This document shows positions 1 through 64,000 of a stretch of 64,000 bases of DNA, piece after piece (the stretch's first letter is position 1; the number at the start of each line of letters is the position of its first letter). The stretch covers positions 22,017,501 through 22,081,500 of the forward strand of contig NC_088303.1 of NCBI RefSeq assembly GCF_032854445.1, in the 5' to 3' direction. This DNA comes from Liolophura sinensis. Taxonomy: Eukaryota > Mollusca > Polyplacophora > Chitonida > Chitonidae. Position numbers and translations under genes: made by a program. Below the pieces are notes generated by a model. It did not search any database and had not been told where the DNA came from. It saw only the letters and a program-made list of their open reading frames with translations.

Positions 1-165
1 GTAAACCTGTATGCACGTCACGGACTCGGGACAACTTCACATGCCTATAAAAAGTTTCATCACAATGTACTTCAAAACTAACTTAATATATCTGGTCACA
101 ATGAGAAAGAAGTTCGCTCTAAGTTGCTTGGAGACCCTTTCATAATAAAGTCTATAACTTTCAAG

Positions 166-382
166 GAGGCCTCGGTGGCTGAGGCGGTTAGCACGCCAGC
201 TCGGTGCAATGACCCAGGAGCCTCTCACCAATGTGGTGGGATGCTGGCTTCCTCCGGCCATTCGTCGGAAGGTCTGTCAGAAACCTGCGGATGATTGTGG
301 GTTTCCTCACACCATAATGCTGGCCGCCGTCATGTAAGTGAAATATTCTTGATTACGGTGTAAACACCAGTCAGATGAGATC
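166..382 (+). mobile_element. tRNA-derived SINE (family SINE-A), near full length
   Basis: The left end has a tRNA-like A box (GGTGGCTGAGGCGGTTAGCA), but the usual B-box segment is largely lost. The right part has the family's conserved CACCATAATGCTGGCCGCC and AAATATTCTTGA blocks. Thirteen copies or fragments of this family are recognisable in the window. The copy lies upstream of the serine protease exons, probably in an intron of that gene. Confidence 0.8.
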
Positions 383-601
383 GGATACAGATGTCAACCC
401 AGTTAAATGGGATTTAGTGTTTGGAGCTTGAGTTGTCAATTACTGCAAGGTGTAGAATTTCAAAACTCCTCAATATGTATTTGATGGATTTGAATATCGC
501 TGTGGTTGTTCTCATTTTGTCAGCTTCCCACTTATCATCTGATCTGAGTTATGATTACCTTTGTCATATATCATTGTCTTCTTATCCATAACTGTTGGTA
601 G

Positions 602-1384
602 GGAGCCTGGCTAACTGGCTTCAGCAGGTATCAATGACCGTCATATCTAACAGTCAATGTGCCAGCATGTGGCAGACCGTGACCGGGGCTGCGATTAACG
701 ACGGCCATATCTGTATCTACGAGGAGAGCAAGAGCGCCTGTAATGTAAGTATAAGGAATGGTACACAGTAAGTATGTACATGTGCTTAGGGTTAACGTAC
801 GTCGTACCTAATACCTTTTTCAGTCATATGACGACGAGAAGGCATTAGTTGTGTGCACACCGTGCCATCCTGTGGCAGTGTCAGTCCATGATGCCAGTGT
901 AGCCGCCATTGAAGTATCATGCCGAAGACACCAGGCATGACACCCCCCTCCCCCACCGTCACATTATGTGACACCAGGCCAACCAGCCCTGTCTCCTTGC
1001 CATAGATTCTTAGTAAGAAGCGCCAAGCGGACGTGGCAACAAGTATCATGTTTAAAGTACCATAATGTTTGCCGATGTCGTATAAGTGTAATATTCTTGA
1101 GTAGGACGTTAAACAGAAAATGAAATAAATAAAACCTTGGGATGAATATATCCTTGTCAAACTAAGCAGCCACAAACTATACATAGAGCTTGAAACTGCG
1201 ATTCAGCATACTTGTAATTGTCGTATTACAGGGTGACAGTGGTGGTCCGATGGTGTGTCAGTATGGCGGGGTGACTTACTTGGCGGGAATCACCTCTTGG
1301 GGTGTCAGCACGTGCAGCGGGGAGTACCCCAGCGTGTACACCAGGGTCACCTACTTCCTCGACTGGGTGAACACAAATATCTAA
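602..1384 (+). CDS. Chymotrypsin-like serine protease (S1 family), last two exons, 5' part outside window
   Basis: Two exons, 602-744 and 1232-1384, are joined by a GTAAGT...ACAG intron of 487 bp. The reading frame is continuous: the first exon ends in ...SKSACN and the second opens with GDSGGPMVCQY. This is the C-terminal half of an S1 secreted endopeptidase, with the catalytic Ser in GDSGGP and the substrate-wall segment SWGVSTCSGEYPSVYTRV. In chymotrypsin numbering, counting back from Ser195, position 189 is Ser and 190 is Ala. That favours a chymotrypsin- or elastase-like pocket over trypsin (Asp189). Position 216 is Gly, and 226 appears to be Ser where Gly is usual. The His and Asp of the triad, the signal peptide and the activation site must lie before the window. 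An AATAAA follows about 50 nt after the stop. The intron contains the tail of a SINE. The family call is firm; the exact specificity is inference. Confidence 0.88.
1058..1134 (+). mobile_element. SINE-A 3' fragment inside protease intron
   Basis: Only the right end of the SINE remains: an ACCATAATG block, ATAAGTGTAATATTCTTGAG and an AAATAAATAAAA tail. It lies about 100 bp upstream of the last protease exon, on the same strand. Confidence 0.7.
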
Positions 1385-1432
1385 ACTGTGAGCGGAATTT
1401 CCCCCTATACAACATACAAATTTGACGATTCA

Positions 1433-1438
1433 AATAAA
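1433..1438 (+). terminator. Poly(A) signal of the serine protease gene
   Basis: A canonical AATAAA lies 48 nt after the protease stop codon, where a 3' end signal is expected. No transcript evidence is available. Confidence 0.6.
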
Positions 1439-1444
1439 AAAAAG

Positions 1445-2595
1445 TTCCAACTGTAACTTATTGTCTGTGTAATGTTTTGATTGCTTGTACGTTATCAGCC
1501 TTGTAGTGTTTTTTCAACGTCGCAAAGCTGTCTGTCTTAAAGGATACTTTTATAGGCCAAGTCATATCATACATCCTTTTTAAAAAATAAAAACCAAGCG
1601 TTTCAAGTATTTTAAGCTTATGAATGCAGCATATCACAACCAGGAAATGTCCCAGACCGATATTTATTTGGGCCTAGCCACCTTTCCTTGTGATAATATA
1701 ATACCTTTGCCGGACTTACAGCTATAAAACCGCAAAATAAGTACATCGCTTTCTTAGAAACTATATATACTATACCATCGTTGGGTTATCGGCATAATCA
1801 TAATTATACTTTTAGTAGCACAGTAGTCGTTAGCACACCCCACCCCACACCCGCCCCACCCCACCTTCATGCGTAAATGTTCGGCCATCAATATTGCAAT
1901 ATTCCAATACCTTTAATCCTTCTTTAATGTCTCTTCTCAGTAATGTCGGCAACCCCATATTCCTCAGACCAGACCAGACCCTGACACACAACCATCATGG
2001 AAGAGATATGTAGGGCTGATTTTAACTAGATTAAAATGTTGATCTGTTGAACCGATCATTGCGTTCACCAGACCTAAACGTGCTTATGAACGATGACACA
2101 AAAGATACCTGCTGCTGAAGTGTCCAGTATCTGTGGCATGCAGAGATAACGTCACCGTCAATGACAATAAAATAATCGATGGCCAAAAACGTGAACTAAG
2201 GTCAAGTGATTCTGATATAAAGCTTAGGCATTCGCCGTACGCAGGACAAATACATGTAACTGTGTATACAATAACATATAGATTCAGTTAAACGGGATGT
2301 TCTCCAATAGATCCAAATGGGAAGAACAAAACTATTTTGAATATTTTACAGAACGGTACTGTTTTTACTCCACACAGCAAAACGACCAAGCGCAGTTTTT
2401 GGATAAGGCTTCTGTGTGTACCAAATGAAACTCAGAAATCGGTTTATTTTGGGGCAGTGGCAGAAGTTTCTAACGCTGTATGTCGTTAATCCACTTTTTG
2501 TATGAACCCGTGGTTATATAGGTTCATATAGGTATAGAATTGTTGCTTGAGTGCATGAGGAGCTTCACTGGGCGAAGGTGGTGACCATTACACTG
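1445..2595. other. Intergenic, no gene seen
   Basis: AT-rich spacer with no open frame of convincing composition. A short C-rich tract with repeated CCCCACCCC lies near 1840-1865. I see no family-level repeat. Confidence 0.5.
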
Positions 2596-2600
2596 TGGAA

Positions 2601-2834
2601 GGGGGCCTCTGTGGCTGAGTAGTTAGCCTACCAGCGCGGCGCAATAACTCAGGAGCCTCTCACTAATGCAGTCGCCGTGAGTTCAAGTCCAGCATATGCT
2701 CACTTCCTCTCCGGTCGTATGCGTGGGAAGGTTTTCCAGCACCTGCGGATGGTCGTTGGTTTTGCCTGGTTTCCTCCCACCATAACGCTGGCTGTCGTCG
2801 TATAAGTGAAATATTCTTGAGCATCAAACAAATA
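2601..2834 (+). mobile_element. SINE-A copy, near full length
   Basis: The copy has the tRNA-like head (GGCCTCTGTGGCTGAG, A box), a B-box match (GTGAGTTCAAGTCCAGC) and the family body ending in ATAAGTGAAATATTCTTGAG. The usual AATAAATA tail is replaced by AAACAAATACA. Confidence 0.85.
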
Positions 2835-3426
2835 CACTGTAGAATTGAAAGATTCTTCAGAAACTTTGGGTCAGTGGTCACGTGACAAGCTGTTAAAAGC
2901 TTGGGAAGAGCTAAATGTTTGCCACACATTCTTGAAATTAGACTGATATATTTATATAGCCAATGAGCACAATGGTTTATTGCTAATCAGAGTGTAGTTT
3001 GTAGTTCGTATACTATACATGCTCAAATACGAAGAAAGACCTTCAGCTGATTGCTCTCAGCCTACACGTGTCATATAAAAAGAACAGAACGTAAGTCGGA
3101 AAACACATCAGAAAGCAGATACGCTTAGCAGATGTACAGATGGTGAATGCTTCAGTCAATACCTTCAGTTCATTTAGACCGTGACTGAAGCCTTTTAGTA
3201 GGCCCAATATTGATAGAATCTCCGACAGCTCTAATTGTCTCGTCCTAATCAATTTCCAACGCTTTCTAGGCCTATACAGTTCGCGATCGTGGTGTATGAG
3301 AACAGAATGTGTTGACGTCTTTTCCCAGAACTGGGTGAGTGTAAATAACTGGTTAGTTTCTAAGACTTCTGTATTTTTTGTTTTTTATTTTTTTTTTGTA
3401 AGCTCTATTTTGTGTTGTTTTTTTCT

Positions 3427-3438
3427 CTTTTTTTTCTT

Positions 3439-3471
<33 letters not shown>
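3427..3471 (+). repeat. Poly(T) tract
   Basis: A long T homopolymer with a T-rich lead-in starts at about 3380. A second T/TTG-rich tract is at 3770-3827. They bracket the likely 5' region of the LINE and may be old poly(A) tails of minus-strand insertions. The region 2840-3420 has nothing else recognisable. Confidence 0.6.
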
Positions 3472-3476
<5 letters not shown>

Positions 3477-4171
3477 AACGGCCACATGATACAGCACACG
3501 GTGACCACGGGGGTCCGTCAGTGTGACTGGTGTGTTGGGTCAGAATCTACAATTAGTTCTCTTTGATCGACCCCAGCCGGCAAGGTACATGTGGAGCTCA
3601 GAAGAAAACTCTGGGGTGGCATTGGCCAACACCCTCTGTGTTGTTTGGTAGCTATATTCACTTGTTTTTACTCTGCCACTGAGATTGCTTCATAGGTAAG
3701 TGTATATAATATACTGTTTGTGTATACTTCTATGACTGCAATATATATTTGTACATTTGCGCACGCCCAATTTTTTTTGTTTTGTTTTGTTTTTTTTTTT
3801 TTGTTGTTTTTTATTTGTTTTTTTTTGTATTGTATATATACTTGCCGTGTGTGGACACTGTTGGTGATTAAGTTGTAAATATAGTGTAGTGTGGAGAATA
3901 TTCCGCAGTTGTAAATTTTGCTGTGATTTAAATAGTGGCATATATTGCTTAGTGTAGGGCTATAGTTCCTATACCTTTGGTATAGTGGTAGGATTGTATG
4001 CAGTTCAAATCCTGTACGTGCACTGTCTACTCTGCATTACTAACCCGAGCGCTTTTTGTCTTGTCCCGGCCCGGAGCAGCTCCCGGGCAACATCCACTTG
4101 TGCTTTAACAGTCTTACGTAATAACACACCTGTCCTATACACCTTAGATATTATATTTAGATTAACTGACC

Positions 4172-5342
4172 ATGGACGACGCCGAAGGGGGTGAGGATTC
4201 TATGGAATTCTCCGAGGTCCGTTCCAGTAATAAACGCGTGTGCGATTTATCCTTGGATCGGGCGTCCTCTGAGGGGAAGAAACCTAGACAAGTAAACACC
4301 AGGTCAAATTCAGGCAATCACAGTGTGGTTATATGCTCTATGGGTGACCTGCCCATTACAGCGTGGAACAACATAAAATTTGGACAAGCGATACAGCAAG
4401 CTATCGGTAACATCAAACAAGTGAAAATGCAGGGTTCCAAGGAGCTATTAATTATATGTACGGGACCAGCCCAAGTTAAAAAGGCTTTGGCATTAACCTC
4501 TGTTATGGGACGTGATGTGCAATGTAGACAACAGTTATCTGCTAACCAAGCACGGGGTGTTATTTATGGGGTAGGAGATGAGCTAACTGAAGAAGATGAA
4601 TTGGCTGCTTTGAAGAAAAACAAATGTTATAAAGTGGAAAGGCTATATAAGGGGAGGGTGAAAATGAAAACAAAATGCATGCTGTTGCATTTCGATCTCG
4701 AGGACATTCCTACTGAAATTTGTTTAGGTTATGAAATATTTGAAGTCAAACCGTACGTTCCTCGGGTATTACGCTGCTACAAGTGCCAGGGCTACGGCCA
4801 TATATCGTCTTCATGCAGGGGAAAGCAGCGTTGTCCTCGTTGTGCAGGAGAACATGAGTTTGAGCAGTGTAGAAATCTGGATAGACCTAAGTGCTCTAAT
4901 TGCGGCTCCCTCGGCCATTCATCTGCATACCTGGGCTGTCCATATCGCAAGCAGGTTAGTAAAGCCCAGTATATTAAGGTAACGCAGAAAGTTTTGTTTG
5001 CCGAAGCTCTAAGAATGTTCCTGAAGAGAACAGTCGACCTTATCCTGAAAGTCCTGCAGAGAGGGCTTTACTTGAAGGCTCTGAATATTCACCATCTATG
5101 TGTAATAGTACACCACCTACGGATAACCTACGTATAACAGTACACAACCTCGACCAGACGTTCATCCTGTGAAACCCACCTCACAATTTAAGCGAGTTAA
5201 GCCCGTAATGAAATCTGCATTGACCCAAACGATGTCGGATTCATGTAATCAAACCGAAGATTTGTCTTTGTCTACGGCAGCTAATATCATAGCCGTGTTC
5301 ACTGAAGTAATGCTCAAAGCTTTTGAGGCTGATCATAGCTGA
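4172..5342 (+). pseudogene. LINE ORF1 (nucleic-acid binding, zinc knuckles), frameshifted
   Basis: The start ACCATGG (ATG at 4172) has a good translation context. The first frame runs to 5137. Residues about 205-260 hold three CCHC knuckles: CYKCQGYGHISSSC, CPRCAGEHEFEQC and CSNCGSLGHSSAYLGC. The last is spaced unusually, with GHSSAYLGC replacing the common GHxxxxxxC. Upstream is an RRM-like region of the kind found in ORF1 proteins, rich in Lys and Arg. After about 4990 the frame degenerates. A Pro/Glu/Ser-rich continuation is readable in the next frame, and a further shift near 5150 leads to a natural end at 5342. Such proteins coat the LINE RNA; this copy is broken. Confidence 0.8.
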
Positions 5343-5480
5343 AGTCTTCCATACCGCCCAGTCACGTGTCAACTTTACCCGTCTCAAGTCCATACTCTCT
5401 AGTCTGGTTTCTGCTGAGGTTTCGTAATGTTTATGTTTTCTAACCTTTATTGCTTCACTGCTTCGCTTTTTTCGGCAATA

Positions 5481-8400
5481 ATGGCGTTTAATTTGCTTCA
5501 TCAGAATATTCGGGGTATCGGTACCCACGGCCAGGAGTTTAAGTTCTATCTCTCTAATGTAAATCCTGAACAGCATTTTTCCTGCTTACAAGAAGCCTTT
5601 TTAAAGCAGCATCTTGATTATACATATATCCTGGATATTTTATTAACAGATTAGATAAAGAGACGAGAGGTGGCGGCGGCTTGGCTATGTTCTTAAAACA
5701 TGGACTTTCCTTTTCCGAGGTTAGATTACCTTCGTTTACCAGCATAGAAGCCCAGTGTTTCAATATAGCTAGAACTAATGGTTCATCCGTTAGTGTCGTA
5801 AACGTTTACAACCTGTCGAACCGTCTGGATCGTTCCGACTTTAACTCCCTTATGTCATCTCTGAATAACTCCTACATTTTATGCGGGGATTTCAATGCAT
5901 ACAGTCCGTTGTGGGGTAGTGCAACTGTGAACCAAAATGGGCGGGTACTTGAAGAATTTACTGATCAATATGGTGTATGTATTCTTAACGATGGTTCAGG
6001 CACTCGAATTGATCCCCACTCCGGTAATTTCTCACATCTTGATCTTACTTTGTGTTCCCCTGACCTAAGCCTGTCTTTTGATTGGTCCGTGGATAATATC
6101 TCACCCTGTGGAAGTGGTCACCTACCCGTCCATGTATCTTGGGATTTCAATCCTTATGTAAACTCAGTGGGTCGCCCTCCCAGATGGAGCATCAAAAGAG
6201 CAAATTGGGGGCTTTACGAAAAGGAATGTAGGAAATCCTTTAATTGTGAGATTTTCGATGACAATGTGGATGTATTTTCTGACAACATTGTGGACGCCAT
6301 TAACGCTGCAGCCACCAAGAAAATACCTAAATCTTCCGGTGATATGAAATATAAAATGCCGTGGTGGAATACCGAATGCTCTGCTGCCGTTAGGGAACGT
6401 AAACGTCTCAAGAATCGAGCACGTCGTACACGACATTACGATGATATTATATTGTACAATAGGGCGAAGGCTGTAGCCCAACGAACAATCAAACGAGCTC
6501 AGAAAGATCACTGGCGGCAATTTTGTAGTAATTTATCCTAGAATACACCAATCAAAAACGTTTCGGCTCAAATTAAGTCCATTAATGGCAAGGGGAAATC
6601 TAAAGCTATTCCCACCGTTGTTCATAACGATTCTGAATATGTCACCAATACAGATAAATGTAACATTTTAACTGACAGCTTTTCCCATGTTTCCAGCTCG
6701 AGAAATTATTGCCCTGAATTTATCTCTCATAAGGAAGAAATGGAGAAAGCTCATTCTTTTGAAAATATTGCATTTGATGAAATGCCCATCAATGATGATT
6801 TTTCTCTAACAGAGTTAAAGCAAGCTTTTTCAGTATCCACTGACTCGTCACCTGGAGAGGATTTGATTACTTACTCTATGTCGTGTAACTTGCCTGAACA
6901 GTGCCTTACGGTGTTATTAATGTTATACAATACGGTATGGACCCAAATGAAACTCCCATTTAAGTGGAAAAGTGCTATCGTCATACCGGTGCCTAAACCT
7001 GGCAAGGACCTAACTGCCCCTTCATCGTGCAGGCCCATCGCGCTTACTACCACTTTGTGTAAAGTCATGGAAAGGATCATTAATGCTCGTTTGGTGTGGT
7101 TTTTAAACAAACACAATATTTTCAGTCCAGTTCAAAGCGGTTTTAGAAACAAGCGTTCTACAACCGACCATATCGTCCACTTTAGAATCTTCTATTAGAA
7201 ACGCCTTGTGTAATTAGGAATATTTGTTTGCTGTGTTTCTAGACAAAGAAAAAGCTTATGACATGGTGTGGCAAACTGGTGTCCTTATGAAAATGAGAAG
7301 CATGGGAATTGGCGGAAAAATGCTGGGGTGGGTGAAAAACTTCCTTTCGGGCCGTTTTATTAAAGTAAGAGTCGGTCGAGACTACTCTCGACCAGTACCT
7401 GTCGAGAATGGTGTGCCTCAGGGTAGTGTTCTATCTCCTACTCTTTTTAATATTGCAATAAATGACCTACCGGACGCACTGTTACCAAAACTGACATCAC
7501 ATTATTTGCGGATGACAAAGTTGTATGGCATGGTTCCAGGAGTCTTAAACTCTGCACCAAGTACATTTAACAGGGCTTGGATGACATCATGAAATGGAGC
7601 TTAACATGGGGCTTTAAGTTTTCATCAGTTAAAACCGAGGCTGTCATCTTTACACGAGAAGTTATCAAGCAGGTATCTGTTTCTCTTAATAATTCTCCCG
7701 TGAAAATATCCTCGTCTTTCCGGTATCTTGGCGTGATATTTGATAGGCGCCTTACCTGGTCTAATCACATAGATTATACGATTACTAGATGCAAGAAAGT
7801 TCTTAACTTGATGAGATGTGTTTCCGGGCGAACCCGGGGAGCCGACCCGACAGGCAATGTCTTTTGCTGCTCTACCGGTCCTCAACTAGGTCTATGCTTG
7901 ACTACGGCTGCGAAGCCTATGATTCAGCGTGTGCCAGCCTCAAAGCTAAACTTGACTCTATCCAGTGCGCCGCACTACGTATTTGTACTGGAGGCTTACG
8001 CTCCACTCCTCTCAGCGTATTGCAAGTCTTCTGTAATGAGTGGCCGTTACACTTACGTCGTCGGTTGCGTGTCCTAAAGTTTACTTTCAGGCTAAAGTCT
8101 GCCATTAATAATTCTGCAACATCTGTACTTAAACCCTCATATTATGATTAGTTATATAGTAAAGACAGTAAGAAAGCCTTGCCATTTAATTTACGGTCGA
8201 AATTTCTGACTTCTTTCAGGCCAGGGATCTTTCTGTTCAGCCTGGTTGTGTTCCTCATTTTCCTCCCTGGAAGTTATCGAACCCATTTGTCCCTGTGGAA
8301 TTACATTCTAAAGTCAAAAAGACGGATAGCAGTAATGTATCGTTGTTATGTGTCAAGGACCATATTAAATCAAACTTGAACGAGTACTAACAAGTATTTA

Positions 8401-8906
8401 CCGACGCTTCCAAATGCCCCGACACTAACAAAGTGGGCGCATCAGTGTGTATTCCAGAAATCCCGTTGTCTGTACAAGAAGCTATTAGTTATGTCAAACC
8501 GAAATTTATACCATCATGGCAAAATGAATGGGATAACTCTGTAACAGGAAGATTCTTTTATTCTCACAACCCTCAAATCTCTGTAAGCTACAATCTATCT
8601 CTCAGCTGTCGCTGTGACGAAATACTCGTATTTAGACTCTTGTCTGGTCACATTAAACCAAACAGCTATTTGCAAAAATTCAATCTCCATGACACGGGTC
8701 ATAGTGAGGAATGTTTTGTAGAAGATACTGTTACGCATGTTCTTTATCGCTGTAGACGTCATATTGACGCCAGGTGAGTATTTTACGCAGAATTAACTCG
8801 TGTGGGTGTTAGGAACCCGTCAGAAGACACGGTTTAAAAACCGGTGAGAAATCACAACAAAGTTTTTCAGGCTGTTGCCAATTTTCTCCCTCGCTGCTAC
8901 AGATCC
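5481..8906 (+). pseudogene. LINE ORF2 (endonuclease, reverse transcriptase, RNase H remnant), broken
   Basis: The start at 5481 (ATGGCG; an in-frame ATG also lies at 5427) opens into LLHQNIRGIG, the usual endonuclease N-terminus. The frame shifts near 5630, then 5681-6541 carries CGDFNAYSPLWGS. The final motif is SGHLPV where SDHxP is expected, so the catalytic Asp is lost. A TAG at 6539 interrupts the same frame. RT motifs follow at 6960-7190 (IPVPKPGKD, CRPIALTTTLCKVMERII, SGFRNKRSTTDHI), then after a shift at 7224-7480 (FLDKEKAYDMVW, GVPQGSVLSPTLFNI). The active-site FADD box lies at 7505-7516 in another frame. Two more shifts lead into LDYGCEAYDSA (about 7890) and the thumb. RNase H shows only its start, FTDASK (about 8400), then jumps to the C-terminal LSGHIKPNSYLQ region, so the RNase H core is deleted. 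Confidence 0.85.
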
Positions 8907-9664
8907 TAACACTTAAAATGTGCACTTAACGGTGTACCCAAGCATGTCTTGAAATGTTATCTATTGTTGTTTAAACATGCGTAATTTGCCAAGGGTCAAT
9001 GCCTAGCATTCTCTGTGGGCTCAATGTGTTAACATTCCCCCTCTTTACTGTCCACGCGTGTATCCTTATATCATCAGTGTTCTTTACGACAGCTGTGTAA
9101 GGGCTTAGTTCTCTTGGGTACTGGACATTTATGTAAAGCAGCCTCAATTGGCAGTTTACTTGGGAAAATAATTTTTTCAACGTTCCGTTATTGGCGTGCA
9201 TCATTCAACTTGAATGGGGAAACGCCATTACAAATTAATCTCCTGCCCCCATACAGCACACGGTACAGTGGTACTAAATTCCGGTATAGAGGTTAGCACA
9301 GAATTAACTGGTCTCTTGTCTCTTTTTTGTCCTTGCCAAAATAGTATAATCAGTTATAGCTCGGAAGGGAAGGGTTGTAATGGAATTTTAACAAGAAATC
9401 GCCCTTGAGATTGAAATGTCGGTTTGTATGTTTTGACAGTATGCGATTTTCAGAACTGTTGTAGGACTTCATCATGCTGTGATTCGTCATATGGATGCAG
9501 AGGGGATGTCCAATCCTCAGTTACGACCCCTGTCGGATAGTACATTATGTCAGCATACTTTCACCATTTGAATTAAAAGCTGGCTGAAAAATAAATAAAG
9601 TCTCTGGATCGTTTATTGTATTAATCTGCATGAAATGTCTATCGATTGTGTATCCATGGTATGA

Positions 9665-9682
9665 ACACACACACACACACAC
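9665..9682 (+). repeat. (CA)n microsatellite
   Basis: About nine CA units in a row. Confidence 0.9.
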
Positions 9683-11470
9683 TTTTGTTTGACAGCATGA
9701 ACCATATGTTATGTCATGTTGTCCAACATGTTGGTGACATGTCCACAGTATGCAGGGTCTATGGAAACAAAGGCCAGTAACAAGTTTTAATAAACTGGAG
9801 CGAAACTCATCAATATTTTCGACGACACCAAATACCAAAACCTCTCCTTGGCCACTGAGGCCGCCATTTTGTACAGATCATGTGCAACAAGATTACATGA
9901 TTCCTAGCTGTTCTTCTAAAGGCTGATTAGTTCAAACATGTCAAAGTTGGCTTGAATGTACGCACACAATCATGACGCAACAATGTTGGCTGGTGTGTTG
10001 GCTGCTGTTGAACAGGGCTTCGTGTTACTGAACACGCCTCGACATGACCCAACACAAAGTTGTTATATAGTCACCTGTATTCGCATTGACATTCCATAGC
10101 CAATAATGAGCCTAATTTCGAAGAACTCGTCCAAGAGTTGACAAAGAAGGAGCATGCAAGATCATTTCGATGGGATCATTAGAAATGCGGAATTAGCTCT
10201 TGTGTATGCTAATAACATAATCAGGCCTACCACCGAACGCTACAACGTATGCTACGACATATACGACGATCTAGTTTCCTTATATTAATTCTGGAAACCG
10301 TTTAAAGCTTGAATTTAATTAAATGGAAACAGGGTCCTCGTTTTCTCTGCCTTGATATACTGCTACGGCATGCAGCCAAAAATACACAACGGTCGTGGGA
10401 CAAGCACGTGTGCAGGTATGACTTAAAGGATACAGAATCGACTGGCTGGCGGTTGAGATAGGCAAGTCCAGGGTATGCCTTACCAAAGCTGAATTTTAGG
10501 TACCGGTGTGGTGTGACCAAGGCTGCAAGATTTAACCCCAAAAAGCCTATCTCCATTGTCAACCACAAAATTCTGTGTAACGTTTGCATTACACACAGGT
10601 GGGTTACTGAGAACTAGCCGGGCCCGGTCTCGGGCAAGTGGTAGCGTAAACCAGGCTAGTCACTCATTAATCAAACAATCAATCAATCATTAGATAACCC
10701 TACGTTGATCTAAGTACTCGTTCCCTCCCGTCACCTTGTCTGGATCTAGCAGGTAGGAAATAAGGGACACCAACACAAGAACTAGCGTGTTATTCTACAA
10801 TTTAATTACAATGATGTACAATGGTTCAAATGGTACTTGTAGTAACGATGTTTTACATGATATACACACACTTCATGCACACGCACTTTAGTACTTTCCC
10901 CCAGCTACTACAGACCTCGGACTTGAGCATGCGAATACAAATCTGCAATGGTAATCCCATAAGGGAACATCGCCGTGGCACACGTCTGGGATCAGTGTAA
11001 TCCAATAATACACGAAATACTGTCGCGCCACGCACATATAGGCCACTGCCCTATCACTGTCCAGGTTAGGAATACGTAGTCCGTATCATACAAGGTATAT
11101 AATCCAAAGGGACACATAATCGCCTGGCACTCAATGTCAGGCCTGTACGCGACTAGCACAAACACACGGTCATCTTGAATTAATCAGATGACTCTTCCAT
11201 GGAACAAAAAAAAAATCTCGGACGCAAAAGGAAACTTGACGCATAAATGAACATTGTTGGAGCAGGTGGAAAAGTGAAAATTAAAGAAAAGATTTGGCCT
11301 TATTATAAAGGCCTTCGAGGGTTTTAGCAGCTGTCGGTCATTTAGCTAGGTATATATAGTCAGCTTGTTGAGGTGTGCAGTTCCTTCCACTGGGGCCCAT
11401 TAACCGCATTACCACACGATACCAGATACCTGTATAATTTGTTTGTTTTTTTTTTCTGCGATGTTTTTTC

Positions 11471-11513
11471 ATTATTATTATTATTATCATTATTATTATT
11501 ATTATTATTATTC
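11471..11513 (+). repeat. (ATT)n microsatellite
   Basis: About fourteen ATT units, interrupted once by ATC. Both strands give a spurious open frame across it. Confidence 0.9.
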
Positions 11514-11793
11514 TCGATTCCTACATTTTTTGGAAATAAATGCAGAAAAGAACACCTTTTACTGAATGAAAACCACAGAATTATTTTGTCAGCTAGAGTC
11601 GGTCCGCTTTCTTTTAATGCCCTTAACAATCTTTCGCAAGGGAGGTAAAAATGAACCTATTTACGTCACAGCATTGAATATTTAATACGAACGTTCCACG
11701 CACTCCTGGGTCACAAAATTGTGTCGAATAAATGTCTTTGCGTTTTTGTTAAGCGAGTTGACAATATTATGTTTCTTGATTTGTTGAGCTAGG

Positions 11794-14700
11794 ATGTCGA
11801 CCGAATTTGACTGCATTAAAATAACGGTAAGTTTCATTAGAAATCTGGAGAAAATGTGCCCATCCACAACGATTGCCAAGTACCATAGCATAGTTACTGT
11901 CGATTATACAACAACAACTTCATCAGCAAAACGGTGTATCATCAAATATCTTGACCTGAGACGGGTATTACACTTCGTGACGATGTCATTTGGCAGACAA
12001 TCAAGAAAAAAACTCAAGAAAACCTAAAACCGTCAAGGTTTAATTTACGAACACAAAATAGATCTGTTATTGCCACCGTAGAAACAAACTAACAAACAAA
12101 AAACATGACCAGTGAGGGTGGAGTAATAAAAATAAAATTCTTTAAAATTTAAAAGTGCACCCAAGGCACTAGTCCTGTGGGGCTAGGCTCCTACACCTTA
12201 TGCTCCTTATTTTACCGAAATGAAGATGACTAAGAATGAAAGTAATGACACTATTTTATGTTTATAGTATATGTGAGTTAAAATGTATAAGTTTTGAAAT
12301 ATATATAGCTACTTCTGTTCATTAGTAGGATAACTTTCTTGCAACTTTCAAACTTTTCATAGCAGCGATAAAAGACTTTGTTACTTTGTAACAAAGTAAC
12401 TTTGCTTTGTTGCAATAAAGTAAACATCAATAAAACTTATATGCAGTCCTAGTTCCAATGGAGGGGACCTTGTTCAGTGCTGGCTGAGTGGTGGCGTTAG
12501 TTTAAACCACTAGCCCTGACCATTCCATGACTTTTATCCCATTGATTTTTTTTTTTTTTTTTTGATTGGTGTTTTACGCCGTACTCAAGAATATTTCACT
12601 TATACGACTGCGGCCAGCATTATGGTGGGCGGAAACCGGGCACAGCCCGGGGAAAACCCACGACTATCCGCAGGTTGCTGGCAGACCTTCCCACGTACGG
12701 CCGGAGAGGAAGCCAGCATGAGCTGGTCTTGAACTCACAGCGACCGCATTGGTGAGAGGCTTCTGGGTCACTACGCTGCGCTAGCGCGCTAACCGACTGA
12801 GCCCTTCATCCCATTGAGGTAGTCTACCATGCACACTCAGTTTTCTTCTCCTATTTACCTGACTGCCATGATTCAAATAAGTGAAATATTGTGGAGTAGG
12901 TCTTTCCTGTAAAGTACCATTGGAATATACTTAGTTCTGATGTGTTTTCCAGACGCCGCGTGAATGGCATGAGACTTTCATCAAGTTTGGGGAATCTGTC
13001 TCTGTGAATCGGTGTCAAGATAAAGACTGCTCTTGTGGTGCCCAGTTTCACTGTCCATTCTGTGAGCCAAAATCTTTCAAAGAGATTAATGCATTCAGAG
13101 TTCAGGACCATTTGGAGCAGTTTCATTGGCCAGCAGGTGTCCAGTACAAAGGTACTGATTGATTGCTTTGTGCATTGTTTACTCTATGGTCAAGATGCTT
13201 AACCAATGAGATGTTTCTGTCAGCATGTTATATGATTTGTTAAAATTTGGATGTTTGCATGAAAATTAAGGATTTAACTGGCTGTCATGTCAGAATTTAA
13301 TCTGTGCTTTGACATTATACAGTACATGCAGATAGATTTAACCAGTTTCTGACAGATCAGTGTTTGCCACAGGAGTCCATTTTAGAATGCTCAGCTGGTT
13401 TTGGAAATTGCATTCACATATTAAGGGCAGCATAGGGTAACTCTCATCCAGCAACACATGCTGTATATGTTGTGTGTGTTGCAATAGTTACAGAGAGAAA
13501 TAGCCCCAAGTGTGTCTTGATTGACAGTAAGGAACATTTAGCGCTGCATTTGTGCCCGTAGCATAAGTCTGCACCAACTGTGTGGTCTCCGTTATTAACT
13601 GAACTGTTCTTGAAAAATACTCACATTTTCTGAGCCTATGCCATAGCAGTTGGTGAGTTATTGAGAAGCCAGGCACAGCCTGATCAATTTTTTTTTTGTC
13701 AGTTTGTGTTATTGCTATGGAACACTTTTGGTTAGGACCCACCTAAGAACAGGTTACCGGTAGTTAATTTTCAGAGCTATTATGCAGGCAACATTGATTT
13801 ATGCTAGGGAAGATTTAATGCATGTGTGAACAGCGGTAAATGTTCCTTACTGTCAATTCGATGCATTTGGGCCTGTTTCGCTCAGTAACTCTGGCAACTT
13901 CATTGCTTGATAAGAGTTACCCCATTCTGCAACTAAGTCAAGTACATGCTTCTGCAATAATGGGAATGTTATATACACATTCGTGACATTACCAATTGCT
14001 GAAAATATGTAAGTTACCTGCTCATGATGCTTAAGTTCATACTCATGCTGGCTTCCTCTCCGGCTGTATGTGGGAAGGTCTGCCAGCGACCTTTGGATGG
14101 TCGTGGGTTCTGTCAGGTTTCCACCATAATGCTGGCTGCCGTCGTATAAGTAAAATATTCTTGAGTATGGCACAAAAATCCAATCATATAAATAAATAAA
14201 TAAATGCTCATGATGCTGTATCTGTTATCTTCCATGTATCAAAGTTACATAAATCTATATGTAATCTCCAGCATTGTTGACATGTTGTTCTCTTTCTTTA
14301 GATTTATTCATCGTGCAGTGTTTGCTGCATTGTGCAGAGAAGCGTCATGCACACTATCACTGCCCTGTGTGCACAGACCTTGTGGAGCAGAGAGAGGAGT
14401 TTGTCACACACCTGCAGGCACATTTGCTGGAGCAGGTGAGTGAGTGACATGTCAATCAAGTGTCTTGACTTTGAAGCATGTAGGGTTTCTCCAGGTTTGT
14501 TCTGTTTCAGTAGACCAGGTTACATTTTAACTTATTTTATTACGTCGTTTCCTGTCTCATGACCTGATGTTCGTATGATTGGCTGTAGGTGGCGGTTATG
14601 TTATGGAAATAACAGGAATCAGTACAAAGACTAGTTTAAGAGAACATAGTATTTTTATCGCACAATACCAGAGATATTAATTTTGTTCCGTCGGGCTATG

Positions 14701-17700
14701 CGTCCAAATGTTATTCAATTTTGAGAAAATTTTGTATTCAAGTTCACTTTGTGGAAGCTCAAATAAGTTTGTATCAACTGAATCCATGCATGTCGTTAAT
14801 TTTGCATATTGAATGAATTTAATGATTTTCTATAGATCTATAAGTCTATAGATTTCATGTAGATCAGTCAGCACATTGATCACAGTTTCTTTGCTTTACC
14901 CCTGGTTAACAGACTATATTTTGTCTTTGCCATGTTCCGTAAATTTTGTATTAAAATTGTGTATGGCAAATGACACAAAATTTTGCCCATGACCTACATC
15001 TACTTATACCAAACATTATATTTTCCATTATATATTTACCTGTAATGTTAACTTGAATTTGCTGCTAATCCCTTTGTTATTTATTAGTTGAATATGAAGA
15101 ATATTTACATGTGTTTTCATCCTTTATTTTTCATTCTCAGAAAGAAAGTGTGAGACTGGCTTACGCCCCTGACACTCAACAGCCTGAGCACCTTGTTTAT
15201 GAGGGTAAGATGATCTGTTTCTATGATATTAACTGTTTTCTGTTTCCTCTTAAATGTACGTGTATGTTTAAAGTAATTCCTCAACTAGCATAAAGTATCT
15301 CTGCTTAGAGCGTCTGCCTCAAAGCCGGGAGAACTCAGGGTCAAACCAAAGACTTTAAAACTGGTACTTGCTCGCCTGGTGCCCAGCACTGAGATGTTAG
15401 AGCAAGGAAACCCGACCGGTTGGCCCAGTGTCAGTGTAATGTGACTGTGTGGGGTGTCATGTCTAGTGTCTTTGGCTTGATACTTCAGTGACGGCAGCAC
15501 TTTGGTGACATGGGCACGCTCTGCCACAAGGAAACACAATATATATACACACACCTAATGGCCCTCATCGTCACATGACTGAAAAATTGTTAAGTATGAT
15601 GTAAAACCCCAAGCATACATACACACATACATAGTATCTCCTGCAATCTCTGGCATAAAGTATCTTATGCACTCTCTGACATAGAGTATCTTGTGCACTC
15701 AACTCTCTGACATAGAGTATCTTGTGCACTCTACTGTCTAACATAGAGTATCTTGTGGACTCTCTGACATAAAGTATCTTGTGCCCTCTCTGACATAAAG
15801 TATTTCCTGGGCTTTCGGGCGAGTTTAGAGTATCTCCTGTAAATAGTATGAGGTTTCTGGATTCACCAATGTAAAATATCATAGAAATAAAGGAGTTATC
15901 CTTTAACTTTATTCTAGGAAGAAATAAATCATTTCTTAGACAAAAGGTTTTTGACATCCTCACATGTTGTATGTATGGATGTAGTGTATGTACAGTATAC
16001 AAGTATATGGAGAACATTTGTGTCATTAAGTCTTAACATAGTTTTATGACTCTCTAATTGCCAAAAGATACATGATATGTGTACTATGTAACAATATATA
16101 TAGTATCAAAAAAGACAGAACAGAATACCTCTTTGAGGATCTTTAAGTGTTTTACCGGTATATAACCTGTACGTTCCTTTTTTGGCCAGACTACACACTG
16201 ACGCTGTGTGGCAAGGACTGTTCCATCATGTTTTCTGGCAGGAAGCATTATCATTGCCCTGGCTGTGGTGAATTACGATGGAATTGTGCCACTATAGCTG
16301 CTCACCTTTCTGAGTGTGAAGTTCTGAACAAACACAGGCCACATTCTCTCTTCACCGCCACTAAACAACGCCAGCTAATAGACCCACGCGTACAGTTTGC
16401 AAAACATGTAAGTACCATTTAATAATAATGGATCTCCCAGCCAGAGGGATTAAACATATTAACCTGGAGATTAGACCCCTGACTAGAATATTGGTCACGT
16501 GGTCGATTCCAGCAAAAATCCTTCTAACTGTGAATGTTCAGGTACAGCAAGAATAAACATTATGTATTCTCTATTTTCTTTTTTTTTATACACAGGTATA
16601 TACATTTCACCAGTTGTACCACATTTGCTCAATTGCCTTTATGAATAAGAATAGGTTTCACTCACTGATATGTAGGCAAGACATAATTCAAGACTTCAAG
16701 CTATTAAAGTCCCATGATGATATGCAGTTAGTTCAAAGAAACAGGTTTATTATTTTTTAATGTTATGCACATGACAGCAAGACGTGGAGGACAGATGTGC
16801 ATTGTTGGCTATGTTTTCTAACAAACAGGGATAGTTTATCAAGTTGACATTGAGCAATAAAAAGGATATTACTTTAAAATAAGATTAATTTTATCTCAGT
16901 AGTGTTTATTACATGTACATTTAAACTTGTCTGTAATGTGAATCAGTTCTCTTGCTCGTAAAATTTATAAAAGTCAATGAATGTTGTGGTTTAATAGTAA
17001 AATACATGTAGGCCTACAGTGATTGTCTTGAGCATTTTTCCCTTCTAATTTCATTGCCATCCAATAAGAATGAAATTACCTTGAGGTGAGTGTAAACACC
17101 ACAAATAAATCAGTTGTTACCTTACTTGTTTTGTTTTAATTTTGTCATTCTTGTTTCTCTCAGTGGCACGAGTCTATGGTACGAGATAACTATGATATTA
17201 CTGTCAGACGTTGTACACCAAAGTGTTGTGGGAAACAATACCACTGTCCTCTGTGCACATCAAAGACAAAGCCATGCATGGTTGCCATGCTGCGTAAACA
17301 TTTCAGCTACCATCTGGACCACTCTGTCAAACATAAAGGTCTGTGCCGACTCACTTTATGTAGCTATCTTGTCCTTGATTTCCTAAACTTTGTGCCATAT
17401 CTCATCTTTCGTATTTGTTGTTCCATATCTCCTAATTTCCCAATATACTTTCAGGTTTGTCATGTTTACTTTTGAAAAACCATTTACTATTGACCTTATA
17501 GGCAGTATTTCATTTTCCCGGGGTTTGTGCCTTTATAAACACAAACGTCACATCAGAATACAATTTTATCAGGTTTCATCGTAATTCTGCTGTTGTATAA
17601 ATGAAATACTCTTAAAGAAAAACAGGTTCGTTGCTGATTGGGTGATATGAGAGATAAATCCAGCTTGCCTAGCCTAATATGAATTTTGGGTACATGTACA

Positions 17701-20700
17701 TTGTGGCACATCTACCCAAGCATGTGACCAAGGCTCTAGGGTTTTATCTAACAAATCATATCTCCACTGTCAGCTAATCAGCATTGAGTCTTTATCTCTT
17801 TTAAAACCACAAAAACACACTAATAATAGAAATAGAGAATATTTTCTGTATAAAGTGATAATATTGGTTTATGTGCTGTATGGGCTTAATATGGCGGATG
17901 TTTTGTAGATGTGGTGCGAATTCGCCGTCATTTATTAATGGGTGTGCTTTGATAGCTGTCCTTATTTCTCCTGCCTAGGTTATCTGCTACTGGCCTGTTG
18001 TTTGGACTGTGTTAAACCGGGCCAAACTGATCCTGGAACCCATTACCATTGCCCGTACTGTGGCAAGTGTGTTCCTGATCGGGTGGAATTTACCTACCAT
18101 CTGATGGCCTGTGAGGGGTCCACCAGTACAAGCAATCATGATGACGTGGAAGATATACCTGCTGTTGATAATGATTTCAGCCTGGAAGACAGGGATGAAG
18201 AGTGGTTCAAGGTTCGCCCCAAGATCAGCCGTCCAAAACAACAACAAATCGAGGTAATTTAGATAGAATCAGAGGAAGTACATGCACATTGCGAGTGAAG
18301 CCATACAAGGAGTGGTTCATAGTCTGAGGGTTATACATGTAGGTGCTTGCCTGTCAGTCACTGGGACCCACAAGGTGCGACTTCAAACCAGGCCTTGCAA
18401 AGTCACTGGGAATTCCCAGTGACTGTGACTGTTACTGCTTTTGGGGTCTGGGTTTCTGTGTGCAGTTGACAATGCAGGTGTAGCTGTTGCAGAATGCAGT
18501 GTTTGTTGAAGATCATTTGTCTTCCACCAATGTTGGAAAGTTCGCCCTTAACTTGCAGAGGCCACAAAACTGACCACCATCACATCAGTTCAGATTCTTC
18601 ACTTGCATTAAAAAAAGTCAAATACACAAAACAATCAATTTATATTGGCTACCTGTTTAAATATTACTGAATTCAGTGTTTCTCATATCATGGCCTTTTA
18701 GTAATAAGGTGTAAGGTGAATAATGACTTAGTTCTTCTTGTTTTTTTTCTTTTGTAGATGTTTGAAACAGTTTTTGCCACATTGTCCCAGTCCTTCCTGA
18801 AAGTTTTCAACATGGAGACTTCAGATGCCCTGAAGGACATGCTGACTGAGGTAGCTGGAGCAACCCATGTGGAAGTCTGTTCCTCCCCAGGCACTGACCC
18901 GAGGAGGCCAGGATTCGCCCTGAAAGGAAGACTACAAAATGTTCTCAAGACAGAATCTCGCCTTAGTGAGGTAAGCAATGCTCTCCTAACTAAGACAGTC
19001 TAAGAAATGTTTCAAAAGAAAGATATGCCAAAACTGGTTTTAAGGTAATGGACAAATGAAAGCTTAAATGCTTTGCCAAGCCAGGAGAATCAAGCATTTT
19101 CCTAAAATCTGTGTACATTTTATAAGTTTTAAACTTTATTTACCACTTGGTATGACCAAAAAATGTTTAAGACTATATTAAATTTCAGTGAAAACAAAAG
19201 CCTAAAATGAAAATTTTTATTTAATTAGAACTTAGTAAGGTACTATATAGGTGATCTGTATTTGATGGATTTTGTGTGTTTTTAGAGTTGGAGCAACAAT
19301 CATATGCATGCATTTACATAAGATGTTCTTCAACTGTCATGACTGTTACCAACAAGAATGATGTTTGTTCCTTTCTCACTTATTTTCTAGATCTTGTTCC
19401 AACCTGTATAATATTTTTTTGTTGCAGAAATTCAATGAAGTTAATCAGGATGAGACACTTACACTGAAGACTTGTAAGTTAACACATTTTTGTATTATGT
19501 GAATCTCACTAGATTCTGCTGTCTGTTTATGGTGTTATATACTTTATGCCTATGTCCTAGTGCTGTAAGCGAAGTGTCCAAAGCACACTTCAGGCTGTTA
19601 ACCAGTAAGACAGTAATATTGCTTGTAGGTTGACAAAATGTCAGTTGCTGAAAATGGCTAAAAATGTTGACTTAAGACCGCCTTTCACATAAATATATAA
19701 AATCTGTTTGGGCATGATAAAAATTTGTCATTTGCTCTAAGAAGCCTGAATTATAGGTGAATTTTGACCCGAAATGCAAATGGGACATGCCAAATCATAG
19801 TAAATCAGAGTATTTAATACTCGAATCAAGGGAGAAAATATTGTCACTATGAATCCAGTGATCCAGGGCCCATTGTCTTGGGATTTCACAAAACCACTCT
19901 ACCCATATGTTAAGGGTACTAACTAGATGATATAGGCTGTTCTAATGAAGGTAGAATGATTCTATGTTGTATCAGGATTGAACTGTGCCTTTAAACCTAA
20001 CAGCATTTGCTAGTGTGTTTGAAATATGCTATTACTATTCGTTTCGGGGAAGTAGAAAGACATATTTGTGTACACGTAGATGAACGTTTTTGTGGAAAAG
20101 ATTATTTGTAACTGAGAGAATTACAGAAAAAGTCAGGTAAACTGTTTTAGTGTAGTCACTGATTACATGTGGGACATTTGATTTGCCTGTTAGGTCTGTT
20201 ATTAGTTTCTATCCAAGGAAAGAAATTAAAGTAAGCGTATTAGGAATTACTGACACCAACAGCACAAGTTCAAACCAAATTTTACAGAATAAGACCTTGA
20301 CACATATTGTGAACAGGAGGTTTATGTGCAATTCTTAAACGCATTTAGGTTTGCAAGATGGGCCATGTTAAATTCTTTTTCTCACTGTAATAAGCCTCAT
20401 TATATTTATTGATTGATTTTTGTATTTGTTTGATCCTTGGTTATGCGATTTTACGAATGTGAAATCTATTATTGTGTCGACAAAGCAGGGTAAACTTCAT
20501 TTATGTCAGTGTATATCTTCTTTTATAGACTACACACCCTTGCCAGAGAAGCCTCTCAGGTCATCAGTCTCCCTACAAACTTCCCCTGTGCTGGAAAATG
20601 TGCGAGTGAAACCTCTACCACCCAGCCGCCCTGCCCCACATGGGCAGCATCAGACCTGCGCCTGTCCGTCAGAGCCGTGTAATGCTGTTACAGACCATGG

Positions 20701-23700
20701 CTACTCCAAAGAGGCAGGAAACCAGAGCAAACCGTTAAACACCGATGAGCCGTTTCATCTGGAAAAGACTAACATAAATGTAGGATCTCAGGTTGCACTT
20801 GTGGGAAAAGAAAGTAGGACTCTCAACAATGTTGGGCAGAAATCAACTAGTGTTGTTCAAAATACACAGCAAGCTGAAGGAAACTCGACTGAGCCTTCCA
20901 AAATGACCATATCAGAGGCAGTAAAAGCCCTAAGTGGCCTTGCCAAGTTAATTCCAACACCAGTTGGATTGCTGAGATCAGAAGCTCAAGGTGTACACCA
21001 AACCTTCATCATACCTTCACAAGGAACTCCTCAAAACAGCCTGGGTAATGCTCCTGGAGCAGGTGTACACCTGTTCCAGCTCCCAGGTGCTCCAAGTGTT
21101 CAGCTTGGGAATTCAGCCAAAGCCAACGAACGGCCAAGTTCCCAAAGCGGAATGAGTTCAGGAAAAATAACATTTGTAAGGCCTAAAAGTGTTGCAGCGT
21201 CGAGGTTAACAGGCTCTGTTCTCACTACACAAACCTCAAATGAAAACATGACAGATTTACCTGTAACTGGTTCAAAAAGGCCTGCAGAAGTCACCCCTGC
21301 TGACCAAAATATGGTCCAGAAAAAACAAGACGTAACTGAACCTAAACGACTTCGCATAGTAGAGAATGTACAGAACGTTCATGGACATATTTTATCTCCA
21401 CAGGCATCATCGGGGTTAAATGCACTACGAAAAACACCTGTTTCAGCAACAGTGCTGCCCTCAAATAATTCCATGGGGATTACAAATCCTGCCTCCCCTC
21501 TGAAAACTGCCGAGTTAGGTACTCTAGAATCCCCAAAGATAAGCACAGCTGGTAGTAAATCAGCACCACAAATCAGAAGTATGGCTGTGGAGGACCACAG
21601 TAACATTACCGCATTGATTCCCCTTCAGATTGTTCCAAGTGCTAAGGAAGCGTCGGAAGTGAGCGACGCGTTGAAATACCTTGGTGGTCAGGCTAAACAA
21701 ACCAATCAGCACCCAGTTAAACAACAGGCCGTACAAACTTCTGACTCTTCTTCCAACTGTGATAAAGCCAGTAAAGTGGCTGATGGAATTACAGTAGTGT
21801 CAAGTTCATCTAATCGCCTTAGCAGAAGTGTGGCTTCAGATAAGCAGCCAATAGCGTTGTCAACTGAAAGACGGTTAACACGGAGTCAAATAGTTAACTC
21901 AGATGGGGCGAAAAATATATCTTTTTCCCCGATCCAGAGTGCTTCTGAGGGTCCGAAAAGGCTGCAAGATTCTGTTGTAAATGTGAAATCCACAGCAGTT
22001 TCGCCACTGTTCTTGCAGGATAATTCTCCAGCAGCAACAAAGGCAGCAGTATTTTCATCCGATCAAAGCTCATCCAGTGAATCCCCAAGAAGATACTATA
22101 CTCGAAGCCTCAAACATACACGGTCACCGGAGCTCCCTTGTAAATTACCCACAACGCAAAATGATGGACGCACGCCCAATATTCTCAAACGTGGATGTAC
22201 TTCAGTGATTAGTCCAGCGAAGGGTAACAGTCTGCTGGTTAAACAGAATATAAAACTGGCAGCACTGACTTCTGACTGCTCTTTGGATTCAGAAACACTA
22301 TGTGAAAAGGCCAACACATCAGCGGTCAAAAGCACAGTGCATAGTCAGAAGTCTGAGAGTCAAGTGGCTATGGTCAGTGATCAGTTAGTACAAATTTTGA
22401 GTTCAGATGACGAGCAAGAGTCGGAATTGATTCATCCAGACCTATCTTTTGAAATTCCAACCATAAGGTTTCAACTGAGTGATGCGCAAGGCACTGTAAG
22501 CTCCAGTCACAGTTGGACTAAGGTCCAGGGTGGTACTCAAATTGGTAAGCCACAGACCACTGGCAGCATGCCTTCAAACAGTGTATCAAACGGCGCAAGT
22601 GAACCTGGTAAGACCAGCCCAGAATTACCTAAGCGGTATTTCACCCGGGGAAGAAAAGTTGACACCAGCGTGTTGAAAGGACGCGGTAAATCGGCCAAGG
22701 ATACGACAGATAGGAAGAAAACACCTGAAACCGCTAAATCTACAAGAATACTTAGAAGTTATATGTCACCCAAGAAAAGTAAAAAAGGCTTAGTGTCACT
22801 CCCGAGCAGTAAACAGCCAGAATCCCCACGAAAAAAGCATTTAAAGTTTGAAACGCCTCTTAAATCTACAAAACCAGGGACTGTAAACAAGAAAAAACAA
22901 TCTGACGGGTACCCGTAATATCAGCACAAATGACACAAATACCAGTAGCACAAACACCAGTAACACCAGCCAAGGGAAGAAGAAAAGTGATCAAGAAGTA
23001 TCGCCTCTAGTTCTGTCATCGGAAGATTTAGCTACGCGTCGAAAAATTCCAACTGTGAGATTTCAGCTGGACATTGAGTTGGGATCTGAAAGTCAGAATT
23101 GTGGATGGACAGTAGTTAAAAAGGCTATGAAATCGCCTGAACAAGCCAGTGATAATATTTCTTTGGAAACTCCTACAAAAAATACCTTTCCAACAGATCA
23201 GATAAAGGCATTTGAGAAGCCTGGTGGACAGAATACTAGCAACATTTCAAAATGTAAAACGATGAAATCTCTTGCTTCTGTGAGTGCAGAAAGTGCAGTA
23301 CAGGAAAGCAGTCGTGCAAGTGTATTGGCATATCCCGTCAGCATCACAGATCCAGTAAACAAAACTTTAGTGCCCCAGTCAGGAAAAAGTCCTGTTGAGA
23401 AAGACGTTGAAATTTTAAAAGATGATGCTCCTGGATCCACAGCTGTTGAAGATGAGGCTGAATGCATTGGTGGGAGACCAGGACCTGTAAAGCTGTCATC
23501 GAAATCCAATATATCTACTTCTGGAAATCAGGGGAAAAGAGACCATGCCAAGGAACTGCCGTCCCATGTGCAGATAATGCGTTTACCCTTGCAAATTTTT
23601 CAGTTTTCTAAAGATGCTTCTGTACAGTCTATGCAAGTTGTTCAAAACAGTACCAGAGGGTGGATCTGTCTGTATTCCTGGGGCCTGTAAGACATCAGAG

Positions 23701-26660
23701 GTCAACCCCACCTAAAGTTAGCCAAACAGTAACCCCAAACCAGAATCCCTCATGCAGCCCCTAAATCGACCGGAACACAGATGTGTAGACTGCTCCCAGA
23801 AAAAATCCGATGGCGGAGAAGTACCTGTCCAAAAGTCCGTTGTGCTCGTTCAGTTTTCTGGAGCATCTTCCCAGTCTACACCTTCTCAGCCAGATATTTC
23901 ACTTCCGATAAATCATCTAGGACCAAGTCATCAAAATGTCCGCACCACGCGTGTTGCCTGAAGTGGTAAGTTCCAGTACCCATACGCCGAGCGATGGTGC
24001 ACAAAGCAGTATAAATAACTGCCAAAACCAATACTTCAAAGAACAGTGTTTCAAACACCAATATCTCCACGTTCTTCATTCCTGCACAGCCTCAACCATC
24101 TAAGCTGTTTGTTTCAAATTCGGAAATCCTCCAGCACCAAGTCAGAAACTTGATGTTGCCAGCAAAGTCACCAATCCAAAGTTGACCACACAAGATTGTA
24201 ATCGCAGTATCCTTAATCTGAACGTTCCTCCGCAAAACAGTGTAAATCAGAATAAGCTTAAAGTCAATTCTTCAAACACCAGTGTTTCAACGGTATTCGC
24301 CCCTGCACAGCCTTCGCCATCTAAGCCAGTTGTTTTCATTTCAAAAGATCCCTCCACAACAAAGTCAGCAACTTGATGTTCCTAGCAAAGTCTCCAAACC
24401 AAAGTTGACAGCACAGGATGCCCAGGTTTCTAATGGCAGTATTCTTAATCGGAAGGCTCCTCCGCAAAACAGTGCAAATCAAAATAACCCAAAAGTCAAT
24501 CCTTCAAACAGCAGTATTTCAACGTCATTAATCCCTACACAGCCTCAACCATCTAAGCAAGTTGTTTCTATTTCGGAAGATCCCTTAGCAGCAAGTCAAC
24601 CACTTTATGTTTCTGGCAAAATCACTCAATCCAAGTTAGCAACACAAGTTGCTCAAGTTTCTAATCGTAGTATTCTCAATCAGAACACACCCCGGCCAAA
24701 CAATGAAGAACAAAATAACTCTAACGCCGATTCAACAAACAGTGTTTCAAACACCAGTATCTCGACCTTCTTCATTCCTGCACACCCGCAACCATCTGAG
24801 CCAGTTGTTTCCAATTCGGGAAATCCTCCATCACCAAGTCAGCAACGTGATGTTACTAACAAAGTCACCACACTTAAGTTAGCGACACAGGATGCTCACG
24901 GCTCTGATCGCTGTGCTCTTATTTCGAACGTTTCATCGCAAAACAGTGAAAAGCACAATTTTGCAAACAATGTTTCAAACGCCAATATCTCAACGTTCAT
25001 CTTACCTGCACAACCACCGTCTGGGTCAAATATCTCGAGTCAAACTCCCCTTACTAAAAATACACTTGCAGTGAATAATAAATCGCGTGTCATTCTTACT
25101 AACAGGATTGCTCCAAATGCTGTCATATTAAGCTCATTAAGTACAACAGGTGTCAAATCTGAGCCTGCCCTTAAGCTTCCAGAGTTTCTGGAGAAACAGT
25201 CTTGCTACCTTCCAAATATTCAAACTGGACATCACACAGGAGACCTAAAGCTCGAGCGAACGATCAAGCGTTCTAAGTCGAAACACGTGGGATTCGCTTT
25301 GCCGAATCCCAAGACCAAGAAAGTCACGAGCAAATCGACACCCCACGGTGATCTTGAGAGAGATGATATAGAAACTAGTCCAATAACTTCTGCAGAGTTA
25401 CCCTTTGAACCATATTCTGAATCCTCACCAATTTTTAATGAAGTAGAGATTCTAAAAGCAGTTAGGGGCATAGACGCTATGGTGTTGACTGAAAAAGATG
25501 AAAGTACTGTTATCGAGAAGAGCATAAGTCCCTTTTGCCCGATATGCCGACGGAAGTTTGAGAAACGTGCCTCTCTCCCAGCTCATATCATGGCTAGTCA
25601 TTTTAAGTACAGATGCCAAAACTGTCTCGGAGTGTTCACAAAGAAGGAAATTTACGTGGAGCATCTCAAATCCGCACACAAAACTAACGGTGAATCCAGA
25701 ACCTTGATGGGGTCGCCTAATCCTTGTGGTGATTGTAACATGACATTTACAACTAGATCTGATCTGGATAGTCACCAACGTAAATTCCACAACTTCGAAA
25801 TACGTTGCTCTATTTGTGCTAAGACCTTTTCTGCTATAAGCGGTTTAAGAGCTCACATCATGACTTACCATTTGAGTGACGGACCATCGGTTTGCGATGT
25901 CTGTGGTAAATCATTTAGATTGTCGAGCTATTTGGCCAGTCATCGGAGACGACATTTTTCTGAAAGGAACCATGTTTGCTCCGTGTGCGGGAAACGCTTC
26001 AAAGAGAACTATTCTCTGAAGGAGCACATGGACATACACAAAGCACCCGGAGAGCGGAAGTATCGCTACATGTGCTCATATTGTGGAAAGGGCTTCAACT
26101 GTAAACCTTTATTTCGTGACCACACCAACTGTCACACCGGTGAGAAACCTCACAAGTGCCCTACCTGTGACAAAACCTTCTGCAGGCTATCTTCCATGAA
26201 AAAGCATGAATTGACTCACACTGATAAGCGACCATTTGCTTGTGAGTTTTGTGTCAAAGCCTTCAAAAGCAAGGAAGCACTGAAGACCCATGTTGTCACT
26301 CACACTGGGGTGAGTAAATTCAAATGCAATTTCTGTCACCGAGCTTTCGGGAACAATAACATAAGGAGGACGCATGTGGTAAGGTGTGAGAAGAATCCCA
26401 ATAGGATTTCGGTACCCGTGAACACTAGAAGGAAACAGCGGCGACCAGAGGAGAAGGCAATCGTGGCCAGGGCCTTAGAAACGTTGAAGAATGCGGAAAA
26501 TCAAGCCGTAGAAATAATGTCTGAAGTAAGCGACCTGACAGTGGAGTCCGATGAGCTGTCAAATGATGCATTTGTGTACATGTGTACTGCGTGCAACGAG
26601 GAGTTCGACGACGTCTTGACAGCAGGGAGTCACATAGAGCATTGTACAAGCTGGAAGTAG
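11794..26660 (+). CDS. Gene A: multi-zinc-finger protein, 10 coding exons, paralogue of gene B
   Basis: Exons: 11794-11826, 12953-13151, 14302-14435, 15141-15204, 16190-16407, 17164-17338, 17979-18253, 18758-18970, 19428-19473, 20529-26660. Phases are continuous through exon 9, and every junction is GT-AG. Exon 1 codes only MSTEFDCIKIT. Exons 2, 3, 5, 6 and 7 each carry a Cys-x3/4-Cys knuckle plus a YHCPxC or FHCPFC finger. Exon 8 codes a 71-residue conserved block without zinc ligands. Exon 10 holds a long Ser/Thr/Pro/Gln-rich part with KRYFTRGRK and IPTIRFQL motifs, about 77-residue repeats, then eleven fingers (nucleotides about 25534-26640): nine C2H2 and two C2HC. It is presumably a nuclear DNA-binding regulator; target and role are unknown. 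Between 22.88 and 24.40 kb exon 10 has several frame breaks, so a full-length product is doubtful as sequenced. The downstream finger frame (from 24282) is intact for 792 codons. Confidence 0.75.
12536..12817 (-). mobile_element. SINE-A, complete, with 10-bp target-site duplication, in gene A intron 1
   Basis: Minus-strand copy: a poly(T) tail at 12546, GATTGGTGTTTTACGCCGTA, the body, and the tRNA-like head ending at about 12804. ATCCCATTGA occurs on both flanks (12536-12545 and 12808-12817), which is the target-site duplication of a retroposed insertion. The copy is close to the consensus and so looks relatively young. It ends about 135 bp before exon 2. Confidence 0.9.
14019..14217 (+). mobile_element. 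5'-truncated SINE-A with 13-bp target-site duplication, gene A intron 2
   Basis: The insert (14032-14204) starts within the B-box region and ends in an AATAAATAAATAAA tail. TGCTCATGATGCT flanks it at 14019-14031 and 14205-14217. Truncation at the 5' end with a duplication is what target-primed integration leaves. It ends 97 bp before exon 3. Confidence 0.9.
15289..15636 (+). mobile_element. SINE of a second family (SINE-B), gene A intron 4
   Basis: The head reads CTTAGAGCGTCTGCCTCAAAG, with a weak B box (AGGGTCAAACC). The body has GGTTGGCCCAGTGTCAGTGT and GTGACTGTGTGGGGTGTCAT, and the right end GACTGAAAAATTGTTAAGTA and GTAAAACCCCAAGCATACAT. The same right end appears at 45300-45394. AGTATCT flanks it on both sides, and it sits inside a CATAGAGTATCT minisatellite. 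Confidence 0.75.
15626..15840 (+). repeat. Minisatellite, units of about 28-34 bp
   Basis: About seven degenerate units of the form CATAGAGTATCTTGTGCAC followed by TCTCTGA. One unit end (CATAAAGTATCT at 15290) lies on the other side of the SINE-B copy, so the SINE split the array. Confidence 0.8.
22887..24400 (+). other. Cluster of frame breaks within gene A last exon
   Basis: Coding composition continues, but the open frame changes several times. The first frame stops at 22918 just after an A6 run; the next is open from 22887 to 23690. A third then reads PKVSQTVTPNQ until about 23757, a fourth reads VVLVQFSGASSQS until 23961, and further shifts follow near 24030, 24125 and 24340. At 24125 and 24340, comparison with neighbouring repeat copies shows single-base changes: a missing G in the TCGGGAAATCC block, and one extra base in the CCTCCACAAC block. 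A GTAAGT at 23967 could serve as a donor. Whether this is decay, an unrecognised intron or assembly error cannot be told from one sequence. Confidence 0.7.
24012..25040 (+). repeat. Coding tandem repeats of about 230 bp in gene A exon 10
   Basis: Four to five degenerate copies run end to end. Shared blocks are NRSILN, PPQNS.NQN, NTSISTFFIPAQPQPSKPVV, and SQQ.DV..KVT..KLATQDA. Copies start near 24012 (partial), 24200, 24431, 24661 and 24904 (partial). The repeats are Ser/Asn/Pro/Gln-rich and presumably disordered. Gene B has no counterpart. Confidence 0.85.
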
Positions 26661-27396
26661 TTATGTCCTGACAAGTAGCAATCTCATAGTGCCTTGTTCA
26701 AATTGGAAGTTATGACTTGTTGACTGCTAGTAGTCACGCAGAGCATGGTATGAACTGGAAGTCGAAACTACATGTTGACAACCACGTGTTACGTGGGGCA
26801 TTGTGCAATTAAAAAGGACTTTGGTTGCCACTTTGCTACAGAGAGCATTTTAAAAACCGAAAGCATGTCGATACCTAGTATTGTAAAAATAGTATTATCA
26901 GTGAAGTGTCGATGCACACTGTTATGTAGCCACAAAAAACATAAGTACAAACTGCGGTAACAATGCGTTAATTGGTTGTCGAGAGTCCAATGATTTTATG
27001 TACAAAATGAAATCAGTGATGTGCTAAAGTACAAACTGGAAGTAGTGATACTGTAATAACTGACAGTCGTAAATTATAACTTTCTTCAAACTGAAGTCAC
27101 TGAAATGTTCTCCGATTGAAGTCCCCTAAACAAGAACGTCGCCCTGTGTCCAACCAAGCCACATTGTTGGAGCCCGTATAATTATAATAACTGCTTATTG
27201 GATTATGATTTTATTTTTTTACTTCAACTAGTAATTGTAGAATTACGGTTCACTGGCAGTGGAATTCCACAACTTCCAAAGCGTGGACAAAATCTGAATT
27301 CTTCCCTGTGGAATCCATCTTGAATAATTTGTTCTCTTTCAGGAGGTGTTTCGTGCTATCAAATGGTCGGTTACTGTTTTCATAGAGATTTAATGT

Positions 27397-27402
27397 AATA
27401 AA
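27397..27402 (+). terminator. Candidate poly(A) signal of gene A
   Basis: AATAAA 737 nt after the gene A stop. ATTAAA near 26810 is a closer alternative. Neither has transcript support. Confidence 0.35.
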
Positions 27403-27892
27403 TGTACATGTATATATTTGGTCATGTGCAACATTACCATTTAAACTTAGCCGTACTATTAGCCAGGTTGGAGTGTTCGGATGGTTGTTTGAAATGAACA
27501 GGCATGCTGTGTTATTTTACGTTGTTTTTTTTTTTTGTTTTTTGTCAATATTTCAACTCTCATCTTACTAGCTAAGCTTTTGAATTTCATGTATATTGCT
27601 GTACATAAATCTTCTTACGTTACAGTTTACTGTATTATAAACTCTTTGTGTTGGGTTGCAAAAAATACACATAAAGTTAGTGAACTAGGCCTAGGTCAGC
27701 GTTTGTTTTCTTGAATCGCGTCATAGTCGTGTGGAGTTAGTATGTCTCCTTCCAGCTATTTGTTGGGTCAGACATATTATCTTTGTTTTATCGTGCGCTT
27801 GTAGTTTCTCCATAATATACCTTCTTGAACTACTATACCGAACCCAATTAAAATTGGTATGAAATTTAATTACATAACCCCGAAGAGCTGAT

Positions 27893-28084
27893 ATTTATTT
27901 ATTCCATTGATGTTTTACGCCGTTCTCAAAATTATTTCACTTATACGACGACGTACAGCATAGGGGTGGGAGGAAACCGACCAGAGCCTAGGTAAAACCC
28001 ACGTCCATCTGCAGGATGCTGGCAGACCTTCCATCGTACGACCGGGGAGGAAGCCAGTTTTGAAAACTCCTGCACAGCGACCTA
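27893..28084 (-). mobile_element. SINE-A copy, 5' truncated
   Basis: Minus-strand copy starting with TATTTATTTATT, then TGATGTTTTACGCCG and TATTTCACTTATACGACGAC. It breaks off inside the B-box region and is more diverged than the copies at 12.5 or 54.4 kb. Confidence 0.8.
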
Positions 28085-28639
28085 AGTCATTCGGATGACC
28101 GTAGACCGACTTAAGAACTAATAAACTATTGGCGTGTTTTGTCTGTTTGATCATTCATACTTTTTATGTAAATTGTTCAGGGAATTTTTACATTCCTCAA
28201 CTTTTACACTGTTCAGAGAGACATTGTGATAGTACATGGCCGGCGATGTTTGTAGGGCCGTTTGCCCAGTCATGCGTTCTGTGGAGACGACTTATCTTTC
28301 ACCAATATGGCATGAATATGGACGTCACAGGTGAGAAAGTCTCTCATTAACTTGCCCAAGACATGTTGTTTTCTACAGGCACTCGTTTCCCATATGCCCA
28401 TGATCTAACCGCGATCGCATACAGAAAAATTCTGGAGTATGTCGTGAAACATCAGCCAGATGCCGGAATACTGTGAAGCCGTAGCATGTGTAATCAATCT
28501 TTGAACGATAAACATTTTCGCTGATCGTTGTGTACCACTGAACAAACTTAGGTGAACACGTACATTATACATACGTCAGTAGATTAAGGTTGGCGTACTC
28601 TAAAAATTGAGGGTCCAGAAGCCACCTATGGCCCCGTGC

Positions 28640-29110
28640 GGACAACCGGAGACACGTTAATTTATTTAACACATTTTGGTTTATTTAAGGCTTTCATACC
28701 GAAAGCTGTGGCCACAAGAAAAGCTCCAAAAAAGACTGATGGAAAAGCTTTTCACATGCTTCAAAAGTTGTGCTGTGAAAACTGGTTGCCATGGAATGCC
28801 ATACTGACATCACATCAACTTTTTTTCATACGTTCACCAGAAGGCCTAAGTTTTTGAGAACATTGTTTCAGTTATCTTTTACTCGTATGAAAAAAGATCC
28901 ATTCCAACATTTAATGTCTTGTTTACAGTCAGAAAAACTTCCTGCGACGTCAGAGTTCCTAAACACTGGTGATATGGTTCATAAATCTCACCTGAGAATG
29001 CAAAAAAAAAAATCTTGGAATCTTTTTCTTGGAAAAAAAAATCAAAAAAAAAAAAATAATAAATAAATGAAAGTATTTTATGCATAGTTTCAAGTAGTTC
29101 TTCTATCTTA
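28640..29110. mobile_element. Foldback/MITE-like element, diverged copy (family F)
   Basis: It shares blocks with the elements at 38.4 and 42.3 kb: TGACATCACAT, a GAGAACATTGTTTCAGTTAT-type centre, ACGTCAGAGTTCCTAAACAC, and ATGAAAGTATTTTATGCATA at the right end. The arms are weakly complementary. The A-rich runs near 29000-29060 give spurious open frames. Confidence 0.55.
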
Positions 29111-29496
29111 GACAAATTAAATAATGATTAGATTTTCTTAACACTAGGAAAGAGCAATGTCAAACTTTCCGTGTCATTGTAGAGGAATACCCAGAACTCC
29201 ACAATCTGTAAAATCAGAGCTTTTCTTGAATAAGATATTTATAGATAGAGGACAGGGATGGCGTGTAAGGTATTTTCTTACAAATATCAAATATAAATAT
29301 ATTAAATAGTCTCACTGTAAACTATCAAAGAAATACAAAATTTCCCTTTTTGTCTATTCCTTATTAGAAACGAGCAATCTACATGTACATCGAGAGCCCC
29401 CTAGAGTCAATTAACAGCGTTGCTGTCAGGCTTATATCAGTTCACACTCAGAAAAAGGTTACTGACCAAAATATATATTACTAAGGAAGTGTTTGA

Positions 29497-30170
29497 ATAT
29501 AAATGGTTGGTCACGATGTCTGTGCCTTGTGACTGGATGGTTGGCTATGATGTCTGAACCTTGTGACCGCAAGGTTGGCCATGATGCCTGTGCACCGTGA
29601 CCGAATGGTTGACCATGATGTCTGTGCAAAGTGACCGCATAGTTGGCCATGATGTCTATACGTTGTGATCGGATGGTTGGCCATGGTTGCACTGTGGCCG
29701 CATATGGTTGGTCGCCGATGGTCTTTCCCTGGTGGCTCTGATGGCTGTACACTGTCACTGGATGAATGGCCCTGATGTCTGTACACTATGGCTGGATGGG
29801 TAGCCTTTTTGACCGTGCACTATTACTGGATAGGGTGGCCCTGAAGGTTGTGCACTGTGACAGGATGGGTGGCCCTGACGACCATGCATGGACTACGATT
29901 GGACAGTGTTATATGACTGAACATAGAACGACTTTGCACCGTGAACAGGATGGGTGGCCCTGATGACCATGCACTGTGACTGGAAGAGTGGTCCTGATGA
30001 CCGTGCACTAGATGGGTGGTCCCGTTGGCGGTGCACTGCAACAGGGTAGGTGGCCATGGTGTGAGTTGGCTGTGAGTTGCATTGTGACTGAATGGGCGGC
30101 ATCAGGCCCTTATTTGTCCGTGACTGAGTAGGCTGTGGTGTGTGCCTGTGACTGCATGGGTTTTGTATTA
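29497..30170 (+). repeat. Degenerate minisatellite, about 35-bp unit
   Basis: Around nineteen units built on GGATGGTTGGCCATGATG followed by TCTGTGCACTGTGACT. Units in the second half drift to GGATGGGTGGCCCTGATGAC and vary in spacing. The open frames across it on both strands are by-products of the period. Confidence 0.9.
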
Positions 30171-31114
30171 TAGATGTAAATAGGTTTACATCTGTCAATC
30201 ATGTTTAACTGATTAATGTTTAATCATGTGTCGTAAAAAGTGATAAAATAGGTGCCTTGTCTGTTAGAACACATCACGCGTGTAAAGTTTGGTGTTTACC
30301 TCAATGAGCATAAACATTTTTTAACCTTAATCAAATATAAACTTACAAAGTAAAACACAGATAAAGTACTCCACGAACAGCATAATGTGTAATGCACTAT
30401 GTCAGCTTTTATGTGTATGTCTCAATAATAGTTTTCGGATACAAGTCCGTTTCCCCCTTTTTAGAAGCCGTCCGGCTGTGTTTAAGTGTAGCCGTCTGTG
30501 AAAGTGTGACAAACGCATAGCGTCCAACGGAAGGCGGCTACAGTCTTTGTGCAATGGAAGGACCCACGTTTTGTGGAAAACGAAAGCGGCGCGAAGTCGG
30601 GCAAGTCTATACCGGTAGTGACCATGATCTGTCCGATTATTCATCAAAGGATGGAGTAAAGGGTTTTCACACAGTGTCTTAAGAAGGATATTCGGTATCA
30701 TTATGTGCTTGACAAGCATAGTCTCACTTAGTCTCAGGCTGAACTGACTGTTGTGTTGACGTTACCGGGCAGGCAACTGACATGACTGAAGGCTGATATG
30801 CCAGCCTAGTTGGTACCGTAAAGAAATATGCAGTAGACATATTGATCAAAGCTGGAAATTTTTGAAAGAGTATAGTAAAACAATTAAAGCTTGTTGCATC
30901 TGTAAATGTTGCCTGTGTCCTAAATGAAATGACGACATAAACAGAACTCACAACAGTGTAAAAGTTTTCTTGATGACCTAAGCAGACTAAGATCGTGATT
31001 GAGTGATCACTCACCTCCATAGCCATAGTTCTGACCTCACGATTTGTTGCCAAGGAGCAAGAGGTGACAAATAGCATGGACCTAAATGGGCGAAATCCAG
31101 ATTTTCGCCAGTTC

Positions 31115-31417
31115 CTAAAGCTCAAAGTGATACAGGACACTGAAATTATCATATTTGAAAGCCACACACATTCTGATTACTTTTCCAGATAGAATTTCTT
31201 ACATAAAGCCATATTTTTCATCTTTTATTTTGAAATCTTCCTTAATGCTGGAGGCTCTGCCCCAGAGTGTGTTGGATGTTGTGCTCAGTACAGCATCAAA
31301 CATATCCTGGTTGACTTTGCCCATGTTCGGCAAAGATTCTACATAGTCTTCTCTACATGTGATTTGTTTGACAGCATCGCTGGCGATGCTGTCATAAAAT
31401 ATTTGAGGGCCATTGGC
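31115..31417 (-). CDS. Candidate terminal two exons of a minus-strand gene or gene remnant
   Basis: Read on the minus strand, 31417-31203 is open from a TATATAG acceptor to a GTAAGA donor, and 31139-31115 follows a TTTCAG acceptor; the 63-bp intron between them keeps phase (2). The 79-residue product starts ANGPQIFYDSIASDAVKQ, contains CREDYVESLPNMGKVNQD and TSNTLWGRASSIKEDF, and ends in KYGFIVLYHFEL and a stop. Composition is protein-like, without low complexity. I do not recognise the family. A Cys-x-x-Asp-Tyr-Val segment recalls zona-pellucida-type domains, but that is weak. No upstream exon was found in the AT-rich sequence up to 32.2 kb, so it may be an orphan remnant. Confidence 0.4.
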
Positions 31418-31647
31418 CTATATAAAATGTAAATTTTAATTGTCATAAATCTTCAAGATAAAAAGTTATATACAAATAGATTTCTTGATATACTATTTTT
31501 AAAATATGCTGGTTTTTGAGTTTTAACCGCTTCTCTGCTTAACCGTTTTTCCTTATCTGATTTTAAACGTGTCCAAACAATTTTTTTCGTTTTTGATGTT
31601 CTCACTACCATGTCAAAAACCTGAACCGCCTCATGTTTTCACCTTGT

Positions 31648-31717
31648 TCTTGCCATGATATGGCTGAAATATTGCCCATGTGGCTTTAAACCATAATCAT
31701 TCATTCATTCATTCATT
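31648..31717 (+). mobile_element. 3' fragment of a third SINE type (SINE-C), CATT tail
   Basis: CCATGATATGGCTGAAATAT then TGCCCATGTGGCTTTAAACC and a (CATT)n tail. Only the right end is recognisable. Confidence 0.55.
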
Positions 31718-31954
31718 AATGTTTATCTCACCTGGGTTAAACTTGCATTGTTTTTGCCTCCAGTATTTTAGTCACATGACCAAAGGGTGCGCTGATGATT
31801 GGCTCAAAACATCTATGACATCATTCCAATACTATGAATTATACTTGTGTTAATGTGGAACAGACAAGTGATTAGAATATTTAACTAGACTCAAACTGTA
31901 GCGGTGATGTAAATTTAACTTTTAACATTTAAATCAAATATAAGCATGATGAAT

Positions 31955-31958
<4 letters not shown>

Positions 31959-32024
<66 letters not shown>
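31959..32024 (+). repeat. (TA)n microsatellite
   Basis: About 33 uninterrupted TA units in an AT-rich context. Confidence 0.95.
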
Positions 32025-32029
<5 letters not shown>

Positions 32030-32215
32030 TTATATGTACAAGTATTAATATTAGCTATCAATATACAGCTATTGTATAAGTGTTAGGATAATAGATTTGA
32101 AAGTATACATTCACTGACCCTAGTAGATAACAGGTAACATCCTAAGCTAATCAACCTGCTTTCAGTTTACCCTGTGCATGATATCTATAGTTCCAAAAAG
32201 TATTAAGATTAAGCC

Positions 32216-32345
32216 AGGGCCCGTTTGTACAAGCCTTAACGTTTCTTAACTTAACTACCATGGCAACCAGCAATGTAGGCATTACATTGCCATGGCTGTT
32301 ACGTGTACATGTGAGCCCGGCTACATTAACTTAAGTCGTAAAGCA
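32216..32345. mobile_element. MITE-like repeat copy
   Basis: It starts with CAGGGCCCGTTTGTACAAG and contains TTAACTTAACTACCATGGCA with a partly complementary ATTGCCATGGCTGTTACG. GGGCCCGTTT-type ends with AACTTAAG interiors are common in molluscan MITEs; the assignment is from pattern memory only. Confidence 0.4.
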
Positions 32346-32471
32346 TTGTCAGTTTTGTAAGTGACTGGCATTAAGACTCCAACTTAATTATTAATAAATG
32401 CATAAAAATCTTCACATGCTCACTATAGCTGAGTCTGTCTATATACAGGTACTGGTTTGTAGAGGTAACTC

Positions 32472-32753
32472 TATTTAAGCAGGCGGGAGCCTCTGTGGCT
32501 AAGGTGGTTGGCATTCCAGCATGGCGCAATGACCCAGGAGCCTCCCACCAATGCGGTCACTGTGAGTTCAAATCCAGCTCATGGTGGCTTACTCTCCGGT
32601 CTATGTGGGAAGGTCTGGCAATAACCATGGGTTTCCACTGGGCCCTGTCGGGTTTCTTCCCAACATGGTACAGGCCGCTGCCTTATGAGTGAAATATTCT
32701 TGAGTATGGTGTAAAACACAAATCAAATGAATAAATAAATTATTTAAGCAGGC
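32472..32753 (+). mobile_element. SINE-A with 13-bp target-site duplication just upstream of POLI start
   Basis: The insert (32485-32740) has the tRNA-like head, a B box (GAGTTCAAATCC) and a GAATAAATAAAT tail. TATTTAAGCAGGC flanks it exactly (32472-32484 and 32741-32753). Its right flank is 41 bp before the POLI ATG at 32795, so it lies in the 5' UTR or core promoter. Confidence 0.95.
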
Positions 32754-32794
32754 TCAAATCATCAAACAGTGAAGATCATCTGAACACTGGAAGT

Positions 32795-35700
32795 ATGTGT
32801 GATTCGGAGGAAGAAGAGGAAGAACAATGGGCTGTTCCCCTGGAAACCAGTATTTATAGTAAACCACTGCCCCACCTTACACCTCAAAAATCCACTGAAA
32901 GCTTGGAAGCCATTGAGACAGTGGATGATAACGGTAGCCATGGTAATTCATTCAGATTTATAAAACACCAGGATTGTTTTAGAGTTATTGTTCAGCAATC
33001 TGTGTAGCCTGGAACACAAAGTTCCATTTTCTTTGTTGCAACACAAATGTGTTGTATAATTAGTTGGATTAATTGTATTTAATTTATAATTATATTTTAT
33101 TTAGTTATATAATTAAGTTAGACACTTTTATGACACTGTACACAGCTGCGCATAGATATTAATGCAAGGTGTAAACTGCAGTCACCTCCAAGGGATATAT
33201 CCATCATAGTTTCTGACGCTGAAATGACTGTAAAAAAAGTGAAAACACTGCCCTGAATGATGTTTGAATTTAGGACTTCCAGAGTTCCTGTGTCAAAAAT
33301 TATTAGATGTAACACTGAAATGAGCTATTCAAGACGTCGTGTAATTTTCATAGTTGTAGCAAAGTGAGTTGTCGTGATATCAGTTATTTTGCCTAAACAA
33401 AATGATAAGTATTTGTGTGTGTTCAATATCCCAGAGCACACATAGCCATCCAAGTTGTGTGCAACACAAGGAACTGCATGTAGCTTATAGTGTTAACTTT
33501 ATATTGTGACATTTGAAGACCAAGCAGAAATCTGTTCTAATCTGTTTTCATCTTTAGCCGTCAAAAGGGTACAGGACTAACAATTGTTTTGCCATTCTCA
33601 TCCCAGATCAGGTGACTTCCTCTATCGCAGAGCCTCTCTATGGCCACAGACGAACGATAGTCCAAATCGACATTGACTGTTTTTACGCCCAGGTGGAGAT
33701 GATCAGAAACCCAAAGCTTAAAGACAAACCTCTGGGTAGGTTATAAATGCTGAGTTAGAAGAAACACTCAAAAATCTAGCTTTACTGAAATTTTTTTGTG
33801 CATGCTTTGGCGAGAAGATATGTCACAACTAGCACTTCGGTAATTCTAATCTTTAAGACACTTGATCTGCTCCTTTCAGCCAGTACACATGAAGTTGTAA
33901 CAGAAATCGAACAGTTTCTGTCTTCTCACATGGTTATAGTCCATCTAATGAACTACATATATACATGTCTTCTCTTTTAACCAAAAACTGAGAGGAAAGC
34001 AATTATTTGCCCTAAAATATTTATTTATTTATTTATTTATTTAATCGGTGTTTTATGCTGTGCTGAAAAATATTTCACTTATACAATGGCGACCAGCATT
34101 ATGGTGGGAGGAAACCCAGGACTATCCGCAAGTTGCTGTCAGACCTTCCACATACGGCTGAAGAGGAATCCAGCATGAGCTGGACTTGAACTCACAGTAT
34201 TCTAAATTAGAAGAAGTACATATCAGATTGTCATTTCCATTTAGTGGATCCAAATACATGTATATGTTCATGTTCCAGAGCTTTAGAGCTATGTTGTTAA
34301 TTTTTAGTAGATGGTAGATATGCTGCAGTGAGTCGTAACTGAAACTTGTCCAATTCAAAGGTTGTCATAGTGTCCAGACTGTAACAAAACAAAACACATG
34401 ATGGAGTTCAGGCTGTAAGATTTACCTACTATCTCAGTTTGGTGTGTGGAGGCTACATATGAGCATAGATATATCATGGTGAGGTGATGTTTTTGTGTTT
34501 CACACTAATCCACACTTTATTTACCCAGAATAGGTGAAATATTCAACAAATATCAGACTTCACCCATACTATTAATTATAGTGTTAAAATAATTCTAACG
34601 TTTTATACATTTTAGGATCTTTATTTCCGATTTTGTACATGTGAGGCTGATAGTTTGCGAAAAATAACTTTTCGGGCTATGCTAAAATAACAAAAAAATT
34701 TAAATTTGCGCTGATAGATTCTTTGCCAAAAATCTTCCGTATTGCCTGTCTACACGTAAGTGTGATATATTTGGGTATATGTTGACTCCTTGTTGCTGTC
34801 ATTTGAAATATTTAGGCTGGCTCTAATACTGTAAACCAAATTAATCGTCCATCATGTAGAAATATTGTTAAATATATATAGATATCATTCATAAATATTT
34901 GGCCGTTAAACAACTTGTCTGTTTTTAGGCATACAGCAGAAGTACATTGTCGTAACATGTAACTACAAGGCTAGAGAGTATGGAGTGACAAAACTGATGA
35001 CTATCAAAGATGCCAAAGAAAAATGTCCACACCTTATCCTTGTGAGTGGAGAAGACTTGTCGCACTACAGAGCCATGTCCTACAGAATTACAGGTGAGTC
35101 AGGTGTTACACTACTTACCCATGTCCTACAGAATTACACATAAGTCAGGTGTCACACTATAGAACCATGTTCTACAGAATTACAGCCTTAGGTAAGTCAG
35201 GTTATCACAATATAGAACAATGTCCAACAGAATTACAGGTGAGTCAGGTGTTACACTACTTACCCATGTCCTACAGAATTACACATAAGTCAGGTGTCAC
35301 ACTATAGAACCATGTTCTACAGAATTACAGCCTTAGGTAAATCAGGTTATCACAATATAGAACAATGTCCAACAGAATTACAGGTGAGTCAGGTGTTACA
35401 CTACTTACCCATGTCCTACAGAATTACACATAAGTCAGGTGTCACACTGTAGAACCATGTTCTACAGAATTACAGCCTTAGGTAAATCAGGTTATCACAA
35501 TATAGAACAATGTCCAACAGAATTACAGGTGAGTCAGGTGTTACACTACGGAGCCATGTTTTACAGAATTACAGGTAAGTCTTGTGTCAAACTGCAGGGC
35601 TATGTCCCACAGAAGTACAGGTAAGTTAGGTGTCTCACTCGGCTATAGAGCCATATTCTACAGAATTACAGGTACATGTAAATCAGGAGTCACACCCTAC

Positions 35701-38700
35701 TTACAGACCAAGTACTTAATATATGACGACTTTACCATGAAAGACTGAAAAGAGAGAAAATCCTGAAAACAATAAGTGCTTTATTGGCGTTGAATGAAAT
35801 CCTGATTGTGATTGAAGTGATTGATTGAACAACAGTTCATGCACATGCACATGTAGATGGCTATTGGCATTATTGACATTTCTCCTTTATGAACTCTTCC
35901 CATTTGAATATTTTGATCATTTGTTTTTTGAAAATAATTTTTTGTACATGTACTTGTTTTCAGAGCTGCTCCAGAGATATTCCACTGTGGTAGAACGGCT
36001 GGGATTTGATGAAAATTTTCTGGATATTTCTGACCTTGTGAAAACGCGTCTTCGCAGTGGACAAACTTCTTCCACTGTTGAGGGAAATGTTTACACACCG
36101 GATGGGTCAGAAAAATCAGGTACTGCAACTGAGCAATGTATTTTTTAACTCTTTTGCATGTGTCAAGAATTTTGACCTGTGCATTTGTAGGTTACACATT
36201 CACACAGTTCAGGCAGTTGCAAGATTTGCCTGGGAACTGAAGAGTGAAGGAGCATTGATTGGATGATATTGCCACACAGACATTTAGGTTACAATTACAT
36301 TGTGGTATGGCATGGTACCACACTAAATTTAGGGAGGTATATGTTGACAAATGTTATTAATACTACATTATTAATATAATAATTAATGTAAACCTGTTCT
36401 TGTGCAAGTGCACCTATATAAAAACATCTCCCTGTATAAAACATAAACCCAGTTTGCATTCTTGATCAAGTAAAATTGAGAATAGAACATAAAAGTGATC
36501 AAAGCTCAAAGTCATTGAAGGAGGCATATAGTCACCTTCAGGAACACGGGGCTGACTTGTGTCATTTCAGGCAAATGATCTCAGGTATGATGCATTAATA
36601 CTTTATTAATGATGCCTTTATTAAGAGAAAGAAAACCAAATCAAATTGCTAAACCATTGTTATCATTAGCATAACATTTTGTAAACCCTAGACATTTAGC
36701 GAAAAAAAAAAAATTGGTGATTTCTATACGTTTCCTCAGAACTTAAATGTGTTCTAATTTTTGCTTTACTACATGTGTCCTGAGATACAATATTGTTTCA
36801 CAGCTGTTTCACACTTCTCACACCTGTTCTTGTTTAACTGCAGGAAGCCAACCTAGGAAACAGAGTGCATGTGGATGTGGGTGTCACTTAAGACTTGCCA
36901 TTGGATCTCAGCTGGCCGCAGAGATCCGGAAAACCTTGTCTGAGGAATTGTCTATAACTTGCTGTGCAGGGATCGCTCATAACAAACTAATGGCCAAGCT
37001 GGTGGGCTCCACACATAAACCTAACAAGCAGACAACCCTGTTTCCTGAAGATGTGCAGACTTTTATGCTCAACCTGCAAAACATCTGCAAGATTCCAGGT
37101 GAACTTCAACACCATGACCCCATGACAGACAGTCAAAACATGAACGCAGCTGGCTGGCTGTTCAGAGTACCCATAACCAGATTTAAAATGATAGATGCGG
37201 AAATGAATGATTATCTTTGTGGTGTAACCTGACGCAGAAATCTGTGGGTGATCCGATGGTAATCTGCGGTTAAATCAGGCTAGATACTAAATGCAATACA
37301 GCCGCTTGTCTTAAACCTACTTACGCCTAAAGTCATGATACTAGAGGGTGTGCAGTTTTCTACCATTTAAGCATTTACATTAACAGTTAGAATAAAACTG
37401 TAACTGAGCTAAATTGACATCAGGCCCTATTTTCACCAATTACATGTGACCATTTGTGGCTAATTATTAAGCTGTCGTCATTTCTTGGTTGCTTTAAGAT
37501 TTTTATTATATGAAGTTCACCACTATCCTTTATGCCTTTCATGCATTAACTTCAACTGAAATAGTATATGAACAACTAAACCTGCAGGTATAGGACACTC
37601 TGCAGTGAAGAAGCTGGCAGGAATGGGTGTGGTCTCTGTCACTGATCTACAGAACTGCTCCATGGACAATCTCCTGTCAGAATTTGATGAGACCCAGAGC
37701 TGGAAAATGAAACAGTTGAGCTATGGGATTGATGAGTCAGCAGTCAAGCTGACCGGTCAGCCTCAGGTGAGTGGTGCATATGGCATGGTGTATGACCTTT
37801 CTGGAAATGGGATGATGCTGATACAATCAGGACTTAATGAGACCTCTTTGTGGCCAATGAGAGGTTTGTCATGCTCTTGGTCAATTAGAACATTTGTCAG
37901 GCTCTTGGCCAATTAGGACATTCATCAGATTTAAAGGATACATGAAACGCTTTGGTTTTATTTCTTAATGTGCAGATTATCATGTGTAACAGCATGTAGC
38001 AAATTTTTCATCTTTCACTTTGGGGGGTAAAAATGGTTTCAAAGTACATTTTTCTTGAGGCCTGAGCAGAAATTAAGTGGCTTGCAGCTGTGACAGTGTG
38101 TTACCTTGCCCACAGCATTGCAACACAGTTAACCAGCCTCGGGGCACTTCAGGGGTGTTCACTGAGTTAACTAAGATTGCCGATGATGTAATTTCTGGAA
38201 AATTCTGACCGTTTACAGAAAATGTGCATAATATATAGGGATAATTAACAGGTATAAAAATACCCCCAAAATGAAATTTTTTTAACAAAAATTACAGGGC
38301 ATAATTTTCTTTATTTGGCATAGAACCATAGTCTTTGATTTATAGTTCCTGTTCAGGTATCCCTTAAAATAAGAGAAAGCTAAAATATAAAGTGAGATTT
38401 TTTTTTAAAGATTTTTTAGAGAGCGTTGAAAGGCATTCAAATATTTCAATTCTGTGGTGGGCTTTGTGAGCCATGCTGACGGTATCTAGGAACTCTGACA
38501 TCACATCTTTTTTTCCTGATGTTGAAGGAACCTAAAAGGAAGGAATTTTTGAGAATATTATTTCAGTAAAGGTTTGTTCGTGGGTAAAAAGAGTTAAAAC
38601 ATTCAGTGTCGTTGGAAAAACTTTGTTACGTCAGAATTCCTAAACTCTGATAGAATTGTTAATAAAGCCAAACTTAGAATTCAAAAGTTTGAATGTCTTT

Positions 38701-41700
38701 AACTCTCTTCACAAAAATCTAAAAAAAATGAATGAAAGTATATTTATCTTTAGTTTTAAGTGGTCTATTTAGTGTTGCCCATGACACTGTTTGCCCATGC
38801 TTGGACACACTGTCCAATATAAATTACACATAAGAAGTTGAAGCTTTTTAGAATCAGTGTTTTTTCTTTGTTTGTTTAATTTAGTCGATAAGTGATGAAG
38901 ATTCCTTCAAGAAATGCTCAACACTGCGAGAAGCCAAGGAGAAGATATTGGAACTACTAAACAGCTTACTCATCAGGTACCTGTACTTGTGCAGTCTATT
39001 CTATTGTGGACTGTATGGCAGTACCCAGTTTATAAGGGGACATTATCAAGCTGACAAAGCTGCTGAGCCATCTGCTTTTAAACAACTTGTCAAAATATTT
39101 AGCCTGTTTCTGTCCATATGTATCACAAAGCTATAAATTGTGCCATTATTATGCCCTTCCCTACTTCCCCCTACATAGTATAAGAGAGTGTACTGTTTTC
39201 AGCCTGTGTGTCCCTCTGTCTGGAATTTGGTTTCTGCATGACATTTTGACTTGAACTCCTGAAATTGTTCTCAGCTTTTATACATGAAAACCTTAATTGT
39301 GTTTTTTTTGCTCAGCCTGCCCCATATGTAGTGTCAAAATGATATCTTTACCCAAGTTGCCAGTTTGCTGTCAGATTTGATATGTGATTGCCTTTGCATA
39401 CAGTTTGCTTGGGAATGTCTGTCATTCAGTCAATCCTTGATTGAATTTCTGCTGAAGATTTCAGTAATGTTGAGTAAAACTATAGAAGTTGTATTTGATT
39501 GCGTTCAGCCTTTCAATGAGATCTTCACTATTTTGAGCAGGGTGCATGAAGATGGCCGCATTCCCCAGACCATTCGCCTGACCATCCGTAAATTTACCAC
39601 AACCAACAAGTATGGAAACAGAGAAAGTCGACAGTGTGCCATTCCCAGCTATGTCTTCTCCAACTTTTCTCCAGGTATTGTATTGCACTGGCCCCACTTA
39701 GTCTAATTGTTAAACTTTACCTTTCTAGTATACAAAAATCAAGTACACAATCAGGTGTAATTAATGCACTTTGTTCTTTGTTTTATACCTAGATTTACAA
39801 TTTTCCTTGGATCCAATTAACATGTCAAAGGTTACATAATACAATATCATTGTCATATTGTTTTGTCTTCTTACTTAATACTGGTATGGATTTCGTAGTG
39901 AAATAAATTTATGTTATATTCTTAAGATATAGTTTTAATATCAAGAAAGCAGTCAAAGACATAAAGCAATGAGTGCATTTGTATATAATTTTTTATCTTT
40001 ATTTCTTGTTTTAGTGGGTGTATTCAGGCATTAGTATGTGATAGTTGTCAGGTTCAAAGAGAAACAAATCATGTGTCAGGAAAATGCACAAGTCTTCTTG
40101 TGGTGTAATGGGCTTATCTATGAAAAATACTGCATTTGACAGGCAGTGAAAGTACAGCCCTGCCCATTTGATATCAGGTCAAATGTAGTAATTTAGTCCA
40201 GCTGTTTATGATCCTAGTGCTTCTCACGCATGATAACAAAGGACTGATCATCTATCAGAAGAAAATTCCTTTTTCGCTATCCAAGGATGGCTTGTTTGAC
40301 TTCAATAGAAATGACACCACAACACCGCCCATCCTGCCCGCACCACCCACCCCCCACCCCACCCTTCTTCCGTTCAAGGCATTGGCCATATCTTAGATCC
40401 AGGAATAAAAATAAAATTTCATGAGCCAGCCATCAACCAAATCAGATGCCCTGGGTCAATAATTGCAAGACCAATTAGATAGCCCACTATCAGGTGTATA
40501 TTATTAACAGTCAGTGTATTTATTCTGTGTGTTTTCAGATTCGTATTCCAAGGTGAAAAGTAAGCTGTGTGACTTACTGATTCCTCTGTTCCATAAGATG
40601 GTAGATGTCCGAAATCCATTTCATCTGACATTGATTAATGTGTGTTTTGCAAAACTTAGTGAGAATGCTAAAAACAAAATTAGCTCATTCTTTGGACAAA
40701 CCAGCTGTAACAGTAGCACAACACCCAGGTCTTCAGTGAAATCAGAGACAGACTACAGTCGACAAGGAAGTGCGAACTTAAAACAAGAAACAAAATATTT
40801 GGAGAACGAAGATGTGGTTCATGGTCAGGTAACAGCAGCACAACCTGGAAAGGTTGATAAATGTGCAGAAAGCAGGGAAAATAATACACCAGTCTTGAAA
40901 AATCGCAAAAGACTTTTCAGTCTGGACTCAAACGCTCCAGAAAAGAAGATAAAGTTGAATGACCAGGGAACAAACTCAGTTGTTGCCAGCAGATTTGATC
41001 CAGAGTTAGATCAACCAGACTGTGTTCCCAAAGCTGATAACCAACATGTTGAGGGCAAAATCCCAGCAGGAATGGATGAGGAATTTTTCAGAGCACTGCC
41101 AGCTGATATACAGACAGAGTTTTTGAGGGACAATTTAGGACGTTCTGACACAAAGTCAACCCCGAGAAGCCAGAAGACAGCAAATTCTGATGTCAAATCC
41201 TCAAATTCTTTCAAAGGCCAACAGAAATTGGAAAGCTTTTGCCATAGAAAGAACTCGACCTATGCATCTGGGTCAGTGACAGACCCACCTGATTTAAGGC
41301 TGCCCCTGTTAGGCTCACTGGATTGTGACTCTAAAGGATCAGTGCCCATTTTACCACATTCAGGTCCTACTGGACGTAATGCACCAAGTTGTATCTCAGA
41401 AATAACAGTGTTGGACTCCGAACAAGACAGTGCCACCAATGTTGAAAGAGACTCCAGTGTTGACAGAGACTCCAGTGTTGACAGAGACTCCAGTGAATTG
41501 TGTGTTATTCCTCAAAATGTTGACAAAGAAATGTTTATGGCATTACCAAGTGACATGCGAGAAGAGCTGATCGCAGACTGGAGGCGAACTACTGTCAGTC
41601 AGCACCAAGATAGGACCATTCTAACTTCACCAGTGAACAGTTCACAAAAGGGGATGAAACATTCTCAGAAAAAGAAATCCAGCCCTGGTATTTTGAAATA

Positions 41701-41719
41701 TTATCAGAAAAGGACATAG
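32795..41719 (+). CDS. POLI: DNA polymerase iota (Y-family translesion polymerase), 9 coding exons, 812 aa
   Basis: Exons: 32795-32942, 33607-33735, 34929-35093, 35964-36119, 36844-37098, 37588-37766, 38885-38976, 39541-39674, 40539-41719; all phases fit. It inserts nucleotides opposite damaged bases in nuclear DNA. Residues 71-76 are DIDCFY, with the first metal-binding Asp and the steric-gate Tyr; GFDEN (161-165) gives the other two acidic ligands. GIQQKYIVVTCNY matches the iota finger signature, with Ile where the human enzyme has Leu62. The helix-hairpin region (CKIPGIGHSAVKKL) and little finger (TIRLTIRKF, NPFHLTLINVCF) follow. The tail has two UBM-like motifs, RALPADIQTEFLRD (about 601-614) and MALPSDMREELIADW (about 751-765). 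It also has three PIP-like motifs: KISSFFGQ, QQKLESFC and the C-terminal GILKYYQK. The start is the first ATG and is followed by an acidic run, as in vertebrate POLI. Intron 3 carries a large tandem repeat. Confidence 0.95.
34018..34199 (-). mobile_element. SINE-A, 5' truncated, POLI intron 2
   Basis: (ATTT)n tail at the left, then TCGGTGTTTTATGCTG and TTTCACTTATACAATGG. The copy ends at the B box (GGACTTGAACTCACAG). Confidence 0.85.
35073..35700 (+). repeat. Higher-order tandem repeat copying the POLI exon 3 / intron 3 junction
   Basis: The basic unit, about 44-48 bp, contains CCATGTCCTACAGAATTACA followed by GGTGAGTCAGGTGTTACAC. Three units make a 145-bp higher-order unit. CAGGTGAGTC recurs at 35091, 35236, 35381 and 35526, exactly 145 bp apart. 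Further single units follow to about 35700, two with CAGGTAAGT. The first unit is the real exon 3 end and donor (exon ends at 35093). Confidence 0.95.
38105..38345 (+). repeat. Interspersed repeat (family G), left member of an inverted pair
   Basis: In POLI intron 6. The segment ACCCCCAAAATGAAATTTTT to TAATTTTCTTTATTTGGCAT is the reverse complement of 43375-43640, with scattered differences. Blocks GATGTAATTTCTG and TTAACAGGTATAAAA are also shared. Confidence 0.8.
38366..38776 (+). mobile_element. Foldback/MITE-like element (family F), POLI intron 6
   Basis: The left arm contains GCGTTGAAAGGCATTCAAAT and GTGGGCTTTGTGAGCCATGC. The right arm ends AGTTTTAAGTGGTCTATTTA, complementary to the left end of the copy at 42297. 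The two halves are partly complementary to each other. No coding capacity. Confidence 0.75.
41447..41495 (+). repeat. 18-bp in-frame tandem repeat in POLI exon 9
   Basis: Two full and one partial copy of AGAGACTCCAGTGTTGAC, coding RDSSVD repeated. Copies are identical, so the expansion is recent. It precedes the second UBM-like motif. Confidence 0.95.
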
Positions 41720-42296
41720 AATGAAACGTTTTATAAAGATTTATTTTAAGGAAAGCAGAGCTGTCACTCATAAGCTAATACATAAGCTTTTTATTCAAAA
41801 CCGAGTGTTGATTAATACTGCAAAAAGAAAAAAACAACAACAGTTGAGCAAGATGGATCCTAATACTTTAAAGTGGATTATTCCTTATTTCAGCTGATCA
41901 GTGATGATTATGTTTGCCCTTCAAAGAAGGCAGGGTGTTGAGTTTAAATACACAACATCTCAAAGAGCAGTACATTCTGTCTTCAACATGTATCATGTGA
42001 TTTTCCTGGAATATATTTCCCAGGGGTTATTACCATGTAATGCTGTTTAGTTTGACCTTTTCTTGTGTGCAGTGCATCATGTATTGTCATGTAGACATAC
42101 CAGTGTTATCAGCATCCAGTGTAAATCATGTATCATCCCAATAGCCTGTTACCTTTTGTTTCCATGACGATAAATGTAATATAAAGATTCCACAAAGCCA
42201 TTTCTGAATTAAGTCAAAACTGGAAATATGATCCTAAAGCTTATTTTTCAGCTTTAGAAGATCAGTGAAAAAACCTCTAAAAACCGAAGTAGGTAT

Positions 42297-42715
42297 CACT
42301 AAATAGACCATTTAAAACTATGTATAAGTATACTTTCTCATATTTTCGTAGATTTTTGAGAGGAGTGTTAAAGGCGTTCAAACAGTCGTTGAATTCTAAG
42401 GTGGATTTTATGGACCATACTATCAGATTTTAAGAACTCTGACATCACAGGAAGTTTTTTCAACTCTTATCATGACACTGAATGTTGGAATAACCCTTTT
42501 TACCCATGAGTAAAAGATTACTCATAAAAGATTCCCAGAAATTCCTTTCTTCTGGTGAACATCAGGAACAAAAGGTGATTTGATGTCAGAGTTCTTGGAT
42601 ACCGTCAGTATGGCTCATAAAGCCCACCATAGTATTCAAATATTTGAATTCCTTTCAACACTCTTTAAAAAATCTGAAGAAAAAAATTAAAACGTAATTT
42701 AACGCAGTTTTCAGT
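42297..42715 (-). mobile_element. Foldback/MITE-like element (family F), arms about 130 bp
   Basis: The left arm (TCACTAAATAGACCATTTAA, GGCGTTCAAACAG, AAGAACTCTGACATCACAG) is complementary to the right arm (GATGTCAGAGTTCTTGGATA, GGCTCATAAAGCCCACCAT, CAACACTCTTTAAAAAATCT). It is inverted relative to the copy at 38.4 kb. Size and structure suggest a non-autonomous DNA element or foldback element. Confidence 0.75.
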
Positions 42716-43007
42716 TTGTATGATGAACTTTACTCCACATTTTAGCTTTCTCAAATTTTCACCACATCAATATTATGTTAAGACAAATGTGTCTAAATGT
42801 GTGCTCTTTGGACACTCTCTGTTACATCTGTGGCTAACCCCTTACTTGTTCCATGGTTTATGCTTTTGGATAGAGGTTATCATGTGTGTATCTGTTCCTG
42901 CTTGTATAACTGATGTTATTGTACATAATTGTGCATTATGCTTATGTATATGCTTATGGTTGACCAATAAATCATCACAATTTGGACTGTCATTGTTTGA
43001 CTTCTTG

Positions 43008-43196
43008 GTGTCTTTTCCTCAACCTTTTTGCATATGAAAGAGCAACTTTCAGTGCAGATGGTGCACATTTTAAATTTGATTTTTGAGACAAAACCACATC
43101 GGTTGGATTGGCCAATTTCAGGGCCCCACAAAAATTACAATTGTACCAGTCTACACAGAATAATACGTATTCAGAACATGTTCAAATAGTGCACTT
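43008..43196 (+). repeat. Family H repeat (MITE-like), copy 1
   Basis: Starts CCTCAACCTTTTTGCATATG, with AAAGAGCAACTTTCAGTGCA, TTTAAATTTGATTTTTGAGA and TCGGTTGGATTGGCCAATTT. The right terminal arm is missing or diverged. Confidence 0.7.
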
Positions 43197-43374
43197 GACT
43201 TTTCAATCACCTCCTAGTTACCTGGGGACAATTTCACGCTGACTTAACTCAAAATTTAAAACGCTGTCAAAAAGCTTAGTTTTTGATTTTAGAAGTTGAA
43301 ATTTTCACACATTCGCCTTAAGATAACATTAATAAGGTGTTCAAAATTGTAATTTACAGGGCTTGATAATAGGC

Positions 43375-43640
43375 TTCAAAATCCTGTTTCAAATTTTGAC
43401 AATAAAACAAAGATTATGTTATATGCCAAATAAAGAAAATTATGCTCTGGAGTTTTTGTTAAAAAACTTTCATTTTGGGGGGTTTATTTTATACCTGTTA
43501 ATTACTCCTCTATATTACGCAAATTTTCCGTCAACAGTAGGATTTTGTCAGAAATTACATCATTGTTGATCTTGCTCGGAACTCGGTGAACTCGAAGTGC
43601 CCTGAGCCACAGTTTGGGCAAGGTTACATGTACGCGGATA
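43375..43640 (-). repeat. Family G repeat, right member of the inverted pair
   Basis: Reverse complement of 38105-38345. TATGCCAAATAAAGAAAATT and CATTTTGGGGGG are the clearest blocks. Confidence 0.8.
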
Positions 43641-43682
43641 CTGCATGGCTTCTTCGGGCCAGCTTATCGCGGTCTACCCTAA

Positions 43683-43893
43683 TTCTTCACCCTTTTCGCA
43701 TATGAAAAGAGCAATTTTCGGTACAATTTATGCGCATTTTTAATTTGATTTTGGAGACTACATTGGTTGGATTAGCCAATTTCAGGCCTTCACAAGCAGT
43801 AAACTTTATCAGTCTACACAGTATTATAATGCCTTCAGAATATGCTTGAATTAACATCTTGCAAACGCGAATTAGCTGAAAGATTACCGTACA
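43683..43893 (+). repeat. Family H repeat, copy 2
   Basis: AATTCTTCACCCTTTTCGCA at the left, GGTTGGATTAGCCAATTTCA inside, then CAGAATATGCTTGAATTAAC and CTTGCAAACGCG toward the right end. Lies 490 bp after copy 1 in the same orientation. Confidence 0.75.
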
Positions 43894-44881
43894 TCATTTA
43901 GTTTAATACGATTCTGTCATTTATGTATAGCATTTAGGTGCACAATCTGTACACATGCCTTGGTTGGTCTGTGTTATGGTTGGGATAATCTTCAGAAATT
44001 CAAGAAAACATAGCTCTGCGTTTTCACAGTCTGACAGATATGTCTTATACAGACAGTGTCTGTAGCCTAGAGATTACTCAGAGCATCTGAGTCATATTTG
44101 AAGGTTTGAAGTTCAAACCCCAGTCAGGTCAATACTAAAATAAAAGCTGAAAATAGTACTTGTAGGTTCTTCAAATAGTGTTCTTTATTCAAGATGTTAT
44201 ATTATTTTCCACGCCTTAATTCATAAGGTCTGAGGATCAGCCCTTAACAAGGTCATACCAAATCATAGAATTGTGAATTCTTCAAATGGTGTTTACTATT
44301 CAAGCAAATTCAGTCATAAGGACTGGATGACTCTGATTACACTATGATTGAATGGGATGTGATATTTGCTGGCATTTGTACTGTAGTGAGGCAGCGCCAT
44401 GAATGTATTACAACTGAATTAAACAACTAAAATAATACTGGTGGTGAAGATGATGGTTAAACCTTAAGCAAGCAAACTGATGTTGGCCTACATTAAATAT
44501 TCGGCAGTGAGTATGTTGCATAAATTTTGACTAAAAATCAGTGCAGTTTTGCTCTTTATTTTATAATATAAAGTCATCGAGCACTAATTATGGATACTGT
44601 TGTTAAATGTCTGTACGTAAGTACAAAAGTTTTACCCATAAGTACCGGTAGGCCTATATAAAAAAAAAAAGTGAAGCTCTTAGACACATATGCAGAAATA
44701 ATTGCATTATTAAAAAGTAATTCTTAAAATGCTGAAAATTCTGAGGTCCACATCAGATCGTTAAATACCGCCATAATCGACATTCAATTAAACTGAACTA
44801 AAAATGTAACCTTTCCGACAATGTGAGGACCGCAGGTATATGTTATCTCCCTTCGTCCGCACGACTCCGCCCGTCAGTTTT

Positions 44882-44892
44882 CCGCCATTTTG
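44882..44892 (-). promoter_or_regulatory. YY1-type site upstream of gene B start
   Basis: CCGCCATTTTG matches, on the minus strand, the well-known YY1 consensus AAAATGGCGG. It lies 94 bp before the gene B ATG in a locally GC-rich stretch (44855-44905), where core-promoter YY1 sites are often found in animals. No TATA box is seen. Function is inferred. Confidence 0.45.
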
Positions 44893-44985
44893 TTTTGGTC
44901 GCTTAGATGACTGACGAAAGTCCCTTTTCTGCTCGAATTTCGCGAGGGGTCTTCGAATCACCTTAGACGTTTGTTTTTGTCAGCG

Positions 44986-47900
44986 ATGTCACACGAATCG
45001 CGAAATATGAAAGTGTCGGTAAGACTGTGTCTGCAGCCGTCTGTGAAAGCTATCAAGTTATATTTTGCAAATATTACAACAACAACAACTGTATGAAGCG
45101 AAACAAATTTTAGGAAAGCTAATTTAAGAGCACGAACTGTCAGTAACTGAGTGTCAAACAAATTTCCAGAAATTCAGTAAATGAATGAAATATGATATTC
45201 TCAAAGTGTAATGTATTGTGAGAGATATCGATCAAAGTATCTGTAAGTATCCGTAAATAAAAGAGCGGTGGAAATCCGTCCTGCAACAAGGAGGCACATT
45301 ACACGTACATGCACCCTAATGATTCCTTCGTCGTCAAATGACTGAAAAATTGTTGAGTACGACGTTAAACCCCAAGCACTCACTCACTCACTCACTGTAG
45401 GTATCCGTACCATTTTTGTTTCAGACCAGCACGGCATCATCCCACAAGACTTTCATTCCGTTTGGGAACTCCGTTGTCTTGAAGCGCTGTGTTGACCTTA
45501 ACTGTGGTTGCAAGTCTTCCTTCCATTGCCCATTCTGTGATCTTTCACATTTTAAGGCTACAAAACCCAGCAGAGTGCAGGATCATCTGGAAGAATCTCA
45601 TTGGCCAAATGCTGTCCAGTACAAAGGTATTCTCCTGAAATGAAACACTGATACAGTACAACTGTCAGAATTATTCATTACTATCTTAATTCCTTAACCT
45701 TTCTTCATATAGAAGAGCAGCTTCTAGTGCAATTTATGCTCATTTTAATTTGATTCTGGGGACAAAAACTACATTGGTTGGATTGGCCAGTGTCCAAGCT
45801 TCGCAAAAAATATAATTTTATCACACAACACAGAGTAATGCCATCAGAATATGCTTGAATAAACACCTTGCAAGCATACGGAAAGGGTGAAGAAGTACAG
45901 TAGTTCAAATTCATGAGTGCACTTAAAAAGTTGGGCTCTATTAGAGCTTATGCAAGAGTGATTCATTGCGATTAATGATATTGTGAGAAATTTTTTTCAT
46001 GAGTGTGATAAAAACATTAGGGTATAAGATAGCTAATGCAGAATAGATCCATCACTGCGATAAATTATATTGTATCTTTCTCATGAGTGATAAAAAAAAA
46101 ATTGAGCAAATGCAAGATTCATTTGCTGCGATAAATCATATTGAAAGGAATGTTGTTCTTAAGTGTTCATCTTATTAAACAGATTAGGTTCTAACGTAGC
46201 TAATGCAAGAACAATTGGAACCTGTCCGATGCCTGGCAGCAGGTCCTTGACGTCATTGTATTGACTTCAAATGTTCCTTTCCCAGTTGTGAATGTTTACT
46301 TTGGACATGTCGGCTGGTTTGTCTCTCTAATTACCCTAATTCTTCAACTCTTTCAACCACCTGTGCAACCAATGTTAAGAAACATTCTGGGAAATCTCTG
46401 CAGTGTAGAGAAATCATTTACACAGTTTTATGAAGTTTGCATCTTTAATGACACAAATAAATCATTTTTATCATCATTTTCAGAATAATGGTATTCGTAA
46501 TTCCACTGGAAAAAGTGCTTTAGTGGTTGAAAAGGTGTCAAGTTTATCAGTGAGGGTAGGAAGTCCCAACCTTGAACATATATGACATAAAACAATAATC
46601 AAGTGAATCAATTAATAAATGATTTTTGTATCATTTATATTCTTCTATATTGCATTGATACATTTGACCTTGCAGACCTGTTCATTCTGCGCTGCTTCCA
46701 CCTGTGTGCAGAGGACATTGGGGGTCACTACCACTGTCCAGTGTGTCCAGAGCTTATTGATCGGAGGTTTAAATTTGTCTCTCACCTACAGGCTCATTTG
46801 GAGGACAAGGTTAGTTCTTCATTGTTAAATGATAGTTGGGTTGTCACCCTTTTGTGACCACAGTGCACATCCTTATTCTGGAAAGTACAGTACGACGGAG
46901 AACTTTGTGTAAAGGGACACCAAAATTATCATATTTCTTTGAGGAACCCATGGTGAAATAATGCACATTGTTATGTGGCCTGGAACTTACAAACCTGTTG
47001 CTCACTGCCATGCAAATGTCATAGCATGTTCTACTGCTTAGCCTGTTCAATTAGTGTGTGTGTTCGAAGATCCAAGAAACATGTAACTTGGCCCTCATGT
47101 GTAAAGCAAGCCGTTATAAATGCAGAAACGTGTTACATAAAGCATGATAATAAAGTTTTCAGCCTTGTAGATATATATGTAGTCCATATTCATAAAATAG
47201 GACAATTTATGTCACAAGTTTACTCTATATACCATTTGAGTAGTATAGAAAGTGACTCAGGTACATGGATATTGTTAATGACTATTGTTTAAAATGGACA
47301 AAACACTGGTAACTTTCTACTTTCCTAAAAGAAGTACTGTTATTCATATTTTCTCCATTATAAGTCAGGGAGGGAAATTTACCATTTGTTCAGAGGTCAA
47401 TAGTCTAGAAATTTTTGATTGTGATTTTATGTGCTGTGAAAACTATTTGCTTGAGTTAATCTGCTTTGATCAATGAGGCTGTGTGTTCAAACCCAGTGTG
47501 TGCAGCTTTGAGTCAAAGAGTTTGTCAGGTACCTAAAGCAGGGCGGGGATTTCCTCATTGCTCTGCCTGGTTTTCTCCACTCATAATCCTTTACTCATTT
47601 ACTAACTTTGTATTTATAAGCAGAATATTCTTGAATACAGCACTTTACCTTCATCAAGTTAGTCAATAAATTACAATCAGCTGTTAAACATCTATGAGTA
47701 CACTGTAAAACAGCAGTCAGATGTATTGATAAAACAATGAGGGATGTATGAGTGTGTAGTTATATGCATTAAATTCTTCTTCACAGGGAGAGAATGTCCA
47801 CTTAGCCTATGCTCCTGATGCCAAACAACCACCATGTTTGGTGTATCGGGGTGAGTCAACACCGCATGATACCTGTACATACCTGGGCATACCTGTGCTT

Positions 47901-50900
47901 GTCACCATTAGCCTGGCAATATTAAGTACACCCATGGATGCTGACGTAACACAGGGAAGTTTGATTTAGTTGGTATGGGCATGGTGTAGTGGTTAGAAGG
48001 GCTTACCTTCCTTAGCTGAGACACTTTGACAAGTGGGTTCAAACCAGGTCTTGGACAGTGAATTTGTAGATTCCCCTGCTCTCTCTCTGATTGAGTTGCA
48101 TTGGTGACAGTAAGGTATGGATGACGGTCATGTTATCCTTTGCGCAATCTTACACAGTTACCATGGTTACACTTGCTGAAGGAGATATTGTCCTTTGTCA
48201 TCATGAGTTAATTTGCTGAATTTCTGCGTCATTGCGATATCACAGTTATAAATTTAGACGGATTGATTGATTTATTTGGTAGTTTTCTACATGCAATGAT
48301 GATCAGTTTTATTGATGGAGAAAACCAGTGGCCAGGGTAAACCTTGGGCAAGTTTCTGACAAACTTTCCCACGTGTGGAATACAGACTGGCGCAGCACAC
48401 GGGTGGATGCTGAAGAAGAACTGGACACACTGTTTATTGTCATCATGACCACTAAGAACAGTGAAAGATTGGAGTCCACAAATTCTTTGGCCAAGTCTGG
48501 GATATTAAACGATGCTTCAAGTCTTAATTTATGCAGAACAGATGAAATAGTAACACTCTTCATCTGTAAGGGCAAGCATTTAAATTTAACAGTCACGGTA
48601 CTATAAATGTTGCTGGGGATACATTTACAAAGCGTCATTTTTCAGAAGTTTTTAGAAGAGGTTTCTAGGTTATATTTAAGATATAGATGGTGCAGATGTC
48701 ATTGGGAATGTAACAGCCTCTAGAATTCAGACAAGATATCAACATGTAGGAGACCATGTCAGGGATTAAACTGAAGACCATCTGTTTTATAACAGTTTTG
48801 TCTGGTAATCAGAATTCTGCATTTGCCTTGATGTTTAGACTTTACCTTACGTCGGTGTGAGGATAGTTGTTGGAATAACCCTGAGCCAGGACTGGGACAC
48901 TACCATTGTCCGGGCTGTGACAATATCCAGACTACCACCTCCAGCATGGCCAACCATCTCCGCAAGTGCTTTGCCCTGATCAAAATGAAGCAAGAAGGCA
49001 GTATTAATACCAGGACATTAGAAAACCCGCAGCAGGTCTTTGCCGAATATGTAAGTCTGGTACACATATAAACAAGAAAACATTTTGAATTTAAAAAATA
49101 GGAGTTTTGATATTGCAGGACATGTGGAAATGCACTTTTTAGGCCGAATTTGTGTTTTGTTATATTTTCATGAAGTACTTTCAGCATACACTTGTACCAT
49201 TGTCATTTTAGGCTAAAATCATGTGTGGCATAAAAACAGGATAAGACGATGATACTATATTTCACAGAAAGGTTAGCTTCTTACATTTGACACAGTTTGC
49301 TTGCTCCTAATTGATTCATTCACCTTATAGAGAAATTTGATAAATTTCTAGTCAGGGAAACAATGGAGTTGGCATCAAAAGTATCATTTTAAGGCCTTTA
49401 TGTGCTTCTGAAAGTGCATTTTTGTAGACCAAACCTGAAATGTAGTGGGGAAACAATGGAAAATCTGTTAATTGTTTTTAGTTTTGAAAGAATAAGAAGC
49501 AGAACAGGCTTCGTTTGGTGGGTATAATATATACACGGTTGCAAATGTATTAAAATCTGTCAGTATGCCTACATTGTACCTTATTCATTGGGTATGACAG
49601 GTATGACAACATTGGCTGTTTAAACAAGACTGACGCATGAAGTTTTATGTTATGCAGTTTATATTACTTGATGCACAACTTATGCAATGTGTATTTTTCA
49701 TCTATTCCAGTGGCACAAGTCTATTGTGAGAAACACATCAGACATTCCTATCCGTCGTTGTTGTTCTAGGAAATGCTGCAACCGTCTGTATCACTGCCCT
49801 CTGTGTACTTACGAAAGAACAGATCCTAACACGATCGCAAACCTACGCATTCACTTCAGCCATCACCAAGACAATGCTGTCACTCATAGAGGTTCGTCTA
49901 TCCAGTGATGCCAGTTTATTAAGGACTTTTTTGAAAAAAAAAAAAAGTTATAGGCAATATTTGTCAATTTCTTTTCTTTTTACTTTATTTTGAAGTTTAG
50001 AAAATACTTGTTTGCAGGCAGTTTGTATGTGGTCATTTCAATAATTTGTAGATCAGCTGTCAGGTATATCAGTTTGTCGCTATATCATCCATGGTTCTCG
50101 ATTGCCATTCATTGATCAGTCAGGTTAAAATGTTGACATTCACTTGTCTGAGCGGCAGGCCATGTCCTAAAGGGGTATATGAAATTTACCACTGCATAGA
50201 CGGACTTAATTTTTCGTTGTGACTCAACGTTTATACCCTTCGCAGCTGAATTAATGCACACGCTGATGTCATTGTTTTTTGTGGTGCTGCATTCCATGGC
50301 GTGTCATTGTGACTTCATAATCACGCCACTATGCCAGCGTTGCCTGCAGTTGACATATCTAGCATGATTTTTCTTATCTCAGCTTTATATATGTGCAAGG
50401 CTGGCTTTCTGTTTGCTAAATATTGTAGGGACAAATTCTTAATCCACACGTTGAGAAGGGTATCCGGAAAACCCCAGGCGGCTGTGGTTAGGGAGGGGAG
50501 GTTGCAGCTCTGGCTAAGGGTTCACAACCAAGGTTTAAATTCCCTTCTCAACGCGGGAATAACCTCTAGTATTACTGGTTGGAAGCAGAAATTGAAGTAG
50601 AAGTCCATTTCTATTCACATAGATCCCCCTTATCTTGGTTGATCAGACTGATCTATCATCATTTCTTGGTGTATATTGGAATATTATTGATCTAATGGAA
50701 TAGTGATTGAAAAACCGATCTCACGCCTAACTCATTCCTTTAGAACTTTGGGTAATCCCATGATTTGAATATGTAGAAGATAACTGGGAACACAGTTTTC
50801 AGAGGAAACTTCTGCACTTCCCTCTTACATATGTATGAAGCTAAGGCTCGACCCTTACACACTTATGATTCGGTGTTGTTGTTGTATTCCTACAGGCTAC

Positions 50901-53900
50901 ACTATCCTGGCCTGCCATCTGGATTGTGAACAATATGGAGTCGCCAATCCAGCCTTGCACTATCACTGTCCTTACTGTGGCACCACAAAGTCAGGCTTGG
51001 CACAGTTCTCCAGCCATTTAGACACCTGCAGACAGCTCAGCAGCCGTGAGATGGAGACTGAGGATGCCCCTGAAACTGAAATCAGCAGTGTCCTAGAAAA
51101 TGAAGATGTCCTGTGTCAGACTGTAGACTCAGATGATGACATGTCAGGAGGTGAAATGGATAGGAGCCTGCCTAGACATGCTCTGGATTCTAAGGCACAA
51201 ATTGAGGTATGGAATGGTGCTTTGTTTTTAAGCTGAGTCAGCATTTCAGGAGTCTCTTTGAGTTCACACAAATTGGAACGAGACAGTGTGGGGCTCTCAC
51301 AAACTATTGCGGCTAAAGACGTGATTTTACTGTAGCTGCTAACAGCCCTGTTGGTTCAGCAGAGCCGGCTATGTGAGATGTGTACTCAGTCTAGCAAGTA
51401 CTGTAAAATTCCGCCTTTTACCTTGCGAGAGCCCCCAATCTATCTCGTACATGTCTGAGTGAACTGGTGGGACTCCTGAAATGCCAAGTCAGCTTACTGT
51501 CACACATATCTGGTAGGTACTCAAATGGTCACGCATATTCCAGAGGTATAAGCATTATTTACATTTAACTCTAGGCCATAGCGAATTGCCCTTTTGTCTG
51601 ATGAAAAAAGTGTGGACTGCAGATCCAGGGTTCGTTATCAGAGGCTTCAGACTTGAGATGTGGGACAATGTTGTCGCAGTTAACACTAACCTTACGTTAA
51701 GAAAGATATTTTCAGTCCAGTAGAAAAGTTTGACAGCTCCAGGTTATATTGAGTTTCTTGCTTGTTGAGTGGTTTAATGATAGATCCTTACCACTGATTT
51801 TGATATCCACAAGCCATTGATTACAGCACAGCTGTGCTCCAAACCCAATTTAGTGTGTTATTTACATGTTTACTGTTTCAACAACCCATTTGAAGAACCC
51901 ATTTGCAGGTTGCTGACAGGCCTTCCCAAGTACAGCCCAAGAGGAGTTCAGCATGAGCTGGTCTTGAACTCACAGAAACCACTTTGTGGGAAGTTTCCTG
52001 GGTCATTGCGCCACGTTGGTGTGCTAACCCCCTTGACCACACAGGCCCCCATCACACTTTATTATGCAAATAGAGCGTGGGGCATTGTGCTTGAACAAAT
52101 GCCACCCAACTGACCAGTCAATTCTTGTCTTGTTATTATCACAGTTTGCTATCATTAAGATGAAAAACCCTATTCAAGTCAATTTGGGATCTGTCACCAT
52201 ATACCACCAAAAAATGATCATAGTAATTATTGTTTGGATAAAGAGTGGAAGGATAACAAATGAGATATCTCACAAATGTTTTTGTTTTTGACTTTCACAA
52301 GGATAATTTGTGTGTCATTATTCACAGTGCATTTGTTTCATATTTACATAAAATATGATGTGGTTTAGCTGTGCCCAGCTGTGGAATTCCATCAGTGTAA
52401 ATAACAAATTTGTTACCATAAAGCATGAAATATTACATTTCTCTCTGAAGAAAACCCTGATATTTCACCTATAATGAATATGTATTTATGGTGTAATCTG
52501 GCTTTATTTACCCGGAGATGGCGGCCTCTGTGGCTCAGTTGGTTAGCGTGCTAGCGCAGTGTAATAACCCAGGAGCCTGTCACCAATGCGGTCACTATGA
52601 GTTCAAGTCCAGCTCTTCCTCTTCAGTCGTACATGGGAATGTGTGCCAGCAACTGGTAGTTAGTCATGAGATTCCACCAGTCTCTGCCTGGTTTCCACTC
52701 ACCATAATGCTGGGCATGGTATACATATAAGCGAAATATTCTTGAGTATGACAAAAACTACAAATAAATAAATAAATTTTAATGTGGATTTTTCTTGCAG
52801 ATGTTCGATTCAGTCACAGCAACCTTATCACAGCCATTCCTCAAAGTGTTTAACTTTGCTACCCTTGTTACCGCTGAGAAGTTGTTATCAGATGTTGCAG
52901 GGGCAACAAGTGTAGAGTGGATCTCCTCCCCAGGCACTGACCCCAGCCGCCCTGTCCTTAGTGTCAAGGGATGCCTCGCTAACATTCTTAAAGCCGAGTC
53001 CTATCTGTTTGAGGTAAGAAATTGATTTGGTTTTGAGTTTGACAGCCCTTTCCTGACCACTGATTTGATACCTTTCATTCAGTAGGTAAGTCGACCTTCG
53101 CTCTAACATAAGTGGAAATTAGATTTTACTTTTAATTTATTCCTCGGACATGCCTAACAGTCAAACTGAAAGTGATAGTTTTGAGTGTGTGTGCTAGTTT
53201 ATTAGAAATGATTTCAGTCACTGATTTCACTGATTTACAGCCAGACATTGAAGTAACCATGGTGTCTCATTTGTGGTTTTTTTTTTTGTATTTCTGAATT
53301 TTTGTGTCACTGTTATGTTACCGTAATTTTTTTCTCTATGAAAGAGCAACATTCAGGTTTATACACCTTTTTAATTTGATTTATGATTCAAAACTATGTA
53401 CACCAATTTCAGGACTTTTAAAATTTTATAAGTTTACGCAGAATATTCCCCTCAGAATAATGATCTTACAAACATGCGAAAAGGTTGAAGAATTACAGTA
53501 ATTTCATCTCAGGAAGGTGTCCCCAAGACATTCTCCTCGCTGAACTGAAGGTCATAGGTGGGGTCCAAATGAGTCCGTAAACTTTTCTTATGTACATGTT
53601 TTTAATGTGCAGAGAATTAGTAGATAATATTGTAAAACTCTAGTCACTTTTTATTAGTTGGTTGGTATTCAGATAAGAAATAATGTTCTTGAGTACTGTG
53701 TAAAACTCTAATCAAATAAATATATATATCAAATGAGAAGTGAAATGAGTGTACTTGAAAGGTAAAACCTCCTGTCACAGGAGGCTTACATCATTTTTTA
53801 CACTTTATGTCATACCCAGTAGGTACCAATAACTATTCAAGTTTTATTCTATCCTCAGAAATTCTTACAAATCAACAATGACAAAAGTGTTTCTGTGAAG

Positions 53901-56900
53901 ACAACAAAACCAGGTATGCATTACTCATCTGTTGTCAGTTACGGTTCTGTTTCACTGACTACAACGTCACCACTACCTCTAACTTACACCCTGTTCCAAG
54001 GAACTGACACAACAAATATTTCTAAGTCTAATTCATGTTATTTTGAGGATAATATTAATCCAAATTCAAGGAATTTGTGTTACAAATTCATACTTAGATA
54101 TATGCTTTACTGATTGACATGTCAAGCTGAGATGGTCCTTCGTGTAAATTTAGAAACTTGCAGATCATGTGTTAAGTAAAAACTGGTCACAAAATTCATT
54201 TCTCAATTTCTCAATATCGAAAGAAAATTTTTATGTAAGCAACAAAATAATGTGATCACACAACAGTTTCAAGGCCTGAAAGATGATGTTGAATTTAAAA
54301 TCAATTTCCTATTTTTTAATAAGAATGCATACTGTCTGATGATATGTTTGCATTTGTCACCATTGACACTAAACTTATGAGGGGGCCTCCGTGGCTCAGG
54401 TGGTTAGGCCGCTAGCGCAGTGTAATGACCCAGGAGTCTCTCACCACTGCGGTCGCTGTGAATTCAAGTCCAGCTCATGCTGGCTTCCTCTCAGGCCGTA
54501 TGTGGGAGAGTCGTTCAGCATCCTGCAGATGGTCATGGGTTACCCCCGGGCTCTGCCCAGTTTCCTCTCGTCGTCGTATAAGTGAAAATTCTTGAATACA
54601 GCATAAAACACCAATCAAATTAATAAATGAACACTAAAAGTATGAAAAGACATACAGGCATCTCTATCACCAAGGCAGTAATTTGTTGTTTTTTTTTTTG
54701 TGTGTCAGCTTGAAATCATTGTTTTAAATGAAGCAAGTACTAGGAGTCCTTCATGAAGTGTACATGTAGATATAACATACATGGCGTCAAATTCGTCCAT
54801 TGTATGGCTCATTTATATGTTTGTGTGCAGATTGGGCCATGCCTGTAGAAAAAACACCTGATAACTTCCCAGCTTCCCCATCGAGCTCCACGGTTAATGT
54901 GTCCCCTGTGACCTCTGCGACCCCCATGACCCCCACCAATGTGGCAACACCCTTCAGCTCTCTTCATGATCAGCCTGCACACATTTTGGAATTATCGAGA
55001 AGTATGTATCAGTCTATTCCTTAGAGCAATAATGAGTATTCTATTATTAGTGACCACAAAAGTATGGTTAAGTGATCAATTCCAGGTCACAGTGAACCTA
55101 TTACTTTATTGTAAAGACATTTGCCTGGTGCCTTCAGATTTCACGAACACATAAGCTAGACTGCTGTTGTTGATGCATTCATATTGAAATATCAAAATGT
55201 GAAAAGGAGATGAGAAATGATACGAGGATATGAAACTTGACAAAGTAACAAAGGTATCAGAACGAAGTATGGAAGACAGTGGTCTCTTGTGAGAAGGCTC
55301 TGCGCCTTTGAATTGACCAAATTAAACTGGTGATGGAGCCTCTGTGGTTAGCAAGACAGCGTTGCGCAATGGCCCAGGAGCTTTTCTCCAATGCAGTCAC
55401 TGTGAGCTTAAGGCCTGGGAAGGCCTACCAGCATGCTGCGGGTGGTTGTGGGTTTTCATTGTACCCCGTTTCTTCCCACCATAATGCTGGCCACCAATAT
55501 TACATCGTAAAACACCAATCAAATAAATATATAGATATTCAATCAAATAAATATATAGACGTTACAGAAAATGAGAGGTGTGTCCTGCACAGATCTTGTT
55601 CTTTATAGTGTGTTATCTCAGCTATATTTCTGTTGCTTGTTCTTAAGTTGTTTGTTGATCTTGTTACAGGTGAGAGCCGATCCTCGCCTCCATCACGTCT
55701 GAAAACAATGCCACTGCTTAACAATTTTGGCTCGATCAGTGGCAGTAGTGTTGCTGGGATTGAAGTGCTCCTAACCAAAAGCACCAACCATGACCATCGT
55801 TATTCAAGCACAGATCCAAAATGTAGGATCTCTAGTTATGCTGATCTAGGCTCAACTTGGAGTGCAGGAAAATCGCAACCTCATTTGCAAAAAGGAAAGA
55901 AACTTCAGTTTTCAGATAAACATAAGGACCAAGGAACTGATGCAGAAGATACTGAACTATTGACTGCAAATGAAAAGAGTAAAGTCTTTTCAAGTGAAGT
56001 CTTGTATTGCATAGTCAAGACAGAGAGCCAAGCAGCTTCAAGGAGAAAGTCCACTTTCACACATTCTGTATTAGAAGAATCACCAGCAGTGCAAGAGAAA
56101 AGGTATTCCACAAGAAAAGTCTCAAAAGGGGTTCAAGGCAAAACAGAAGTTCAGACAGAAACTCAGAACTTGCTTGAGGAAAATGGCGCCTTACCAGAAA
56201 AATTATCTACAGGGCAAAATAAAGCGATTGATACCGTTAAGAGATCTACTACAGTGAAAGACTGTACCAAAAGTAGTCCAAAGGCAATGTCTTCTGACCT
56301 TGTCTCAGTGGACACTGCAGAATTAATAAACTCTCCGACTAATGGTGAGAAGAGGTTATCTGAAACACTTCCTGAAAATCGGTCTCCAAAGAGGTACTTT
56401 ACTCGAGGTCATAGGGTTGATACAAGTATGTTTAGAAAGCAAAATAAAGCGAAAGATGAACCAAGTGTTCTTACAAACAGTAGGTCCACCAAATCATCAA
56501 AGGCCTCCAGGAAAGATAGAAACCCAGAAATGCGTGGTACAAAGGATGAGGGAGAGAATGTAAATGAGGATATCAAAGTTGCCAAACAAGGAAGTATATG
56601 TACTGGCAAGGAAAAAACTCAAGTGTTTCTCCTAAACGACCTACCAGATGACATTAAAGCAGCCTTACCTTCAACTTCCAAGATTACCACTGTTGGAAAT
56701 CAACAGGTGATTTACATGAACCATATGTCAGAAACTGTCAAGCAGTTCCTTGAGAGTCGGTCATCATTAAAGGCCTCAGAAGCGAAGTCACAGTCACTTG
56801 AGTTTAATGAATTACCAGAGAACTTGAAGAGACTTCTCTCATCGACAGCCCAGAGTGCAAATATATCTCTCACGTTTATCCCATCCTTGCCTGGAGGACC

Positions 56901-58944
56901 AGAGCGAGGTTCTTCCTTCAATGATGGGAAAGATGTTAGAAATCAATCCTCTCTCGCTTTGAATTCACATACTGATGCTACTGTTGAGAGTTGTTATAAT
57001 CCAGAAGATTCAAAAGGGAGACCATCGGCATACCCAAGTCCTAAAACAGCTACACTACAGGCTGTCACATCCAGGGCTTCAGAAAATTCATCCAAGCCTC
57101 TACACCCAGCATCTTTATCTTCCGACGAATTGACCAACGCATCACAGGATTTAGCCAACAAGATGTTTGGGTTACAGACTGAGAGGAAATCAGCCTCACC
57201 CGTTAATAAATCCGAGGGGATGCGAATTCCTGCGTTGATTGGTACCAGACAGATTATCTCTAGCCAGAGTACCCCAGCAAGTTCTGGTCCCTCTGTGTCT
57301 TCGAACTTAACAGAGCAATCCAAAGTTGTCCTAAGAAAATATCCTGCTCTACCTCTTCCTAACTTCTTGGGCAAGCAGTCTTGTTATATCCCACACATTG
57401 AAGTCGGTTTGTCATTCACTGATGTGGGGCTTGTGGTGGAACGAACAAGCCTAAAGCAGAAGAACAAGGAACTTTCTCAGACGCATGAGAAGATGTCGTC
57501 TGACAATTCTTCACTAAATATTCGACGGAAAGAGAAAGCCCAGAAGGTGTCAGAGATGTCATTGGAAGTGGATGTCCTCGCATCTAGTTCAAACAGTCCC
57601 AGAGTTTATTCAGAATCTGAAATGCCTCCCCAGTGTCGACCAGTTTTGAATGAAGTTGAAACTTTAAAAGCTGACAAAAATATTGAGGCTATTGAACTTT
57701 GTATTGACAATGACGCGACGGTTATCGTCAACAAGTGCATGACTTGTCCTGTGTGTGGAGTTAGATATTTTAAACCTGAAAGACTGGCGGCGCACATAAT
57801 GTTCAGCCATTACAAGTACAAGTGTGAAGTGTGCTTCGCTGTGTTAACTGATAAAGATTCTCTTGTCAACCATTTAAGGAGTGTTCACAACGCCACCTGT
57901 CAACCTAGAAAGCGAGAAACTACTGCACCCAGAAGTGAAATATGTAAATGTGGACACTGCAATAAACGCTTTACAAATCGTAGGAAACTGGATGGCCATC
58001 AGCACAAAGCTCACGGCGCCATCATTCGTTGCAGTATTTGCAACAAGATCTGCACCGATATTTATCGTCTCACTTCACATATTAACGTTCGACACTTTAA
58101 GCAAGGTGCAACGGTGTGTGACATTTGCGGAAAAGAGTTTCCTATAGAACGATATATGAATTCGCATCGACGAAGACACTTTCAGGAAAAGAAACATGCG
58201 TGTCCGACATGTGGCAAAAAGTTTTTGGATACTAACACGTTGAAAGATCACATAGAGACGCACAAACCAGCAGAGGATAGGCGCTACCGATATATCTGTT
58301 CTTTTTGTGGAAAGCGTTTTAACAGTAAGCGCAGTTTCATTGACCACACCAACATTCACACAGGTAACAGACCCCATGTGTGTAAAAAATGTGGCAAGTC
58401 GTTCAGCTACCTCACAATACTGAGAAAGCACGAAAAAACGAAGCATGATGACCGCAGACCGTTCGAATGTGAACTTTGTTCGAAAGCCTTTAAAATGAAA
58501 GCCAACCTCAAGGCCCACATGGTCACCCACACTGGAATCAGCAGGTTCACGTGCCCGTTCTGTCGACGCTGTTTCGGAACAGCCGCCATTTGTAAGACGC
58601 ATATCTCTAAATGTAAGGTCTCGAAAGCATTTAAACATGATTCAGACCCAAATACTGAGGCTGTCCAAGCCATGCAGATGTCTGTTGTAACCAACTTGCA
58701 GAATCTTGCCGAAGATAGTACACTAGTGGCAGCGATGCAGATGGCCCTCGGAAACCAACAGACCGTAGAGCTGCAACCCACGGGCAGCGAGTCGGAGGAA
58801 GTGCTACAGGAGACATTCATGTACATGTGCAGTGCATGTTCTCAAACCTTTGACAACATTGCCGCCGCTGAGCTTCACATTAACCAGTGCCAAGGGGCCA
58901 CATCGAGTCAGGAAATCTGGTGTGAACAGGATATACTACAGTAA
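44986..58944 (+). CDS. Gene B: multi-zinc-finger protein, 11 coding exons, 1616 aa
   Basis: Exons: 44986-45018, 45425-45626, 46676-46809, 47787-47850, 48839-49050, 49711-49891, 50896-51206, 52801-53013, 53859-53913, 54831-55001, 55670-58944; total 4851 nt, all phases fit, one open frame. Exon 1 codes MSHESRNMKVS, chosen because gene A has a same-length exon and GTAAGA follows. Zinc modules lie in exons 2 (CGCKSSFHCPFC), 3 (HYHCPVC), 5 (HYHCPGC), 6 (LYHCPLC) and 7 (HYHCPYC). Exon 8 is the 71-residue block without zinc ligands (residues about 451-521). Exon 10, Pro/Thr-rich, has no gene A counterpart. Exon 11 has KRYSTRK and KRYFTRGHR motifs, then LPNFLGKQSCYIP shared with gene A. Ten fingers follow at about 1215-1505, and a last C2HC finger (YMCSACSQTF) at about 1575-1600. 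It is likely a nuclear DNA-binding protein; the family name and target are unknown to me. Confidence 0.87.
45241..45409 (+). mobile_element. 5'-truncated SINE-B with target-site duplication, next to gene B exon 2
   Basis: The insert (45256-45394) has CCCTAATGATTCCTTCGTCG, GACTGAAAAATTGTTGAGTA and a tail of four to five ACTC units. CTGTAAGTATCCGTA (45241-45255) recurs as CTGTAGGTATCCGTA (45395-45409), one mismatch in 15. The insert ends 30 bp before exon 2. Confidence 0.9.
45690..45903 (+). repeat. Family H repeat, copy 3, gene B intron 2
   Basis: CCTTAACCTTTCTTCATATA at the left and GGAAAGGGTGAAGAAGTACA at the right are inverted relatives, so terminal inverted repeats are present. GGTTGGATTGGCCAGTG inside. 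Confidence 0.8.
47478..47655 (+). mobile_element. Diverged SINE-like copy, gene B intron 3
   Basis: B-box-like GTGTTCAAACCC at the left; CTGCCTGGTTTTCTCCACTC and GCAGAATATTCTTGAATACA at the right resemble SINE-A. Old and uncertain. Confidence 0.4.
47972..48110 (+). mobile_element. tRNA-derived repeat of another family, gene B intron 4
   Basis: A box GGTGTAGTGGTTAGAAGG and B box GGGTTCAAACCAGG in tRNA spacing. A diverged relative lies in gene A intron 7 (about 18330-18430, TTCAAACCAGGCCTTG). It does not fold as a functional tRNA. Confidence 0.45.
51904..52050 (-). mobile_element. SINE-A 5' half, gene B intron 7
   Basis: Minus-strand head part: CCTTCCCAAGTACAGCC, GAGCTGGTCTTGAACTCACA, CCTGGGTCATTGCGCC and GACCACACAGGCC. 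The 3' half and tail are absent. Confidence 0.75.
52523..52779 (+). mobile_element. SINE-A, full length, ending just before gene B exon 8
   Basis: Head GGCCTCTGTGGCTCAGTTGG, B box GAGTTCAAGTCC, tail AAATAAATAAATAAAT. The tail ends 21 bp before the 3' splice site at 52800, so the branch point is likely in or next to the SINE. Confidence 0.9.
53322..53510 (+). repeat. Family H repeat, copy 4, gene B intron 8
   Basis: Left TACCGTAATTTTTTTCTCTA and right GCGAAAAGGTTGAAGAATTA then CAGTAATT are inverted relatives. Central CACCAATTTCAGGACTTTTA. Confidence 0.75.
53668..53732 (+). mobile_element. SINE-A 3' tail fragment, gene B intron 8
   Basis: AGATAAGAAATAATGTTCTT then GAGTACTGTGTAAAACTC and AATCAAATAAATA. 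Confidence 0.65.
54366..54645 (+). mobile_element. SINE-A, full length, with imperfect 15-bp target-site duplication, gene B intron 9
   Basis: Insert 54384-54630. Flanks ACACTAAACTTATGA (54366-54380) and ACACTAAAAGTATGA (54631-54645) agree at 13 of 15 positions. Internal boxes are well kept. Confidence 0.9.
55334..55560 (+). mobile_element. SINE-A, internally deleted, gene B intron 10
   Basis: GGAGCCTCTGTGG head, GTGAGCTTAAGGCC in place of the B box, CCCACCATAATGCTGGCCAC, then a duplicated AATCAAATAAATATATAGA tail. Confidence 0.8.
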
Positions 58945-59163
58945 GTGACCACACTTAGATGGTGACTCACAACTTCATGTAAGAATCTCTGGCTGAACAA
59001 TACCTTGACTTTCATAAAGCGTACTTAGATAATATTGTTTGTGAAACCTGAAATACCGTTTTTGTAAAATCCAGCTATTGTAACCGAAATGCTGTATTCA
59101 TAAAAATTAAACGTCTGATACACGTATCTATTTCTGTTCACATTTCGTGAACGTAATGATAAT

Positions 59164-59169
59164 AATAAA
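59164..59169 (+). terminator. Candidate poly(A) signal of gene B
   Basis: AATAAA 220 nt after the gene B stop codon. Confidence 0.4.
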
Positions 59170-60777
59170 TTGGACTCGTCCGTCAAGATAATACTTTTGC
59201 TATATTATTGTTACAGCAGTTACGTTAGAAATGCAAACCAGGCTTTAAGTATGAATATTCTGATGACATTCGGCCCTTTACAGCGTAAGAGCCCAGTGCA
59301 CGAGTTACCTTTTTAACATAACCTCACTAAAATTTTATGTATGTTTGGTTGCCATAATGTCGGTCTTGTCTGTTGTTACAGATTAAAGTTACATGTTCTG
59401 TTCAAGTTTTGTAACTGTTCTGTAGCGTTTTCGTATACAAGCGTCTGTGGTTTTGGTACACGGAGAACAGTGCCTCCGACACATGGATGGGTTACACATG
59501 GCATTATGACCAGTCACCAATATTGAGTCCTGGTAACATGGGCTGGTATAGTAATAATACTCCAGTATGACTGCCAGAAGTACTGGATTAGCTTTTGGGA
59601 TAATGGTGATGTACCCATTATTAGATGCTTCCCCATGTATTACGATCCAAGAAAGGTTAAATCGGATTGATATATAAAGCAAAAATATTCCCCGCGACAT
59701 CAAATTTACAACCTGCGTCTACCAGTGGAACGCGATTACACACACCAGCTGTTGTACGAAGAATATTTACCTTGACAATGATAGAGACATCCGTTACCAT
59801 GTTCCCCATCACCGCATAGCGGCTTGAAACTATGGACAGTAAGTTTATGCTTTTGTATTTTGACATGGCTGACAAGCAAGAATATTACAACAACGGTATA
59901 ACCTCCCAAAATTGTGGACAATCTGGTTGATCGGTTGCTGCTGTTGTCTTGACCAAGTCATCATTGATGCGAGCGCTTTGAAGTACAGCGAAACTTTTAA
60001 TGCCACTCAGCACACACACAAGCTATCCTTTTTCAGTCCCGCCATTTTTGCGAAGTCAGCTTTCTTAAAAACTTTTAGTTTCCTAAATTTCTAATTTTAA
60101 TCTCCTTTACAGTTCTCTTGTCCAACTCAGAGTCTTTCATGTTGTTGCTTTAAAATTGTGTTACTTGACGTAAAATATCCAATAATAGTTTGTGTATGGA
60201 TTTTCCATATCTCCGATGCATTTCGGCCGCATTAGCTCTTCAAAAACTGGGGCACCCTGCTGTTTTAACCACACAATGAGCCTATTTTTATCATTGAAAG
60301 TAAAGAACTGAAGCACTGTGAGGTATTTCCGCTGATATTATGAGCGTAATGGAGAAGTCCATTCATTGTTCAGACGAAAGCGTTACACGCCTGTCTTTCA
60401 GTACCGTGTTTTTTTAACTCGTATTTCGATGTGTCGAAAAAACAACTTAAGAAAATGTTTCAAAGGTTTACACATCTATTTATTTTAGTTCCATTACCAA
60501 GTGACATTTCTACATGAAAACGACGTCTATAAACGCGTTAATTGTGAGCATAACTAGGGTATTTAGGACAACAAAGCATCGTCAACATGTAACCAAAGGT
60601 GTAACTTTATGTACGAATTCTTAAACATAATACATATCATGTGTGTATCAAACAAATACAGCTGTGTAAAGCAAAGTAGCTCAACATATTTAATCAAGCC
60701 AGAAATGCAGGAAGACTTTACATATAAATTGTGTTCTATAGCGCGAACAGTGTGCCCAGTATGAGAAAGTTGCTTTC

Positions 60778-61205
60778 AGATATTTCGTTGAAGGAAAATA
60801 GTGCTGCATATAGTGAATGTACAAATATTATGGTGCGCAGGTTAAAAATAAATAAACGACTTTGGGGAATGAGAACTTGACTGCAAGTACTGGATGTGTT
60901 CATATGCTATGTTCTGAGGCGACATGGACTCGCCCTGCACAAGAACACACAGTGCATACACACTCCAACAAAGAAATTTTCTTTCAAATATTTCGCTCAA
61001 GAAAAATAGTGATCTAAATAGTGAATACACAAACCAAATGGTGCGCAGGTTAAAAATAAGTACATAAATAGAGGTCGTTGGGGCAGAGTGATTATACGGA
61101 ATTTGACTAAAAGTACTGAAAGTGTTTAAATGCACTGTTCTTTGGCGGCATGGACTCGCCCTGCCACAAGAATACACAGTACATACACACTCCAAATGAT
61201 TCCCT
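60778..61205 (+). repeat. Tandem duplication, two copies of about 210 bp
   Basis: Copies begin near 60778 and 60986. Shared blocks: ATGGTGCGCAGGTTAAAAAT, CATGGACTCGCCCTGC and CATACACACTCC. The two copies differ by scattered changes and small gaps. Confidence 0.85.
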
Positions 61206-61267
61206 CTCGCCAGGCCATCATTAAGAAGATTGTTGCGGGTAACATACCCTGTTTTTTGAAGTCTGGT

Positions 61268-61304
61268 CGGTCGGTCGGTTTTTTTTTTTTTTTTTTTTTT
61301 TTGA
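61268..61304 (+). repeat. (GGTC)n followed by poly(T)
   Basis: GGTCGGTCGGTCGG runs directly into about 25 T. Possibly the poly(A) end of a minus-strand insertion; no element body identified. Confidence 0.7.
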
Positions 61305-62209
61305 AAGGAATTCTCGGCCGACATACTCTGAATGCTAATTGAATTATCGCGGGTTCAGTTTTCGTCACCTGCTTCAGCGCATACATTTCCGATTTCAAAT
61401 GCTCTTTAAAAAATTTGTTGTTTTCATAGCCAAGTTCATTCACACTGAAGTCAGATATTCCTTCTTGATTCTGGATCAAACATTGAATTTGAGTAAATTT
61501 ACGAACTATAAACCTAAACAACTGAAGTTGAAAGGCATCCATTGCTTTGGCCACTGTGCCGAAGGGACGTCAATTTACTTTCGTCACACAGAAATTATAT
61601 TCGCCAAAACTGATGTGGCGAATGGCTAGCCGAAGCCTAGCGACTAAGTAGATAATCTGAGTCTTATAATGAATTCGGGCTTAGTAGAGTTCAACATGCC
61701 AGGTATTAACGATGTGATATTGTCATAGTTTGCCACGTGCATTTGTTTACATCATAGCACATGTGTATGTTTACATCACATGATCAGCTCCCTTATATTA
61801 ATATTCATGACATAGCGATTGGCTAATAATATGTAAGTAACAGATTGCGGGACTGCTCAAGGTGATGAACGGAGTGGAATAGAGTGACTGTCTGAATGGA
61901 GACGCTGTTTCGAGTCCTTTATTTATTTATACTTTCTTACGTCAAAAGACGGCGACATAAAAGTATTACAAACTATAAACGGAAATGGACAAGCAAATAA
62001 TAGCTCTTTGGAAATTAGTGGCAAATAGATCTGTCAGTCTAGAGGATTTTGTCCGCTTACGTGAAAATGTTTATACACGAACCCACCATTAACTTAAGTT
62101 GACATTTTTTTTTGGGGGGGGGGGGGGTCAAAGGCAGTCTTTGTCAAACCCATCAATTTATCACATAACAATCTCCACTACCATGTTGGCAATTGTCAGC
62201 GTCAAGTGT

Positions 62210-62672
62210 ATTTAGCACACATACTTCACCTCGCAGTTTGGGCTACAAAATTGACCATTTTTATTCAAAAGTTAATATTGACACGAATTACCTTAGGCCC
62301 CTTGAGTATACAATGGAACAGTCCTACCGCGGGAATGTCAGCCCATGATGTATGCATCTCTTAATATAAAACATTGGCTATAAATCACAGAGGCATATTT
62401 AATATCAACAGTGATAAGATACAAATAGTTCCTAGTGCAACAGTAAGCTGTAAACGGCGGAACAGTGTACGAGCTTGGACTCATTTTGGGCTTACCAGTT
62501 ACGTGTTGAATTACTGTGAATAGCTTTCCGCTGTATTGGCCGCAGTTGGTAACTCGCGGTCATCAGTACGTCAAAGGCATACATATTTCACCTCGTCGCT
62601 TTGGCTACAAAATTGATCATTTTTATTCTAAAGTTGATATTGACACGAATTACCTAACGCCCCTTTACTACA
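62210..62672 (+). repeat. Direct repeat, copies at 62210-62305 and 62570-62672
   Basis: Both contain GGCTACAAAATTGA, CATTTTTATTC and TATTGACACGAATTACCT, with cognate flanks. Spacing about 358 bp. Confidence 0.85.
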
Positions 62673-62917
62673 AAAGGTTTTGGTCTTTCGGTAGTTCCGG
62701 TAGTTGTGACAATGTCCTGGATTTCTGCGGTGAAATACACGTATTTAAATTTATCGTCAAATGCCAGTGTTGTTTCGACAAGTTGGTGTACTTCAGGGTA
62801 AAAGCGCTCTCCCTGGCTTGTCTGTGAGACGCTTACAGTTAGTTTCAGGCGGTCAGTGTCAACCACGCCTTCCAGTTTGTCATAAAGTCCGTGGTATGTG
62901 CACATTGCCCGAAACAC
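62654..62917 (-). pseudogene. Possible coding remnant, minus strand
   Basis: Open for 87 codons with balanced composition: CTYHGLYDKLEGVVDTDRLK, LTVSVSQTSQGERFYPEVHQ, DDKFKYVYFTAEIQDIVTTT. An upstream acceptor-like TTTTCTTCAG at about 62965 opens into NVTDATKASKIKPG in a neighbouring frame, suggesting one frameshift. The end overlaps the direct repeat at 62570. No family recognised; it could be a piece of a multicopy element. Confidence 0.3.
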
Positions 62918-64000
62918 GTTCTTCCAGGTTTGATCTTCGATGCCTTAGTGGCATCAGTCACGTTCTGAAGAAAAGGTTTTCACATTTTTGATTTACGGCG
63001 CAATCCAACATTACCACCAAACCCCATCCATGTAATGCGCGTAACATATTTTAGTGTCGTTGCCTTTGTTGCAAGTATGTTTCACCTCGGTTTCCACTTT
63101 CTAGATATATATGCAATTTAGAATGATCGAAAAGAAGACCTGATCGAAAAGGACAACAATATTTCCTCGTGTCAGTAAGTCACCTACAGAATGGAAACTA
63201 TCGGAAATAACTAAATAATGTTTTGGCAAAGGTCTGTACATGTGGTTTTCCTACATAAAGCAATATCGATTATCATAAAATGTTTTGTTTTTTGTGTCAA
63301 GAAAGTGGCTGAACAGAATTTTGTTCAATTATGCTTTAGGCTACTACGGGTTTAAACCTGTGTATCACACAGGTGAGATGGGCGCTCTACAACAGAGGTA
63401 AACTCCTCAATGAGTGTTCGTGTCTCACTTCAAACTGTGTCAAATGTTTTAAGTAAGAATTCTTAAGATAATTCGTTACTTAGAATCTCTATGAGTAATT
63501 GCTCAGGGGAGAATTTGTTTTGCAAAAGACAGAAACTCCTATTTTTTCTGCAGTCGGAATCCTCAACAAAAACATGATTTGGATTTATTTCTGGAAACAA
63601 CACATATTCACCAGACTTTGGGGAGAAAAGATTTGGCTTTGAGCAACATCCCAAACCGAGTACCGGATAAAAAATAACTTTGCACTTTAGATATTGCGTG
63701 TTGACTAATTTTACACATGATGCGAACATTTGGGCTCGTTAACTAATCGTTTTGAAAGACTGATGCAAGTTTCGGGCCTGCATTGAGGAAGCATTTTTAC
63801 TGTTATGTGTCATAGATGCATATATATAATTTAATTTCCCGTTTGTAAGGCGCAATCCAATTGGTCACATTTTTGCGTTTGTACTTTAATAAACCGGAAA
63901 AAAAAATGAAGCCACGCCCACGTAGAACTACTTTTTCTAAGAATAGAAGTGATAGAGACAGAAGGTAACGTCATTTTAAATGACATACAGAACACTATAA

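Follow-up and report, generated by a model that had tools for sequence, protein, structure and literature searches.

Classical C2H2 zinc-finger arrays consist of closely spaced fingers joined by linkers of the TGEKP kind. A layout in which a specialised N-terminal region precedes a C-terminal C2H2 array is described for ZAD proteins, CTCF and Drosophila CLAMP in passages of two accounts (PMC10983669, PMC8998743), while the half-sites of binuclear treble clefs (RING, PHD, MYND) are interleaved along the sequence in the part of PMC4999995 that treats them. Two genes of Liolophura sinensis, A and B, lying in a 64-kb window of NC_088303.1 (the whole stretch of DNA that was analysed), share with the ZAD, CTCF and CLAMP factors, so far as those passages describe them, the combination of a special N-terminus and a C-terminal C2H2 array. 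They differ in carrying five tandem zinc modules at the N-terminus, and the ZAD Pfam model gave no match up to E 10 with either array, HMMER filters dropping weak matches. If the second zinc site proposed below is real, each module would resemble the treble clefs in placing two zincs in one small domain, but its proposed sites would be sequential, the last ligand of one adjoining the first of the other, rather than interleaved as in the treated part of that source.

Paired exons and eight-ligand modules

The layout of both genes was derived from genomic DNA alone, using splice sites and A/B conservation, and gave the following features.

11794..11826, + strand: gene A candidate exon 1, 11 codons, phase 0 out; a weak call
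12953..13151, + strand: gene A exon 2, type-1 module
14302..14435, + strand: gene A exon 3, type-2 module
15141..15204, + strand: gene A exon 4, short, without a finger
16190..16407, + strand: gene A exon 5, type-2 module
17164..17338, + strand: gene A exon 6, type-1 module
17979..18253, + strand: gene A exon 7, type-2 module and acidic tail
18758..18970, + strand: gene A exon 8, conserved domain, also in gene B and a third paralogue
19428..19473, + strand: gene A exon 9
20529..22918, + strand: gene A exon 10, long low-complexity region, frame running to a stop
24246..26660, + strand: gene A C-terminal C2H2 array, a separate open frame
44986..45018, + strand: gene B exon 1
45425..45626, + strand: gene B exon 2, type-1 module
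46676..46809, + strand: gene B exon 3, type-2 module
47787..47850, + strand: gene B exon 4, short, without a finger
48839..49050, + strand: gene B exon 5, type-2 module
49711..49891, + strand: gene B exon 6, type-1 module
50896..51206, + strand: gene B exon 7, type-2 module and acidic tail
52801..53013, + strand: gene B exon 8, conserved domain
55670..58944, + strand: gene B exon 11, low-complexity region and C2H2 array in a single open frame

Each of exons 2-7 in both genes is preceded by AG and followed by GT, and exon 1 of gene A was picked from four upstream ATG..GT candidates by its length match to exon 1 of gene B. The 11 exons of gene B join into one 1616-residue frame with its sole stop at the end. 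Both genes have the same strand, with ~32 kb from the start of exon 2 in A to that in B, and the frames between the two genes include IMS and UBM matches above the Pfam cut-off, which we read as a DNA polymerase iota-like gene, "iota" being our own reading. The conserved exon 8 is common to both genes and a C2H2 array forms the C-terminal end of each, which makes A and B likely DNA-binding regulators. Their N-terminal parts are 49% identical, and over 436 codons the saturated pS of 0.80 together with a pN of 0.35 marks the two genes as old paralogues under purifying selection.

As originally predicted, a cysteine knuckle followed by a [YF]HCPxC finger is found in exons 2, 3, 5, 6 and 7 of both genes (10/10 modules, a count that excludes one out-of-register match at A residue 271), and the exon phases alternate through exons 2-7 of gene A (0>1, 1>0, 0>1, 1>0, 0>1, 1>0) and identically in B. 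Where HLxxH, HLxxC or similar had been proposed as the finger ending, exon 6 has H-F-S-x-H in place of HLxxH. Two types of module were distinguished: type 1 (exons 2 and 6) reads C-x3/4-C-x0/1-C-x4-H and then CPxC-x14/15-H-x3/4-H, and type 2 (exons 3, 5 and 7) reads C-x3-C-x6/10-H-x-H and then CPxC-x12-H-x3-[HC]. These eight-ligand patterns fit 5/5 modules in gene A and 5/5 in gene B, and any pattern match occurred in 1/20,000 and 0/20,000 shuffles of the A and B array regions, in a test that is not blind, since the patterns were composed after both genes had been looked at. The conservation of the predicted ligands sets them apart from their surroundings: 40/40 in A are identical in B, as against 3/14 non-ligand Cys and His residues (Fisher p 3.8e-9), and the figure for other residues is 109/253.

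With the C2H2 finger (PF00096, PF13894) the modules share CPxC, an aromatic residue two positions before the first Cys and a beta-beta-alpha fold as predicted for exon 5 of gene A; all six type-2 modules also keep the C-x2-C-x12-H-x3-[HC] spacing. They differ from it in their invariant knuckle, in an invariant His immediately N-terminal of the finger's first Cys and, in type 1, in a spacing of x14 or x15, x12 occurring in none of the four. None of the 22 C-terminal fingers of A and B has the knuckle or the pre-Cys His.

The repeat history of the array was examined by scoring exon pairs as z against 300 shuffles per pair. Likeness between exons 2 and 6 (z = 15.9 in A, 10.5 in B), 3 and 7 (11.4 and 8.9) and 5 and 7 (9.3 and 11.1) lies far above the shuffles, bearing out the similarities first noticed by eye within each type, and in gene A the pair 2+3 matches 6+7 from end to end at 34% identity (E 9e-20 as a single comparison). 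The suggestion of a triplicated two-exon module is thus well supported as to repetition, with 2+3 and 6+7 clear duplicates, and falters at exon 4 of the middle round. That exon had been thought to have lost its finger, for which we found no sequence support: when the two exon 4s were compared with the four type-1 exons, seven of the eight comparisons were equalled by 142-258 of 300 shuffles and the eighth by 11/300, so that only position and phase speak for a lost finger, and the proposal is not confirmed. We read the array as three rounds of type 1 followed by type 2, in the middle one of which the type-1 finger either disappeared or never existed. In the low-confidence model of the whole array, a strand at residues 128-131 near the end of exon 4 is followed directly by a strand at residues 134-139 at the start of exon 5; if these adjoining strands are real, exon 4 may have been retained because it completes the exon 5 module.

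An ordinary finger and a predicted second zinc

The modules had been said to match no named domain. This stands in that a Pfam scan of the whole arrays of A and B reached no family's gathering score, the nearest being DUF5810 (PF19126) for the B array at 24.8 bits (cut-off 26.9; A array 7 bits) and zf-C2H2 (PF00096) for the A array at 15.1 bits (cut-off 25.2; the B array gave no row for it), with zf-Di19 (PF05605) at 13.3 bits for A (cut-off 27.5). It does not stand for the finger half, which is ordinary C2H2 by profile and predicted fold. When the ten modules were scanned separately, the best E among the matches listed was 0.00087, for zf-C2H2, and a ten-module profile searched against structures found C2H2 structures through the finger half alone (Aart, E 2e-13, profile positions 16-45). 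The model of gene A exon 5, built on an alignment of six rows that are all whole exons of the window, places a beta-beta-alpha finger at residues 21-40 with pLDDT 87-88, compared with 66-69 for the knuckle, which is weakly modelled in the whole-array prediction as well. A PDB sequence search with the A array returned a single match at E 0.96. Profile match and predicted fold together identify the finger as ordinary and leave the knuckle as the one unusual part, so that plain C2H2 fingers in structure models, the outcome named beforehand as speaking against the proposal, are borne out for the finger half of the module.

Each module would then join a finger of the C2H2 or C2HC kind to a knuckle on its N-terminal side, and the knuckle cysteines, with the His preceding the finger's first Cys, would most likely hold a second zinc. 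We infer this second site, which the knuckle probably makes, on two grounds: the ligands are conserved, and a third Cys, present in 4/4 type-1 modules, and His(-3), present in 6/6 type-2 modules, stand in for each other. Two zincs per module would amount to about 10 zinc ions per array. A single zinc per module, bound in the C2H2 finger while the knuckle residues serve structural, redox or interaction roles, seems to us somewhat unlikely: it would account for the finger half matching C2H2 structures by itself and for the gap in model confidence between finger and knuckle, but it leaves unexplained that the knuckle ligands and the His at -1 are invariant to the same degree as the finger ligands and that third Cys and His(-3) interchange between the types.

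A related module in a dispersed element

Genome-wide searches covered the 609-Mb assembly containing the window. An exon 2-5 query gave 48 matches, comprising 10 in A and B, 34 at loci of a dispersed element and four at E of at least 0.18. The element loci lie on 13 contigs with E from 9e-5 to 0.0034, all on the exon 2 finger (query residues 18-69); the match is stop-free in 34/34, and the frame is exactly 92 residues long in 30/34. Three of the 34 loci (C3, C6 and C8) were read as DNA, and there the frame contains Cys residues followed by FHCPLC-x15-HLRAVHW, with the finger spacing of exon 2. Identity between C3 and C8 is 96% across 4.6 kb, beyond which the two diverge, C3 and C6 are 98% identical across 3.1 kb, and the C3 and C8 copies are flanked by tandem arrays in inverted orientation, with a 53-bp unit at C3. 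The element is probably a large DNA transposon, its inverted arrays having been seen at these two copies. None of its scanned frames reached a Pfam family's cut-off; a SWIM-like CxC..CxH in one locus (L046) is a candidate picked out by eye in frames below those cut-offs. A link to KDZ/Zisupton-type elements is our assumption, drawn from a resemblance in motifs (SWIM-like CxC..CxH, HCxxC).

Compared with exon 2, the element's type-1 module, which we take to be its first coding exon, scores z 15.9 (A) and 16.0 (B), as against 4.7-5.8 with exon 6, and it reaches 42.1 bits with the type-1 profile where 32 control fingers reach at most 11.7; at the level of sequence, homology to exon 2 of A and B is strongly indicated. 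The element (L045, L046, L044) further resembles the two genes in following this module with a phase-1 intron and then an H-x-H-C-x2-C-x12-H-x3-C finger. The donor-like site is in phase 1 in all three copies read (GT in two, GC in one), an acceptor AG|GT lies 1.2 kb downstream in 3/3, and the split codon starts with G at the element junction and at 6/6 like junctions of A and B. The next frame, whose protein was read in L046 only, carries C-x4-H and then H-F-H-C-x2-C-x12-H-x3-C, with His where the second knuckle Cys is expected. This second module scores 17.7 bits with the type-2 profile (best control 15.5) and 48-57 pairwise with type-2 modules, one control finger reaching 67; score does not separate it from ordinary fingers, and order, spacing and intron suggest that it is type-2-like. 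The element differs from A and B in having one module pair instead of three, in that His, and in continuing into transposon reading frames instead of exon 8 and a C2H2 array.

No intact array outside A and B was found in the own-genome searches made. A query of exons 6 and 7 gave 12 matches, six in A and B and six others at E of at least 0.057, two of which were read and rejected. The HYHCPxC pattern occurs at 11 sites in the genome (two for the backward control), namely the six type-2 modules and five others, none of which has knuckle and helix ligands together in frame. Among viral contigs, the exon 6-7 protein gave no pattern match, and no relative was present among 146 stretches for alignment A1; 20 stretches for alignment A6 led to L001 and L002, the same phage frame, with HYHCPVC lacking knuckle and HxxxH and taken as chance. 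Among prokaryote contigs, 71 stretches for alignment A1 included no relative. Five motif strings had no match in the literature searched.

A third paralogue, gene C, on contig C12 has exon 8 (53% identical) and a frame with C-terminal fingers, and profile searches of 80 kb around its exon 8 (~54 kb upstream) found no module better than E 0.38. As gene C keeps exon 8 and C-terminal fingers with no recognisable array, the array appears to be a separable part, which either A/B acquired or C dropped, although gene C may still have it in strongly altered form. One finger-like frame, ~2.3 kb upstream of exon 8 in gene C, could be an array remnant.

Origin and role of the array

The shared module points to a common origin for part of a transposon and a gene regulator. 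The explanation towards which we lean, with slightly less belief than doubt, is that the common ancestor of A and B arose when a C2H2 gene already in place acquired a transposon-type module pair by fusion, and that the pair then multiplied, the array now forming a platform on a DNA-binding factor for interaction with protein or nucleic acid. We infer both the direction, from transposon to host, and the function of the array, for which protein interaction would be most likely by analogy with the factors of similar layout.

The opposite transfer, in which a host gene belonging to the A/B family was the source of module exons captured by the transposon and the host has long had the array as a domain, is compatible with a second zinc and is in our view unlikely. 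That the array has been kept between paralogues with saturated synonymous sites speaks for its age, the near identity of the two pairs of element copies makes those copies young, and the element is nearest to a single exon, exon 2, all as capture would have it; but the element possesses further zinc-like motifs of its own and a phase-1 intron in the same place, which fits an old element part, and the third paralogue has no recognisable array. Quite unlikely is a second DNA-binding array working like classical C2H2 fingers: Foldseek placed C2H2 DNA-binding proteins (CTCF, TFIIIA) at the top for the whole-array model (best E 2.5e-3, none at or below 0.001), but that model has a mean pLDDT of 35.5, neighbouring array fingers of A and B are 53 to 78 residues apart from first Cys to first Cys, far above classical arrays, and the linkers between modules are not of the TGEKP kind.

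A bolder extension of the transposon-to-host reading, which we consider quite unlikely, is that a host C2H2 factor took up a two-exon binuclear module from the start of a large DNA transposon's protein, that the module was triplicated there, and that the host protein would use it to recognise DNA or protein of the element and so control the element. The eight-ligand pattern makes the simple prediction of two zinc ions per module. With a module and an intron position common to a host C2H2 factor and a dispersed element with young copies, the way in which parts of transposons turn into regulators can be tested directly, as can an action of the host protein on the element.

The exon 8 domain

Exon 8, which the neighbouring paralogues A and B share, codes for some 70 residues that form a conserved domain. 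This domain has no match in Pfam and occurs three times in the genome:

window 18758-18970, exon 8 of gene A
window 52801-53013, exon 8 of gene B
L013, a further locus of the genome

A low-confidence model predicts a helix-helix-strand-strand-helix arrangement, which we take to be perhaps a KH-like fold.

The C-terminal frame of gene A and the surroundings of both genes

The C-terminal part of gene A comprises three separate frames (window 20529-22918, 22887-23690 and 24246-26660), whereas gene B has a single open exon where this frame is split. Decay, an assembly error or unseen introns may each account for the split. Frames of other kinds lie around the two genes, and mutually similar repeats, recognised by visual inspection only and of a kind known from molluscs, occupy introns and flanks:

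window 4166-8077, 5' of gene A, non-LTR retrotransposon frames with CCHC knuckles and endonuclease
window 12541-12800, 52520-52760 and 54381-54620, tRNA-SINE-like repeats
window 22887-24246, break region of the gene A C-terminal frame
window 36747-41719, separating genes A and B, DNA polymerase iota-like gene frames with IMS and UBM matches

The large dispersed element

The dispersed element carrying a module related to exon 2 was located at:

contig C8 42659001-42674000, loci L046 with L047
L045, a further locus

At both, the element is flanked by tandem arrays in inverted orientation (53-bp unit at L045). Its frames are multi-exon, those scanned reached no Pfam family at its cut-off, and it is probably a large DNA transposon.
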